The translations under genes and the position numbers were made by a program. Under the pieces are notes generated by a model. That model had not been told where the DNA came from, made no database searches, and saw nothing but the letters and a program-made list of their open reading frames with translations. DNA of 35,814 nucleotides from a virus. Below, piece after piece: positions 1 to 35,814 of this stretch (position 1 is the stretch's first letter; every line of letters starts with the position of its first letter). The stretch spans positions 1 to 35,814 of the IMG/VR virus record IMGVR_UViG_3300020020_000109. One strand, written 5' to 3'.

Positions 1-298
1 CGGCGTAAACCGGCGCGGCGCGGCGAACCTTCGGGAACAGCGAAGCAGGCAGCAGGGGCTCGGCGACGTACCAGCTATCGTATTCATCACCGTCGAGACG
101 CTGATGCTTGCCGTTCACGACGGGACGCATACCGCGATACTCGCAAGCGTCGTCCAGATCACGCAGGTAAGCGTCAGCGTAATCCTTCGACACAATGCCG
201 GTGTCGCAGCATGCATAACACGTGTAAGGAATACCGTCTTCGTCCAGTTCAGGATACAGGGGGTTGCATTTGGGGCAAGCGGCTTGAAGTGCGTTCAT
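1..298 (-). CDS. Small zinc-ribbon-like early protein (C-terminus cut off by window edge)
   Basis: Reading leftward from the ATG at 298 the frame stays open for 99 codons to the window edge, so the C-terminus is missing. The N-terminus holds two cysteine pairs, C8-x2-C11 and C27-x2-C30, spaced as in a small zinc ribbon, followed by an acidic and aromatic stretch (DGDEYDSWYVAEPLL). The start is chosen because the leader motif CACACCAACCGAAAG lies 6 bases before it, exactly as in its neighbours, with a TATACT box and dyad further upstream. I do not recognise a named family. Zinc binding is inferred from the cysteine spacing alone. Confidence 0.75.
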   Translation of the reverse strand, partial: MNALQAACPKCNPLYPELDEDGIPYTCYACCDTGIVSKDYADAYLRDLDDACEYRGMRPVVNGKHQRLDGDEYDSWYVAEPLLPASLFPKVRRAAPVYA

Positions 299-351
299 TT
301 CTGTCTTTCGGTTGGTGTGCACGAAGTATACACCACCGTTGCCGCGTAACG
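299..351 (-). promoter_or_regulatory. Composite early promoter/leader element, copy 1
   Basis: In the leftward sense: an imperfect dyad (CGTTA/CAACG arms at 337-351), a -10 box TATACT at 325-330, then the leader CACACCAACCGAAAG before the ATG at 298. No convincing TTGACA -35 box is seen at the usual spacing. The dyad occupies that region instead. Confidence 0.7.
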
Positions 352-354
352 CAA

Positions 355-996
355 CTAAATCAGAATTAATTTCTTTCTGAGCCATCGGGCCTGTCCCGTC
401 TTGATTAAATGCATCGCAGCACCGCGCACTTGCAAGTAGGTGAGATCACACCAGCAAGCGAGGTCCATCTCAGTCATCGGGCCTTCGTCGCGTATCGCTC
501 GTGCGACGGCAGCAGAGGGACCGCGCTCGATCACTGGCACGCTGCCGATGCTGCGCACGTGGTACTTCACGCCCATTGCGTCAGCCGTCGCCATGAGCGT
601 GTCAGCGTCGTACCCCAGGTGCCGACAAGCGAGCCCCATGAGCACACCGACGAAGCGCGGGCCATGCCCTTCGTCGTCCGGTGTCAGCCGGTGCGCGGCC
701 TCGTGCAGGATCGTCCAGGGGTTGCGCGCCCATCGGGGCAGGGTGATCCTGTGGCAGTCGTGCGCAATCGCGCTACGCTGCCCCCAGGCGGGCCGCTCGA
801 TGGGCGGCGCGGCAACCCTAGCGCGCCCATAGCGCCCGCGCTCTGCGCGCCAGATCGGGCGCAGGTAGTCCTGGCAGTCTTCCAGGGTCGCGAGCGTGCC
901 GAAGTGGTGCGTGCCCTTCGTGATCCGCGTTTCCCAGGCATAGACCCGGCTGCGCTGATTGTCGCGCCCGCGTAAGGCGACATCATTGCGCGCCAT
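355..996 (-). CDS. Putative HExxH zinc metallohydrolase with C-terminal helix-turn-helix
   Basis: The 213-residue protein has RDNQRSRVYAWE near the N-terminus, then HEAAH at residues 98-102 followed by GHGPRF at about 110-115. This is the HExxH zinc signature plus a third possible histidine ligand, as in SprT-like or WSS1-like metalloproteases. From memory it also resembles the actinobacterial metallohydrolase family TIGR04338, which I could not check. The last 45 residues look like a winged helix-turn-helix (MTEMDLACWCDLTYLQVRGA, then KTGQARWLRKK), so it may bind DNA. The ATG at 996 is preferred because it overlaps the stop of the upstream gene by 14 bases. A frame extension to 1080 would lie wholly inside that gene. 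The substrate is unknown. Confidence 0.7.
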   Translation of the reverse strand: MARNDVALRGRDNQRSRVYAWETRITKGTHHFGTLATLEDCQDYLRPIWRAERGRYGRARVAAPPIERPAWGQRSAIAHDCHRITLPRWARNPWTILHEAAHRLTPDDEGHGPRFVGVLMGLACRHLGYDADTLMATADAMGVKYHVRSIGSVPVIERGPSAAVARAIRDEGPMTEMDLACWCDLTYLQVRGAAMHLIKTGQARWLRKKLILI

Positions 997-1255
997 CTGC
1001 GAGCCAGTCGAGCGCTTCGCGTGCGCATGGTGCATCCCATCCGAACATGCTCGCTTGCACAGCGGATCGAAGCACCGCATCGCTTGCGGGTCGTCCGTTC
1101 AGTTCTTCATGGTCCGGATGAAACACCGGCCAGAAGCCTTTTTCACCGAGCTTCACGCCGATCATCGGTGCGTCGACAAACGTCAACGCCATGTGCGCCG
1201 GGATGAAGATCATGTTCTTCGTGCTGCCGACGATGTCAGCTATGGTTGCGGTCAT
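983..1255 (-). CDS. Conserved-looking small protein of unknown function
   Basis: A 90-residue protein beginning MTATIADIVGSTKNMIFIPA. It contains a plausible beta-rich core (HMALTFVDAPMIGVKLGEKGFWPVFHPDHEEL) and a helical C-terminus rich in alanine. The ATG at 1255 is chosen because the early leader motif (CAACCCACAGAAAG, followed by a second AAAG) lies just upstream. The next ATG upstream, at 1300, lacks the motif and would overlap the preceding gene more. The gene overlaps the 59-residue gene upstream by 20 bases and the metallohydrolase gene downstream by 14, typical of translational coupling. No family recognised. Confidence 0.65.
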   Translation of the reverse strand: MTATIADIVGSTKNMIFIPAHMALTFVDAPMIGVKLGEKGFWPVFHPDHEELNGRPASDAVLRSAVQASMFGWDAPCAREALDWLADGAQ

Positions 1256-1415
1256 TGTGGTGCTTTCTTTCTGTGGGTTGCAGTGTGCGTGCCATTGCAC
1301 GAAGGATGGCGTGTTGCTCGGGCAGCAAGTAGATGCCTCTGACTTCTGTAAGACCTTCGACGGTGCGTCGGGCTCGGTACAGTGCTTGTCGTTCTGCGGT
1401 AGTTTGTGCGCTCAT
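1236..1415 (-). CDS. 59-residue basic protein, possibly ribbon-helix-helix-like
   Basis: A short protein that begins MSAQTTAERQALYRARRTVE and continues with a strand-like EVRGIYLL and a helix PEQHAILRAMARTL. The order strand, helix, basic residues recalls small phage and plasmid DNA-binding proteins of the ribbon-helix-helix type, but no residue proves it. The ATG at 1415 has a true Shine-Dalgarno GGAG 8 bases upstream, one of few in this cluster, and overlaps the TAA of the preceding gene as TAATG. The last 20 bases overlap the next gene. Confidence 0.65.
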   Translation of the reverse strand: MSAQTTAERQALYRARRTVEGLTEVRGIYLLPEQHAILRAMARTLQPTERKHHNDRNHS

Positions 1416-1594
1416 TAGGGACACTCCAAAAAAATGTATCGTGTGAAGCTCATGCCACATTTGGTGCAGTGAGTCGGCTCTTCGTCGATCACATTCCCAG
1501 CAGTGTCCAGATGTTGAGCGTACTCCCACGTGTGCTGACATCCAGCAGGAAAAGAAGGAGAGACATGAACAGTATACAACGGATTATCATCCAC
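1415..1594 (-). CDS. 59-residue zinc-finger-like protein with GTG start
   Basis: This frame encodes VDDNPLYTVHVSPSFPAGCQ, then HTWEYAQHLDTAGNVIDEE, then HCTKCGMSFTRYIFLECP. The C-x-H-x-W and HCTKCG blocks look like the two halves of a small zinc ribbon, and the composition is far more protein-like than the other two frames. The only usual start is GTG at 1594, 11 bases after the motif CAACGAAAG. Counting back, the frame is closed by TAA just upstream of a CTG at about 1621. The stop TAA overlaps the next ATG. A competing ATG at 1596 in another frame gives a 35-residue hydrophobic peptide (see rejected items). The start is uncertain. Confidence 0.6.
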   Translation of the reverse strand: MDDNPLYTVHVSPSFPAGCQHTWEYAQHLDTAGNVIDEEPTHCTKCGMSFTRYIFLECP

Positions 1595-1624
1595 ATGGTC
1601 TTTGTCTTTCGTTGATTGCTCCAG

Positions 1625-1864
1625 TTATTGCGTAACGTTGCCAGCACCATCGCAGGCAAAGCATACACCATTCGCGACGTGAGCGAAGCTCCTGATCCAT
1701 CCCGAGCCCATGCACCTGCCGCAGCGCATGACACCGGCAGCGGTGCGCTTAGCGGCGCGAGTGGCGAGCACTGCCTTGACAGCGGCGCGGGCGGTATCTT
1801 CGCCGACTGCCCAGGACCAGAACGCATCTTTCTGCTCTTGCGTCTCTTCGTAATAGTGTGTCAT
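1625..1864 (-). CDS. 79-residue protein with C-terminal DnaJ-like zinc knuckles
   Basis: The N-terminal 44 residues are helical and charged (MTHYYEETQEQKDAFWSWAV). The C-terminal third holds C48-x2-C51-x-G-x-G and C68-x2-C71-x-G-x-G (CGRCMGSG and CFACDGAG), the zinc-binding CxxCxGxG repeats known from DnaJ and from many small phage proteins. The same pair of knuckles with almost the same wording sits at the N-terminus of the gene at 4168-4521, so the two are probably related by domain shuffling. The ATG follows CACCAACAGAAAG by 7 bases. Role unknown; DnaJ co-chaperone function is not implied because there is no J domain. Confidence 0.8.
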   Translation of the reverse strand: MTHYYEETQEQKDAFWSWAVGEDTARAAVKAVLATRAAKRTAAGVMRCGRCMGSGWIRSFAHVANGVCFACDGAGNVTQ

Positions 1865-1919
1865 CGTCTGCTTTCTGTTGGTGAGCCTAGATTATAGCAC
1901 CGTTATCGGGTAACGGTGC
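1865..1919 (-). promoter_or_regulatory. Composite early promoter/leader element, copy 2
   Basis: Perfect 9-bp inverted repeat GCACCGTTA (1897-1905) and TAACGGTGC (1911-1919) with a 5-base spacer. It abuts a perfect -10 box TATAAT (1891-1896, read leftward), followed by CTCACCAACAGAAAG before the ATG at 1864. Confidence 0.8.
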
Positions 1920-1924
1920 GTTGT

Positions 1925-2140
1925 TTATGCGCAAATTGCGCGGAAGATTTTCGCCTGCTCGCGATAGTAATCGCGTGTGGCCTGATTGACCGAGCGGTCA
2001 CGCGAGGCTTCTTCGCACTCGCACACCGCAACAGCGGCAAGGAGATCGGCCTTCTCTTGATCGAAGGGACGCCCGAAGTCGGCGAAGATAAACGCGTCGT
2101 AAGTGGCGATTGCCTTGTCTGCTGCTTGATATTTGGTCAT
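1925..2140 (-). CDS. 71-residue helical protein of unknown function
   Basis: The sequence is mostly helix-forming and charged (MTKYQAADKAIATYDAFIFA, later DQEKADLLAAVAVCECEEAS and RDYYREQAKIFRAIC). No motif or family recognised. The ATG at 2140 is fixed by the leader CACACCAACCGAAAG 6 bases upstream. It has its own promoter element and is followed by the next copy, so it can be expressed as a single-gene unit. Confidence 0.7.
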   Translation of the reverse strand: MTKYQAADKAIATYDAFIFADFGRPFDQEKADLLAAVAVCECEEASRDRSVNQATRDYYREQAKIFRAICA

Positions 2141-2190
2141 TTTCGTCTTTCGGTTGGTGTGACCGAATTATAACCCGTTATTGCGTAACG
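2141..2190 (-). promoter_or_regulatory. Composite early promoter/leader element, copy 3 (overlaps coding end)
   Basis: Dyad CGTTA (2176-2180) and TAACG (2186-2190), -10 box TATAAT (2167-2172), leader CACACCAACCGAAAG. The dyad and the -10 box lie inside the last codons and stop codon of the upstream gene at 2168. Confidence 0.75.
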
Positions 2191-2377
2191 TCGCAAGCGC
2201 TTTCTGAAAATGTTCATAGGCGTCTGCTTTCGCTTGTCGGAACGTGGTCGACTGCGACACCTCGACACCGTTGTACTTCAGACTCCACACGTCACCCAGG
2301 CGAGAATGATCCTTCTCGCACGTGTAGTTGCCGCAGATGTACCGCCCGTGCGCATACTTGTGCCTGTGCCATCTCAT
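2168..2377 (-). CDS. 69-residue basic protein with possible zinc site
   Basis: The protein starts MRWHRHKYAHGRYICGNYTC. Its dense histidines and the pair C15, C20 suggest a metal site. It continues with DVWSLKYNGVEVSQSTTFRQ, a strand-turn-strand that resembles small phage modules, and ends in a helix. The ATG at 2377 overlaps the TGA of the upstream gene (ATGA), so translation is probably coupled. An in-frame ATG at 2413 would intrude into that gene. The final residues TLRNNGL and the stop codon are encoded by the promoter dyad and -10 box of the next gene. No family recognised. Confidence 0.65.
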   Translation of the reverse strand: MRWHRHKYAHGRYICGNYTCEKDHSRLGDVWSLKYNGVEVSQSTTFRQAKADAYEHFQKALATLRNNGL

Positions 2378-2838
2378 GCGGGCACCTCCACGAGCACCCA
2401 GGCGGATACCCATTTGCGGCCTGCTTCACCTGGGACGCTCGCGATCTGCGGCACACCGTCGAATTGCATGACGCCTTCGCGCACGGCGACAGCGAACTTC
2501 GTCTGTGCGGCCTGGATGATGGCGAGTTCTTCGCGTGCGCGAGCGTGTCGCTTTGCGCGATCCGCATCTATGATGCGCTGCTCTTCTTCGAGCTTTGTGC
2601 GCTGTTCATCGAGCCATCTGCCGTGCCGTATCCAATCGATATTTTGATCGAGCAACCATGCCTCTGCTTCGGCATCGGCGAAGATTACGCTCGTGCCTAG
2701 ACTACCCTCCCACGGTGCCTGTCTGCCGTTGATGCGGCCTGTGACGCTCACACGTCCGTTCTCGTGCTGGTGTACGCTGACCGAGTCGAGGAGCTTGCCT
2801 GCGTTGTTCTTTGCGTCGTTCGCGATTCTGAATTTCAT
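2374..2838 (-). CDS. 154-residue protein of unknown function with coiled-coil centre
   Basis: An N-terminal strand-rich domain (MKFRIANDAKNNAGKLLDSV, then VHQHENGRVSVTGRINGR) is followed by a long charged helix at about residues 75-112 (LDEQRTKLEEEQRIIDADRA) and a compact C-terminus. No named family recognised. The start has the early leader CACAGCAGAAAG 6 bases upstream, without a promoter box, so it is probably cotranscribed with the gene at 2862. The stop overlaps the next start. Confidence 0.7.
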   Translation of the reverse strand: MKFRIANDAKNNAGKLLDSVSVHQHENGRVSVTGRINGRQAPWEGSLGTSVIFADAEAEAWLLDQNIDWIRHGRWLDEQRTKLEEEQRIIDADRAKRHARAREELAIIQAAQTKFAVAVREGVMQFDGVPQIASVPGEAGRKWVSAWVLVEVPA

Positions 2839-2861
2839 GGTGTGCTTTCTGCTGTGGGTGG

Positions 2862-3266
2862 TTATTCGGTTTCGCTCGGTAGGTCGGTCAACAGTTCGTC
2901 ATGCATCTCGACATCATCGAAGCTGATCTCTGCGTCGGGCATGTCGATGCTTGCTTCGTCTAGGTCGACGCTCTGCCATGCTTCGATCATCTCGCGCACT
3001 GCGCTGCCCTTGTCGCCTTCTTGCCAGCGTTCGGACTTCTCTTCGAAATCGTTCTCCCAATTCTGCGCGACATCTTCAGCGAACGACTTCGCTTCAGCGA
3101 GCGCTTCATTGTAGGCGTCGAGTGCCTCTTGCAGTTCTGCGCGTGCGACGGTCATCGCATCATTAAACGCTGTCACTGCGGTGTTGACCGCTTCGCGTTG
3201 CTCTTGAATCTTCACCGCGATTGCGTCGCGCTGTGCTGTTTGTTCTTTGGTGAGCTTGAAGGGCAT
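2862..3266 (-). CDS. 134-residue acidic coiled-coil protein
   Basis: Residues 5-75 form a nearly continuous heptad-like helix (LTKEQTAQRDAIAVKIQEQR, later ARAELQEALDAYNEALAEA). The C-terminal 40 residues are strongly acidic (DLDEASIDMPDAEISFDDVE). Such acidic small proteins of phages often act as DNA mimics or protein inhibitors, but nothing here proves that. The ATG at 3266 overlaps the upstream TAA. The upstream gene's last codons supply a leader-like CATCAAGAAAG 7 bases before it. Confidence 0.7.
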   Translation of the reverse strand: MPFKLTKEQTAQRDAIAVKIQEQREAVNTAVTAFNDAMTVARAELQEALDAYNEALAEAKSFAEDVAQNWENDFEEKSERWQEGDKGSAVREMIEAWQSVDLDEASIDMPDAEISFDDVEMHDELLTDLPSETE

Positions 3267-3445
3267 TAGTTGCTTTCTTGATGGTAGATGAAATACTCGG
3301 CAGGGTTGCCGTGCTTCTTGTCCCTAGAGTTATACAGGGACGTTCTGCGGGTGATGAATTGCTTCGCCTCTTCCAGGGTTGCGCCTGCCCAGACGATGAG
3401 ACAACCTCCCATCGGTCCGGCTTCGCATACAAAGTATTCTGGCAT
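3266..3445 (-). CDS. 59-residue protein of unknown function
   Basis: The frame encodes MPEYFVCEAGPMGGCLIVWA, then GATLEEAKQFITRRTSLYNS and a tyrosine-rich end (EYFIYHQESN). A predicted strand-strand-helix order is typical of small phage accessory proteins. The ATG at 3445 follows a leader-like CAACTGAAAGAAAG overlapping the end of the preceding gene. The stop TAA overlaps the next ATG. Tight packing with both neighbours and fully protein-like composition support it. No family recognised. Confidence 0.65.
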   Translation of the reverse strand: MPEYFVCEAGPMGGCLIVWAGATLEEAKQFITRRTSLYNSRDKKHGNPAEYFIYHQESN

Positions 3446-3454
3446 GTCTTTCTT

Positions 3455-3628
3455 TCAGTTGATGGATTTGAGTGCCGACATCGGCAACGCGATCTCTCCG
3501 CGCATCTTGCGGCCTGTGGTCGGGCAGACCTCTTTGAGTTGCGCATACTGCTCGTTGCCGATGGTGCGAAACCCCAGGATCACGAAGGTTCCGACCTTGA
3601 CGCCTTTGACTGTTTGTCCGATTTGCAT
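3455..3628 (-). CDS. 57-residue protein, possibly a small beta-barrel
   Basis: The frame encodes MQIGQTVKGVKVGTFVILGF, RTIGNEQYAQLKEVCPTTGR and KMRGEIALPMSALKSIN. The run of alternating hydrophobic strands with glycine turns and basic residues looks like a small SH3-like or OB-like barrel, as in several phage nucleic-acid-binding proteins. This is an inference from pattern only. Its ATG lies 6 bases after CAACAGAAAGG and it has its own promoter element, making it the first gene of a short operon with the genes at 3266, 2862, 2374 and 2168. Confidence 0.7.
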   Translation of the reverse strand: MQIGQTVKGVKVGTFVILGFRTIGNEQYAQLKEVCPTTGRKMRGEIALPMSALKSIN

Positions 3629-3684
3629 TTTGTGCCTTTCTGTTGGTGAGCTTGAATTATAGCACCGTTAGCGGGTAACGGTGC
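3629..3684 (-). promoter_or_regulatory. Composite early promoter/leader element, copy 4
   Basis: Perfect 9-bp inverted repeat GCACCGTTA (3662-3670) and TAACGGTGC (3676-3684). Perfect -10 box TATAAT (3656-3661), then CTCACCAACAGAAAG. A run of nine T (plus strand) lies just beyond the dyad. Confidence 0.8.
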
Positions 3685-3695
3685 GTTCTTTTTTT

Positions 3696-4079
3696 TTATT
3701 TGACGGCGAAGGGCTTGTTCCACTTGCCGACGTTGATGTCGACATAGTGACCGACGTGGAAATAATCGGTCATGCTGTCTGACTTGTCGAAGTTGTCGAG
3801 GTTCAGAGCGTCGCTGATCTTTGCGAAAATCGCGGTCATCTCGGCGCACGTGAAGCACTCGTCGGTGCGCTTGTGGTAAATCTGCGCATAGGTCATCGTG
3901 GCAGGGTTGCGGAACTCGCTCGGCACCAGGGCTGCGATGATGTCGACGGGTGCCGAAGCGATGTTCAGAACGATGGTGGAGTGGTTCTGCACAGCGAGTG
4001 TGTACTTCCAACCCTTCGGCATCACCGGCTTGAGTGCGGCGGCGATTTTTGCTTTCTTGTCTTGATCTACGTAGGCCAT
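3696..4079 (-). CDS. 127-residue protein of unknown function
   Basis: A soluble mixed alpha/beta protein: helix (DQDKKAKIAAALKPVMP), strands (GWKYTLAVQNHSTIVLNI), a segment with two cysteines (TDECFTCAEMTAIFAKISDA) and an aromatic C-terminus. I do not recognise a named domain, though the layout (LKPVMPKGWKYTLAVQNHST) resembles conserved hypothetical proteins seen in other phages. The start at 4079 has the motif CACACAGAAAG 6 bases upstream and a variant promoter element further up. Confidence 0.75.
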   Translation of the reverse strand: MAYVDQDKKAKIAAALKPVMPKGWKYTLAVQNHSTIVLNIASAPVDIIAALVPSEFRNPATMTYAQIYHKRTDECFTCAEMTAIFAKISDALNLDNFDKSDSMTDYFHVGHYVDINVGKWNKPFAVK

Positions 4080-4156
4080 GATGTTCTTTCTGTGTGTCGG
4101 TTGCTGAAGATTCGATTATAGCGAGTTTTTCGCCGTTATGGTGGTAACGGCGAAAA
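4080..4156 (-). promoter_or_regulatory. Composite early promoter/leader element, copy 5 (long-arm variant)
   Basis: The inverted repeat is extended to 12-bp arms, TTTTCGCCGTTA (4127-4138) and its complement (4145-4156), with a 6-base spacer instead of 5. The -10 box TATAAT (4115-4120) is set off by 6 bases. The leader is altered (CAACCGACACACAGAAAG) and longer than in other copies. Confidence 0.75.
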
Positions 4157-4167
4157 TCTTTTGACTG

Positions 4168-4521
4168 TTACATCTCTTGTGCGAGGGCAGCGCTGACCAT
4201 CTCGCCGATTGTCTTGCCGGTGTTGCGCTTGGCTGCGCACATGCGGTCGTATGCGCCCTTCTCATTGTCGGCGAAGGGACCATACAGAGCGTCGATCTCG
4301 GCGCTGAATTGGCGAGCGAGTTCCTGACGGCGGGCCATCGTGGCGTCAGCCTTCGCTTGACGTGCGGCCTTCGCTGCCTGGGCCTTCGTGTGCTTGGCGG
4401 CGTCGACCATCATGAAGCCTGCGCCATTGCAGCCGAAGCACACCGTGCCGCGTGTCAGGTTGAAACTGAACTTGCCCGAGCCCATGCAGCGTGTGCAGGT
4501 GATTTTAGTTGCTTTGGTCAT
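4168..4521 (-). CDS. 117-residue protein with N-terminal DnaJ-like zinc knuckles
   Basis: Residues 9-12 and 28-31 form CxxCxGxG knuckles (CTRCMGSG and CFGCNGAG) that match those at the C-terminus of the 1625-1864 product. The rest is a basic, alanine-rich helical region (AKHTKAQAAKAARQAKADAT) and a helical end (GKTIGEMVSAALAQEM). Zinc binding is well supported by the motif. The function is unknown, though the lysine- and alanine-rich helix suggests nucleic acid contact. The start follows TTAACGAAAGACGCAA, a degenerate leader. Confidence 0.8.
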   Translation of the reverse strand: MTKATKITCTRCMGSGKFSFNLTRGTVCFGCNGAGFMMVDAAKHTKAQAAKAARQAKADATMARRQELARQFSAEIDALYGPFADNEKGAYDRMCAAKRNTGKTIGEMVSAALAQEM

Positions 4522-4580
4522 TTGCGTCTTTCGTTAATTCGTTGCGATGACGAATTATAGCCCGACGTTATCGCGTAACG
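4522..4580 (-). promoter_or_regulatory. Composite early promoter/leader element, copy 6
   Basis: Dyad CGTTA (4566-4570) and TAACG (4576-4580), with the -10 box TATAAT at 4554-4559. The leader is degenerate (GAATTAACGAAAG) and lacks the usual CACACCAAC part. Confidence 0.7.
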
Positions 4581-4599
4581 CAACAGCAAATGAAAATAA

Positions 4600-4815
4600 T
4601 TATTTGGCGACGGCTTTGGCGGCGAGTTGTCCTGCATAGGTACAGGGTTCCCAGGTGATAACGGTGGTCACGGCACTGCCTGGACGCACCATGAGCCGGT
4701 CTGCGCGCCTGATGGCACGTAGAGCCGTTGCGGCGCTCTTGTAGGTTCGGTCGTGCTCTTTCCAGAGCCATCCGCCCGCAGGCAGTTCCATCAGGGTGAT
4801 CGAGCGGCGAATCAT
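4600..4815 (-). CDS. 71-residue protein of unknown function
   Basis: The frame encodes MIRRSITLMELPAGGWLWKE, a helix HDRTYKSAATALRAIRRADR and a strand-rich end. Its start overlaps the TGA of the preceding gene (ATGA), so the two are probably translated together. This favours it over the longer overlapping frame that begins at 4828. No family recognised. Confidence 0.65.
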   Translation of the reverse strand: MIRRSITLMELPAGGWLWKEHDRTYKSAATALRAIRRADRLMVRPGSAVTTVITWEPCTYAGQLAAKAVAK

Positions 4816-5060
4816 CGCACGTACCCATTGCGGATCAGGAATGCCAGCAGATCGGCCTGTGAGCCTTCGCGGGTCTTTCCCTTATACAGTGGGTGGCAGT
4901 TCACGTAATAGACCGTCTTGCCTTCGCGGCATAGTTCGCCGATCAGATGCATTGCCTTCTCTTCGAGTCGTTCCAGACGTTCGACGGTCTTGTCGTCACG
5001 ATTCATGCGCGTGATGTGCTTGCGTTCCATGATCTCGTCCCAGGATTTGCGTGCTGTCAT
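4812..5060 (-). CDS. 82-residue helical protein of unknown function
   Basis: The N-terminal half is a charged helix (DKTVERLERLEEKAMHLIGE). The second half reads TVYYVNCHPLYKGKTREGSQ and then a helix ADLLAFLIRNGYVR. No named family recognised. The ATG at 5060 lies 6 bases after CACACCAACAGAAAG and has its own -10 box and dyad. It forms a two-gene unit with the gene at 4600. Confidence 0.7.
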   Translation of the reverse strand: MTARKSWDEIMERKHITRMNRDDKTVERLERLEEKAMHLIGELCREGKTVYYVNCHPLYKGKTREGSQADLLAFLIRNGYVR

Positions 5061-5113
5061 TTCTGTCTTTCTGTTGGTGTGCCGCTAGTATAGCACAGCG
5101 TTACTCGATAACG
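5061..5113 (-). promoter_or_regulatory. Composite early promoter/leader element, copy 7 (overlaps coding end)
   Basis: Dyad CGTTA (5099-5103) and TAACG (5109-5113), -10 box TATACT (5087-5092), leader CACACCAACAGAAAG. The dyad covers the last codons and the TAA stop of the gene at 5101. The -10 block with its flank is nearly identical to that of copy 10. Confidence 0.75.
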
Positions 5114-5340
5114 GCGACTTCGACAACACTCCATCCAAAAGATAGCCATCGACCTTCGGTCGGTGCCCAGAAGCGATTGACTCGATTCAGAGCCACGAGC
5201 GTGACTTGTCGAACTTCGCCGGTGTACGTGATGGTGTCGCAATCCATGCCGGTGCGCGGGAAGCACCGATCATAGCGCAGCATGTCGAGGGGGAAGTCCC
5301 CCCTCCCTTCGACGGTGAATTTAATGTCTGCTTTTTTCAT
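5101..5340 (-). CDS. 79-residue protein of unknown function
   Basis: The protein starts MKKADIKFTVEGRGDFPLDM and continues with alternating strands (DTITYTGEVRQVTLVALNRV) and an aromatic end (FWAPTEGRWLSFGWSVVEVA), suggesting a small beta-rich fold. The start at 5340 directly follows the stop of the gene at 5343, so coupling is likely. The in-frame ATG at 5388 would overlap that gene by 46 bases. Its last residues are encoded by the promoter dyad of the next unit. No family recognised. Confidence 0.65.
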   Translation of the reverse strand: MKKADIKFTVEGRGDFPLDMLRYDRCFPRTGMDCDTITYTGEVRQVTLVALNRVNRFWAPTEGRWLSFGWSVVEVAVIE

Positions 5341-5342
5341 GA

Positions 5343-5645
5343 TTACATGCTCGTATAGAGGCCGGTGTGTTCTTCGAACGAAGCGCACAGTTGATCGGCG
5401 AAGATGCTCTTGACTGCGGCCTTCGTGGTGAGCTTGAGCGAGCGCAGCGAATAGAACGTGACGTTATACAGGTCGTCTTCGGTCAGCGTGACGGCAACAC
5501 GATTCACGCCTTTGGCGTTGCGGCCAATCGAGAACATTAGCGTTCCGCGTTGGTCCTTGGAGTCGAACGAGAAGTTCTTCGCGCCGGTCATGACCGCGAA
5601 CTTGTTGCCGCCGAGTTGCTTGATGATGGTTTCTGCGATTTGCAT
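5343..5645 (-). CDS. 100-residue protein of unknown function
   Basis: A basic, strand-rich protein: MQIAETIIKQLGGNKFAVMT, GAKNFSFDSKDQRGTLMFSI, then VAVTLTEDDLYNVTFYSLRS and a helical C-terminus. The pattern NKFAVMTGAKNF...LMFSIGRN...VAVTLTEDDLYNV resembles a family of small hypothetical proteins found in many phages of Proteobacteria, but I cannot name it. Its start has the consensus leader CACACCAACCGAAAG at 6 bases. Confidence 0.75.
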   Translation of the reverse strand: MQIAETIIKQLGGNKFAVMTGAKNFSFDSKDQRGTLMFSIGRNAKGVNRVAVTLTEDDLYNVTFYSLRSLKLTTKAAVKSIFADQLCASFEEHTGLYTSM

Positions 5646-5698
5646 TTCTGTCTTTCGGTTGGTGTGGATGAATTATAACCCGTTATTCCGTAACGGGT
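5646..5698 (-). promoter_or_regulatory. Composite early promoter/leader element, copy 8
   Basis: Perfect 8-bp inverted repeat ACCCGTTA (5678-5685) and TAACGGGT (5691-5698) directly abutting the -10 box TATAAT (5672-5677). Leader CACACCAACCGAAAG. Confidence 0.8.
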
Positions 5699-5704
5699 CA
5701 ACAA

Positions 5705-6019
5705 TCAGTTAGAAATATTTGTCAGGCCAGGAGCAGCGATTGCGCGCTGGACATCGGCGAGAGTGTAATAAATGATTTCCTTGTCTTGACCGAAGGCGAC
5801 CGAGTGAGCGACGCGAAGCTCGCCGTCTTCGCCGATGCAAAATTCTTTCTTGCCGAAGACGTTCGCACCCATGATTGCGCGTTGCTGTGCAGCGCTCAGG
5901 CGAATCCACTTGCCTTCGAGCCCCAGGAGAGCGACGCATTCGAACAGTGCGCGAGCGTCCTTCTCTTCGGCGATTGCCCAGGCGGCGATTTCTTGAAACT
6001 TGATGGTGGAGGTGGTCAT
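5705..6019 (-). CDS. 104-residue protein of unknown function
   Basis: An N-terminal helical half (TIKFQEIAAWAIAEEKDARA) is followed by a strand-rich segment (CIGEDGELRVAHSVAFGQDK) and an alanine-rich helix. There is no catalytic or metal motif. It is a single-gene unit with its own element, and the ATG lies 6 bases after CACACCAACAGAAAG. No family recognised. Confidence 0.7.
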   Translation of the reverse strand: MTTSTIKFQEIAAWAIAEEKDARALFECVALLGLEGKWIRLSAAQQRAIMGANVFGKKEFCIGEDGELRVAHSVAFGQDKEIIYYTLADVQRAIAAPGLTNISN

Positions 6020-6074
6020 TTCTGGCTTTCTGTTGGTGTGAGGGAATTATAGCACCGTTTCCGCGTAACGGTGC
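6020..6074 (-). promoter_or_regulatory. Composite early promoter/leader element, copy 9
   Basis: Near-perfect 9-bp inverted repeat (GCACCGTTT 6052-6060, TAACGGTGC 6066-6074) beside the -10 box TATAAT (6046-6051), then CACACCAACAGAAAG. Confidence 0.8.
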
Positions 6075-6083
6075 AATTTCTTT

Positions 6084-6281
6084 TTATTCTTTCGGCAGTT
6101 GCGGCTTGCCCAGGCGGCGGCGTTCGTACAACACCGTGCACGCGTCGTTGACTTGATCGAGATACTTGCACTCGGCCTTTTCATCATGGCCGCGCATCGC
6201 GAGAGCGGCTTCGCCTGCGTCGCGCACGATGAATTCGAGTTCGCCGATGGATTTTGTACGATAAAGATTGAGCTGGTTCAT
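6084..6281 (-). CDS. 65-residue helical protein of unknown function
   Basis: The frame encodes MNQLNLYRTKSIGELEFIVR, DAGEAALAMRGHDEKAECKY and LDQVNDACTVLYERRRLGKP. This is an almost wholly helical protein with two cysteines, consistent with a small helical hairpin. No family recognised. The start has the consensus leader CACACCAACAGAAAG 6 bases upstream and a promoter box just after the terminator of the previous gene, so it is an independent unit. Confidence 0.7.
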   Translation of the reverse strand: MNQLNLYRTKSIGELEFIVRDAGEAALAMRGHDEKAECKYLDQVNDACTVLYERRRLGKPQLPKE

Positions 6282-6313
6282 GGTGCGCTTTCTGTTGGTG
6301 TGCCGCTAGTATA
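6282..6313 (-). promoter_or_regulatory. Composite early promoter/leader element, copy 10 (no dyad)
   Basis: Only the -10 box TATACT (6308-6313) and the leader CACACCAACAGAAAG are present. The CGTTA/TAACG dyad is missing and a transcription terminator lies directly upstream instead. Confidence 0.65.
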
Positions 6314-6320
6314 GCACAGA

Positions 6321-6348
6321 TAAAAAGAAGAAGGGCAAGAGCCCTTCT
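6321..6348 (-). terminator. Intrinsic terminator of the first leftward gene
   Basis: Read leftward: an 8-bp stem AGAAGGGC / GCCCTTCT with loop TCTT (arms at 6341-6348 and 6329-6336), followed by a TCTTTTT tract. It directly follows the stop of the gene at 6357 and separates it from the next promoter. Confidence 0.75.
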
Positions 6349-6356
6349 CTTATTGT

Positions 6357-6914
6357 TCATTGCACCTTCGGGCGGTTGATGACGGTTTGTGCGACACCGT
6401 TGTACGCTGCATGCTCTTTCACCGTCGCTTTAACGGTCACGGTTGCGCCTTGCTCGCCGAGTTCAGTCGTGCCCTTGTACTTAAACACGTTGCCGTTAGC
6501 GTCGCTGCACAGGTGCATATAAGAGGTGCCGTACATGCCATCCATTTCGATGATCTTATTGATGGTGAGCGTAAACACTTCGCGCTGACCGACGGTGCCC
6601 ATGTGATTGCCAGAGGTGGCAGGCGCGTCACGCTGAGCGATGCGCTCGGCCTTGCGTGCTGCGGACTTAGCCATCATGCCACGGGCGGCGTCGAGTTGAG
6701 CGGGTGACAGCTTGCCGAAGTCATCATATGAACCGGCGAGGGACCGGGCGAACTCGGACCAGCTAGAAGCGTTGCGCAGGAAGTCGATGACATCATAGCC
6801 GTCGGTGTTCTCGCGGTGGAACTTGTCTTGCGAAGCGTTCTTGATCTTCCGCTTGATGGCGGCTTCGTATGCTGCTTCGTCTTCGATCATGTTGGAGTTG
6901 AATGCGCGGGTCAT
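6357..6914 (-). CDS. 185-residue protein, first gene of the leftward cluster; possible C-terminal OB-like fold
   Basis: The N-terminal two thirds are charged and helical (DEAAYEAAIKRKIKNASQDK, later SPAQLDAARGMMAKSAARKA). The C-terminal 80 residues are a beta-rich segment (REVFTLTINKIIEMDGMYGT, FKYKGTTELGEQGATVTVKA, TVKEHAAYNGVAQTVINRP). It has the strand spacing of OB-fold domains and the AYNG..QTVINRPK ending often seen in phage single-strand-binding-like or hypothetical DNA-metabolism proteins. The function is inferred weakly. The ATG at 6914 lies 6 bases after CAACCAACAGAAAG. The in-frame ATG at 6962 lies upstream of the -10 box and is rejected. Confidence 0.75.
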   Translation of the reverse strand: MTRAFNSNMIEDEAAYEAAIKRKIKNASQDKFHRENTDGYDVIDFLRNASSWSEFARSLAGSYDDFGKLSPAQLDAARGMMAKSAARKAERIAQRDAPATSGNHMGTVGQREVFTLTINKIIEMDGMYGTSYMHLCSDANGNVFKYKGTTELGEQGATVTVKATVKEHAAYNGVAQTVINRPKVQ

Positions 6915-6958
6915 GGTGTGCTTTCTGTTGGTTGCGGGTTGCTGATGACGCAATTGTA
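6915..6958 (-). promoter_or_regulatory. Composite early promoter/leader element, copy 11 (first of the cluster)
   Basis: A -10-like box TACAAT (6953-6958, leftward) and the leader CAACCAACAGAAAG before the ATG at 6914. A lone TAACG half-site occurs at 6986-6990, but the full dyad is absent. Confidence 0.6.
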
Positions 6959-7100
6959 GCACAGGAAATTAAGCCGAGTCACGCGTAACGCAGCATAACT
7001 CGAGTTTTTTAGTCGGGTATTTGACTCGACGGCAATGATGTGGCAGGAAATTTAACTTGTAATCGTTGTCCACATGGCGTAAGGTGTCGACGGTTTGCTT
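6959..7100. promoter_or_regulatory. Divergent control region between leftward early and rightward late genes
   Basis: No gene fits here. The region holds a cluster of related half-sites: CGAGTC (6975-6980), the palindrome AACTCGAGTT (6997-7006) followed by a short T run, and GACTCGAC (7023-7030). Together they suggest a regulator-binding site for the early/late switch. A TTGACT sits at 7021-7026, but no good -10 box follows at 16-18 bases, so I cannot place a rightward promoter with confidence. Confidence 0.45.
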
Positions 7101-7382
7101 ATGTCTGGATTAACGCTCATCACGACAGTGCCACCATCATCTAAGTTGGCGGTGTTGCTGCGTGCCAAGGCTCGACCTTTGCGGCCTGGACTGCTGCGAT
7201 GCAGACGATGTGGCTCGCAAACCTATGCACGTGTGGTCAATGGGGCTGTCCAGGGTAAGCGTGGTCCCTCCGGTGGAACAGTCGTGTACGCATGCGTCTG
7301 CTATGACTGTTTGATGGGCGGCATCACTGCGCCTATGATCTGGGACACAATCTCAATGACGCCAACTCCCAAAGGGAATTGA
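7101..7382 (+). CDS. 93-residue zinc-ribbon protein at the head of the late operon
   Basis: The central part reads LLRCRRCGSQTYARVVNGAV and then YACVCYDCLMGG. The pairs C34-x2-C37 and C67-x2-C70 (with C65 near) form a zinc ribbon of the sort found in many small phage proteins that carry RCxxCG...VxNGxV...GGTxxxxxVCxxCL. Its role is not known to me. It could bind DNA or a head component because the scaffold gene follows after 3 bases. The start is uncertain: ATG at 7101 has no good Shine-Dalgarno, whereas TTG at 7095 has AAGGTG 8 bases upstream and would add two residues. Confidence 0.7.
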   Translation: MSGLTLITTVPPSSKLAVLLRAKARPLRPGLLRCRRCGSQTYARVVNGAVQGKRGPSGGTVVYACVCYDCLMGGITAPMIWDTISMTPTPKGN

Positions 7383-7385
7383 AGT

Positions 7386-8195
7386 ATGTTCCTGACTCGC
7401 AATGTCATGATGAAATACCGCGCACCCGATCCGGATACGTCCGGCGGCGGCGGTGCCCCTCCCCCTCCTGCTCCTCCCCCTCCTGCTCCTCCTCCCCAGA
7501 TTCCCGAGAACCTGAAGCCTCTTGTGCAAGGCATGATTGAGGCAGCAGTCAACGAGCAAGTTGCGGGATTGAAAGCGAAGAACGGCGAGTTGATCGGCAA
7601 AGAGAAAGAACTCAAAGCCAATCTCGCGCAGTTCGAAGGCATTGATCCTGAAGCTGTGCGAAACATTCTCAAGCGCTTTGCTGATGATGAAGAAGCAACT
7701 CTCATCAAGCAAGGCAAGATTGACGAAGTGTTGAACAAGCGCACTGAACGCATGGCCCAGGATTGGGACAAGAAGTTGAAGGCAGAACAGACACGCTCGG
7801 AAAAGCTCAAAGCAAAAGCCGACAAGCTAGCAGAACGTGCGATGGCTGAATCAATCATTAAGGCATCGCAGAAAGCAGGAGCGTTGCCTGAAGCAACAGA
7901 AGACATCGTGCTTCGCGCTAAGGGCGCGGGCTGGACTATCGACGACGACGGCAATGTTATCGCCATGAGCGGTGAAACAATTGTCTTCGGGAAAGATGGC
8001 AAGACGCCCCTCACACCTGAGGAGTGGGCGGCTTCTCTGCGCGAGAACGCGCCCCACCTCTGGCCGAGGGCACAGGGTTCCGGTGCAATGGGCACCAACG
8101 GCAACGCCAAGGGCAACGCTGATCTATCTAAACTCCCGCCCGAGGCTCGCATCACGCAATTTCGCGCACAACAGGCGCACGGTGCTGCACGCTGA
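7386..8195 (+). CDS. Putative capsid scaffolding protein
   Basis: The 269-residue protein directly precedes the major capsid gene and has the scaffold layout. There is a proline-rich N-terminus (about residues 18-40), a long charged helix of coiled-coil type at about 60-165 (GLKAKNGELIGKEKELKANL, then KKLKAEQTRSEKLKAKADKL) and a basic, flexible C-terminus. Scaffolds of HK97-fold capsids guide shell assembly and leave before DNA packaging. There is no Ser-His-Asp protease signature, so maturation cleavage would need another protein. The proline run coincides with a long C/T-only DNA tract on the plus strand. ATG at 7386 follows GGGAA. ATG codons at 7407 and 7410 are alternatives. Confidence 0.75.
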   Translation: MFLTRNVMMKYRAPDPDTSGGGGAPPPPAPPPPAPPPQIPENLKPLVQGMIEAAVNEQVAGLKAKNGELIGKEKELKANLAQFEGIDPEAVRNILKRFADDEEATLIKQGKIDEVLNKRTERMAQDWDKKLKAEQTRSEKLKAKADKLAERAMAESIIKASQKAGALPEATEDIVLRAKGAGWTIDDDGNVIAMSGETIVFGKDGKTPLTPEEWAASLRENAPHLWPRAQGSGAMGTNGNAKGNADLSKLPPEARITQFRAQQAHGAAR

Positions 8196-8222
8196 AGGGT
8201 GAACATCCATTAAGGTGAAACA

Positions 8223-9149
8223 ATGGCACTGACCCTAGTCGAAGCCGCCAAAATTAACTCTGGCGACATCGTGCGTTCAGCCGTCATCGAAATGTTTGCG
8301 CAGGAATCGGACATACTCCAAGTCCTGCCGTTCGAAGACATCGCAGGTAACGCACTCAAGTACAACCGTGAAGGCTCGCTCCCAGGCATCAGCTTCCGGG
8401 GCGTGAACGAAGCATTTCCGGAATCGTCCGGCGTGCTCAATCCACAAACCGAAGCGCTCGTTATTGCGGGCGGCGATTTGGATGTGGACCGCTTCATTAT
8501 CCAGACGCAAGGTGCCGGTGTGCGCGCAACGCATGAGCGCATGAAGGTGAAGTCGCTCGCGGCTGGATGGACGCAAAAATTCATCAAGGGTGATTCATCC
8601 ACGAACCCGCGTGAATTCGACGGCTTGCAGAAGCGTCTCGTGAATCAACAAGTCATCACTGCGGGCGCGGGCTCCGGTGGCTCTCCGTTGTCTCTCGGTG
8701 TGATCGATGATGCAACCGACACCGTCGACAATCCGACGCATTACCTCATGTCCAAGGGCATGCGGCGCAAGTTCACGGCAGCGGCGCGCACGACTGCGGT
8801 TGCGGGCTTCGTGACGTACAGCGCAGACGCATTCGGTCGACGCATCTCGCAGTACAACGATTTGCCGATTCTCGTTGCATACGGTGCGAACGGCGGCGAT
8901 GACATCCTGCCCTTCGATGAAGCAGCGGCATCCGGTCCGGCAACGGCAACGTCGATCTACATCTTGAGCATCGGCGCGGGACGCATTCAAGGCATCCAGA
9001 ATGGCCCGATGGATGTGCGCGATCTCGGCGAGCTTCAAGCCGCGCCAGTGTTTCGCACTCGGGTCGAATGGTACAACGGCATCGTGATTGAGCATGGGCG
9101 TGCTGCTGCCCGTATTCGTCACATCAGCAACGCGGCAATCGTTGCCTAA
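8223..9149 (+). CDS. Major capsid protein (HK97 fold likely)
   Basis: The 308-residue protein has the usual features of a small HK97-type shell protein. It has an N-terminal helix (LTLVEAAKINSGDIVRSAVI), an E-loop-like segment (KYNREGSLPGISFRGVNEAF), a spine-helix region with AGGDLDVDRFIIQTQGAGVR, and a C-terminal end with FRTRVEWYNGIVIEHGRAAA. The ending RxxVEWxxGIVIxHGRAxARI is typical of major capsid proteins in phages of Proteobacteria. Its position after the scaffold and before a cement-like gene fits. The Shine-Dalgarno AAGGTG lies 5 bases before the ATG. Confidence 0.85.
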   Translation: MALTLVEAAKINSGDIVRSAVIEMFAQESDILQVLPFEDIAGNALKYNREGSLPGISFRGVNEAFPESSGVLNPQTEALVIAGGDLDVDRFIIQTQGAGVRATHERMKVKSLAAGWTQKFIKGDSSTNPREFDGLQKRLVNQQVITAGAGSGGSPLSLGVIDDATDTVDNPTHYLMSKGMRRKFTAAARTTAVAGFVTYSADAFGRRISQYNDLPILVAYGANGGDDILPFDEAAASGPATATSIYILSIGAGRIQGIQNGPMDVRDLGELQAAPVFRTRVEWYNGIVIEHGRAAARIRHISNAAIVA

Positions 9150-9161
9150 GGAGAACAAAAT

Positions 9162-9539
9162 ATGGCTTCTCGCACTTATGACAATCTGACGCTGCTGAAA
9201 GACGCAGGCGTCGTTACCGTCGATGCCGCTGCGATGGTCGGTGGCTCGGCTCGCGTTGTCGATGTTGGCGACGCACACATGGATGCCGTTGCTGTTGTCG
9301 ACACAAGCGCAGTCGACACCGCGCAGGGCACGTACACCGTGCGCATTCAAGGCTCGCTCTTGCTGGCGTTCAGCACGCCGGTTGAACTCGCAGCACGCGA
9401 GGTCAAGGCAACAGGTCGTCTTGAGATTCCGTTTAACAACGAAGTCTCTGGCACCTACTATCGGTACATTCGCGCTTTCCATGACACGGGCGGCGCGGCA
9501 CCGACGATCAACAACACGATCTTTCTGGCGAAGCCGTAA
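9162..9539 (+). CDS. Putative capsid cement/decoration protein (Bbp16-like)
   Basis: A 125-residue, beta-rich protein (ARVVDVGDAHMDAVAVVDTS, YTVRIQGSLLLAFSTPVELA, GTYYRYIRAFHDTGGAAPTI). The order of strands and the ending GTYYRYIRxF resemble the Bordetella phage Bbp16-type cement proteins that stud the capsid at its symmetry axes. I judge this from memory of the pattern. The gene sits 12 bases after the capsid gene with a full Shine-Dalgarno (AAGGAG), so a high copy number is expected. Another small head protein remains possible. Confidence 0.6.
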   Translation: MASRTYDNLTLLKDAGVVTVDAAAMVGGSARVVDVGDAHMDAVAVVDTSAVDTAQGTYTVRIQGSLLLAFSTPVELAAREVKATGRLEIPFNNEVSGTYYRYIRAFHDTGGAAPTINNTIFLAKP

Positions 9540-9552
9540 ACAGGAGCACTCA

Positions 9553-10128
9553 ATGAAAATCGGACTACGCTATACCGGCGACGACGAAGCTCTGAACAAG
9601 AAACTCGAAGCCACCGACGGTGTTCAATACTTCGAGCCCATCGACGCACGCGAGATTCTTTCGTCGCCTGGGCAAGACTACGAGATCGATGAAGAGTCTC
9701 GCAAGCTGATCGGCATGCAATTCGATCCGCGCTTAGGCAATAAGCAAAGCATGCGCAAAGCAGGCAAAGAAGGTGACGAAGAAGAAGCCATCAACATCCC
9801 GCAACTGCAAGGCGCAGACGCCGAGTTGCAGACGGGTCTGTCAGCCGAGAAGTATGGCCGCAGTCAAGTGGTCAAGGCGGTGCCTGATGCGGCACCGACG
9901 ATGATGAATCCGGTGACGACATCGGGTCGCCCGTTGAACATCGAAGAAGTCGGCAAGGATGCACCTACCGATTATCAGAAGGCACCGCAAGAAGGCGGCA
10001 CGCGTGCTTCTGAAGGCAAGACATCCGATGAGATGAGAGAGGCACTCAAGGCCAAGGGAGTGCAGTTCCCGCCCGATGCGAAGAAGGCAGAACTCGCAGA
10101 ATTGGTCGACCGTCACAACGCACGCTGA
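9553..10128 (+). CDS. 191-residue virion-associated protein with C-terminal SAP/HeH-like domain
   Basis: The N-terminal part (MKIGLRYTGDDEALNKKLEA) is followed by a long polar, probably disordered middle rich in G, A, E and K. The final 35 residues, SDEMREALKAKGVQFPPDAK and KAELAELVDRHNAR, look like a helix-extended-helix or SAP/Rho-N motif. Such motifs bind DNA or RNA and often end phage head proteins. The true start is the ATG at 9553 (GGAG 6 bases upstream), not the long upstream frame that runs through the cement gene. It may contact packaged DNA inside the capsid. Confidence 0.65.
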   Translation: MKIGLRYTGDDEALNKKLEATDGVQYFEPIDAREILSSPGQDYEIDEESRKLIGMQFDPRLGNKQSMRKAGKEGDEEEAINIPQLQGADAELQTGLSAEKYGRSQVVKAVPDAAPTMMNPVTTSGRPLNIEEVGKDAPTDYQKAPQEGGTRASEGKTSDEMREALKAKGVQFPPDAKKAELAELVDRHNAR

Positions 10129-10146
10129 GCGTGTCGTGACTTCGCA

Positions 10147-10162
10147 TCGAGCGAAAGCTCGA
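10147..10162 (+). other. Small intergenic RNA hairpin with GAAA loop
   Basis: TCGAGC-GAAA-GCTCGA forms a 6-bp stem closed by a stable GNRA tetraloop between the genes ending at 10128 and starting at 10190. There is no T tract, so it is not a terminator. It could protect or process the capsid-gene mRNA. Confidence 0.45.
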
Positions 10163-10189
10163 ATCATGAAACATCAAGGAGATTTATTC

Positions 10190-10429
10190 ATGGCAAAACC
10201 AGACGATCCAGGCTCGCAAGGCCGAAGCAATGCACCCGGTCAAGGCGGCGGCGCACCCGGCAAGAGCGGCGAAGCTGGGCGCGGTCATTCGCCCGAAGCG
10301 AAGGCAGAACGTGCAGCACGTCGCGCACGTGGCGAAGATGTGCCCGAGCCCCCGGAAGACGAACAGAGCGGCCCGACGACTGCGCCCGGTGGCGACACAC
10401 CGCAGATCAACCCGCTGAACAAACCCTGA
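10190..10429 (+). CDS. 79-residue intrinsically disordered protein
   Basis: The composition is glycine, proline, alanine and charged residues throughout (MAKPDDPGSQGRSNAPGQGG, later AERAARRARGEDVPEPPEDE), with no hydrophobic core. The ATG at 10190 has a strong AAGGAG 8 bases upstream, so it is probably well expressed. The in-frame starts further upstream cross the hairpin and lack a ribosome site. Position in the head operon suggests a structural or assembly role. No family recognised. Confidence 0.6.
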   Translation: MAKPDDPGSQGRSNAPGQGGGAPGKSGEAGRGHSPEAKAERAARRARGEDVPEPPEDEQSGPTTAPGGDTPQINPLNKP

Positions 10430-10465
10430 CATCTCCTGTGGCCGATGTTGGTCGGTCGGATTTTG

Positions 10466-10491
10466 CTCCGGACTTCGGTCCGGAGATTTTT
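10466..10491 (+). terminator. Intrinsic terminator inside the late operon, after the capsid genes
   Basis: Perfect 8-bp GC-rich stem CTCCGGAC / GTCCGGAG with an ultra-stable TTCG loop, then A and five T. The next gene begins 17 bases later on the same strand with no obvious new promoter. It probably works as an attenuator that keeps capsid mRNA more abundant than the tail genes. Confidence 0.85.
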
Positions 10492-10507
10492 AATCGAGAG
10501 GCTAAAG

Positions 10508-10840
10508 ATGAAAACAGCGACAAGATCAACGTCAATCGTTGACGACGATGAACCTGCACCCATGCAACCCGATGAAGTCAAGCCATCGGTCGATGTCGGA
10601 CGGCAGAACGTGAAGGCCATGCCTGCGTCTAAGAGCGAGGCACCGAATGGTGCACCGTCGGAGGGACCGAGCGAAGAACTCGGTATGACTGCTGTTGTTG
10701 ACAATGCGCTTCAACAACAAGCCGAAGGCGAGACTGTGCGCATGCAGAAGGATGGTCAAGAAGTCGACATCGGCGTCGGCGATGTGGTGATTCACGAGCG
10801 TTCCGGCTGGAAGAGACTCGACAAAGAAGAAGGGGTCTAA
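10508..10840 (+). CDS. 110-residue protein of unknown function between head and connector genes
   Basis: The first 70 residues are polar and likely disordered (DDDEPAPMQPDEVKPSVDVG). The last 35 form a compact strand-rich piece (VRMQKDGQEVDIGVGDVVIH, then ERSGWKRLDKEEGV). The ending resembles a small KOW- or SH3-like turn. The ATG at 10508 (weak GAGG 7 bases upstream) is preferred to the long upstream frame because that one runs through the terminator. No family recognised. Confidence 0.55.
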   Translation: MKTATRSTSIVDDDEPAPMQPDEVKPSVDVGRQNVKAMPASKSEAPNGAPSEGPSEELGMTAVVDNALQQQAEGETVRMQKDGQEVDIGVGDVVIHERSGWKRLDKEEGV

Positions 10841-10846
10841 CGCATC

Positions 10847-11314
10847 ATGGCTGTAGCCGTCTACCCGGCTCCGGGCTATGACAGCTTCATCAGCCTAGAG
10901 GATGCCAATACATATCTAACTGCGCTCGGCTTTGCGAAAAACGTCTGGGACAATAAGACAACGACTGAACGCGAAGCAGCATTGAGGCGCGGTACACAGT
11001 TTATCTTTGCGCGCCGACTTCTTCCGGCGGCATTGTGGGATACATCGGTAACACCGGCCATTGCGCGTGTGCATCCGAATGTCGCTGCGGCAACGGCTGA
11101 AGCGGCACGTCGCCATGTCGAGGGCACACTGTATCGCGATCTAGACTCTGCGCCTGTGCTTGAAAAGACAGTCGGGCCTCTAACGCTGCGCTATGCACAG
11201 CCTGCCGCTATAGATGAAGCGGCACATTATCCGATCATCGGCGATTTGCTGTATGGCTTGATTGAACGCAGCGGCGGCGCGGGCATGGGCTCTGTGCTAT
11301 TCGAAAGAGTCTGA
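10847..11314 (+). CDS. Head-tail connector (adaptor) protein, DnaT-like type
   Basis: The start AVYPAPGYDSFISLEDANTY matches the common phage pattern "GYDSFISLEDANTYL" of proteins often annotated as DnaT-like ssDNA-binding proteins. In phage late operons these act as head-completion adaptors, bound under the portal. A helical middle (REAALRRGTQFIFARRLLPA) and VGPLTLRYAQPA are consistent. It overlaps the next gene by one base and is followed by stopper-, tail-completion- and tail-terminator-like genes in the classical order, which supports an adaptor role over any replication role. Confidence 0.7.
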   Translation: MAVAVYPAPGYDSFISLEDANTYLTALGFAKNVWDNKTTTEREAALRRGTQFIFARRLLPAALWDTSVTPAIARVHPNVAAATAEAARRHVEGTLYRDLDSAPVLEKTVGPLTLRYAQPAAIDEAAHYPIIGDLLYGLIERSGGAGMGSVLFERV

Positions 11315-11685
11315 TGGCATCTGCACTGTATGGCGAGCTAGCACAAGCAGCGGTTGACTTGCTCAATGAGCTAGGACAGATTGTGATGCTTACTCGGCCT
11401 GCTCCCGGTGCAGGGTATGACCCTGACGCGGGTCTAGTTGATGAAGGCGAAGTTCTTGTATGGAGTGCAAGCGGTGTTGAATTTGAATACAACCAGCGTG
11501 AAGTCGACGGTGCTCTCATACAGAGTGGAGATCGTCGCGTGCTTATTGCTCCTAATCTGGGCACGACTCCGCAGAGCGGTGATGTCATCACGCTTGGCGC
11601 GTACCGTCTCGAAGTTGTGGAGTCTCGCCCGCTACAGCCTGCGGGCGTGGTCGTCTTACATGAAGTACAGGCGAGGGGAACATGA
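11314..11685 (+). CDS. Head closure/stopper-like protein
   Basis: The 123-residue protein begins with a helix (ALYGELAQAAVDLLNELGQI) and continues as a beta-barrel-like series (LIQSGDRRVLIAPNLGTTPQ, SGDVITLGAYRLEVVESRPL). A dimple formed by a helix and then strands ending in QAGVVVLHEVQARG-like text is typical of siphophage head-tail stoppers. They seal the filled capsid before tail joining. Assignment rests on length, fold pattern and position. Its ends overlap both neighbours by 1 to 4 bases. Confidence 0.6.
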   Translation: MASALYGELAQAAVDLLNELGQIVMLTRPAPGAGYDPDAGLVDEGEVLVWSASGVEFEYNQREVDGALIQSGDRRVLIAPNLGTTPQSGDVITLGAYRLEVVESRPLQPAGVVVLHEVQARGT

Positions 11686-12101
11686 GCAACTTCGATAACG
11701 CAAAGTTCGCTGACGACATCAGGAAATTTCAGCAGAAGACAAAGTTGTCGATGGATGTGCTTGTGCGCAAAGTCATCATTCAAATGGGATCACGAATGGT
11801 CAAGATGTCGCCAGTAGACACAGGCCGGTTTCGTGCAAACTGGATGCCCGGTATTGGCTCGCCAGATACGTCAACCATCGACGCAGTTGATCCTGATGGA
11901 TCAACAACCATAGCGCGCATCACTGCGGCTTTCGCAAATGCGCAAGCTGGCGGTGTGCTCTACGTCACCAACTCATTGCCATACGCGAGGCGGCTGGAAT
12001 ACGGTTGGTCAAAGAAAGCTCCCTCACCTCCTGGCATCGTGCGTGCAACAGTGCAAAGCTATGCCGCATACATTGCGTCAGAAGTTAAGGACATCAAGTG
12101 A
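11682..12101 (+). CDS. Tail completion/neck protein, HK97 gp10-like
   Basis: The 139-residue protein shows the HK97 gp10-like landmarks: a long N-terminal helix (DDIRKFQQKTKLSMDVLVRK), the SPVDTGRFRANW segment (SPVDTGxLRxSW in the family) and NSLPYARRLEYGWSKKAP. This class joins the connector to the tail tube. The gene is in the expected place between stopper and tail-terminator genes, with 4-base overlaps at both ends. Confidence 0.8.
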   Translation: MSNFDNAKFADDIRKFQQKTKLSMDVLVRKVIIQMGSRMVKMSPVDTGRFRANWMPGIGSPDTSTIDAVDPDGSTTIARITAAFANAQAGGVLYVTNSLPYARRLEYGWSKKAPSPPGIVRATVQSYAAYIASEVKDIK

Positions 12102-12505
12102 GCATGCCGCAAATTCGTCGTGCGTTAGAAAAACATTTGGCAGCGCTCACGCCATCTGTTCCTACGGCATGGGATAACGTGGGGTTCTCGCCACCGGCTG
12201 ATGGCTCGGTGTATCAAGAAGCCCGCTTCGTTCCTACTGAGCCGATCACGCCGATGGACTCGCTCACATTCATTGAGCAAGGCTTCTTGCAAGTCGCGTT
12301 GTTCTATCCCCAGGGTAAAGGTCCAAGGGACGCTGAGAACCGAGTAGATGCATTGCGCGCGCACTTCCGTCGAGGCACAACTTTGACAGAAGAGGGTATT
12401 GAAACAATTATCACCCGCGTGCCTGTTGTGGCGGCTGCTGTGCCCGCTGAAGGTCAGTGGCGGGTTCCGGTAACTATCTACTGGCAAGCGCAAGTAGAAA
12501 GTTAA
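12098..12505 (+). CDS. Tail terminator protein (DUF4128-like)
   Basis: A 135-residue protein with an opening helix (PQIRRALEKHLAALTPSVPT), WDNVGFSPPADGSVYQEARF and strands up to WRVPVTIYWQAQVES. The segment QGFLQVALFYPQGKGPRDAE fits the DUF4128 tail-terminator pattern in which a ring of subunits caps the tail tube at its final length. The start is GTG at 12098 overlapping the previous stop, or ATG two codons later. Confidence 0.75.
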   Translation: MSMPQIRRALEKHLAALTPSVPTAWDNVGFSPPADGSVYQEARFVPTEPITPMDSLTFIEQGFLQVALFYPQGKGPRDAENRVDALRAHFRRGTTLTEEGIETIITRVPVVAAAVPAEGQWRVPVTIYWQAQVES

Positions 12506-12536
12506 AGATCAACGTTCTTCTTGAGGACACACCATC

Positions 12537-13784
12537 ATGGCAATCGCAAAAGGTGCAAATAAGCTCTTAATCGCAAAGCGGCAACCGGCAAAGGGAACGC
12601 TCGCGGTTCCCGGTACGGGTGGACAAGTCATTCGTCGCGACACATCGACATTCGACAGGACAAAAGAAGCATATACAACTGAGTCTGAACAGACATCGCG
12701 CAAGCAGTTGATGTCTTCGCGGCATGGTGCTGTGACTGTCAACGGCTCTGTGTCGTCGCTGTTCTCTCCTGGCACGTTCGCCGACTTCTTCGCTGCGTTG
12801 CTCATGCGCGAGTTCACCGCAATCCCGCCCATATCAAACGTGACGGCAACAGTTGCAATCGTGGGCAGTGGCCCGACGTACACCATCGGACGCAGCACCG
12901 GCTCGTGGCTCACAGACGGCGCGAAGATCGGTCGCGTCATTCGTCCGACTGCGGGTCTTGCTGCCGGTGTTGCCGGTGTTGGTGGCTCGCGGCGCAATTG
13001 CTTAATCACTGCGGTGTCGGCAACGAGCATCACGGTGATGCCGCTCAATCGCAAAGGGCTCGCCGTTGAGACAGCAATCCCGTCGTCGTCGTTCTCGTTC
13101 CCAGGCGGCATTACGTTCGTGCCTGAGACGGGACACACCGACATCTACTATACATTCGAAGAGTGGTTCCCTGAAGTACCGCGCAGCCAACGCAATCAGG
13201 ACGTGAAGGCCGCATCGGTGAATGTGCGCCTGCCTGGATCGGGCAACGCCGGTCTTGATTGGTCGTTCCTGGGCCTGGATCAACTCAAAGACCCGGCACG
13301 CTACTTCGCAGCACCGGCAAACGAAACCACGACGGGCGTCATGGTGGCAGCGGGCGGCGCTTTGATCGTCGGCGGTGTGCGTCGCGGCACGGTGACTGAT
13401 CTCTCGTTGACCCTGGACGCTCGCGGCGCTGTGGCTGATCCTGTTGTGGGTGACGTGATTCGTCCTGACGTGTTCACCGGCAAGCTCATGGCGAGCGGGA
13501 GTTTCACTGCATACTATGACAGTGCGGACATTCCCGATCTTTATGACGACGAAGTCGAAACGAGCATCGTCTCTGCTCTTGCGGCGAGCAATGCAGACAC
13601 GGCGGATTTCAATACGTTTTCGCTTCATAAGGTCAAGCTCAATTCCAGTACCCCTGATGACGTTGAGACGGGCTTGAAGCGCACATACAACTTCGTCGCG
13701 TTGTTCAACGATGTCGGCGGGCCTCTGTTGTCGGCGAATGCGTCGACGATTGAATTGCAAGACAGTGCAGTTGTTCCCGCGTAA
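12537..13784 (+). CDS. Major tail (tube) protein
   Basis: The 415-residue protein begins AIAKGANKLLIAKRQPAKGT and is rich in beta-strands. It follows the tail terminator and precedes the chaperone genes, the standard place for the tube protein. Landmarks are SEQTSRKQLMSSRHGAVTVN near residue 50, a large middle domain, and a C-terminal KHxVKLNSSTPDDVETGLKR-like strand set (FSLHKVKLNSSTPDDVETGL). It is longer than a minimal tube subunit (about 200-250), which leaves room for an extra domain on the outside of the tube. Shine-Dalgarno GAGGA is 10 bases upstream. Confidence 0.7.
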   Translation: MAIAKGANKLLIAKRQPAKGTLAVPGTGGQVIRRDTSTFDRTKEAYTTESEQTSRKQLMSSRHGAVTVNGSVSSLFSPGTFADFFAALLMREFTAIPPISNVTATVAIVGSGPTYTIGRSTGSWLTDGAKIGRVIRPTAGLAAGVAGVGGSRRNCLITAVSATSITVMPLNRKGLAVETAIPSSSFSFPGGITFVPETGHTDIYYTFEEWFPEVPRSQRNQDVKAASVNVRLPGSGNAGLDWSFLGLDQLKDPARYFAAPANETTTGVMVAAGGALIVGGVRRGTVTDLSLTLDARGAVADPVVGDVIRPDVFTGKLMASGSFTAYYDSADIPDLYDDEVETSIVSALAASNADTADFNTFSLHKVKLNSSTPDDVETGLKRTYNFVALFNDVGGPLLSANASTIELQDSAVVPA

Positions 13785-13806
13785 ACAATACTCAAGGAGA
13801 ATACAC

Positions 13807-15288
13807 ATGGCTGAAGGCGACAAGCTCACAGGTACATTCGTCGGTACGTTTACGGGCACGTTCACTGCCGCTGATGCGCCTGCGCCGTCGCCTGCTCCAT
13901 CTCCTGCGCCTGTACCGACACCGGCACCTCCTGCGGTGCAGGCAGAGAGTCCTAACGGCACGACGATGCCGCCTGCGCCCGCAATCTTTGACAGCACGGG
14001 CGCACGCTGGTCTGTGGTCGGCGGCGCTATTCGTCGCAATGGTGCTGACACCATCTCATCGAACGTGAAGCTGATGCTCTATCACAATGGCACTGTCTAT
14101 CAGAACAACGAAGCTGGCGGGTGGTGGAAGTGGCAGAGTGACAAATGGGTCGATGCATTCGATCCGCGTGTGTCGACATCGACGCCTGCGCCATCTCCTG
14201 CGCCTGGACCCACACCGGCACCGGCACCGTCGACAGGCATGCCGGTTATCGAAGATGTTGTTCGACATCCTGCCGACATGCTAGAGATCGACAAGTATTG
14301 GATCATCGATAACCGATGGGGCAAGGCCGGGATCAACGAAGGCACCGCATCGTATGACTTCATGCAGGCAATCAATCGCCTGGATACCGTGTCGGCGAAT
14401 GGCGGTATTGCTTGCCGCATCAAATGGAAATGGCCTGAGTTCAATCAGCAAGGCCAGAAGATCAACGACAACCCTGCGTACAGCGAAGTCAAGGGCTATC
14501 CAGGCATCATCTACGGGCCTGCGCCGGGTCACTCTGGTCCGGACCAATGGCCCGCGTGGGAGTACGCTGTGCGCGCTCCTGACGGTGTTGTCGTGCAGAC
14601 TCCTCCGGACAATGCGCCACCGACTGTGAAGAACGGATGGCAACCGAAAGGCGGATCGGTCATTCGTCGCGTGCCGTGTGGTGCTGCGCCTGGGCATGCC
14701 TTGCCGAAGCGCTTGAACAGCATGGCACCGGGCTCGCTTGTTGCCGACATGAAGTGGAAGAAGAGCGGCGCGACAAGTGGGCGCGGACACCTGTCCTGGG
14801 ACATCTGGCTACAGGAAACAACCGATCAAGCCTTCGGATTCAACAACGCGTCGCTCACGCACGAGATCATGATTCCAATGGGCAATTGGGGCCTCTACGG
14901 GCGGCATCCGAATGGGCGCAATCCTGGGTGGTATAGCCACGACGTAACGATTGACGGTGTGCTCTATCACGTCTATCTTGCGGGCGCGGCCTACTCATTC
15001 GGCGGCGGCATGCGCGGCAACTTCACGAATGAAGAGACAGGCGGCAAGCGCACAGGTTGGAAGTTCGTTGTGTTCCAGCACGACGGCGACAATCATCCGA
15101 CTGATGCGAGCGGCAACATTCATCTCGACTTCACGAAGTTCTTCGCGCACATGACATCGCACAAGGGCTTAGGCAATGTGAACATTGCACGCGGCGTCGA
15201 GTATTGCACGAACATCCAGATCGGCATCGAAGCTGTGTATGGTCCCGGCGACGTGACTATCTATGATTTCAACATCACGGGAAAGTAA
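13807..15288 (+). CDS. Virion-associated protein with GH12-like glycoside hydrolase domain
   Basis: A 493-residue modular protein. Residues 7-20 are a GTF repeat. Two proline/alanine linkers (about 24-44 and 125-145) flank a small domain with YHNGTVYQNNEAGGWWKWQS, a module I associate with secreted glycosidases. Residues 160-493 look like the GH12 jelly roll: YWIIDNRWG, WKWPEFN...VKGYPGI, HLSWDIWL, and EIMIPMGNWG with E353 as candidate nucleophile. The end IGIEAVYGPGDVTIYDFNIT has E475 as candidate acid/base (family pattern GTExxxGxGxxT). GH12 enzymes cleave beta-1,4-glucans such as cellulose or xyloglucan. The start at 13807 has AAGGAG. Position between tube and chaperone genes implies a tail or capsid decoration. 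Confidence 0.65.
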   Translation: MAEGDKLTGTFVGTFTGTFTAADAPAPSPAPSPAPVPTPAPPAVQAESPNGTTMPPAPAIFDSTGARWSVVGGAIRRNGADTISSNVKLMLYHNGTVYQNNEAGGWWKWQSDKWVDAFDPRVSTSTPAPSPAPGPTPAPAPSTGMPVIEDVVRHPADMLEIDKYWIIDNRWGKAGINEGTASYDFMQAINRLDTVSANGGIACRIKWKWPEFNQQGQKINDNPAYSEVKGYPGIIYGPAPGHSGPDQWPAWEYAVRAPDGVVVQTPPDNAPPTVKNGWQPKGGSVIRRVPCGAAPGHALPKRLNSMAPGSLVADMKWKKSGATSGRGHLSWDIWLQETTDQAFGFNNASLTHEIMIPMGNWGLYGRHPNGRNPGWYSHDVTIDGVLYHVYLAGAAYSFGGGMRGNFTNEETGGKRTGWKFVVFQHDGDNHPTDASGNIHLDFTKFFAHMTSHKGLGNVNIARGVEYCTNIQIGIEAVYGPGDVTIYDFNITGK

Positions 15289-15762
15289 ATGGAATTAGAT
15301 CAAGTTCAAGAAGAGCCCAATACACAACGCGTTGCTGTTGCGTGGGACGAAGAAGGCGAACCTACTGACGGCTTCATCATCGTCGGCAAGGACTCGGATG
15401 AATACCAGAAAACAATCGCCGGACAGCGGCAGAAAGCGATTCGCCGACAAGCAATCAAGCGAACACGCTTCGATCTCAAGACCGAAGAAGGTGCTGAGCA
15501 ACTTGACGCAACGCTACGGCAGAACGAATTTGAAATGGCTGCTGCGGTTGTTGTGGGTTGGTTTGGTTTCACGGTTAAAGGGCAAGCTGCGCCGTTCGTC
15601 AAAGAGCGAGTGATACAGATACTTTCCGTAAAGCCAAGTTGGAAAGACCGCATACTTGCAGCACTTGAGGATGAAGCGTCTTTTTTGAAGCCATCACAGT
15701 CGACATCTGCACCTTCGTCGAAGCCAGTGCTCACGGTGGCAAAAGAGGTAAAGACGGCGTAA
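15289..15762 (+). CDS. Tail assembly chaperone, short form (G-like)
   Basis: A 157-residue acidic and basic mixed protein (MELDQVQEEPNTQRVAVAWD, later RQKAIRRQAIKRTRFDLKTE) directly before the tape-measure gene. This fits lambda gpG-type chaperones, which bind the tape-measure protein during tail assembly. The middle WFGFTVKGQAAPFVKERVIQ and KPSWKDRILAALEDEASF are helical. A slippery heptamer at codons 131-133 allows part of the ribosomes to continue in the -1 frame into the T part. The 24 residues after the slip site exist only in this short form. Confidence 0.8.
   Translation: MELDQVQEEPNTQRVAVAWDEEGEPTDGFIIVGKDSDEYQKTIAGQRQKAIRRQAIKRTRFDLKTEEGAEQLDATLRQNEFEMAAAVVVGWFGFTVKGQAAPFVKERVIQILSVKPSWKDRILAALEDEASFLKPSQSTSAPSSKPVLTVAKEVKTA
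15681..15687 (+). promoter_or_regulatory. Programmed -1 frameshift site (T TTT TTG)
   Basis: In the G frame the codons are TCT TTT TTG, so the heptamer T-TTT-TTG is exactly X-XXY-YYZ. A -1 slip re-enters a frame that is open without stops from here to 16076. The shifted codons start at 15687. Confidence 0.85.
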
Positions 15763-16076
15763 CGCTGTACGAGACGCTCACAGTTGTTGAAAGGATGACG
15801 GGTGTTGCTCCTGAAGAACTTGTTCAACTTCGTTCGCATCAAATGCCAACGGGTACAGATTATCTTTGGGATTGGTTCATCCGTCTCAGTAGCACACGTG
15901 CGGCAGGCTTCGGCGTGTCAGCTATATCAGAGTTGGAGCTTCGAGCCTTCTTCAGCAATCGCAATATCGTACCTACATCCTGGGAGCTTGACACACTCAT
16001 TCGCATGGACAGGACCATGCGTGAAGCGTCTTCTGATGACAAGAAGAGGCCAGATGAAGAAGAGGTCGTGGAGTAA
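15687..16076 (+). CDS. Tail assembly chaperone frameshift extension (T part of GT)
   Basis: Entered by -1 frameshift, this frame gives 129 residues beginning EAITVDICTFVEASAHGGKR. It is fused to the first 133 residues of G for a GT product of about 262 residues. A free ATG at 15795 exists (MTGVAPEELVQLRSHQMPTG), but the open frame upstream of it and the perfect slippery site favour fusion. As in lambda, the T part would bind tail-tube subunits while G binds the tape measure. A low GT:G ratio is expected. Confidence 0.8.
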   Translation, partial: EAITVDICTFVEASAHGGKRGKDGVTLYETLTVVERMTGVAPEELVQLRSHQMPTGTDYLWDWFIRLSSTRAAGFGVSAISELELRAFFSNRNIVPTSWELDTLIRMDRTMREASSDDKKRPDEEEVVE

Positions 16077-16082
16077 TGTCGC

Positions 16083-19000
16083 ATGGACATAACAACACTC
16101 GGCATCGGCGTTGACTCAAGTCAGGTCGGTCAAGGCAGTAGTGCGCTTGACGAATTGACGCGTGCGGCACTCAAGGCCGCAGAGGCGATGGATAAGGTCG
16201 GCTCGAAAGGCGGCAAAGGCGGCGACGACGCAGCGAAGGGTATCTTCAAGGGCACCATTGCTGCCGATGCTTTTAAGAAAGGCGTCGAGATAGCCATTGA
16301 ATCTGTCAAGCAACTCTATTCGTTGATGTCGCAGGCCGGTGACTTCGCCGATCTCGGTGACATGACAGGTGCGGCAGCAGAGAACATCGCGAAGCTACAG
16401 ACAGCAGCCGATGTGGCCGGTGTGTCGATGGAGTCGATGGCAGGCTACATGAATCAGATGACGCGTGTACTTGCAGCGACTGATGAAGAAGGCGACAAAG
16501 CCGCACGAGCGCTGCAAAAAATCGGCATCAACTTTCAAGACTTTCAAGCGTTGGACCCTGCCGAGAAAATGGCGAAGCTCGGGCAAGAGATGGGCAGGTA
16601 TGGTGACGGTGTTGCTAAGACTGAGATTCTGCAAGCCATCTTCGGCAGAGGTGCGGGCGCAGTAGGTAAAGCATTGAAGGTGCTTGCGAATGAGCAAGCA
16701 TTCAACACGAAGCTCACTGGTGAAATGATCTCTCGTGTCGATGACTTGAACGATTCAAATGCGCTGTGGGCATCGCAAACGAAGCAAGCGGTTCAGTTCT
16801 TGACGATAGGAGCAACACCGGCGATCTCTGCGTTCACTGCTGCAATGGGCACAGCGGTGATGAATGCGCTCGGTTTGGGCAAGGGCATGGATTCTCTTGC
16901 GTCGAACAAGGCTATCGAAGAATTCGCAAAAGGCGCGGTGACGCTGATTGGTGAAGTTATCGAAGCCGTGCAGATTGTTTCTCGCACCGTTGAATTTCTT
17001 ATCTCTGGCATCACCTCTCTTGCGAAAGCAACTGTTGCCGCTGCAAAGCTCGATTGGGGCGGTGTAGAAGCAGCGTTCGCTGAACATGCAAAGACGACTC
17101 AGGATATTTTGAAGCGCGAGTTGTTCGGCAAAACTTTGCGTGATGCCCAGGACAAACAGTTGCGAGATCGGATCAATGCAGAGGCCGATGCCGCAGAACA
17201 GACCTTGACGATTGTCAAAGGTAAGACTGACGCAGAAATAGCAGAAGAGAAGAAGAAGGCGGCTGAACTCGCGAAGCTAATAAAGAAGCAGGACGAAGAC
17301 TTCGCGAAGATGCAGGAGGGTGCTTCTCTCAAAGCCGCCGGTCTTGATCCAGGCTTCATCGAAGATATGAAGTTGATTAATATTCAGCTTCAACGGCGCA
17401 ACATCACTGAAACGCAGTATAGACAGATCGTTGACGATTTACTTCAGCAGCAACCGTACTATACAGACGGGCTTAAGGAGCAAGCGAAAGCGGCTGAAGA
17501 TTACATCAAGGCAGAGACAGATGCATACGAGAACGCGAAGAAGGATCGTGATGCACAACTGAAGGCGTCTAACGAAGCGGTAGCTGCTGCGCAAGCTGAA
17601 CTTGAGGGGCGCGGCAAGTTGAAGAGCGAGATCGGCGCGACAACGTTGCTGCGCTTAGAAGAACAATTGGTTGTTCATCAGAGCGACCCAATCATGAAGG
17701 CTCATCTAGAAGCCATGATTGCGAATCAAAAGAAGATCAACGCAGCACTCAAAGGTGTCGAGACGATTGACGCGGCGAAGAAGGGTGCGGAAGAAATAAA
17801 GAAGGCGTATGAAAAGGCGTGGGATCAGATCGGGCAATCGCTCACCGATCAATTGATGAAGGGCTCGCTCAACGCGAAAGAACTCATTGAGAATTTATTC
17901 AAGACTATGATTCTTCGCCCGACGATCATGGCAGCGGCGCAGGGTATCGGCAGTTCATTCATGGGCAGTGCAGTCGGTGGCGCAACGGGCGGCGCGGTTG
18001 GTGGTGGTGGCGGCGGCGGCGGCTTCGGTGGCACGATGGGCTCGCTGGCCGGACAGGCGGCGGGATCGTCCCTCTTTGCCGGTGTCGGCACCGCTGCGAC
18101 GACGACGTACAGCGGCGCTATGGCGGCGGGCCTGCCTGCGGCCAATGCGATAGGCATGGGTGCCGGTGCGGGGCTCGCTGCAATCCCTGTGGCGGGCTGG
18201 ATAGCCTTGGCAGCGGTTGCGGCCTATGCTGCCTACAAGAAGTGGGGCAATCACAAAGGCGGGCCAAAGGTTGAAGGCTCTGCGGGCTTCGAGGCCGGTT
18301 CGTTGATCGGCAACATGGGCAATGCAATGGATGCCAATGCCATGCGTGCAGTGAGCGATTTGAGCACGCAGTACCGGCGCATGGCGCAGATGCTTGGATC
18401 GTCGCGGCAAGAGATGGGCTTCGGTGTTGGTTACTCGATGGACCCGGCAGGCACAGCACCATCGATGGTGCAGATTCGCAGCGAGATCAGTGAATCGGTG
18501 GATCGAAACGCAGGACGCACAGCCGAAGAATTACAGAAAGCATTGGCAGCAGGTTCCGCGAAAGTCATGGTCGAAGCGTTGCGCAATTCTGGCATGGATG
18601 CGCAGATGCTCGCCTACTTCGATGAAGTCACTGTTGGCATGACTGATGAAGCGAAGCTCGGTGCGTTCGAACAAGTTGCCGCTGTTGGAAAATATTGGAA
18701 GTCCATGCAAGCGATGGGCTATGTTGTCAAGGGCTTTAGCTCGATCTCGCTTGAAGCCGCTGTGAGTCTCGCCGAGCTTTCCGGTGGCATCGAAAATCTA
18801 TCGGCAGGTATTTCCGGCTACGTCGCAAACTTCTTCACCGACACCGAGCAATTGAGCATCGGCTATCAAGCGCTAGCCAATCAACTCAATCAAGCTGGCA
18901 CAGGCTGGGAGGGTTTCTCGGAAACGATTCTTCGCACGTGGAGCAAAGAACATTTCCGAGAAGTAGTTGAAGGATTGAATCTCGCGGAAGAAGGCGACAG

Positions 19001-20303
19001 GATGCGCTACGCATCGTTGATGCAAGCCGCAGGCGCTTTCGCTGAACTCGATAAGCAAGCGAGAGCGGCTAATGATTCGATCAATGATATGTGGATGCAG
19101 ATACGGGCGCTAGGGACTCAGGGAAGTTATCTGAGTCGAGTGTCGCAAATGGCTGCGGACAGACTTGTTGATCTTGCTGGCGGTGTCGACAATCTTGCGT
19201 CCAGTGTTGCCACGTATCACGAGAAGTTCTTCACTGACGCTGAGAAAGAGAGCATGGCCTATCAGCAAATGGCCGCATCTCTCAATGAAGCAGGCAGCGG
19301 ATGGACAGGCTACACCGAAGCTATTTTGCGAAGCTATAGTCCTGCGCGTCTTCGTCAGATTATCGAAGGGCTCAACCTCGAAGATGAAGGCGACAGGATG
19401 CGCTACATCTCGTTGTTGAAAATCGCGGGCACGTTTGCTGAACTTAAAGATTCGTCTGAGGCTGTTGCCAAGGCAACGGAAAGATATGACAACGCACTAG
19501 AGAACTTGCGCGGTGCCTATGATCGGCAGAAAGATGTTCTGACAACGACGCGTGACGCGATGAAGTCCGCTACGCAATCGTTCTTAGACTTCAACGATTC
19601 ACTGAGAGTCGATCAGGCATTGAGCACGCTTAATCCGCAAGAGCGGATGGCAGAACTCGAAAGGCAATACAGCGAAGCACGTCAGCAAACGGTGATGGGC
19701 GGCTACAAAGCCGAAGACGTAGCGCGCATGCAAGAGACTGCGCGAGCCTTGCTGCAAGGCGGCAGGGAAATGTACGCTTCGGGTGCGGGCTATGATGACT
19801 TGTTCAAGAGGATCACAGAGGAGATGGAGGGAGCAGCCGGTGCCACAAGGTACAGGCAGGACATCGCCGAGAATCAGTTGCATCAACTCGAAGTGCAAGT
19901 AGGCTATCTCGTGAGTATCGACACAACGCTCATCAGCGTTAATGAAGCGCTGTGGGAACTCAATTCTGCGCGCAGTGAAGTCTATGCTCTGGGCTATCCG
20001 CATGCCGAAGGCTTGTCGCGTGTCCCGTTCAATAACTATCCTGCGTTGCTTCATCAGGATGAAATGGTCTTGCCTCAAAATGAATCAGCATTCCTTCGCG
20101 GTCTGCCGGACTTCTCAGGGGAGTTGCGGGCGCTGCGTCAAGAGGTGACACAATTGCGCAGAGAAAATCGGCAGGATGCAGGGAACACAATCGGTGCTAC
20201 GTTCACAGCGGCGCAGCAGTCAGCACAAGTGCAAAGCGAGGCGACTATTCGAGCGGCTCGCCAGCGCATGTATCAATCACGTTCACGGCCCGTATTGGCC
20301 TAG
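16083..20303 (+). CDS. Tape measure protein
   Basis: The 1406-residue protein is the longest of the tail-assembly block and follows the chaperones. It opens with MDITTLGIGVDSSQVGQGSS, has two hydrophobic segments (about 237-266 and 692-722), a coiled-coil-rich middle at about 340-600, a glycine-rich stretch near 630-655 and, towards the end, HQDEMVLPQNE in YPALLHQDEMVL, the usual tape-measure C-terminal signature. By the rule of about 0.15 nm per residue the tail would be about 200 nm if unprocessed. Residues about 890-1155 contain a 132-residue tandem duplication. Expected role: sets tail length and is ejected with the DNA. Confidence 0.9.
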   Translation: MDITTLGIGVDSSQVGQGSSALDELTRAALKAAEAMDKVGSKGGKGGDDAAKGIFKGTIAADAFKKGVEIAIESVKQLYSLMSQAGDFADLGDMTGAAAENIAKLQTAADVAGVSMESMAGYMNQMTRVLAATDEEGDKAARALQKIGINFQDFQALDPAEKMAKLGQEMGRYGDGVAKTEILQAIFGRGAGAVGKALKVLANEQAFNTKLTGEMISRVDDLNDSNALWASQTKQAVQFLTIGATPAISAFTAAMGTAVMNALGLGKGMDSLASNKAIEEFAKGAVTLIGEVIEAVQIVSRTVEFLISGITSLAKATVAAAKLDWGGVEAAFAEHAKTTQDILKRELFGKTLRDAQDKQLRDRINAEADAAEQTLTIVKGKTDAEIAEEKKKAAELAKLIKKQDEDFAKMQEGASLKAAGLDPGFIEDMKLINIQLQRRNITETQYRQIVDDLLQQQPYYTDGLKEQAKAAEDYIKAETDAYENAKKDRDAQLKASNEAVAAAQAELEGRGKLKSEIGATTLLRLEEQLVVHQSDPIMKAHLEAMIANQKKINAALKGVETIDAAKKGAEEIKKAYEKAWDQIGQSLTDQLMKGSLNAKELIENLFKTMILRPTIMAAAQGIGSSFMGSAVGGATGGAVGGGGGGGGFGGTMGSLAGQAAGSSLFAGVGTAATTTYSGAMAAGLPAANAIGMGAGAGLAAIPVAGWIALAAVAAYAAYKKWGNHKGGPKVEGSAGFEAGSLIGNMGNAMDANAMRAVSDLSTQYRRMAQMLGSSRQEMGFGVGYSMDPAGTAPSMVQIRSEISESVDRNAGRTAEELQKALAAGSAKVMVEALRNSGMDAQMLAYFDEVTVGMTDEAKLGAFEQVAAVGKYWKSMQAMGYVVKGFSSISLEAAVSLAELSGGIENLSAGISGYVANFFTDTEQLSIGYQALANQLNQAGTGWEGFSETILRTWSKEHFREVVEGLNLAEEGDRMRYASLMQAAGAFAELDKQARAANDSINDMWMQIRALGTQGSYLSRVSQMAADRLVDLAGGVDNLASSVATYHEKFFTDAEKESMAYQQMAASLNEAGSGWTGYTEAILRSYSPARLRQIIEGLNLEDEGDRMRYISLLKIAGTFAELKDSSEAVAKATERYDNALENLRGAYDRQKDVLTTTRDAMKSATQSFLDFNDSLRVDQALSTLNPQERMAELERQYSEARQQTVMGGYKAEDVARMQETARALLQGGREMYASGAGYDDLFKRITEEMEGAAGATRYRQDIAENQLHQLEVQVGYLVSIDTTLISVNEALWELNSARSEVYALGYPHAEGLSRVPFNNYPALLHQDEMVLPQNESAFLRGLPDFSGELRALRQEVTQLRRENRQDAGNTIGATFTAAQQSAQVQSEATIRAARQRMYQSRSRPVLA
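18755..19546 (+). repeat. 132-residue tandem duplication inside the tape measure gene
   Basis: The blocks LSGGIENLSAGISGYVANFF and LAGGVDNLASSVATYHEKFF are 396 bases apart. Both are followed by TD.E...YQ, then GW.G..E.ILR, then EGLNL..EGDRMRY.SL. DNA identity is visibly lower than protein similarity, so the duplication is old. Confidence 0.75.
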
Positions 20304-20315
20304 GAGTAGATTCAA

Positions 20316-20747
20316 ATGCCTAACGCAGTAAAGTTCAACAACTACAGCGAGCAGAAGAACAAGGGCACCCACAAATGGGGCTCTGATGTCTTCAAGGTTT
20401 TTCTGACGAACAACTTGCCAGTGAACACGAACACCGTGCTCGCCAACATCACGCAGATTGCCGCGACGGGTGGCTATGTTCCGGCTACTCTGGGCGGGCC
20501 ATTGACCATTGCCGAAGCAGGCGGCATCACGACGGTCCAGGCGGCTCAAGTCGTGTTCACGGCATCGGGTGCGGCGATGGGACCATTTCGCTATTACGGC
20601 ATCTACAACGACACGCCGACGACACCGCTGATCGATCCGCTCGTGATGTTCTGGGATCACGGCTCTAACGTGACGTTGAATGACGGTGACTCGTTCACCA
20701 TCAAATTCAACGGCACGACACCGGGCATCATCTTCACCGATCAGTAA
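20316..20747 (+). CDS. Tail-associated structural protein (unknown, widespread phage type)
   Basis: A 143-residue beta-rich protein: NAVKFNNYSEQKNKGTHKWG, SDVFKVFLTNNLPVNTNTVL, then GPFRYYGIYNDTP and LIDPLVMFWDHGSNVTLNDG. This order (NAVKFN, LG/GSDxxKVxLTN, GPFRYxxxYNDT, WWDxG) is a frequent small protein near tail-fibre genes in many phages of Proteobacteria. It is often assigned to the virion but has no proven role. The start lies 7 bases after a GGAG site. I place it as a tail-tip or fibre-associated subunit. Confidence 0.65.
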   Translation: MPNAVKFNNYSEQKNKGTHKWGSDVFKVFLTNNLPVNTNTVLANITQIAATGGYVPATLGGPLTIAEAGGITTVQAAQVVFTASGAAMGPFRYYGIYNDTPTTPLIDPLVMFWDHGSNVTLNDGDSFTIKFNGTTPGIIFTDQ

Positions 20748-20756
20748 GTCGGCGCG

Positions 20757-20990
20757 GTGTCGTTCGCACCTACCTGCGACCCGTTTGTGGTCATCGAGTC
20801 GCAGACGCCAACGAGCATCATCTACCTGAATGCCTCTATGGGGCTCAGGTGGAGGATCGACGGTGTCTGCAATAGATGCGGTGCATGCTGGCAAGGTGCG
20901 GTCGGTCCGGCTCCGGTGTTGGATTGCCCGGTGTCGCCTGAGATCAATAAGCTGTTTCCTGGCTGCACTTTAAGCGGTGAGTATCTCTAA
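20757..20990 (+). CDS. 77-residue cysteine-rich tail-tip protein, possible Fe-S or zinc site
   Basis: The GTG-start protein has six cysteines. Four are arranged C38-x2-C41-x2-C44 and then C57-P (GVCNRCGACWQGAVGPAPVL, DCP), reminiscent of ferredoxin-type iron-sulfur ligation. The cysteine at 70 and the one at 7 could also take part. Lambda gpL, a tail-tip protein, carries a [4Fe-4S] cluster, so a cluster in a tail-tip gene next to the hub would have precedent. No other start fits, and the stop overlaps the hub ATG by one base (TAATG). A zinc site is the alternative. Confidence 0.65.
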   Translation: MSFAPTCDPFVVIESQTPTSIIYLNASMGLRWRIDGVCNRCGACWQGAVGPAPVLDCPVSPEINKLFPGCTLSGEYL

Positions 20991-23900
20991 TGGGTACGCG
21001 CTTCATTCTCAATACCACTGCGCCTTCGGTCGTTCCAACATGGCCGAGGAAGAACTCGATATTTCCGTTAGCGAATCATACCCAAAGTGCGGCGGCAGGT
21101 AATGAGATGTCGCTGGGAACGGTAGCAGCTACGCCAGCGACTACGATTACGCATAACTCAATTGCTCTTGCGACAACACCGCAGTCGCACTACTTCGGAC
21201 GCTTCACTTCTGAGCCGTTAGCTGCACAGGAATTTCCTGCGCAGACGTGGAACTTGTATATGTCGCTCGGTTGCGGCAATTCCGCTGCCAATACTGCGCA
21301 CTATCCAACGCTTTATCTCTACACGCCATCCACGAACACGATAAAGTGGATTTTCGACGGCACATCGAATCCTTTCGGACGGATCGTGTTTGCAGGCGGT
21401 GGCTCGATTCAGACTGAAGGCAGAATATCTATGCCTGCCGTCACTGCGGCAAACGGTGATGTTCTGGTGTTTGAGTTCTGGGCACGTGGCGCTCAGACGA
21501 TGGGCACGGCATACCCGCAGACGGCAGACGTTAACAATGCTGCGGCGTACATAGAGTGCACAGCGACAACGGTTGCGTTCTACACCGGGCCTGTAGGCGC
21601 GAACACACCGAGCACCGCTGACAAGCTAGACTTCGAACCGCTCGTTGCGTATGCAACGACAGACCTTGCTGTACGTAGTAGCGCAGCACTGGCGATGACG
21701 TTCACGCCGATGACGGCATACGATGCGACATCGACGGTCACGCGTGCGCCGGTCCTGACAAACAGCATCGCATCGCCTGCGAACTATACATACGCACCGA
21801 GTCTGAATACATCGGCGACGGTGGCGAAAGGGTACACGAGCATACCGTCGCCTGCGCCGACTTATGCGCTGACGACACGCAGCGCATCGGACAATATCGA
21901 GATCAGGGCTGGACCGCTGAACTTTGCACCGATGGTCGCATACGCTGCGACATCAACAGTAAAGCCATTCTTGTCGCTGCCGCTGATCGGGACGCTCAAG
22001 GAAAACTTCGAAGCAGCGCCCGATACTATCGATAAATGGATTCTGGCCGGTGCCAATGGCGCGGTCACTTTCACAGGCGGCGTCGGTGTCTTTACTGTTG
22101 CTGATGGCATAACAGGCGCGAAGTGTTCGATTCAATCGAAACAGCTTTTCGATCTCAGAGAGAGTCGAGTATTTGCCAAGGTTGTTCAACCGTTTCGGCA
22201 AGTCGGTGATCCGGGTTCTAATAGTTGGCAACTCGGTCTTACGTCAGCCGGTGAGAATTTCATCGAGTGGGCAATCACCACTGATGGCGGCATAGACGTT
22301 CAGAAATTCACGAATGGTGCGTGGGGCTGGGTTGCAGAACTAGTCGCAGCCCCAGGCTATTACACAAGTCCTGATACCTACAGATGGCTCGCCATTAGCG
22401 AGCGCGGCGGCGTCACATACTTCGAGTCTGCGCCGAGCACTGCTTCTGATCCGCCGACTGAAGGGCAATGGGTTGTTAGGTATTCTGCACCTACCAACAC
22501 ACTGCCGATTGATGCGTCAGCGTGTCAGTTCATTACCTGGATATACGTTAACGTTGCTGGGACAACGGCGCAGTCATTGCAGATCGACGCGGTCAACACC
22601 GCCACTGTTCCTGCTGTTGCTGCTGCGATCACATCGGATGCACTACAGGCCACATACAATCTTGCCGGTGCCGATGCGACAAGCACTGTCAAGCAGTCGA
22701 TCACATCGCCTGCGTTAAAGGCAACATACACTCTAGGCGCGAGCAATGCGACAAGTGCCTATGTAGTGTTCGTGCCGCCGCTGCCGCTGATCTCGACGCT
22801 CACAGAAAACTTCGAAGTACCGCCACTCGACACTAACAAGTGGACAACGTCAGGCGTCAGCGGCTCGGTCAGTGTCTCAGGCGGCGTTGCCAACTTTGCA
22901 GTCACCAATGGGATCACAGGCGCGAAGTGCAACATCACCTCGAAGAACTTCTTCGATCTTAGAGGCACTCGTGTATTCGCGAAGGTCGTTCAGCCGTTAC
23001 GGCAGACAGGTGATCCGCCTAACAACAGCTATTCGCTCGGTGTTAAATCAGCCGGTGAAAACTATGTCGCATGGGCATTCAGCACTGCTGGCACTTTAGC
23101 GATTCACAAGTTCACGAACGATGCGTGGGACGGCGAACTCGCAGCAATAGCAACCGGCATTTACGCAACTCCCGATACCTACAGGTGGCTGGCAGTTAGG
23201 GAGAATGCCGGGACAATATACTTTGAATCGGCACCTAACAGCGCTTCTAATCCACCGACCGAAGGTCAATGGGTTGTTCGGCATTCTGTTCTTTCGAGTA
23301 CGTTGTCGCTTGATCCAGCAGCGTGTCAGTTCATCGCCTGGATATACATCGGCCTTGGCGCAACAACGACGGCACCTTTCCAGATCGACGGCATCAACGC
23401 CGCAACGACTGTAGGCGGTGTTGTCAACGTTCCGTCGACAGCGGACTCGCTCAACTTCCCTGCGATGTCGGCGTTCGACGCAACGTCAACGATTACGCGT
23501 CTAGTCAATAGCACTGCGTCATTCGCTGGCTACACGCAGACACCGAGCACTCAAACAGCGGCAACGATTACGCGGCGGATCACGAGCGATGCAGTGCCCG
23601 CTGGCTACACGCAGACACCGGCCACATCAACAACGGCAGCGGTGGTCCGATCCTGGGTCAGCATTGCGGTTGCGGGCTCCTGGGCGCACGATCCGGCTCC
23701 GAGCTACGGGAGCACCGGCACATGGGCGAACGCGTCGCCTGGGGCGTTCTCGCAAGCCGCTTCGCCGGTTGCGGTGAGCTTTGGTGCCGCTGCTGGGTTC
23801 TCGACGTACACCTACAGCCCATCAGCAACGACGATCTCGCTCGGGCGCGTCTACACCTCGACGGCAGTGCTAGCGGGTTACACGTTCACACCGTCAGCGC

Positions 23901-26900
23901 TCACGCGTGATGAAGTTGCGTCCTTCGAGACTGCTGGATACGCGACGTATACGCTCGCACCGCAAGCGACGACGAACACGATCTATGTTGCGCCGATTGC
24001 GCGCACGTCGACGGCACTGCCGGTTGATTACACGTTCTCGGCGCAATTAACGACGGTGTCGATTGGGCGCATCTATGCATCGACAGCGAACGCAGCAGGC
24101 TACACGTTCACACCGTCGACGCTCACGCGTGATGAGGTCGCGTCCTTCGAGACTGCTGGCTATGCGACATACGCACTTGCGCCACAAGCGACAACGAACG
24201 TCGTCTACACCGCACCAGTTGCGCGCACGTCGACTGCGCTGCCGGGTGACTACACACTCTCTGCGTCATCAACGACGGTGTCAATTGGGCGGATCATTCA
24301 ATCGACGGCATCGTCAACGTCGTACAGCACGAACGCAGTCGCGGCATATGCAGCACTGGCAAGCAGCGTCAGTGCGTCGCCCGCTAGCTATAACCTGACA
24401 GGCCGAGCGACATACATTGACAGGGGCTCGGTTGCATACAACGCAACGTACAACGTCGAGGCACAGCCGACAACAAACGCGCTCGGGCGCATCTACACAT
24501 CGACTGCTGCGTCGACATCGTACAGTCTCAACGCGATTGAATCGTTCGCTTCGTTCGCACTTGTTTCCAGTGCATTCCAGGGCACGTACAGCCTGACGGG
24601 TGTAGCGGCAACAAGTGGCTCGCTGCGTAGTGTTGTTTCGAATGCACTTGAAGCAGCGTATACCTATGCAGGGTATGGCACAACAGACAGCATCGTACTT
24701 GCTTCGTCTGGGGCTGCGCAGCCAGCAGGCTACATCAGCTTCGCACGCGAATCGTTCGGCACTGTTGAACGTGCATCGACTGCACTGCAATTCTCGTTCG
24801 TCGGTGTTGCTGGATCGGTCACGACGGCACGTGCAACTCGCGTCGCCGTTCCGTTCCCGGCAGAGTACATCATGCTTGCGTCGCCGACAAATATTGTCGG
24901 TGGCTTGCCTACTGTACGCCACACGAGCGAAGCGTTGCCAGCGTTGTTCAAGCATAGCGGCGGGTCGCATTGGGACTACGTCAATATCAACTCGGTCGCA
25001 TTGTCGACAACATACGCAGCGTCGCCACTGGCAACGACTGCACAACCGACGAAAGAATCGAAGGCAACACCGGCAGGTTACGGGAGCTACATACCGGACA
25101 CGGTGTCTTTTGCGGGTCGCGTCACGTTCTCGACTGCACTGCAAGCAGGGTATACCTTCTCGCCACAAGCGACGGTGTCATATGTTCCGGTCAAGCTGAC
25201 ATCCAATGCGCTGCCGCCGACAGCATACCTTGTCAACGCACGAGCGACAACGATCAATCGCGGACACGTGTCGCCAGCAGAAGCGGTGAGGTATCTGCAA
25301 GAGTATGTGCCTTGGCCTGTCACGAGCATCGCATCGAATCAGGTCAAGCCGCCGATTGTCTTCCCGTCATACACGCCACGTGCGGTAATCACAGATGCGC
25401 AGTTCTCGACGTGGTTGGAGAACGAACGAGCGCTTCGTGTTGTGTTGATCGAGACGCAATGTATAGAACCCATCACCGGCAACACCGAGTTCATTTACTT
25501 TGCGTCGTCTGGGTTCGTCACGAAGCATGAAGATGGTGCGCCTGTGTTCTATGCGCCGTTGATGCGCGGCGGGTTGGAGTTTGCGCAGACCATCGACCTC
25601 GATTTGTCGGGTAGTTATTCATACGGTGACATCGAGCTTGACAACGCTACCGGCGAACTCGATTGGATGTTCGACCGCGTGTGGCTCTTCAAAGAATTCA
25701 AAGCCTATGTCGGTGATGCAAGCTGGCCGCGCAGAGACTTCAGGCAGATATTCGACGGCACGATTGAAGATGTGGACAGCAGTCAGCGTGACACCGTGAA
25801 CGTGCGCATACGCGACAAGCTCTATCGCCTGGACATGCCGCTTCACGATCTCAAGATGGGCGGCGTAGGCGCGAATGCGGATCGACTTCAGCCGGTGACG
25901 TTTGGTGAGTGTCACAACATCACGCCAGTGCTGAAAGACGCGACGCAACTCATTTATGAATATCACGCAAGGGTAGGCGAGACTGTGATTGAAGTACGGG
26001 ACAACGGCATCCCTGTGCTGTGCGACATTCTCACAGGTGCACCGGCTTCGTTTAAGTTGAAGAAGCAGCCCTATGGCCGGATCACTTGCAGCGTGCAAGG
26101 CGACAGAATTCCATCGCTCGACGGCTACGCCAACACCGTGAGTACCATCGTGAGACGGCTGATAACGGAATGGGGCACCGAGACTGATAATCGCTTCAAG
26201 AGCACAGACATCGACATCGACAACTTCACTGTGTTCCATCTTACGAATAAAGCGCCTGTGGGTCTATATCAGACAGAGCGCATGACGGTGCTTGCTGCAT
26301 GTCAAGAGGTCGCGGCATCCATCGGCGCACGCTTGACGATGACTGCGCTCGGTAAAGCACGACTCGTGAAGCTACAGTTGCCGCCACCACCTCCGTCATC
26401 TTCGAACTTGCAATACAACGGCGACTTTGATTCTGGGACCAATGGATGGTATTACAGCGGCACGAACAATGCCGGTACTGTGCCCGATCCTTATTATCCT
26501 GTGGCGACATCGCTCAATCTGGGTGGCGCTGATGCATGGAACATACCGGGTCAGTTCACATTCTTCTCGCATCAGATAGGCGGGAAAGTTAATCCCAATT
26601 ATTATTACGAATACGGAGGTCCGGCAATCCTTGTTGAACCGGGCAAACGATATACCGTGAGTGCATACGTGGGCGCGCACCGCTGCAAAGTTCAAGTTGT
26701 TTTCTGGGAGTACGATTTCTTCGGCAATCTACTCGGCTCATCTCCTATGGCCGCTTCTTCTTATTGCACTGCCTATCAACCGGGCGGTGTTGGCATTGGC
26801 GGATCGACCATCGAGGGATACAAGTACGTTTACGATAGCGCGATCACGCGAACGAATACGCACTCCATCCGCGTGATGCTGCGCAAGTTCGACACCGACG

Positions 26901-27460
26901 CACTTCCCGCAGAGAACGTCGATTCATGGATGTTCGTCACAAGGGTACGTGTCGAGAGCGAAGGCAGCGCTGTTGCCGCACCGATTGTCGTGACTGAATC
27001 AGACATGGTGTCTGGTTCGCTGCACATCGCGGATCGTCTGCCTATCGTGCCCGGTGTTCGCCTGGGCTACTGCAAGAATTGGACAGTGCAAGAAGACACG
27101 GCGGCGGGCATACCTGAAGATCACAAGTCGATGTATGCGCGTGAGTGGCTTACTGTTCTGAACGTTGACCCTGCGTTGCGCGACAAGTATGGTTTGTCGA
27201 GTGAGCCTGAACAAGAGAATTGTTTGCTGTTGGACAAGGCAAGCGCAAGCGATGAATGCGGTCGACGCATCAGTCTGCGTTCGGCACAGCGACACGTTTA
27301 CGAATTCGTCGGCTTTGCGAATCTGATGTTCACGCCAGTAGGTGCGGCGATGACGCTCAAGCATCGTCGGTTCGGTTTGTCCGCTGGCAAGACTGGTCAA
27401 GTCATTTCCGTAGCTGTAAACTGGCTAACGTCCCAGGTCACTCTTAAGGTGCTAATCTGA
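20990..27460 (+). CDS. Giant tail hub/stalk protein with lectin-like and CBM-like domains
   Basis: 2156 residues. Residues 1-330: beta-rich N-terminus, then short YT/ATT repeats. About 328-540 and 596-807: two copies of a jelly-roll (LamG-like) domain with TENFEVPPLDTNKW and RWLAVRENAGTIYFESAPNS. About 820-1430: a stalk of short repeats of about 22-26 residues (STALPVDYTFSAQLTTVSIG). About 1463-2156: a hub-like domain common at the C-terminus of siphophage tail-tip proteins (RALRVVLIETQ, YGDIELDNATGELDWMF, RDFRQIFDGTIEDVD). It is interrupted at about 1803-1990 by a CBM-like domain (YNGDFDSGTNGWYYSG ... VVFWEYDFFG). Likely role: central tail tip and receptor binding. The start overlaps the preceding stop. 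Confidence 0.75.
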   Translation: MGTRFILNTTAPSVVPTWPRKNSIFPLANHTQSAAAGNEMSLGTVAATPATTITHNSIALATTPQSHYFGRFTSEPLAAQEFPAQTWNLYMSLGCGNSAANTAHYPTLYLYTPSTNTIKWIFDGTSNPFGRIVFAGGGSIQTEGRISMPAVTAANGDVLVFEFWARGAQTMGTAYPQTADVNNAAAYIECTATTVAFYTGPVGANTPSTADKLDFEPLVAYATTDLAVRSSAALAMTFTPMTAYDATSTVTRAPVLTNSIASPANYTYAPSLNTSATVAKGYTSIPSPAPTYALTTRSASDNIEIRAGPLNFAPMVAYAATSTVKPFLSLPLIGTLKENFEAAPDTIDKWILAGANGAVTFTGGVGVFTVADGITGAKCSIQSKQLFDLRESRVFAKVVQPFRQVGDPGSNSWQLGLTSAGENFIEWAITTDGGIDVQKFTNGAWGWVAELVAAPGYYTSPDTYRWLAISERGGVTYFESAPSTASDPPTEGQWVVRYSAPTNTLPIDASACQFITWIYVNVAGTTAQSLQIDAVNTATVPAVAAAITSDALQATYNLAGADATSTVKQSITSPALKATYTLGASNATSAYVVFVPPLPLISTLTENFEVPPLDTNKWTTSGVSGSVSVSGGVANFAVTNGITGAKCNITSKNFFDLRGTRVFAKVVQPLRQTGDPPNNSYSLGVKSAGENYVAWAFSTAGTLAIHKFTNDAWDGELAAIATGIYATPDTYRWLAVRENAGTIYFESAPNSASNPPTEGQWVVRHSVLSSTLSLDPAACQFIAWIYIGLGATTTAPFQIDGINAATTVGGVVNVPSTADSLNFPAMSAFDATSTITRLVNSTASFAGYTQTPSTQTAATITRRITSDAVPAGYTQTPATSTTAAVVRSWVSIAVAGSWAHDPAPSYGSTGTWANASPGAFSQAASPVAVSFGAAAGFSTYTYSPSATTISLGRVYTSTAVLAGYTFTPSALTRDEVASFETAGYATYTLAPQATTNTIYVAPIARTSTALPVDYTFSAQLTTVSIGRIYASTANAAGYTFTPSTLTRDEVASFETAGYATYALAPQATTNVVYTAPVARTSTALPGDYTLSASSTTVSIGRIIQSTASSTSYSTNAVAAYAALASSVSASPASYNLTGRATYIDRGSVAYNATYNVEAQPTTNALGRIYTSTAASTSYSLNAIESFASFALVSSAFQGTYSLTGVAATSGSLRSVVSNALEAAYTYAGYGTTDSIVLASSGAAQPAGYISFARESFGTVERASTALQFSFVGVAGSVTTARATRVAVPFPAEYIMLASPTNIVGGLPTVRHTSEALPALFKHSGGSHWDYVNINSVALSTTYAASPLATTAQPTKESKATPAGYGSYIPDTVSFAGRVTFSTALQAGYTFSPQATVSYVPVKLTSNALPPTAYLVNARATTINRGHVSPAEAVRYLQEYVPWPVTSIASNQVKPPIVFPSYTPRAVITDAQFSTWLENERALRVVLIETQCIEPITGNTEFIYFASSGFVTKHEDGAPVFYAPLMRGGLEFAQTIDLDLSGSYSYGDIELDNATGELDWMFDRVWLFKEFKAYVGDASWPRRDFRQIFDGTIEDVDSSQRDTVNVRIRDKLYRLDMPLHDLKMGGVGANADRLQPVTFGECHNITPVLKDATQLIYEYHARVGETVIEVRDNGIPVLCDILTGAPASFKLKKQPYGRITCSVQGDRIPSLDGYANTVSTIVRRLITEWGTETDNRFKSTDIDIDNFTVFHLTNKAPVGLYQTERMTVLAACQEVAASIGARLTMTALGKARLVKLQLPPPPPSSSNLQYNGDFDSGTNGWYYSGTNNAGTVPDPYYPVATSLNLGGADAWNIPGQFTFFSHQIGGKVNPNYYYEYGGPAILVEPGKRYTVSAYVGAHRCKVQVVFWEYDFFGNLLGSSPMAASSYCTAYQPGGVGIGGSTIEGYKYVYDSAITRTNTHSIRVMLRKFDTDALPAENVDSWMFVTRVRVESEGSAVAAPIVVTESDMVSGSLHIADRLPIVPGVRLGYCKNWTVQEDTAAGIPEDHKSMYAREWLTVLNVDPALRDKYGLSSEPEQENCLLLDKASASDECGRRISLRSAQRHVYEFVGFANLMFTPVGAAMTLKHRRFGLSAGKTGQVISVAVNWLTSQVTLKVLI
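21973..23410 (+). repeat. Duplicated jelly-roll domain in the hub/stalk gene
   Basis: Blocks beginning GTLKENFEAAPDTIDKW and STLTENFEVPPLDTNKW recur 804 bases apart. Both contain RVFAKVVQP.RQ.GDP, DTYRWLA and EGQWVVR.S. The high similarity suggests a fairly recent duplication. A short stretch of stalk repeat separates the copies. Confidence 0.8.
23430..25290 (+). repeat. Stalk of degenerate short repeats in the hub/stalk gene
   Basis: At least 20 imperfect units of about 22-26 residues with the core [ST]xALxAxYTxxxxATT. Some neighbouring pairs are near-identical, for example LTRDEVASFETAGYATYTLA and LTRDEVASFETAGYATYALA. Copy number could vary by recombination. Confidence 0.75.
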
Positions 27461-28032
27461 TGGCTGCTACTGTCAATGAACGTGACTTGACCATGCAAGG
27501 ATCACCGCAACGCATTGTGCCTGTCACAGCCGTTGAACAAATTATTGTGCCGGGTTATACCGGCATCAAGTTGAATAGTGACGTTGGTTATTGGAGCGTC
27601 GGTCCATACGAAAACAATACGCTTTGGCAAACACCGACCTCCGGTGTTCCAACAGGCCCGCGAGAAACGCTGTCAGTTGTCTTCACCGGCATGAATCCGC
27701 CACCGGCAATCACGTGGCAACTTGGAGGCTACACAACCGTCTATGACACCGCGACATCGAAATGGGTCATCACTGGCTTCTCAGAGTTGACGTTGCCCCA
27801 GCACGGCATCATCCTGACGAATAGTGCCGATCCTTCAATCAAAACAATTGAAGCGGCCAGCTATCCATACTCGCTGCCTTACCCTAACAGCACCGGCTAC
27901 ATGGGACATGCAGCAGTCGACCCGAATCTTCGTGGATGCGTTCGCGTTAAAGTAACCTTCGGGGGTACAGACTTTGTCGCGTACAAGAATGTATATGCAA
28001 GAGGCCCAGGCGGGCGATTTCCTTGGGGCTAA
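27460..28032 (+). CDS. 190-residue tail-tip protein of unknown function
   Basis: A beta-rich protein with no recognised domain (MAATVNERDLTMQGSPQRIV, later PPAITWQLGGYTTVYDTATS and HAAVDPNLRGCVRVKVTFGG). The start overlaps the last base of the hub stop (TGATG), and the gene lies between the hub and a discoidin-like tail protein. The run of PNRDLTxQGSPQRIVPV-like text at the N-terminus is also found in other tail-tip clusters to my memory, but I could not confirm this. Confidence 0.6.
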   Translation: MAATVNERDLTMQGSPQRIVPVTAVEQIIVPGYTGIKLNSDVGYWSVGPYENNTLWQTPTSGVPTGPRETLSVVFTGMNPPPAITWQLGGYTTVYDTATSKWVITGFSELTLPQHGIILTNSADPSIKTIEAASYPYSLPYPNSTGYMGHAAVDPNLRGCVRVKVTFGGTDFVAYKNVYARGPGGRFPWG

Positions 28033-28033
28033 C

Positions 28034-28888
28034 ATGAGCAATATTCGCATGGTGTGGGACAACGCAATCGACCGCGCAACGCTTGTCGCGTCGAGCGAGT
28101 CCGGCTCACTTGTCGCAACTAATCTTCTTTCGAACCTCAAGGCGAAGGTATGGCGCGCAACGAATGTGAATGCCGGTGTCGTCTGCACATGGCCTAAGCC
28201 TGAACCGATTAGCTGCGTCGTGGCGGCATTCAACAACCTCACGGCAGAAGCAACCATGCGCGCATTCGGCTATACCTTCGAGACAGACCTCACACCGGCA
28301 TTCGACACCGGGGCAGTGCCTTGCGCGGCACCTCCTGGGCTCGGACAGTTCTTGTGGGGCTCGCCCCTTGGCGAGAACTTCTATCAGCGCGGCGGTGCCT
28401 CTCTGTTCGCCTACGGCTATGGCGGCTACGGTGTTGTCTGGGTGCCGGGTTCTCATGCCGTGCGCAAGCTCGAAGTGCACTTCTATGACTTGAATAATCC
28501 CGACACGTATGTTGAAGTCGGTCGCTTGATTGCCGGTCCGGTGTGGTCGCCAACGTATAACTTCAACTTCGGTCACAGCGTCACGTATGTAGACTCAAGC
28601 AAGAGCAGGCGCACAGAGTCCGGCGACTTGCGCGGCGAGCGCGGACCGAAGTGGCGTCGCATTGAGTTTGAACTCGCGAACATGAACGCGGAGGATCGTG
28701 CCTCGATGCTGCGCATGATCCGATACAACGGCATGACAGAACCGTTGTTCGTCAGCTTGTTCCCAGAAGACAATGACACATTGCTCGAACAGAGCTATCA
28801 GATGTGGGGCAAGTTCACAGACAGCCCGCCTTTGTCTCAATCCAATTACGATCAATATGTTGCGCGTGTCGCAATGGAGGAAGTGTGA
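28034..28888 (+). CDS. Tail protein with N-terminal galactose-binding-like domain
   Basis: The 284-residue protein opens SNIRMVWDNAIDRATLVASS and continues with LLSNLKAKVWRATNVNAGVV and RKLEVHFYDLNNPDTYVEVG. This is the pattern of phage tail proteins whose N-terminal beta-sandwich resembles discoidin or galactose-binding domains. The second half (WRRIEFELANMNAEDRASML, LFPEDNDTLLEQSYQMWGKF) is the usual C-terminal part of the family, which sits at the tail tip. The ATG at 28034 (MSNIRMVWDN) is preferred to the extension at 27974, which overlaps the preceding gene. Confidence 0.7.
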   Translation: MSNIRMVWDNAIDRATLVASSESGSLVATNLLSNLKAKVWRATNVNAGVVCTWPKPEPISCVVAAFNNLTAEATMRAFGYTFETDLTPAFDTGAVPCAAPPGLGQFLWGSPLGENFYQRGGASLFAYGYGGYGVVWVPGSHAVRKLEVHFYDLNNPDTYVEVGRLIAGPVWSPTYNFNFGHSVTYVDSSKSRRTESGDLRGERGPKWRRIEFELANMNAEDRASMLRMIRYNGMTEPLFVSLFPEDNDTLLEQSYQMWGKFTDSPPLSQSNYDQYVARVAMEEV

Positions 28889-29289
28889 TGGCTACTTCAC
28901 GTCCCTTTGAATACGGCAAGAAAGACTACATCGACCGACTGAACGACATCTACACGTCGGGCATGTCGCGAGTGCGCGCCGATCCGCTCGACCCGGATTC
29001 GGGTGGCGTAGACGTGACGGCAAGCAGACAGATGCGCCTGGGTGACAACGGCTGCTGTTGCGATGTCAGAGCAAGTGCCACCATCTCATTTCATCCTGAG
29101 TGCCTTGTCGATGGCTTTTCGATTGTCGTCAATGCTATCGTCGGCACTGCGACAATCAACGCTGTTGCCTCTGCCGGTGTCACCTGGGTAGATGGAACAA
29201 CAGCGAATAAGACTGTCACTGTTGGCAACGCGGCAATCATTTCGAGCAACGGCATAGGCTTTCGAATCTTTCGAATGTCCGCAGCATAA
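28888..29289 (+). CDS. 133-residue protein of unknown function with CCC cluster
   Basis: MATSRPFEYGKKDYIDRLND is followed by a basic and acidic stretch and RQMRLGDNGCCCDVRASATI, a run of three adjacent cysteines. The rest is glycine- and alanine-rich beta-type sequence (VDGFSIVVNAIVGTATINAV) that ends near IGFRIFRMSAA. It lies between two tail-tip or fibre genes and overlaps the preceding stop as TGATG. The three cysteines in a row are unusual and may be a metal or disulfide site. No family recognised. Confidence 0.6.
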   Translation: MATSRPFEYGKKDYIDRLNDIYTSGMSRVRADPLDPDSGGVDVTASRQMRLGDNGCCCDVRASATISFHPECLVDGFSIVVNAIVGTATINAVASAGVTWVDGTTANKTVTVGNAAIISSNGIGFRIFRMSAA

Positions 29290-29298
29290 GGGCACATC

Positions 29299-31278
29299 AT
29301 GCCTCGTATCTTTGGAAAAGCACGGCTACGTATTCCACCGTCAGGCATCCCTGAGAATGCGCCACCTATCAACACCGTGCCTGCGACACAGACAACACCG
29401 CAGGGTACAGCGAAGCAATTCTCCGAAGCTAACGGCAACCTCGTTTCTATCGTGGATGTCGATTCACCGACGGTGACGGTACACCTCACTTCGAGTGTCG
29501 GCACGATTGAAGTGATTCCGAATCCGAGCACGATGATATGGAATAACAACACCGACAAAGTAAGTCTCACCGGCTCACCGGCCAATGTGAATCGCGCATT
29601 GAACGGGATGTATTTTCGCCCGCCTACGGCTGACGTTACGGCTGTCATCACGATCCGCACAACGGACGGGTACAACGTCGACATAGACAGCTTCAACGTC
29701 ACGGTAGGTGTCGGCACGCCAGCAGCACCGGCACCGCAACCGCCTGTCAACACGGTGACTAGTGCGAAGACGACAGCCTATCAAACAGCGCTCAATCTAT
29801 CGAGCGCGAATATCAGTGTCTATGATCCGGATACACCGTCGCTCACGACAACGCTCACGATGTCAGGCGGCACGGCTGCGGTGTCTGTTGCGGGCGGCGC
29901 GTCTGTGTCGGGCAATGGATCGAGCCTCGTGACGATCTCGGGCACGCAGGCGCAGATAAACGCAGCGCTTGCGACGTTGATCTATACACCGAGCGCGGGT
30001 TTCTCTGGTGCCGGACAAATAGCGATGTCGACTTCAGATGGTGCGCTAGTGGATTACGATACCATTGCGATCACAGTCGGTGCGCCTGTTGGTGCGCCGG
30101 TCAACACCGTGCCTGCGAGTCGTGTCATGACTATGAACGGTACACAGACGTTCTCTGTTGCAAATGGCTATCCCATTACCGTGTCTGATCCTAACTCGGC
30201 GAATCTCACAGTCACGCTCAAGGCGACAAGAGGCGTGCTCAATGCAGTCGCAGTCGGCGGCTCACTCCTGGCCGATGGTTATCCGCCGAAGGTGATCTAC
30301 GGCTTCTGGCCTAGCTGGGGCACGCAACCGCTGCTGAACGTGAGCCAGAACTTCAGCATCATCGGCCTGTTCCACTTTCGCAATTCAGGTAATGGCCTGG
30401 ACAACGGTTCTGCTGCTTGGCCTTATCCTGGGTGGCCTGCGCGGGCTGATGTCGAAGCGGTGCGTGCACGCGGACAAAAAGTCTTTCTCGTTATCGGCGG
30501 TGTGGGAAACCAATTCAACTATCAGACGCAGCAACAGTCGGACAACTTGCTCGCTGCACTTACGCCATTCATCAACAACGATCTCGGCGGCATCGACGGT
30601 GTCGACTTTAACAATTGGGTCGGTGATCCTGTTGGCGATTACGCGACGCAGTTGATCTACATCGCCGGGAAATTGAAGACGCAATACGGACCTAACTTCG
30701 CGATCACGGCACCTGTGAAGAACAGCAATGCGGCTAATCGCAACTTGATGAAGGCAATGTCCGATGCTAACTGTCTGCATTGGGCTAACCCACAATTCAC
30801 AGATAACGCTGCGTTCAAGACTGCGGATGTAGTGAAGAATGCGATTGGTACGTGGGTCGCTACACCAATGCCGACGACGAAGATGCTGATGGGGCTCTCA
30901 TCCAATTACAACATGGCTACGGACTCATTGACGCTGGCAGAGTGCACGCGTGAATGGGATGCTGCCTACGCTGTGAATCCAACGCTGCGCGGCGTGGGTT
31001 GCTATAACACCGAGTCAGACGGCGCAATCGCGTTTGCATTTGCGAACGCATTCAAAGCGAGATTCGACACCGCAATGCAAAGCGGCGGCGCGTCGATCAC
31101 AACGAACAACTCAAAGCAAGTCGTGATCTACGGCACCATTGCACAGTGCAACGCTGCACTCAATGGATTGACATACAAGCCCGATGCCGGTATCACTGGT
31201 GCCGACACAATAGAAGTGACATCGAGCGACGGCACGTTGACTGATGTCGACACGATTGGCGTGACGATCAACCCTTGA
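29299..31278 (+). CDS. Fibre/appendage protein: cadherin-like repeats with inserted GH18-like domain
   Basis: 659 residues. Ig/cadherin-like repeats lie at about 24-136, 148-260 and 267-658, each with INTVP or VNTV at the start and an NAALxxLxYxP...SSDGxLxDxDTIxVTI ending. The third is interrupted at about 326-597 by a (beta/alpha)8-like chitinase (GH18) domain: KVIYGFWPSW, KVFLVIGGVGNQ and GGIDGVDFNNW. The family motif DGxDxDxE is degenerate: D433, G434 and D436 are kept, but the third Asp is N438 and the catalytic Glu is W440. It should therefore bind rather than cut glycan. It lies just before the lysis genes and is probably an adhesin or fibre. Confidence 0.7.
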   Translation: MPRIFGKARLRIPPSGIPENAPPINTVPATQTTPQGTAKQFSEANGNLVSIVDVDSPTVTVHLTSSVGTIEVIPNPSTMIWNNNTDKVSLTGSPANVNRALNGMYFRPPTADVTAVITIRTTDGYNVDIDSFNVTVGVGTPAAPAPQPPVNTVTSAKTTAYQTALNLSSANISVYDPDTPSLTTTLTMSGGTAAVSVAGGASVSGNGSSLVTISGTQAQINAALATLIYTPSAGFSGAGQIAMSTSDGALVDYDTIAITVGAPVGAPVNTVPASRVMTMNGTQTFSVANGYPITVSDPNSANLTVTLKATRGVLNAVAVGGSLLADGYPPKVIYGFWPSWGTQPLLNVSQNFSIIGLFHFRNSGNGLDNGSAAWPYPGWPARADVEAVRARGQKVFLVIGGVGNQFNYQTQQQSDNLLAALTPFINNDLGGIDGVDFNNWVGDPVGDYATQLIYIAGKLKTQYGPNFAITAPVKNSNAANRNLMKAMSDANCLHWANPQFTDNAAFKTADVVKNAIGTWVATPMPTTKMLMGLSSNYNMATDSLTLAECTREWDAAYAVNPTLRGVGCYNTESDGAIAFAFANAFKARFDTAMQSGGASITTNNSKQVVIYGTIAQCNAALNGLTYKPDAGITGADTIEVTSSDGTLTDVDTIGVTINP

Positions 31279-31279
31279 T

Positions 31280-31615
31280 ATGTGGGAACACTTTCAACAA
31301 TGGATACACAACTTGGCCGGTGTGGCAGGCGCACTGGCTTCGATGCGCTTTGTGAATGGCACGTTCTTTGAACGTGTGTTCATGGTGGTCGGTGGTGCGT
31401 TCTTCTCGTTCTACGCAACTGAATGGGTATCGCAATGGCTCGCGCTGCCGCAGGGGCTCACCGGCTTTCTCCTGGGTCTGTTCGGCATGTCGGTGCTCGG
31501 GCGCGTGTGGGAGTGGGTGCAGTCAACGAATGCTGTATCCGGCTTTCTTGATGCATGGTTGCGCAAGCCCCCTCCACCGACGCCACCGGCACCGAAGGAT
31601 GAAGATAAAAAATGA
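31280..31615 (+). CDS. Putative holin with two membrane segments
   Basis: A 111-residue protein with an N-terminal amphipathic helix, membrane segments at about 30-50 (FFERVFMVVGGAFFSFYATE) and 58-78 (QGLTGFLLGLFGMSVLGRVW), and a proline/lysine tail. The text ATEWVSQWLALPQGLTGFLL is typical of small phage holins of Burkholderia and Pseudomonas phages (as I recall). It overlaps the next gene by 4 bases. Predicted role: time lysis by forming membrane lesions. It is the first of the three lysis genes. Confidence 0.7.
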   Translation: MWEHFQQWIHNLAGVAGALASMRFVNGTFFERVFMVVGGAFFSFYATEWVSQWLALPQGLTGFLLGLFGMSVLGRVWEWVQSTNAVSGFLDAWLRKPPPPTPPAPKDEDKK

Positions 31616-31911
31616 TCGACCTTTCCTTTCTCTCTTCGGCCTGCTGGTTCTTCATCGGCGTCACGGCTCTCGTTGCTAGCTTCAATGACATGGTACGCAA
31701 GACTGTCATGGAGTGTGTCGCATTGGGCGGTGTCAGCCTGGGCGCGTTCTCGCGGTCTTACTATGTTTACATGCGGCACGAGACGGACCCTGATGCATTG
31801 TGGATTTCCATTGCGCTCGCGCTCTATTGCCTTGCCATGTGGTACAAAATGATGTGGGTGATTCCGCATCGTCCTGACTACAGACCGCCACCGAAATCGC
31901 GCCACTACTGA
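31612..31911 (+). CDS. Second lysis membrane protein (holin or antiholin)
   Basis: A 99-residue protein with three hydrophobic segments at about 5-24 (SFLSSACWFFIGVTALVASF), 33-52 (MECVALGGVSLGAFSRSYYV) and 63-83 (LWISIALALYCLAMWYKMMW), and a basic C-terminal tail. The arrangement of a second small membrane protein between a holin-like gene and an endolysin suggests a co-holin or antiholin, but no sequence mark decides it. The start overlaps the preceding gene by 4 bases and the stop overlaps the next ATG by one base. Confidence 0.65.
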   Translation: MIDLSFLSSACWFFIGVTALVASFNDMVRKTVMECVALGGVSLGAFSRSYYVYMRHETDPDALWISIALALYCLAMWYKMMWVIPHRPDYRPPPKSRHY

Positions 31912-33146
31912 TGTCGATCACGCTCACAGACTACATCGTCAAACGCAATGTGCGTGCGTTCCTGTGGGCACTGCGTTACGGTGAAGGCACGCAGGGTGAG
32001 GAGGGATACCGCACGCTGTTCGGCGGTAAGTTGTTCCTGGGTGTTGACGGTGTCTACAGCACGTTCGATGACTTCGCCGATCACCCGCGCATTCGAACAA
32101 CAGTCACGCTCAAGAACGGCAAGCGGCTCACGTCGACTGCTGCCGGTGCGTACCAGATTCTAGAAAAAACTTGGCTCGGGTTATGCAATGAGTATGGCTT
32201 CATCAACTTCGAGCCACCGACACAAGACCTTGCCGCAATCGCATTGATTCATGGCCGCAAGGCTCTCGAAGATGTTGTCGAAGGTCGCATCAGTACAGCG
32301 GTGTTGAAGTGCAATAAAGAGTGGGCGAGCTTGCCCGGTTCTCCCTATGGTCAGCCAGTTGTCACACCGGAGGAATTCATACGAGAATACGAAGAGGCGG
32401 GCGGGCTATTGATGAACGAAGATGCGGCGCGTGATCCGCCGATGGTGCCGGTTGTGACGCAACCGAAGTTGCCGCACATCGCGAGCAAGACAGCGGAGAT
32501 CACCAAAGGCAGCACAGACCTTGGCGTCGAACTACAGCAGGAGAAAGCCATGCCCATACCGGCAATCGTTGCGGCATTGTTGCCGACGCTCATTCAACTT
32601 GTGCCGCAACTCACGAAGATATTCGGCTCTGGCTCTGAAGTGTCGCAGCGCAATATCGCGGCGGCTGAAGCTGTGTTCGCTGTGGCGAAAGATGCCATCG
32701 GTGCGAAGAACGAGCAAGAGGTGATTGAAGCGATCAAGGCCGATCCTGTTCAAGCAACAGCGGTGAAGCAAGCTATCGAGAAGAACTATCTGAACATTCA
32801 AGAGGCAGGCGGCGGCGGCATCGCGGCGGCGCGTGACTACAGCATCGCAGTCGCGCAGATGCGCACGCCTGAAGGGCAACCGCTATCGTTGTTGACGCAA
32901 CCGGCATTCGTGATCTCTGTTGTCATGCTCGGGCTCGTTGTCATGATGGTGCTCGTGGTCCTGTTCCCGTGGGAAATACTCAGGGAAAACGGCGGACAAA
33001 TTTACACCGATGAAGTGCGTTTGATCGTCGTCACTGCTATCATCGGATCACTCTCGACCATCGGGGCCTTCTGGCTCGGGTCATCATTTGCGAGCCGTCG
33101 AGAACCGCCTAGTGCGCTTGGCTCACGCACACGTTCAACAGACTAG
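31911..33146 (+). CDS. Endolysin of lambda R type fused to a holin-like membrane domain
   Basis: 411 residues in two parts. Residues 10-172 resemble the lambda R lysozyme-like transglycosylase: FLWALRYGEGTQGEEGYRTL (candidate catalytic E25), FDDFADHP, STAAGAYQILEKTW and WASLPGSPYGQ. This domain cleaves peptidoglycan. It has no signal or SAR segment, so it needs a holin. Residues 214-411 look like a separate phage family resembling GTA-holin 3TM proteins: MPIPAIVAALLPTLIQLVPQ, SGSEVSQRNIAAAEAVFAVA, then two hydrophobic segments at about 331-357 and 370-390. Such fusion is unusual, since these are usually separate genes. See the internal start at 32550. Confidence 0.75.
   Translation: MSITLTDYIVKRNVRAFLWALRYGEGTQGEEGYRTLFGGKLFLGVDGVYSTFDDFADHPRIRTTVTLKNGKRLTSTAAGAYQILEKTWLGLCNEYGFINFEPPTQDLAAIALIHGRKALEDVVEGRISTAVLKCNKEWASLPGSPYGQPVVTPEEFIREYEEAGGLLMNEDAARDPPMVPVVTQPKLPHIASKTAEITKGSTDLGVELQQEKAMPIPAIVAALLPTLIQLVPQLTKIFGSGSEVSQRNIAAAEAVFAVAKDAIGAKNEQEVIEAIKADPVQATAVKQAIEKNYLNIQEAGGGGIAAARDYSIAVAQMRTPEGQPLSLLTQPAFVISVVMLGLVVMMVLVVLFPWEILRENGGQIYTDEVRLIVVTAIIGSLSTIGAFWLGSSFASRREPPSALGSRTRSTD
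32539..33146 (+). CDS. Internal in-frame start giving a free holin-like protein (198 residues)
   Basis: Within the endolysin-holin gene an AGGAG Shine-Dalgarno (32539-32543) lies 6 bases before the ATG at 32550, exactly where the holin-like part begins (MPIPAIVAALLPTLIQLVPQ). This site would let ribosomes make the membrane part alone, in addition to the fusion. The coding part is 32550-33146. The site is nearly ideal in sequence and spacing, better than the start of the full gene. Whether it is used is not shown. Confidence 0.6.
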
Positions 33147-33155
33147 GAGTGAAGC

Positions 33156-33371
33156 ATGAAGATCGAAGTCACTGAGGGTTCAAGCGGCGTGTGGTCCTGG
33201 CGCTTCAAAAGCGACACCGGCAACACGACGATTGCCGAAGGCACGAAGACATTCGCATCGAAGGCCGAAGCACAGAAAGCGGTGGTAGGATTCGCCGACT
33301 CGCTCGGCGTGAAAGCGAAGGACGTGTCTTACGTTCCGCTCGTGCCCGAGAAGGAAGAGGACGACAAGTGA
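33156..33371 (+). CDS. 71-residue DUF1508/YegP-like protein
   Basis: MKIEVTEGSSGVWSWRFKSD, then GNTTIAEGTKTFASKAEAQK and a C-terminal acidic tail. The WxWRFKSDxGNxxIAEG pattern is that of the small YegP/DUF1508 repeat domain, a two-stranded sheet with helix of unknown function that is common in phages and bacteria. A strong Shine-Dalgarno (AGGAG) lies 6 bases upstream. It is the last gene of the late operon, and its final 43 bases overlap the oppositely oriented nuclease gene. No terminator is seen after it. Confidence 0.75.
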   Translation: MKIEVTEGSSGVWSWRFKSDTGNTTIAEGTKTFASKAEAQKAVVGFADSLGVKAKDVSYVPLVPEKEEDDK

Positions 33372-33838
33372 GAGGCGCGATCCTGGGCGCGTTCGATCAA
33401 GGCAAGGGGTAACGTGGCACCCAGGCGCGATCCGGCCTGCCACGACGCGATCTGGCGCAGGCGTGCCGCACTGGCAACGGCGAGGGCATCCATCTCCTGC
33501 GGGCTCATGCCGCGAAGGTCGATCAGCCATGTCGCCTGCTGGTTGCCGATCAGGCACCATAGCCGCCCGCCTGCCCAGGTCCGGCGCGACGCGTAGACGA
33601 TCTGTGATCGACGCATGCCGTGCCCGAGCCCGAGCACCTGGGACGTGTCTCGCGGCGCGGTGTCGCTGAACTTCAATTCGATCTGACCCGGCACACCGTC
33701 GATGACGTAATCAACGTCCGGTGTGCCATCGTTGACGATGTTCTCGACGCGTTCAAGGTGAAAGCGCAGGCCCATTGCCTGACAGTTCTTCACGAGGTTC
33801 GGCCTGATGCGATCAGACCAGAAGCCTACTTCATCCAT
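33329..33838 (-). CDS. Putative PD-(D/E)XK (VRR-NUC-like) nuclease
   Basis: The 169-residue product (from the ATG at 33838) has MDEVGFWSDRIRPNLVKNCQ, then NDGTPDVDYVIDGVPGQIEL followed by K. D41 in GTPDV and E54-x-K56 in IELK are the nuclease residues of the PD-(D/E)XK fold. The layout GTPDVxYxIxGxxGxIELK is typical of phage VRR-NUC nucleases, which cleave branched or damaged DNA. It overlaps the upstream gene by 8 bases. The ATG at 33973 would lie within that gene. It is the last gene of the leftward replication operon and overlaps the convergent late gene by 43 bases. Confidence 0.8.
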   Translation of the reverse strand: MDEVGFWSDRIRPNLVKNCQAMGLRFHLERVENIVNDGTPDVDYVIDGVPGQIELKFSDTAPRDTSQVLGLGHGMRRSQIVYASRRTWAGGRLWCLIGNQQATWLIDLRGMSPQEMDALAVASAARLRQIASWQAGSRLGATLPLALIERAQDRASHLSSSSFSGTSGT

Positions 33839-34097
33839 GCAGGATTTTGCGCGCTCGTTGAAGCGTCCCTTGAATGAACTCGCCACAAAGCCCAGGCATC
33901 GCGGGCAGCGGTGTGTCATCCGGTATCGACATGATCCAGAATTGCATGTGTTCAGCGACCGAGAGCAAGTCACGTAGCGTTTGCTCTGCTAGTCTTTCGG
34001 CGCAGGCTTCTTCGAGTGCTGCTGAATACTCGGCGTAATCAGTGTCATCGAGATTGTTGCGCAAGTAGGTGTCGATCTTGTCGTATGGATCACTCAT
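33831..34097 (-). CDS. 88-residue acidic protein of unknown function
   Basis: An acidic helical protein (MSDPYDKIDTYLRNNLDDTD, AEYSAALEEACAERLAEQTL), then a proline-rich middle (SIPDDTPLPAMPGLCGEFIQ) and a basic end. No family recognised. Its start overlaps the TGA of the gene before it and its stop overlaps the nuclease start by 8 bases, so all four genes downstream of the polymerase form one translational chain. It does not use the left-cluster leader motif. Confidence 0.65.
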   Translation of the reverse strand: MSDPYDKIDTYLRNNLDDTDYAEYSAALEEACAERLAEQTLRDLLSVAEHMQFWIMSIPDDTPLPAMPGLCGEFIQGTLQRARKILHG

Positions 34098-34375
34098 GAT
34101 TTGCGGGCCTCTAGTTCTCTGATGCGTTCTGTCAACGATTCAACGGTGCTCGCGATCATGATGATGCGTTGCACAGCGTCGATGCTCGCACGATCACCGG
34201 AGATGCGATTGCCGCCCCATGACAGGCCGCAATCCTTCGGCCATTGGTCCGGTGTTGCCGGTCTGTATTCGACACCGTCTACGCCGAATAAGGTGCACGG
34301 CTCATCGTCTGTGGCAATGACTTTCCCGTCGACGATGACAACCCAGACGGGAGGGAACTTAATTTCTTCATTCAT
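34094..34375 (-). CDS. 93-residue protein of unknown function
   Basis: Strand-rich start (FPPVWVVIVDGKVIATDDEP), a middle with EYRPATPDQWPKDCGLSWGG, and a helical C-terminus of heptad type (AVQRIIMIASTVESLTERIR). The coiled-coil end suggests oligomerisation. The ATG at 34375 overlaps the end of the gene at 34368 by 8 bases. No family recognised and no nuclease or polymerase motif seen. Confidence 0.65.
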   Translation of the reverse strand: MNEEIKFPPVWVVIVDGKVIATDDEPCTLFGVDGVEYRPATPDQWPKDCGLSWGGNRISGDRASIDAVQRIIMIASTVESLTERIRELEARKS

Positions 34376-34676
34376 GATTTGTGTTCAGGTAGTTGATCTG
34401 TGCTCTGCTCGGACGTTCAAGCATCGGCGTGAAACCTTCGAGCCGATGAATGAAGATGCGCGGAAGATTCGTCTCAAGTGCCCAATAGTCTTTGCCGTTG
34501 ATCTTCATCTTGCACACGAGAACTTCAATGGCGTTGAACCGTCTGCCGTCGTGTGTTTCGAGCCATCCCTTCGTTTTGATGCTCACACGCTCGCCGATCT
34601 CTTCACTGACGTGCTGCGGTACATCTATCTTGCCCAGGAGCATATCAGTCTCGGTGCTCCACAATTCGTAAATCAT
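34368..34676 (-). CDS. 102-residue protein of unknown function, coupled to the polymerase gene
   Basis: MIYELWSTETDMLLGKIDVP, VSEEIGERVSIKTKGWLETH and a C-terminal IHRLEGFTPMLERPSRAQIN. It looks like a small alpha/beta protein. The ATG at 34676 overlaps the TGA stop of the polymerase gene (ATGA), which favours it over the ATG at 34691. Lying directly after the polymerase suggests a replication-associated role, but no motif supports a specific one. Confidence 0.65.
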   Translation of the reverse strand: MIYELWSTETDMLLGKIDVPQHVSEEIGERVSIKTKGWLETHDGRRFNAIEVLVCKMKINGKDYWALETNLPRIFIHRLEGFTPMLERPSRAQINYLNTNHE

Positions 34677-35814
34677 ACGCACTGCCCCCAATTTATGCCG
34701 CGAGATTGCTCTGCGATTATAGGTACTTGCAGTGTCATGCAGTTCTCCATGATATGTTTGATCTCGCCTATTGCCTCTTGATGCTCTTTGCTTTCGTTGG
34801 CACTATGGCCTAACTCATCATGGCACGTGAGCTTAGGCACACCGACGATCTTCGTTGCACCGCTGCGATAGATGTCCCGCATCGCGGTCTTCATCAAGTC
34901 CGCTGCGCTGCCTTGCAGCAGTCCGTTCAATGCCTTGTGCGTGAATGCGCGTGAGACTCGCGGTCCGTATTCTTCGACTGCATCGTCGTACTGCATTGCC
35001 TTCTTACGCAGCGTGTTGAATTTAGGTTCCCACAACTCGAAGCGCACACGCCTGCCGCCGAAGGTCGTGATGAAGCCGCGTTCGTTCGCACGGTTCTTTG
35101 CACTGTTGTATGTGGCGCGCACGAACGGCACCGACTCGTGATAGTTCGTGATGATGTACTCGGACTCTTCGCGAGACAGGCCCAGGTATTCGATCAGCGT
35201 GTCGATGCCCATGCCATACACGAGCCCGAAGTTAATGTTCTTCACGGGCTTGCGCCATACCTTGCGGCGGGCCGGTGTGCTGATGTCCCAATGTGCAGCC
35301 GGTGCCACGAGATCGAGCGTCATCTCGTGGAAGTCCGTCGTTGGATCGTTGCGGTATTTCTCGCGCACCGCTTCGCCTGATGGTCCCCTGGCGTAGTGAG
35401 CCAGAAACCTGTACTCGATCTGGGACCAATCGTGACGCACCCACTGTTGTCCTTCTTCGGGGATGAACAGCGCACGCAGGCGCGGTCCCCACACTTCATC
35501 GCGTGAAGGAATGTTCTGTAGGTTCGGCAGGGACGAAGAGAAGCGGCCCGACACTGTGCCGTTCTCATCGCCTTTAAGCTGATGGAACAACGCATACACA
35601 CGTCCGTTGATGTGTTTGTCAAGGATGTATGAACGAACGAACGTGTTGCGGTACTTCTGCAACTTGCGTCGGTGTCGCACAAGCTCACCCGCTGGATGGC
35701 CGATGCGCTCAAGCCATCCTTTGACGAATGACGGTCGACCATTCGCAGTCTTTGGATAGTCAACACCGGCAGCGTCAAACAGTTGCGCGAGATGCGTTGT
35801 GCTGATGTCCTTGT
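34673..35814 (-). CDS. DNA polymerase, family A, C-terminal part (N-terminus outside window)
   Basis: The frame is open to the right edge. It runs leftward for about 380 codons, and the polymerase motifs are clear: NGTVSGRFSSSLPNLQNIPS (template-contacting region), motif A as DWSQIEYRFLAHYARG with catalytic D, motif B as RKPVKNINFGLVYGMG (RxxxKxxNFGxxYG), FGGRRVRFEL, QGSAADLMKTAM, and motif C as TCHDELGHS with catalytic D. Motif B has Phe in NFG, as in E. coli Pol I rather than the Tyr of T7. An exonuclease domain would lie upstream. It probably replicates the phage genome. The first base-pair of the coding end is TGA at 34673. Confidence 0.9.
   Translation of the reverse strand, partial: KDISTTHLAQLFDAAGVDYPKTANGRPSFVKGWLERIGHPAGELVRHRRKLQKYRNTFVRSYILDKHINGRVYALFHQLKGDENGTVSGRFSSSLPNLQNIPSRDEVWGPRLRALFIPEEGQQWVRHDWSQIEYRFLAHYARGPSGEAVREKYRNDPTTDFHEMTLDLVAPAAHWDISTPARRKVWRKPVKNINFGLVYGMGIDTLIEYLGLSREESEYIITNYHESVPFVRATYNSAKNRANERGFITTFGGRRVRFELWEPKFNTLRKKAMQYDDAVEEYGPRVSRAFTHKALNGLLQGSAADLMKTAMRDIYRSGATKIVGVPKLTCHDELGHSANESKEHQEAIGEIKHIMENCMTLQVPIIAEQSRGINWGQCV

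Follow-up and report, generated by a model that had tools for sequence, protein, structure and literature searches.

That depolymerases occur on tailed phages is well known. In the Friunavirus phages of Acinetobacter, tailspike depolymerases keep a constant N-terminus and exchange their catalytic part in otherwise syntenic phages (PMC6966330). The Erwinia amylovora phage S6 requires bacterial cellulose as its first receptor, and its cellulases gp094/gp095 are a GH5 protein active on carboxymethylcellulose plus a GH48 protein (PMC9544554). The locus described here resembles each of these systems in part. It shares the pattern of constant N-terminus and exchangeable enzyme with the friunaviruses, although their tailspikes are pectate-lyase-type. 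With S6 it shares a predicted phage beta-1,4-glucanase, but S6 is an N4-like podophage whose GH5 and GH48 enzymes are encoded at a different genome place, and their role is experimentally supported in S6 whereas we infer it here.

The enzyme concerned is a 493-aa protein encoded in the window, that is, the whole 35,814-nt stretch of viral DNA that was analysed. It is predicted to share its fold (from a structural model) and its catalytic pair (from alignment) with the GH12 endoglucanases and xyloglucanases (PF01670; the Bacillus licheniformis xyloglucanase 2jem/2jen, 1oa4 and 1nlr CelB2). The motifs N-x-W-G, W-x-W, VKxYP, DIWL, EIMI and G-x-E are collinear between the solved enzymes and the phage domain, but the latter is longer (347 aa with insertions, against about 220), reads HEIMIP in place of EIMIW, and belongs to a protein with its own linkers and module and with no visible signal peptide. 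The secreted GH12-like proteins of Ramlibacter and Polaromonas (L066-L074) are like the phage domain in their HEIMIPL motif and fall in the same clade. Unlike the phage gene, theirs are chromosomal and encode apparent secretion or lipoprotein signals at the N-terminus (read by eye), which are not visible in the phage copies, and some of them also carry CBM5/12-like or CBM35 domains.

The gene lies at 13807-15288 on the + strand, as do all features of the window named below, and its stop-free translation gives the 493 aa. Homologues stand at the same place in 20 related contigs, and dN/dS values of 0.03-0.22 among relatives indicate purifying selection. The start at 13807 is backed by the ribosome-binding site AAGGAG (13794-13799), read directly from the sequence 7 nt 5' of the ATG, together with the MAEGDKLTGTF start conserved among relatives; a start at 13711, given in a mechanical ORF list, falls within the tail tube gene and is unlikely.

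The protein opens with the peptide MAEGDKLTGTFVGTFTGTFT (about residues 1-22; 13807-13872), a putative virion anchor whose LTGTFxGTFTGTF motif is kept in relatives and in which no hydrophobic signal sequence is visible by eye. It continues with a proline-rich linker that AlphaFold2 models at low confidence (residues 23-46; 13873-13944), a GGWWKW module of about 75 aa delimited by the alignment of relatives and by modelled beta strands (residues 47-121; 13945-14169), a second proline-rich linker evident in the sequence (residues 122-145; 14170-14241), and the 347-aa GH12 catalytic domain placed by Foldseek, profile and hhalign (residues 147-493; 14245-15285). The preliminary description had already proposed proline linkers joined to a small accessory module, and the layout and the module alignment of relatives confirm that both are real. 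All three GH12-type blocks that it quoted were also located at the residues claimed (SWDIWL at 330-335, EIMIPMGNWG at 353-362 and IGIEAVYGPGD at 472-482), so that E353 and E475 sit where it had put them.

We consider it almost certain that this protein belongs to GH12, as a divergent but intact member. The proposed profile check against PF01670 succeeded only at the level of the family: the 493-aa sequence alone had no GH12 match in Pfam, NCBIfam, PHROGs or PDB searches, whereas profiles built from its relatives matched GH12. The only weak Pfam match of the single sequence, to Kelch (E 0.14), and its PDB matches to myosin linkers were matches of composition. The whole-protein PDB profile was swamped by the proline linkers, which was solved by trimming to the catalytic domain. 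One phage homologue (L008) reaches PF01670 at E 7.9e-5 and 23.3 bits, under the 27-bit cut-off. A profile made from ten phage domains alone had the GH12 endoglucanases 1oa4, 2bw8 and 1h0b as its top three PDB matches (best E 5.4e-4) and was collinear with them all the way between the N-x-W-G motif and the final Glu.

A first genome scan for catalytic homologues found nothing; a second, with other patterns, gave the Ramlibacter homologues, and the bacterial homologues, in Ramlibacter and Polaromonas, are 31-37% identical over the whole domain. Two of them, L066 (40.0 bits) and L072 (35.8 bits), pass the Pfam GH12 cut-off of 27; one that passes, from Ramlibacter, is 37% identical to the phage domain. 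With the joint phage and bacterial profile, all 11 PDB matches at E<=1, among 177,635 distinct PDB sequences, were GH12, the best being the B. licheniformis xyloglucanase 2jem (E 1.2e-16). The hhalign probability was 98.9% (97.8% with the phage-only profile) against six solved PDB GH12s as the only targets; the unbiased test lies in the whole-PDB searches with both profiles and Foldseek.

The structure prediction suggested in the preliminary description agrees with its family assignment. A template-free AlphaFold2 model of the catalytic domain, made from phage sequences alone (pLDDT 79.5, pTM 0.85), is predicted to adopt the GH12 beta-jelly-roll fold, and the best 50 matches listed in a Foldseek search of the PDB were all GH12 (best E 3.6e-14; TM up to 0.82 on target length). 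Sequence profiles, hhalign, predicted fold and a Pfam-passing homologue thus all back the assignment.

The GH12 catalytic signature places the nucleophile in E-x-M-x-W and the acid/base in G-x-E-P. By hhalign against 1oa4, E353 in the HEIMIP motif (codon 14863-14865) pairs with the EIMIW glutamate and E475 in the GIEAVYG motif (codon 15229-15231) with the GFEPW glutamate, which are the GH12 nucleophile and acid/base, respectively. Both residues are invariant in 17/17 aligned catalytic domains, phage and bacterial, and are the predicted catalytic pair. The residue after EIMI is Trp in the aligned solved GH12s and Pro in the clade of the phage domain (Ile in one subgroup). Because of this replacement the specificity may differ from that of the solved enzymes, and the natural target may be something other than plain cellulose.

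The GGWWKW module probably binds carbohydrate; its alignment has 13 invariant columns, 5 of which are Trp. It forms beta strands at pLDDT 70-79 in the full-length AlphaFold2 model, which is poor overall (pLDDT 55) and served for this module only. Searches assigned it to no Pfam family and yielded nothing convincing in the PDB; the best structural match was to a designed protein, over the first half only, and no single stretch passes alone. A short phage ORF (L022:23-421) bears the module without GH12, which gives it the look of a mobile domain not yet described.

The preliminary description had placed the gene between tube and chaperone genes and called this unusual, and both remarks stand. 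Upstream lies the tail tube gene (12537-13784; PF18906, E 1.1e-13), and downstream two tail assembly chaperone genes (15289-15762, phrog_313, E 1.2e-10; 15795-16076, PF23812, E 7.8e-9), followed by the tape measure gene (16083-20303; phrog_25966, E 4e-24). The GH12 gene stands between tail tube and first tail chaperone in 20/20 contigs that reach past the tube; the 20 include one contig identical to the window, and five more, which stop before the spot, were left out of the count. This puts a polysaccharide-degrading domain among virion genes throughout, as in depolymerases. In the collections searched the arrangement is unusual: four named phages with tubes 26-36% identical to this one (Caulobacter phage DMCA, Limnohabitans phage DC31, Curvibacter phage P26059A and Bradyrhizobium phage ppBdUSDA122-1) have no comparable gene after the tube. 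The interval between tube and chaperone genes is an unusual site for a tailspike, which counts against a virion depolymerase.

Conservation differs between the parts of the protein. A contig (L015) whose tube and first chaperone are 86-90% identical to those of this phage encodes a protein that is 84% identical over the first 46 aa and 72% over the GGWWKW module, and only 41% over the catalytic domain. Two catalytic GH12 lineages occupy the slot between tube and chaperone: the L015 type groups with Ramlibacter sequences (support 90/97 and 87/88), while the type of the 493-aa protein forms its own clade with L035 (support 100/98). These comparisons point to a putative anchor and a module that stay constant while the enzyme they carry is exchanged, a pattern also seen in depolymerases.

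In two other phage contigs, L035 and L036, a GH12 domain lies inside beta-helix, tailspike-like proteins. The L036 protein (1761-5189; 1142 aa in one frame) has a beta-helix start, a GGWWxW-type module and a GH12 domain; that of L035 (63-6032; 1989 aa) combines a beta-helix with GH12 and GH18-like domains and with GH8 (PF01270, E 4.5e-14). GH8 includes beta-1,4-glucanases, and the presence of GH12 and GH8 on one tail-type protein therefore indicates a beta-1,4-glucan target.

Several side observations belong here. In L036 a GH18-like domain seems to be inserted within GH12, directly after the NRWG motif, making an unusual nested two-enzyme tailspike-like protein. The window itself encodes, at 29299-31278, a protein of 659 aa that has repeat domains and, embedded at about residues 328-605, a GH18-like domain 34-36% identical to those of L036 and L035; this domain may be non-catalytic because its DxxDxDxE motif is degenerate (DGVDFNNWVGD). 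A canonical GH12 (PF01670, 92 bits) is encoded beside tail-type genes in an unrelated viral contig (L075:4518-5522) and adjoins, by eye, a putative GH26-like ORF (5607-6485). Finally, a 411-aa protein of the window (31911-33146) looks like a fusion of lysis proteins: its N-terminal half is endolysin-type (phrog_90) and its C-terminal half membrane-type (phrog_1544).

The remark that GH12 is rarely noted on phages also holds in the collections searched. Neither the 493-aa protein, nor the second catalytic lineage, nor the canonical GH12 1oa4 had a match in 50,697 phage records; PHROGs gave no GH12 match, and BFVD no matching structure at E<=0.001. A literature search, with most subscription papers outside its coverage, found no report of GH12 on a phage. 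A mention of "family 12" in one phage paper proved to be GH127, and mentions of "GH12" in two others proved to be GH120 and GH127.

Regarding the host, homologues of the catalytic domain are mostly from Ramlibacter (13/60 genomes of the genus; 5/251 of the family). Relatives of the tail tube occur in 5/251 Comamonadaceae genomes and in 0/274 genomes sampled over the class, a survey that weakly favours a Comamonadaceae host. Among named phages, those nearest by tube have Limnohabitans and Curvibacter (both Comamonadaceae) as hosts, with a Caulobacter phage equally near. Together, the Ramlibacter homologues, the tube relatives and the nearest named phages suggest a Comamonadaceae-like host.

Considering all the above results, we propose, with a probability of roughly 0.75, that the phage carries the GH12 protein on its particle as a depolymerase, directed at a beta-glucan exopolysaccharide that a Comamonadaceae-like host produces; the place in the virion, the substrate and the host are what we infer. 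Attachment to the tail would probably be through the LTGTF segment; both proline linkers would serve as spacers, and the module would probably bind polysaccharide. The C-terminal domain would cleave beta-1,4-glucan-type chains by a retaining mechanism, with E353 as predicted nucleophile and E475 as acid/base. On its way to the cell the phage would thus bind and cut an exopolysaccharide resembling cellulose, xyloglucan or mixed glucan. A virion location is argued for by the invariable position in the tail operon, the four named phages that have no comparable gene, the lack of a visible signal peptide, the conserved N-terminus and the occurrence of the same domain in the tailspike-like proteins of L035 and L036. 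The family itself, plus the GH8 fusion in L035, speaks for a beta-glucan substrate.

Given that the gene comes directly after that of the tail tube and starts with short beta-type repeats (LTGTF), the enzyme may decorate the tube in many copies, as a depolymerase-studded shaft rather than a tip spike, with a catalytic cassette drawn from secreted enzymes of the host family. We regard this arrangement as doubtful. It is unlikely, in our opinion, that the protein is an auxiliary metabolic enzyme, produced during infection and then released to degrade environmental plant polysaccharide and feed the host without being part of the virion. This is how polysaccharide-degrading enzymes on soil viral contigs have been read (PMC6786970, PMC9485262), and the bacterial homologues, some of which have CBM5/12-like or CBM35 domains, do resemble secreted polysaccharidases. 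However, the phage protein has no visible signal peptide, its gene is always within the tail operon, its N-terminal segment is conserved despite the exchange of catalytic domains, and elsewhere the GH12 domain is found in tailspike-like proteins.

We think it very unlikely that the protein is a soluble depolymerase, not bound to the virion, that is freed at lysis and aids the exit of progeny and their spread through the matrix; a self-contained protein with no signal peptide would be compatible with such release, but the conserved N-terminal segment and the tail-operon position argue against it. Lastly, we give hardly any credence to a non-catalytic GH12 fold that would serve adsorption as a lectin and do nothing more: a glycoside hydrolase fold can take on a binding role, and Pro stands in place of the Trp after EIMI, but both catalytic glutamates are invariant across phage and bacterial members and other hydrolase domains are found fused to homologues.

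On the virion-depolymerase reading, GH12, which is fixed across one clade of uncultured phages, would be a further fold that phages use against beta-glucan matrices. The same reading predicts that the hosts, probably Comamonadaceae-like, make a beta-glucan slime. It would also mean that viral cellulase genes of this kind, when met in environmental data, are not necessarily auxiliary metabolic genes.
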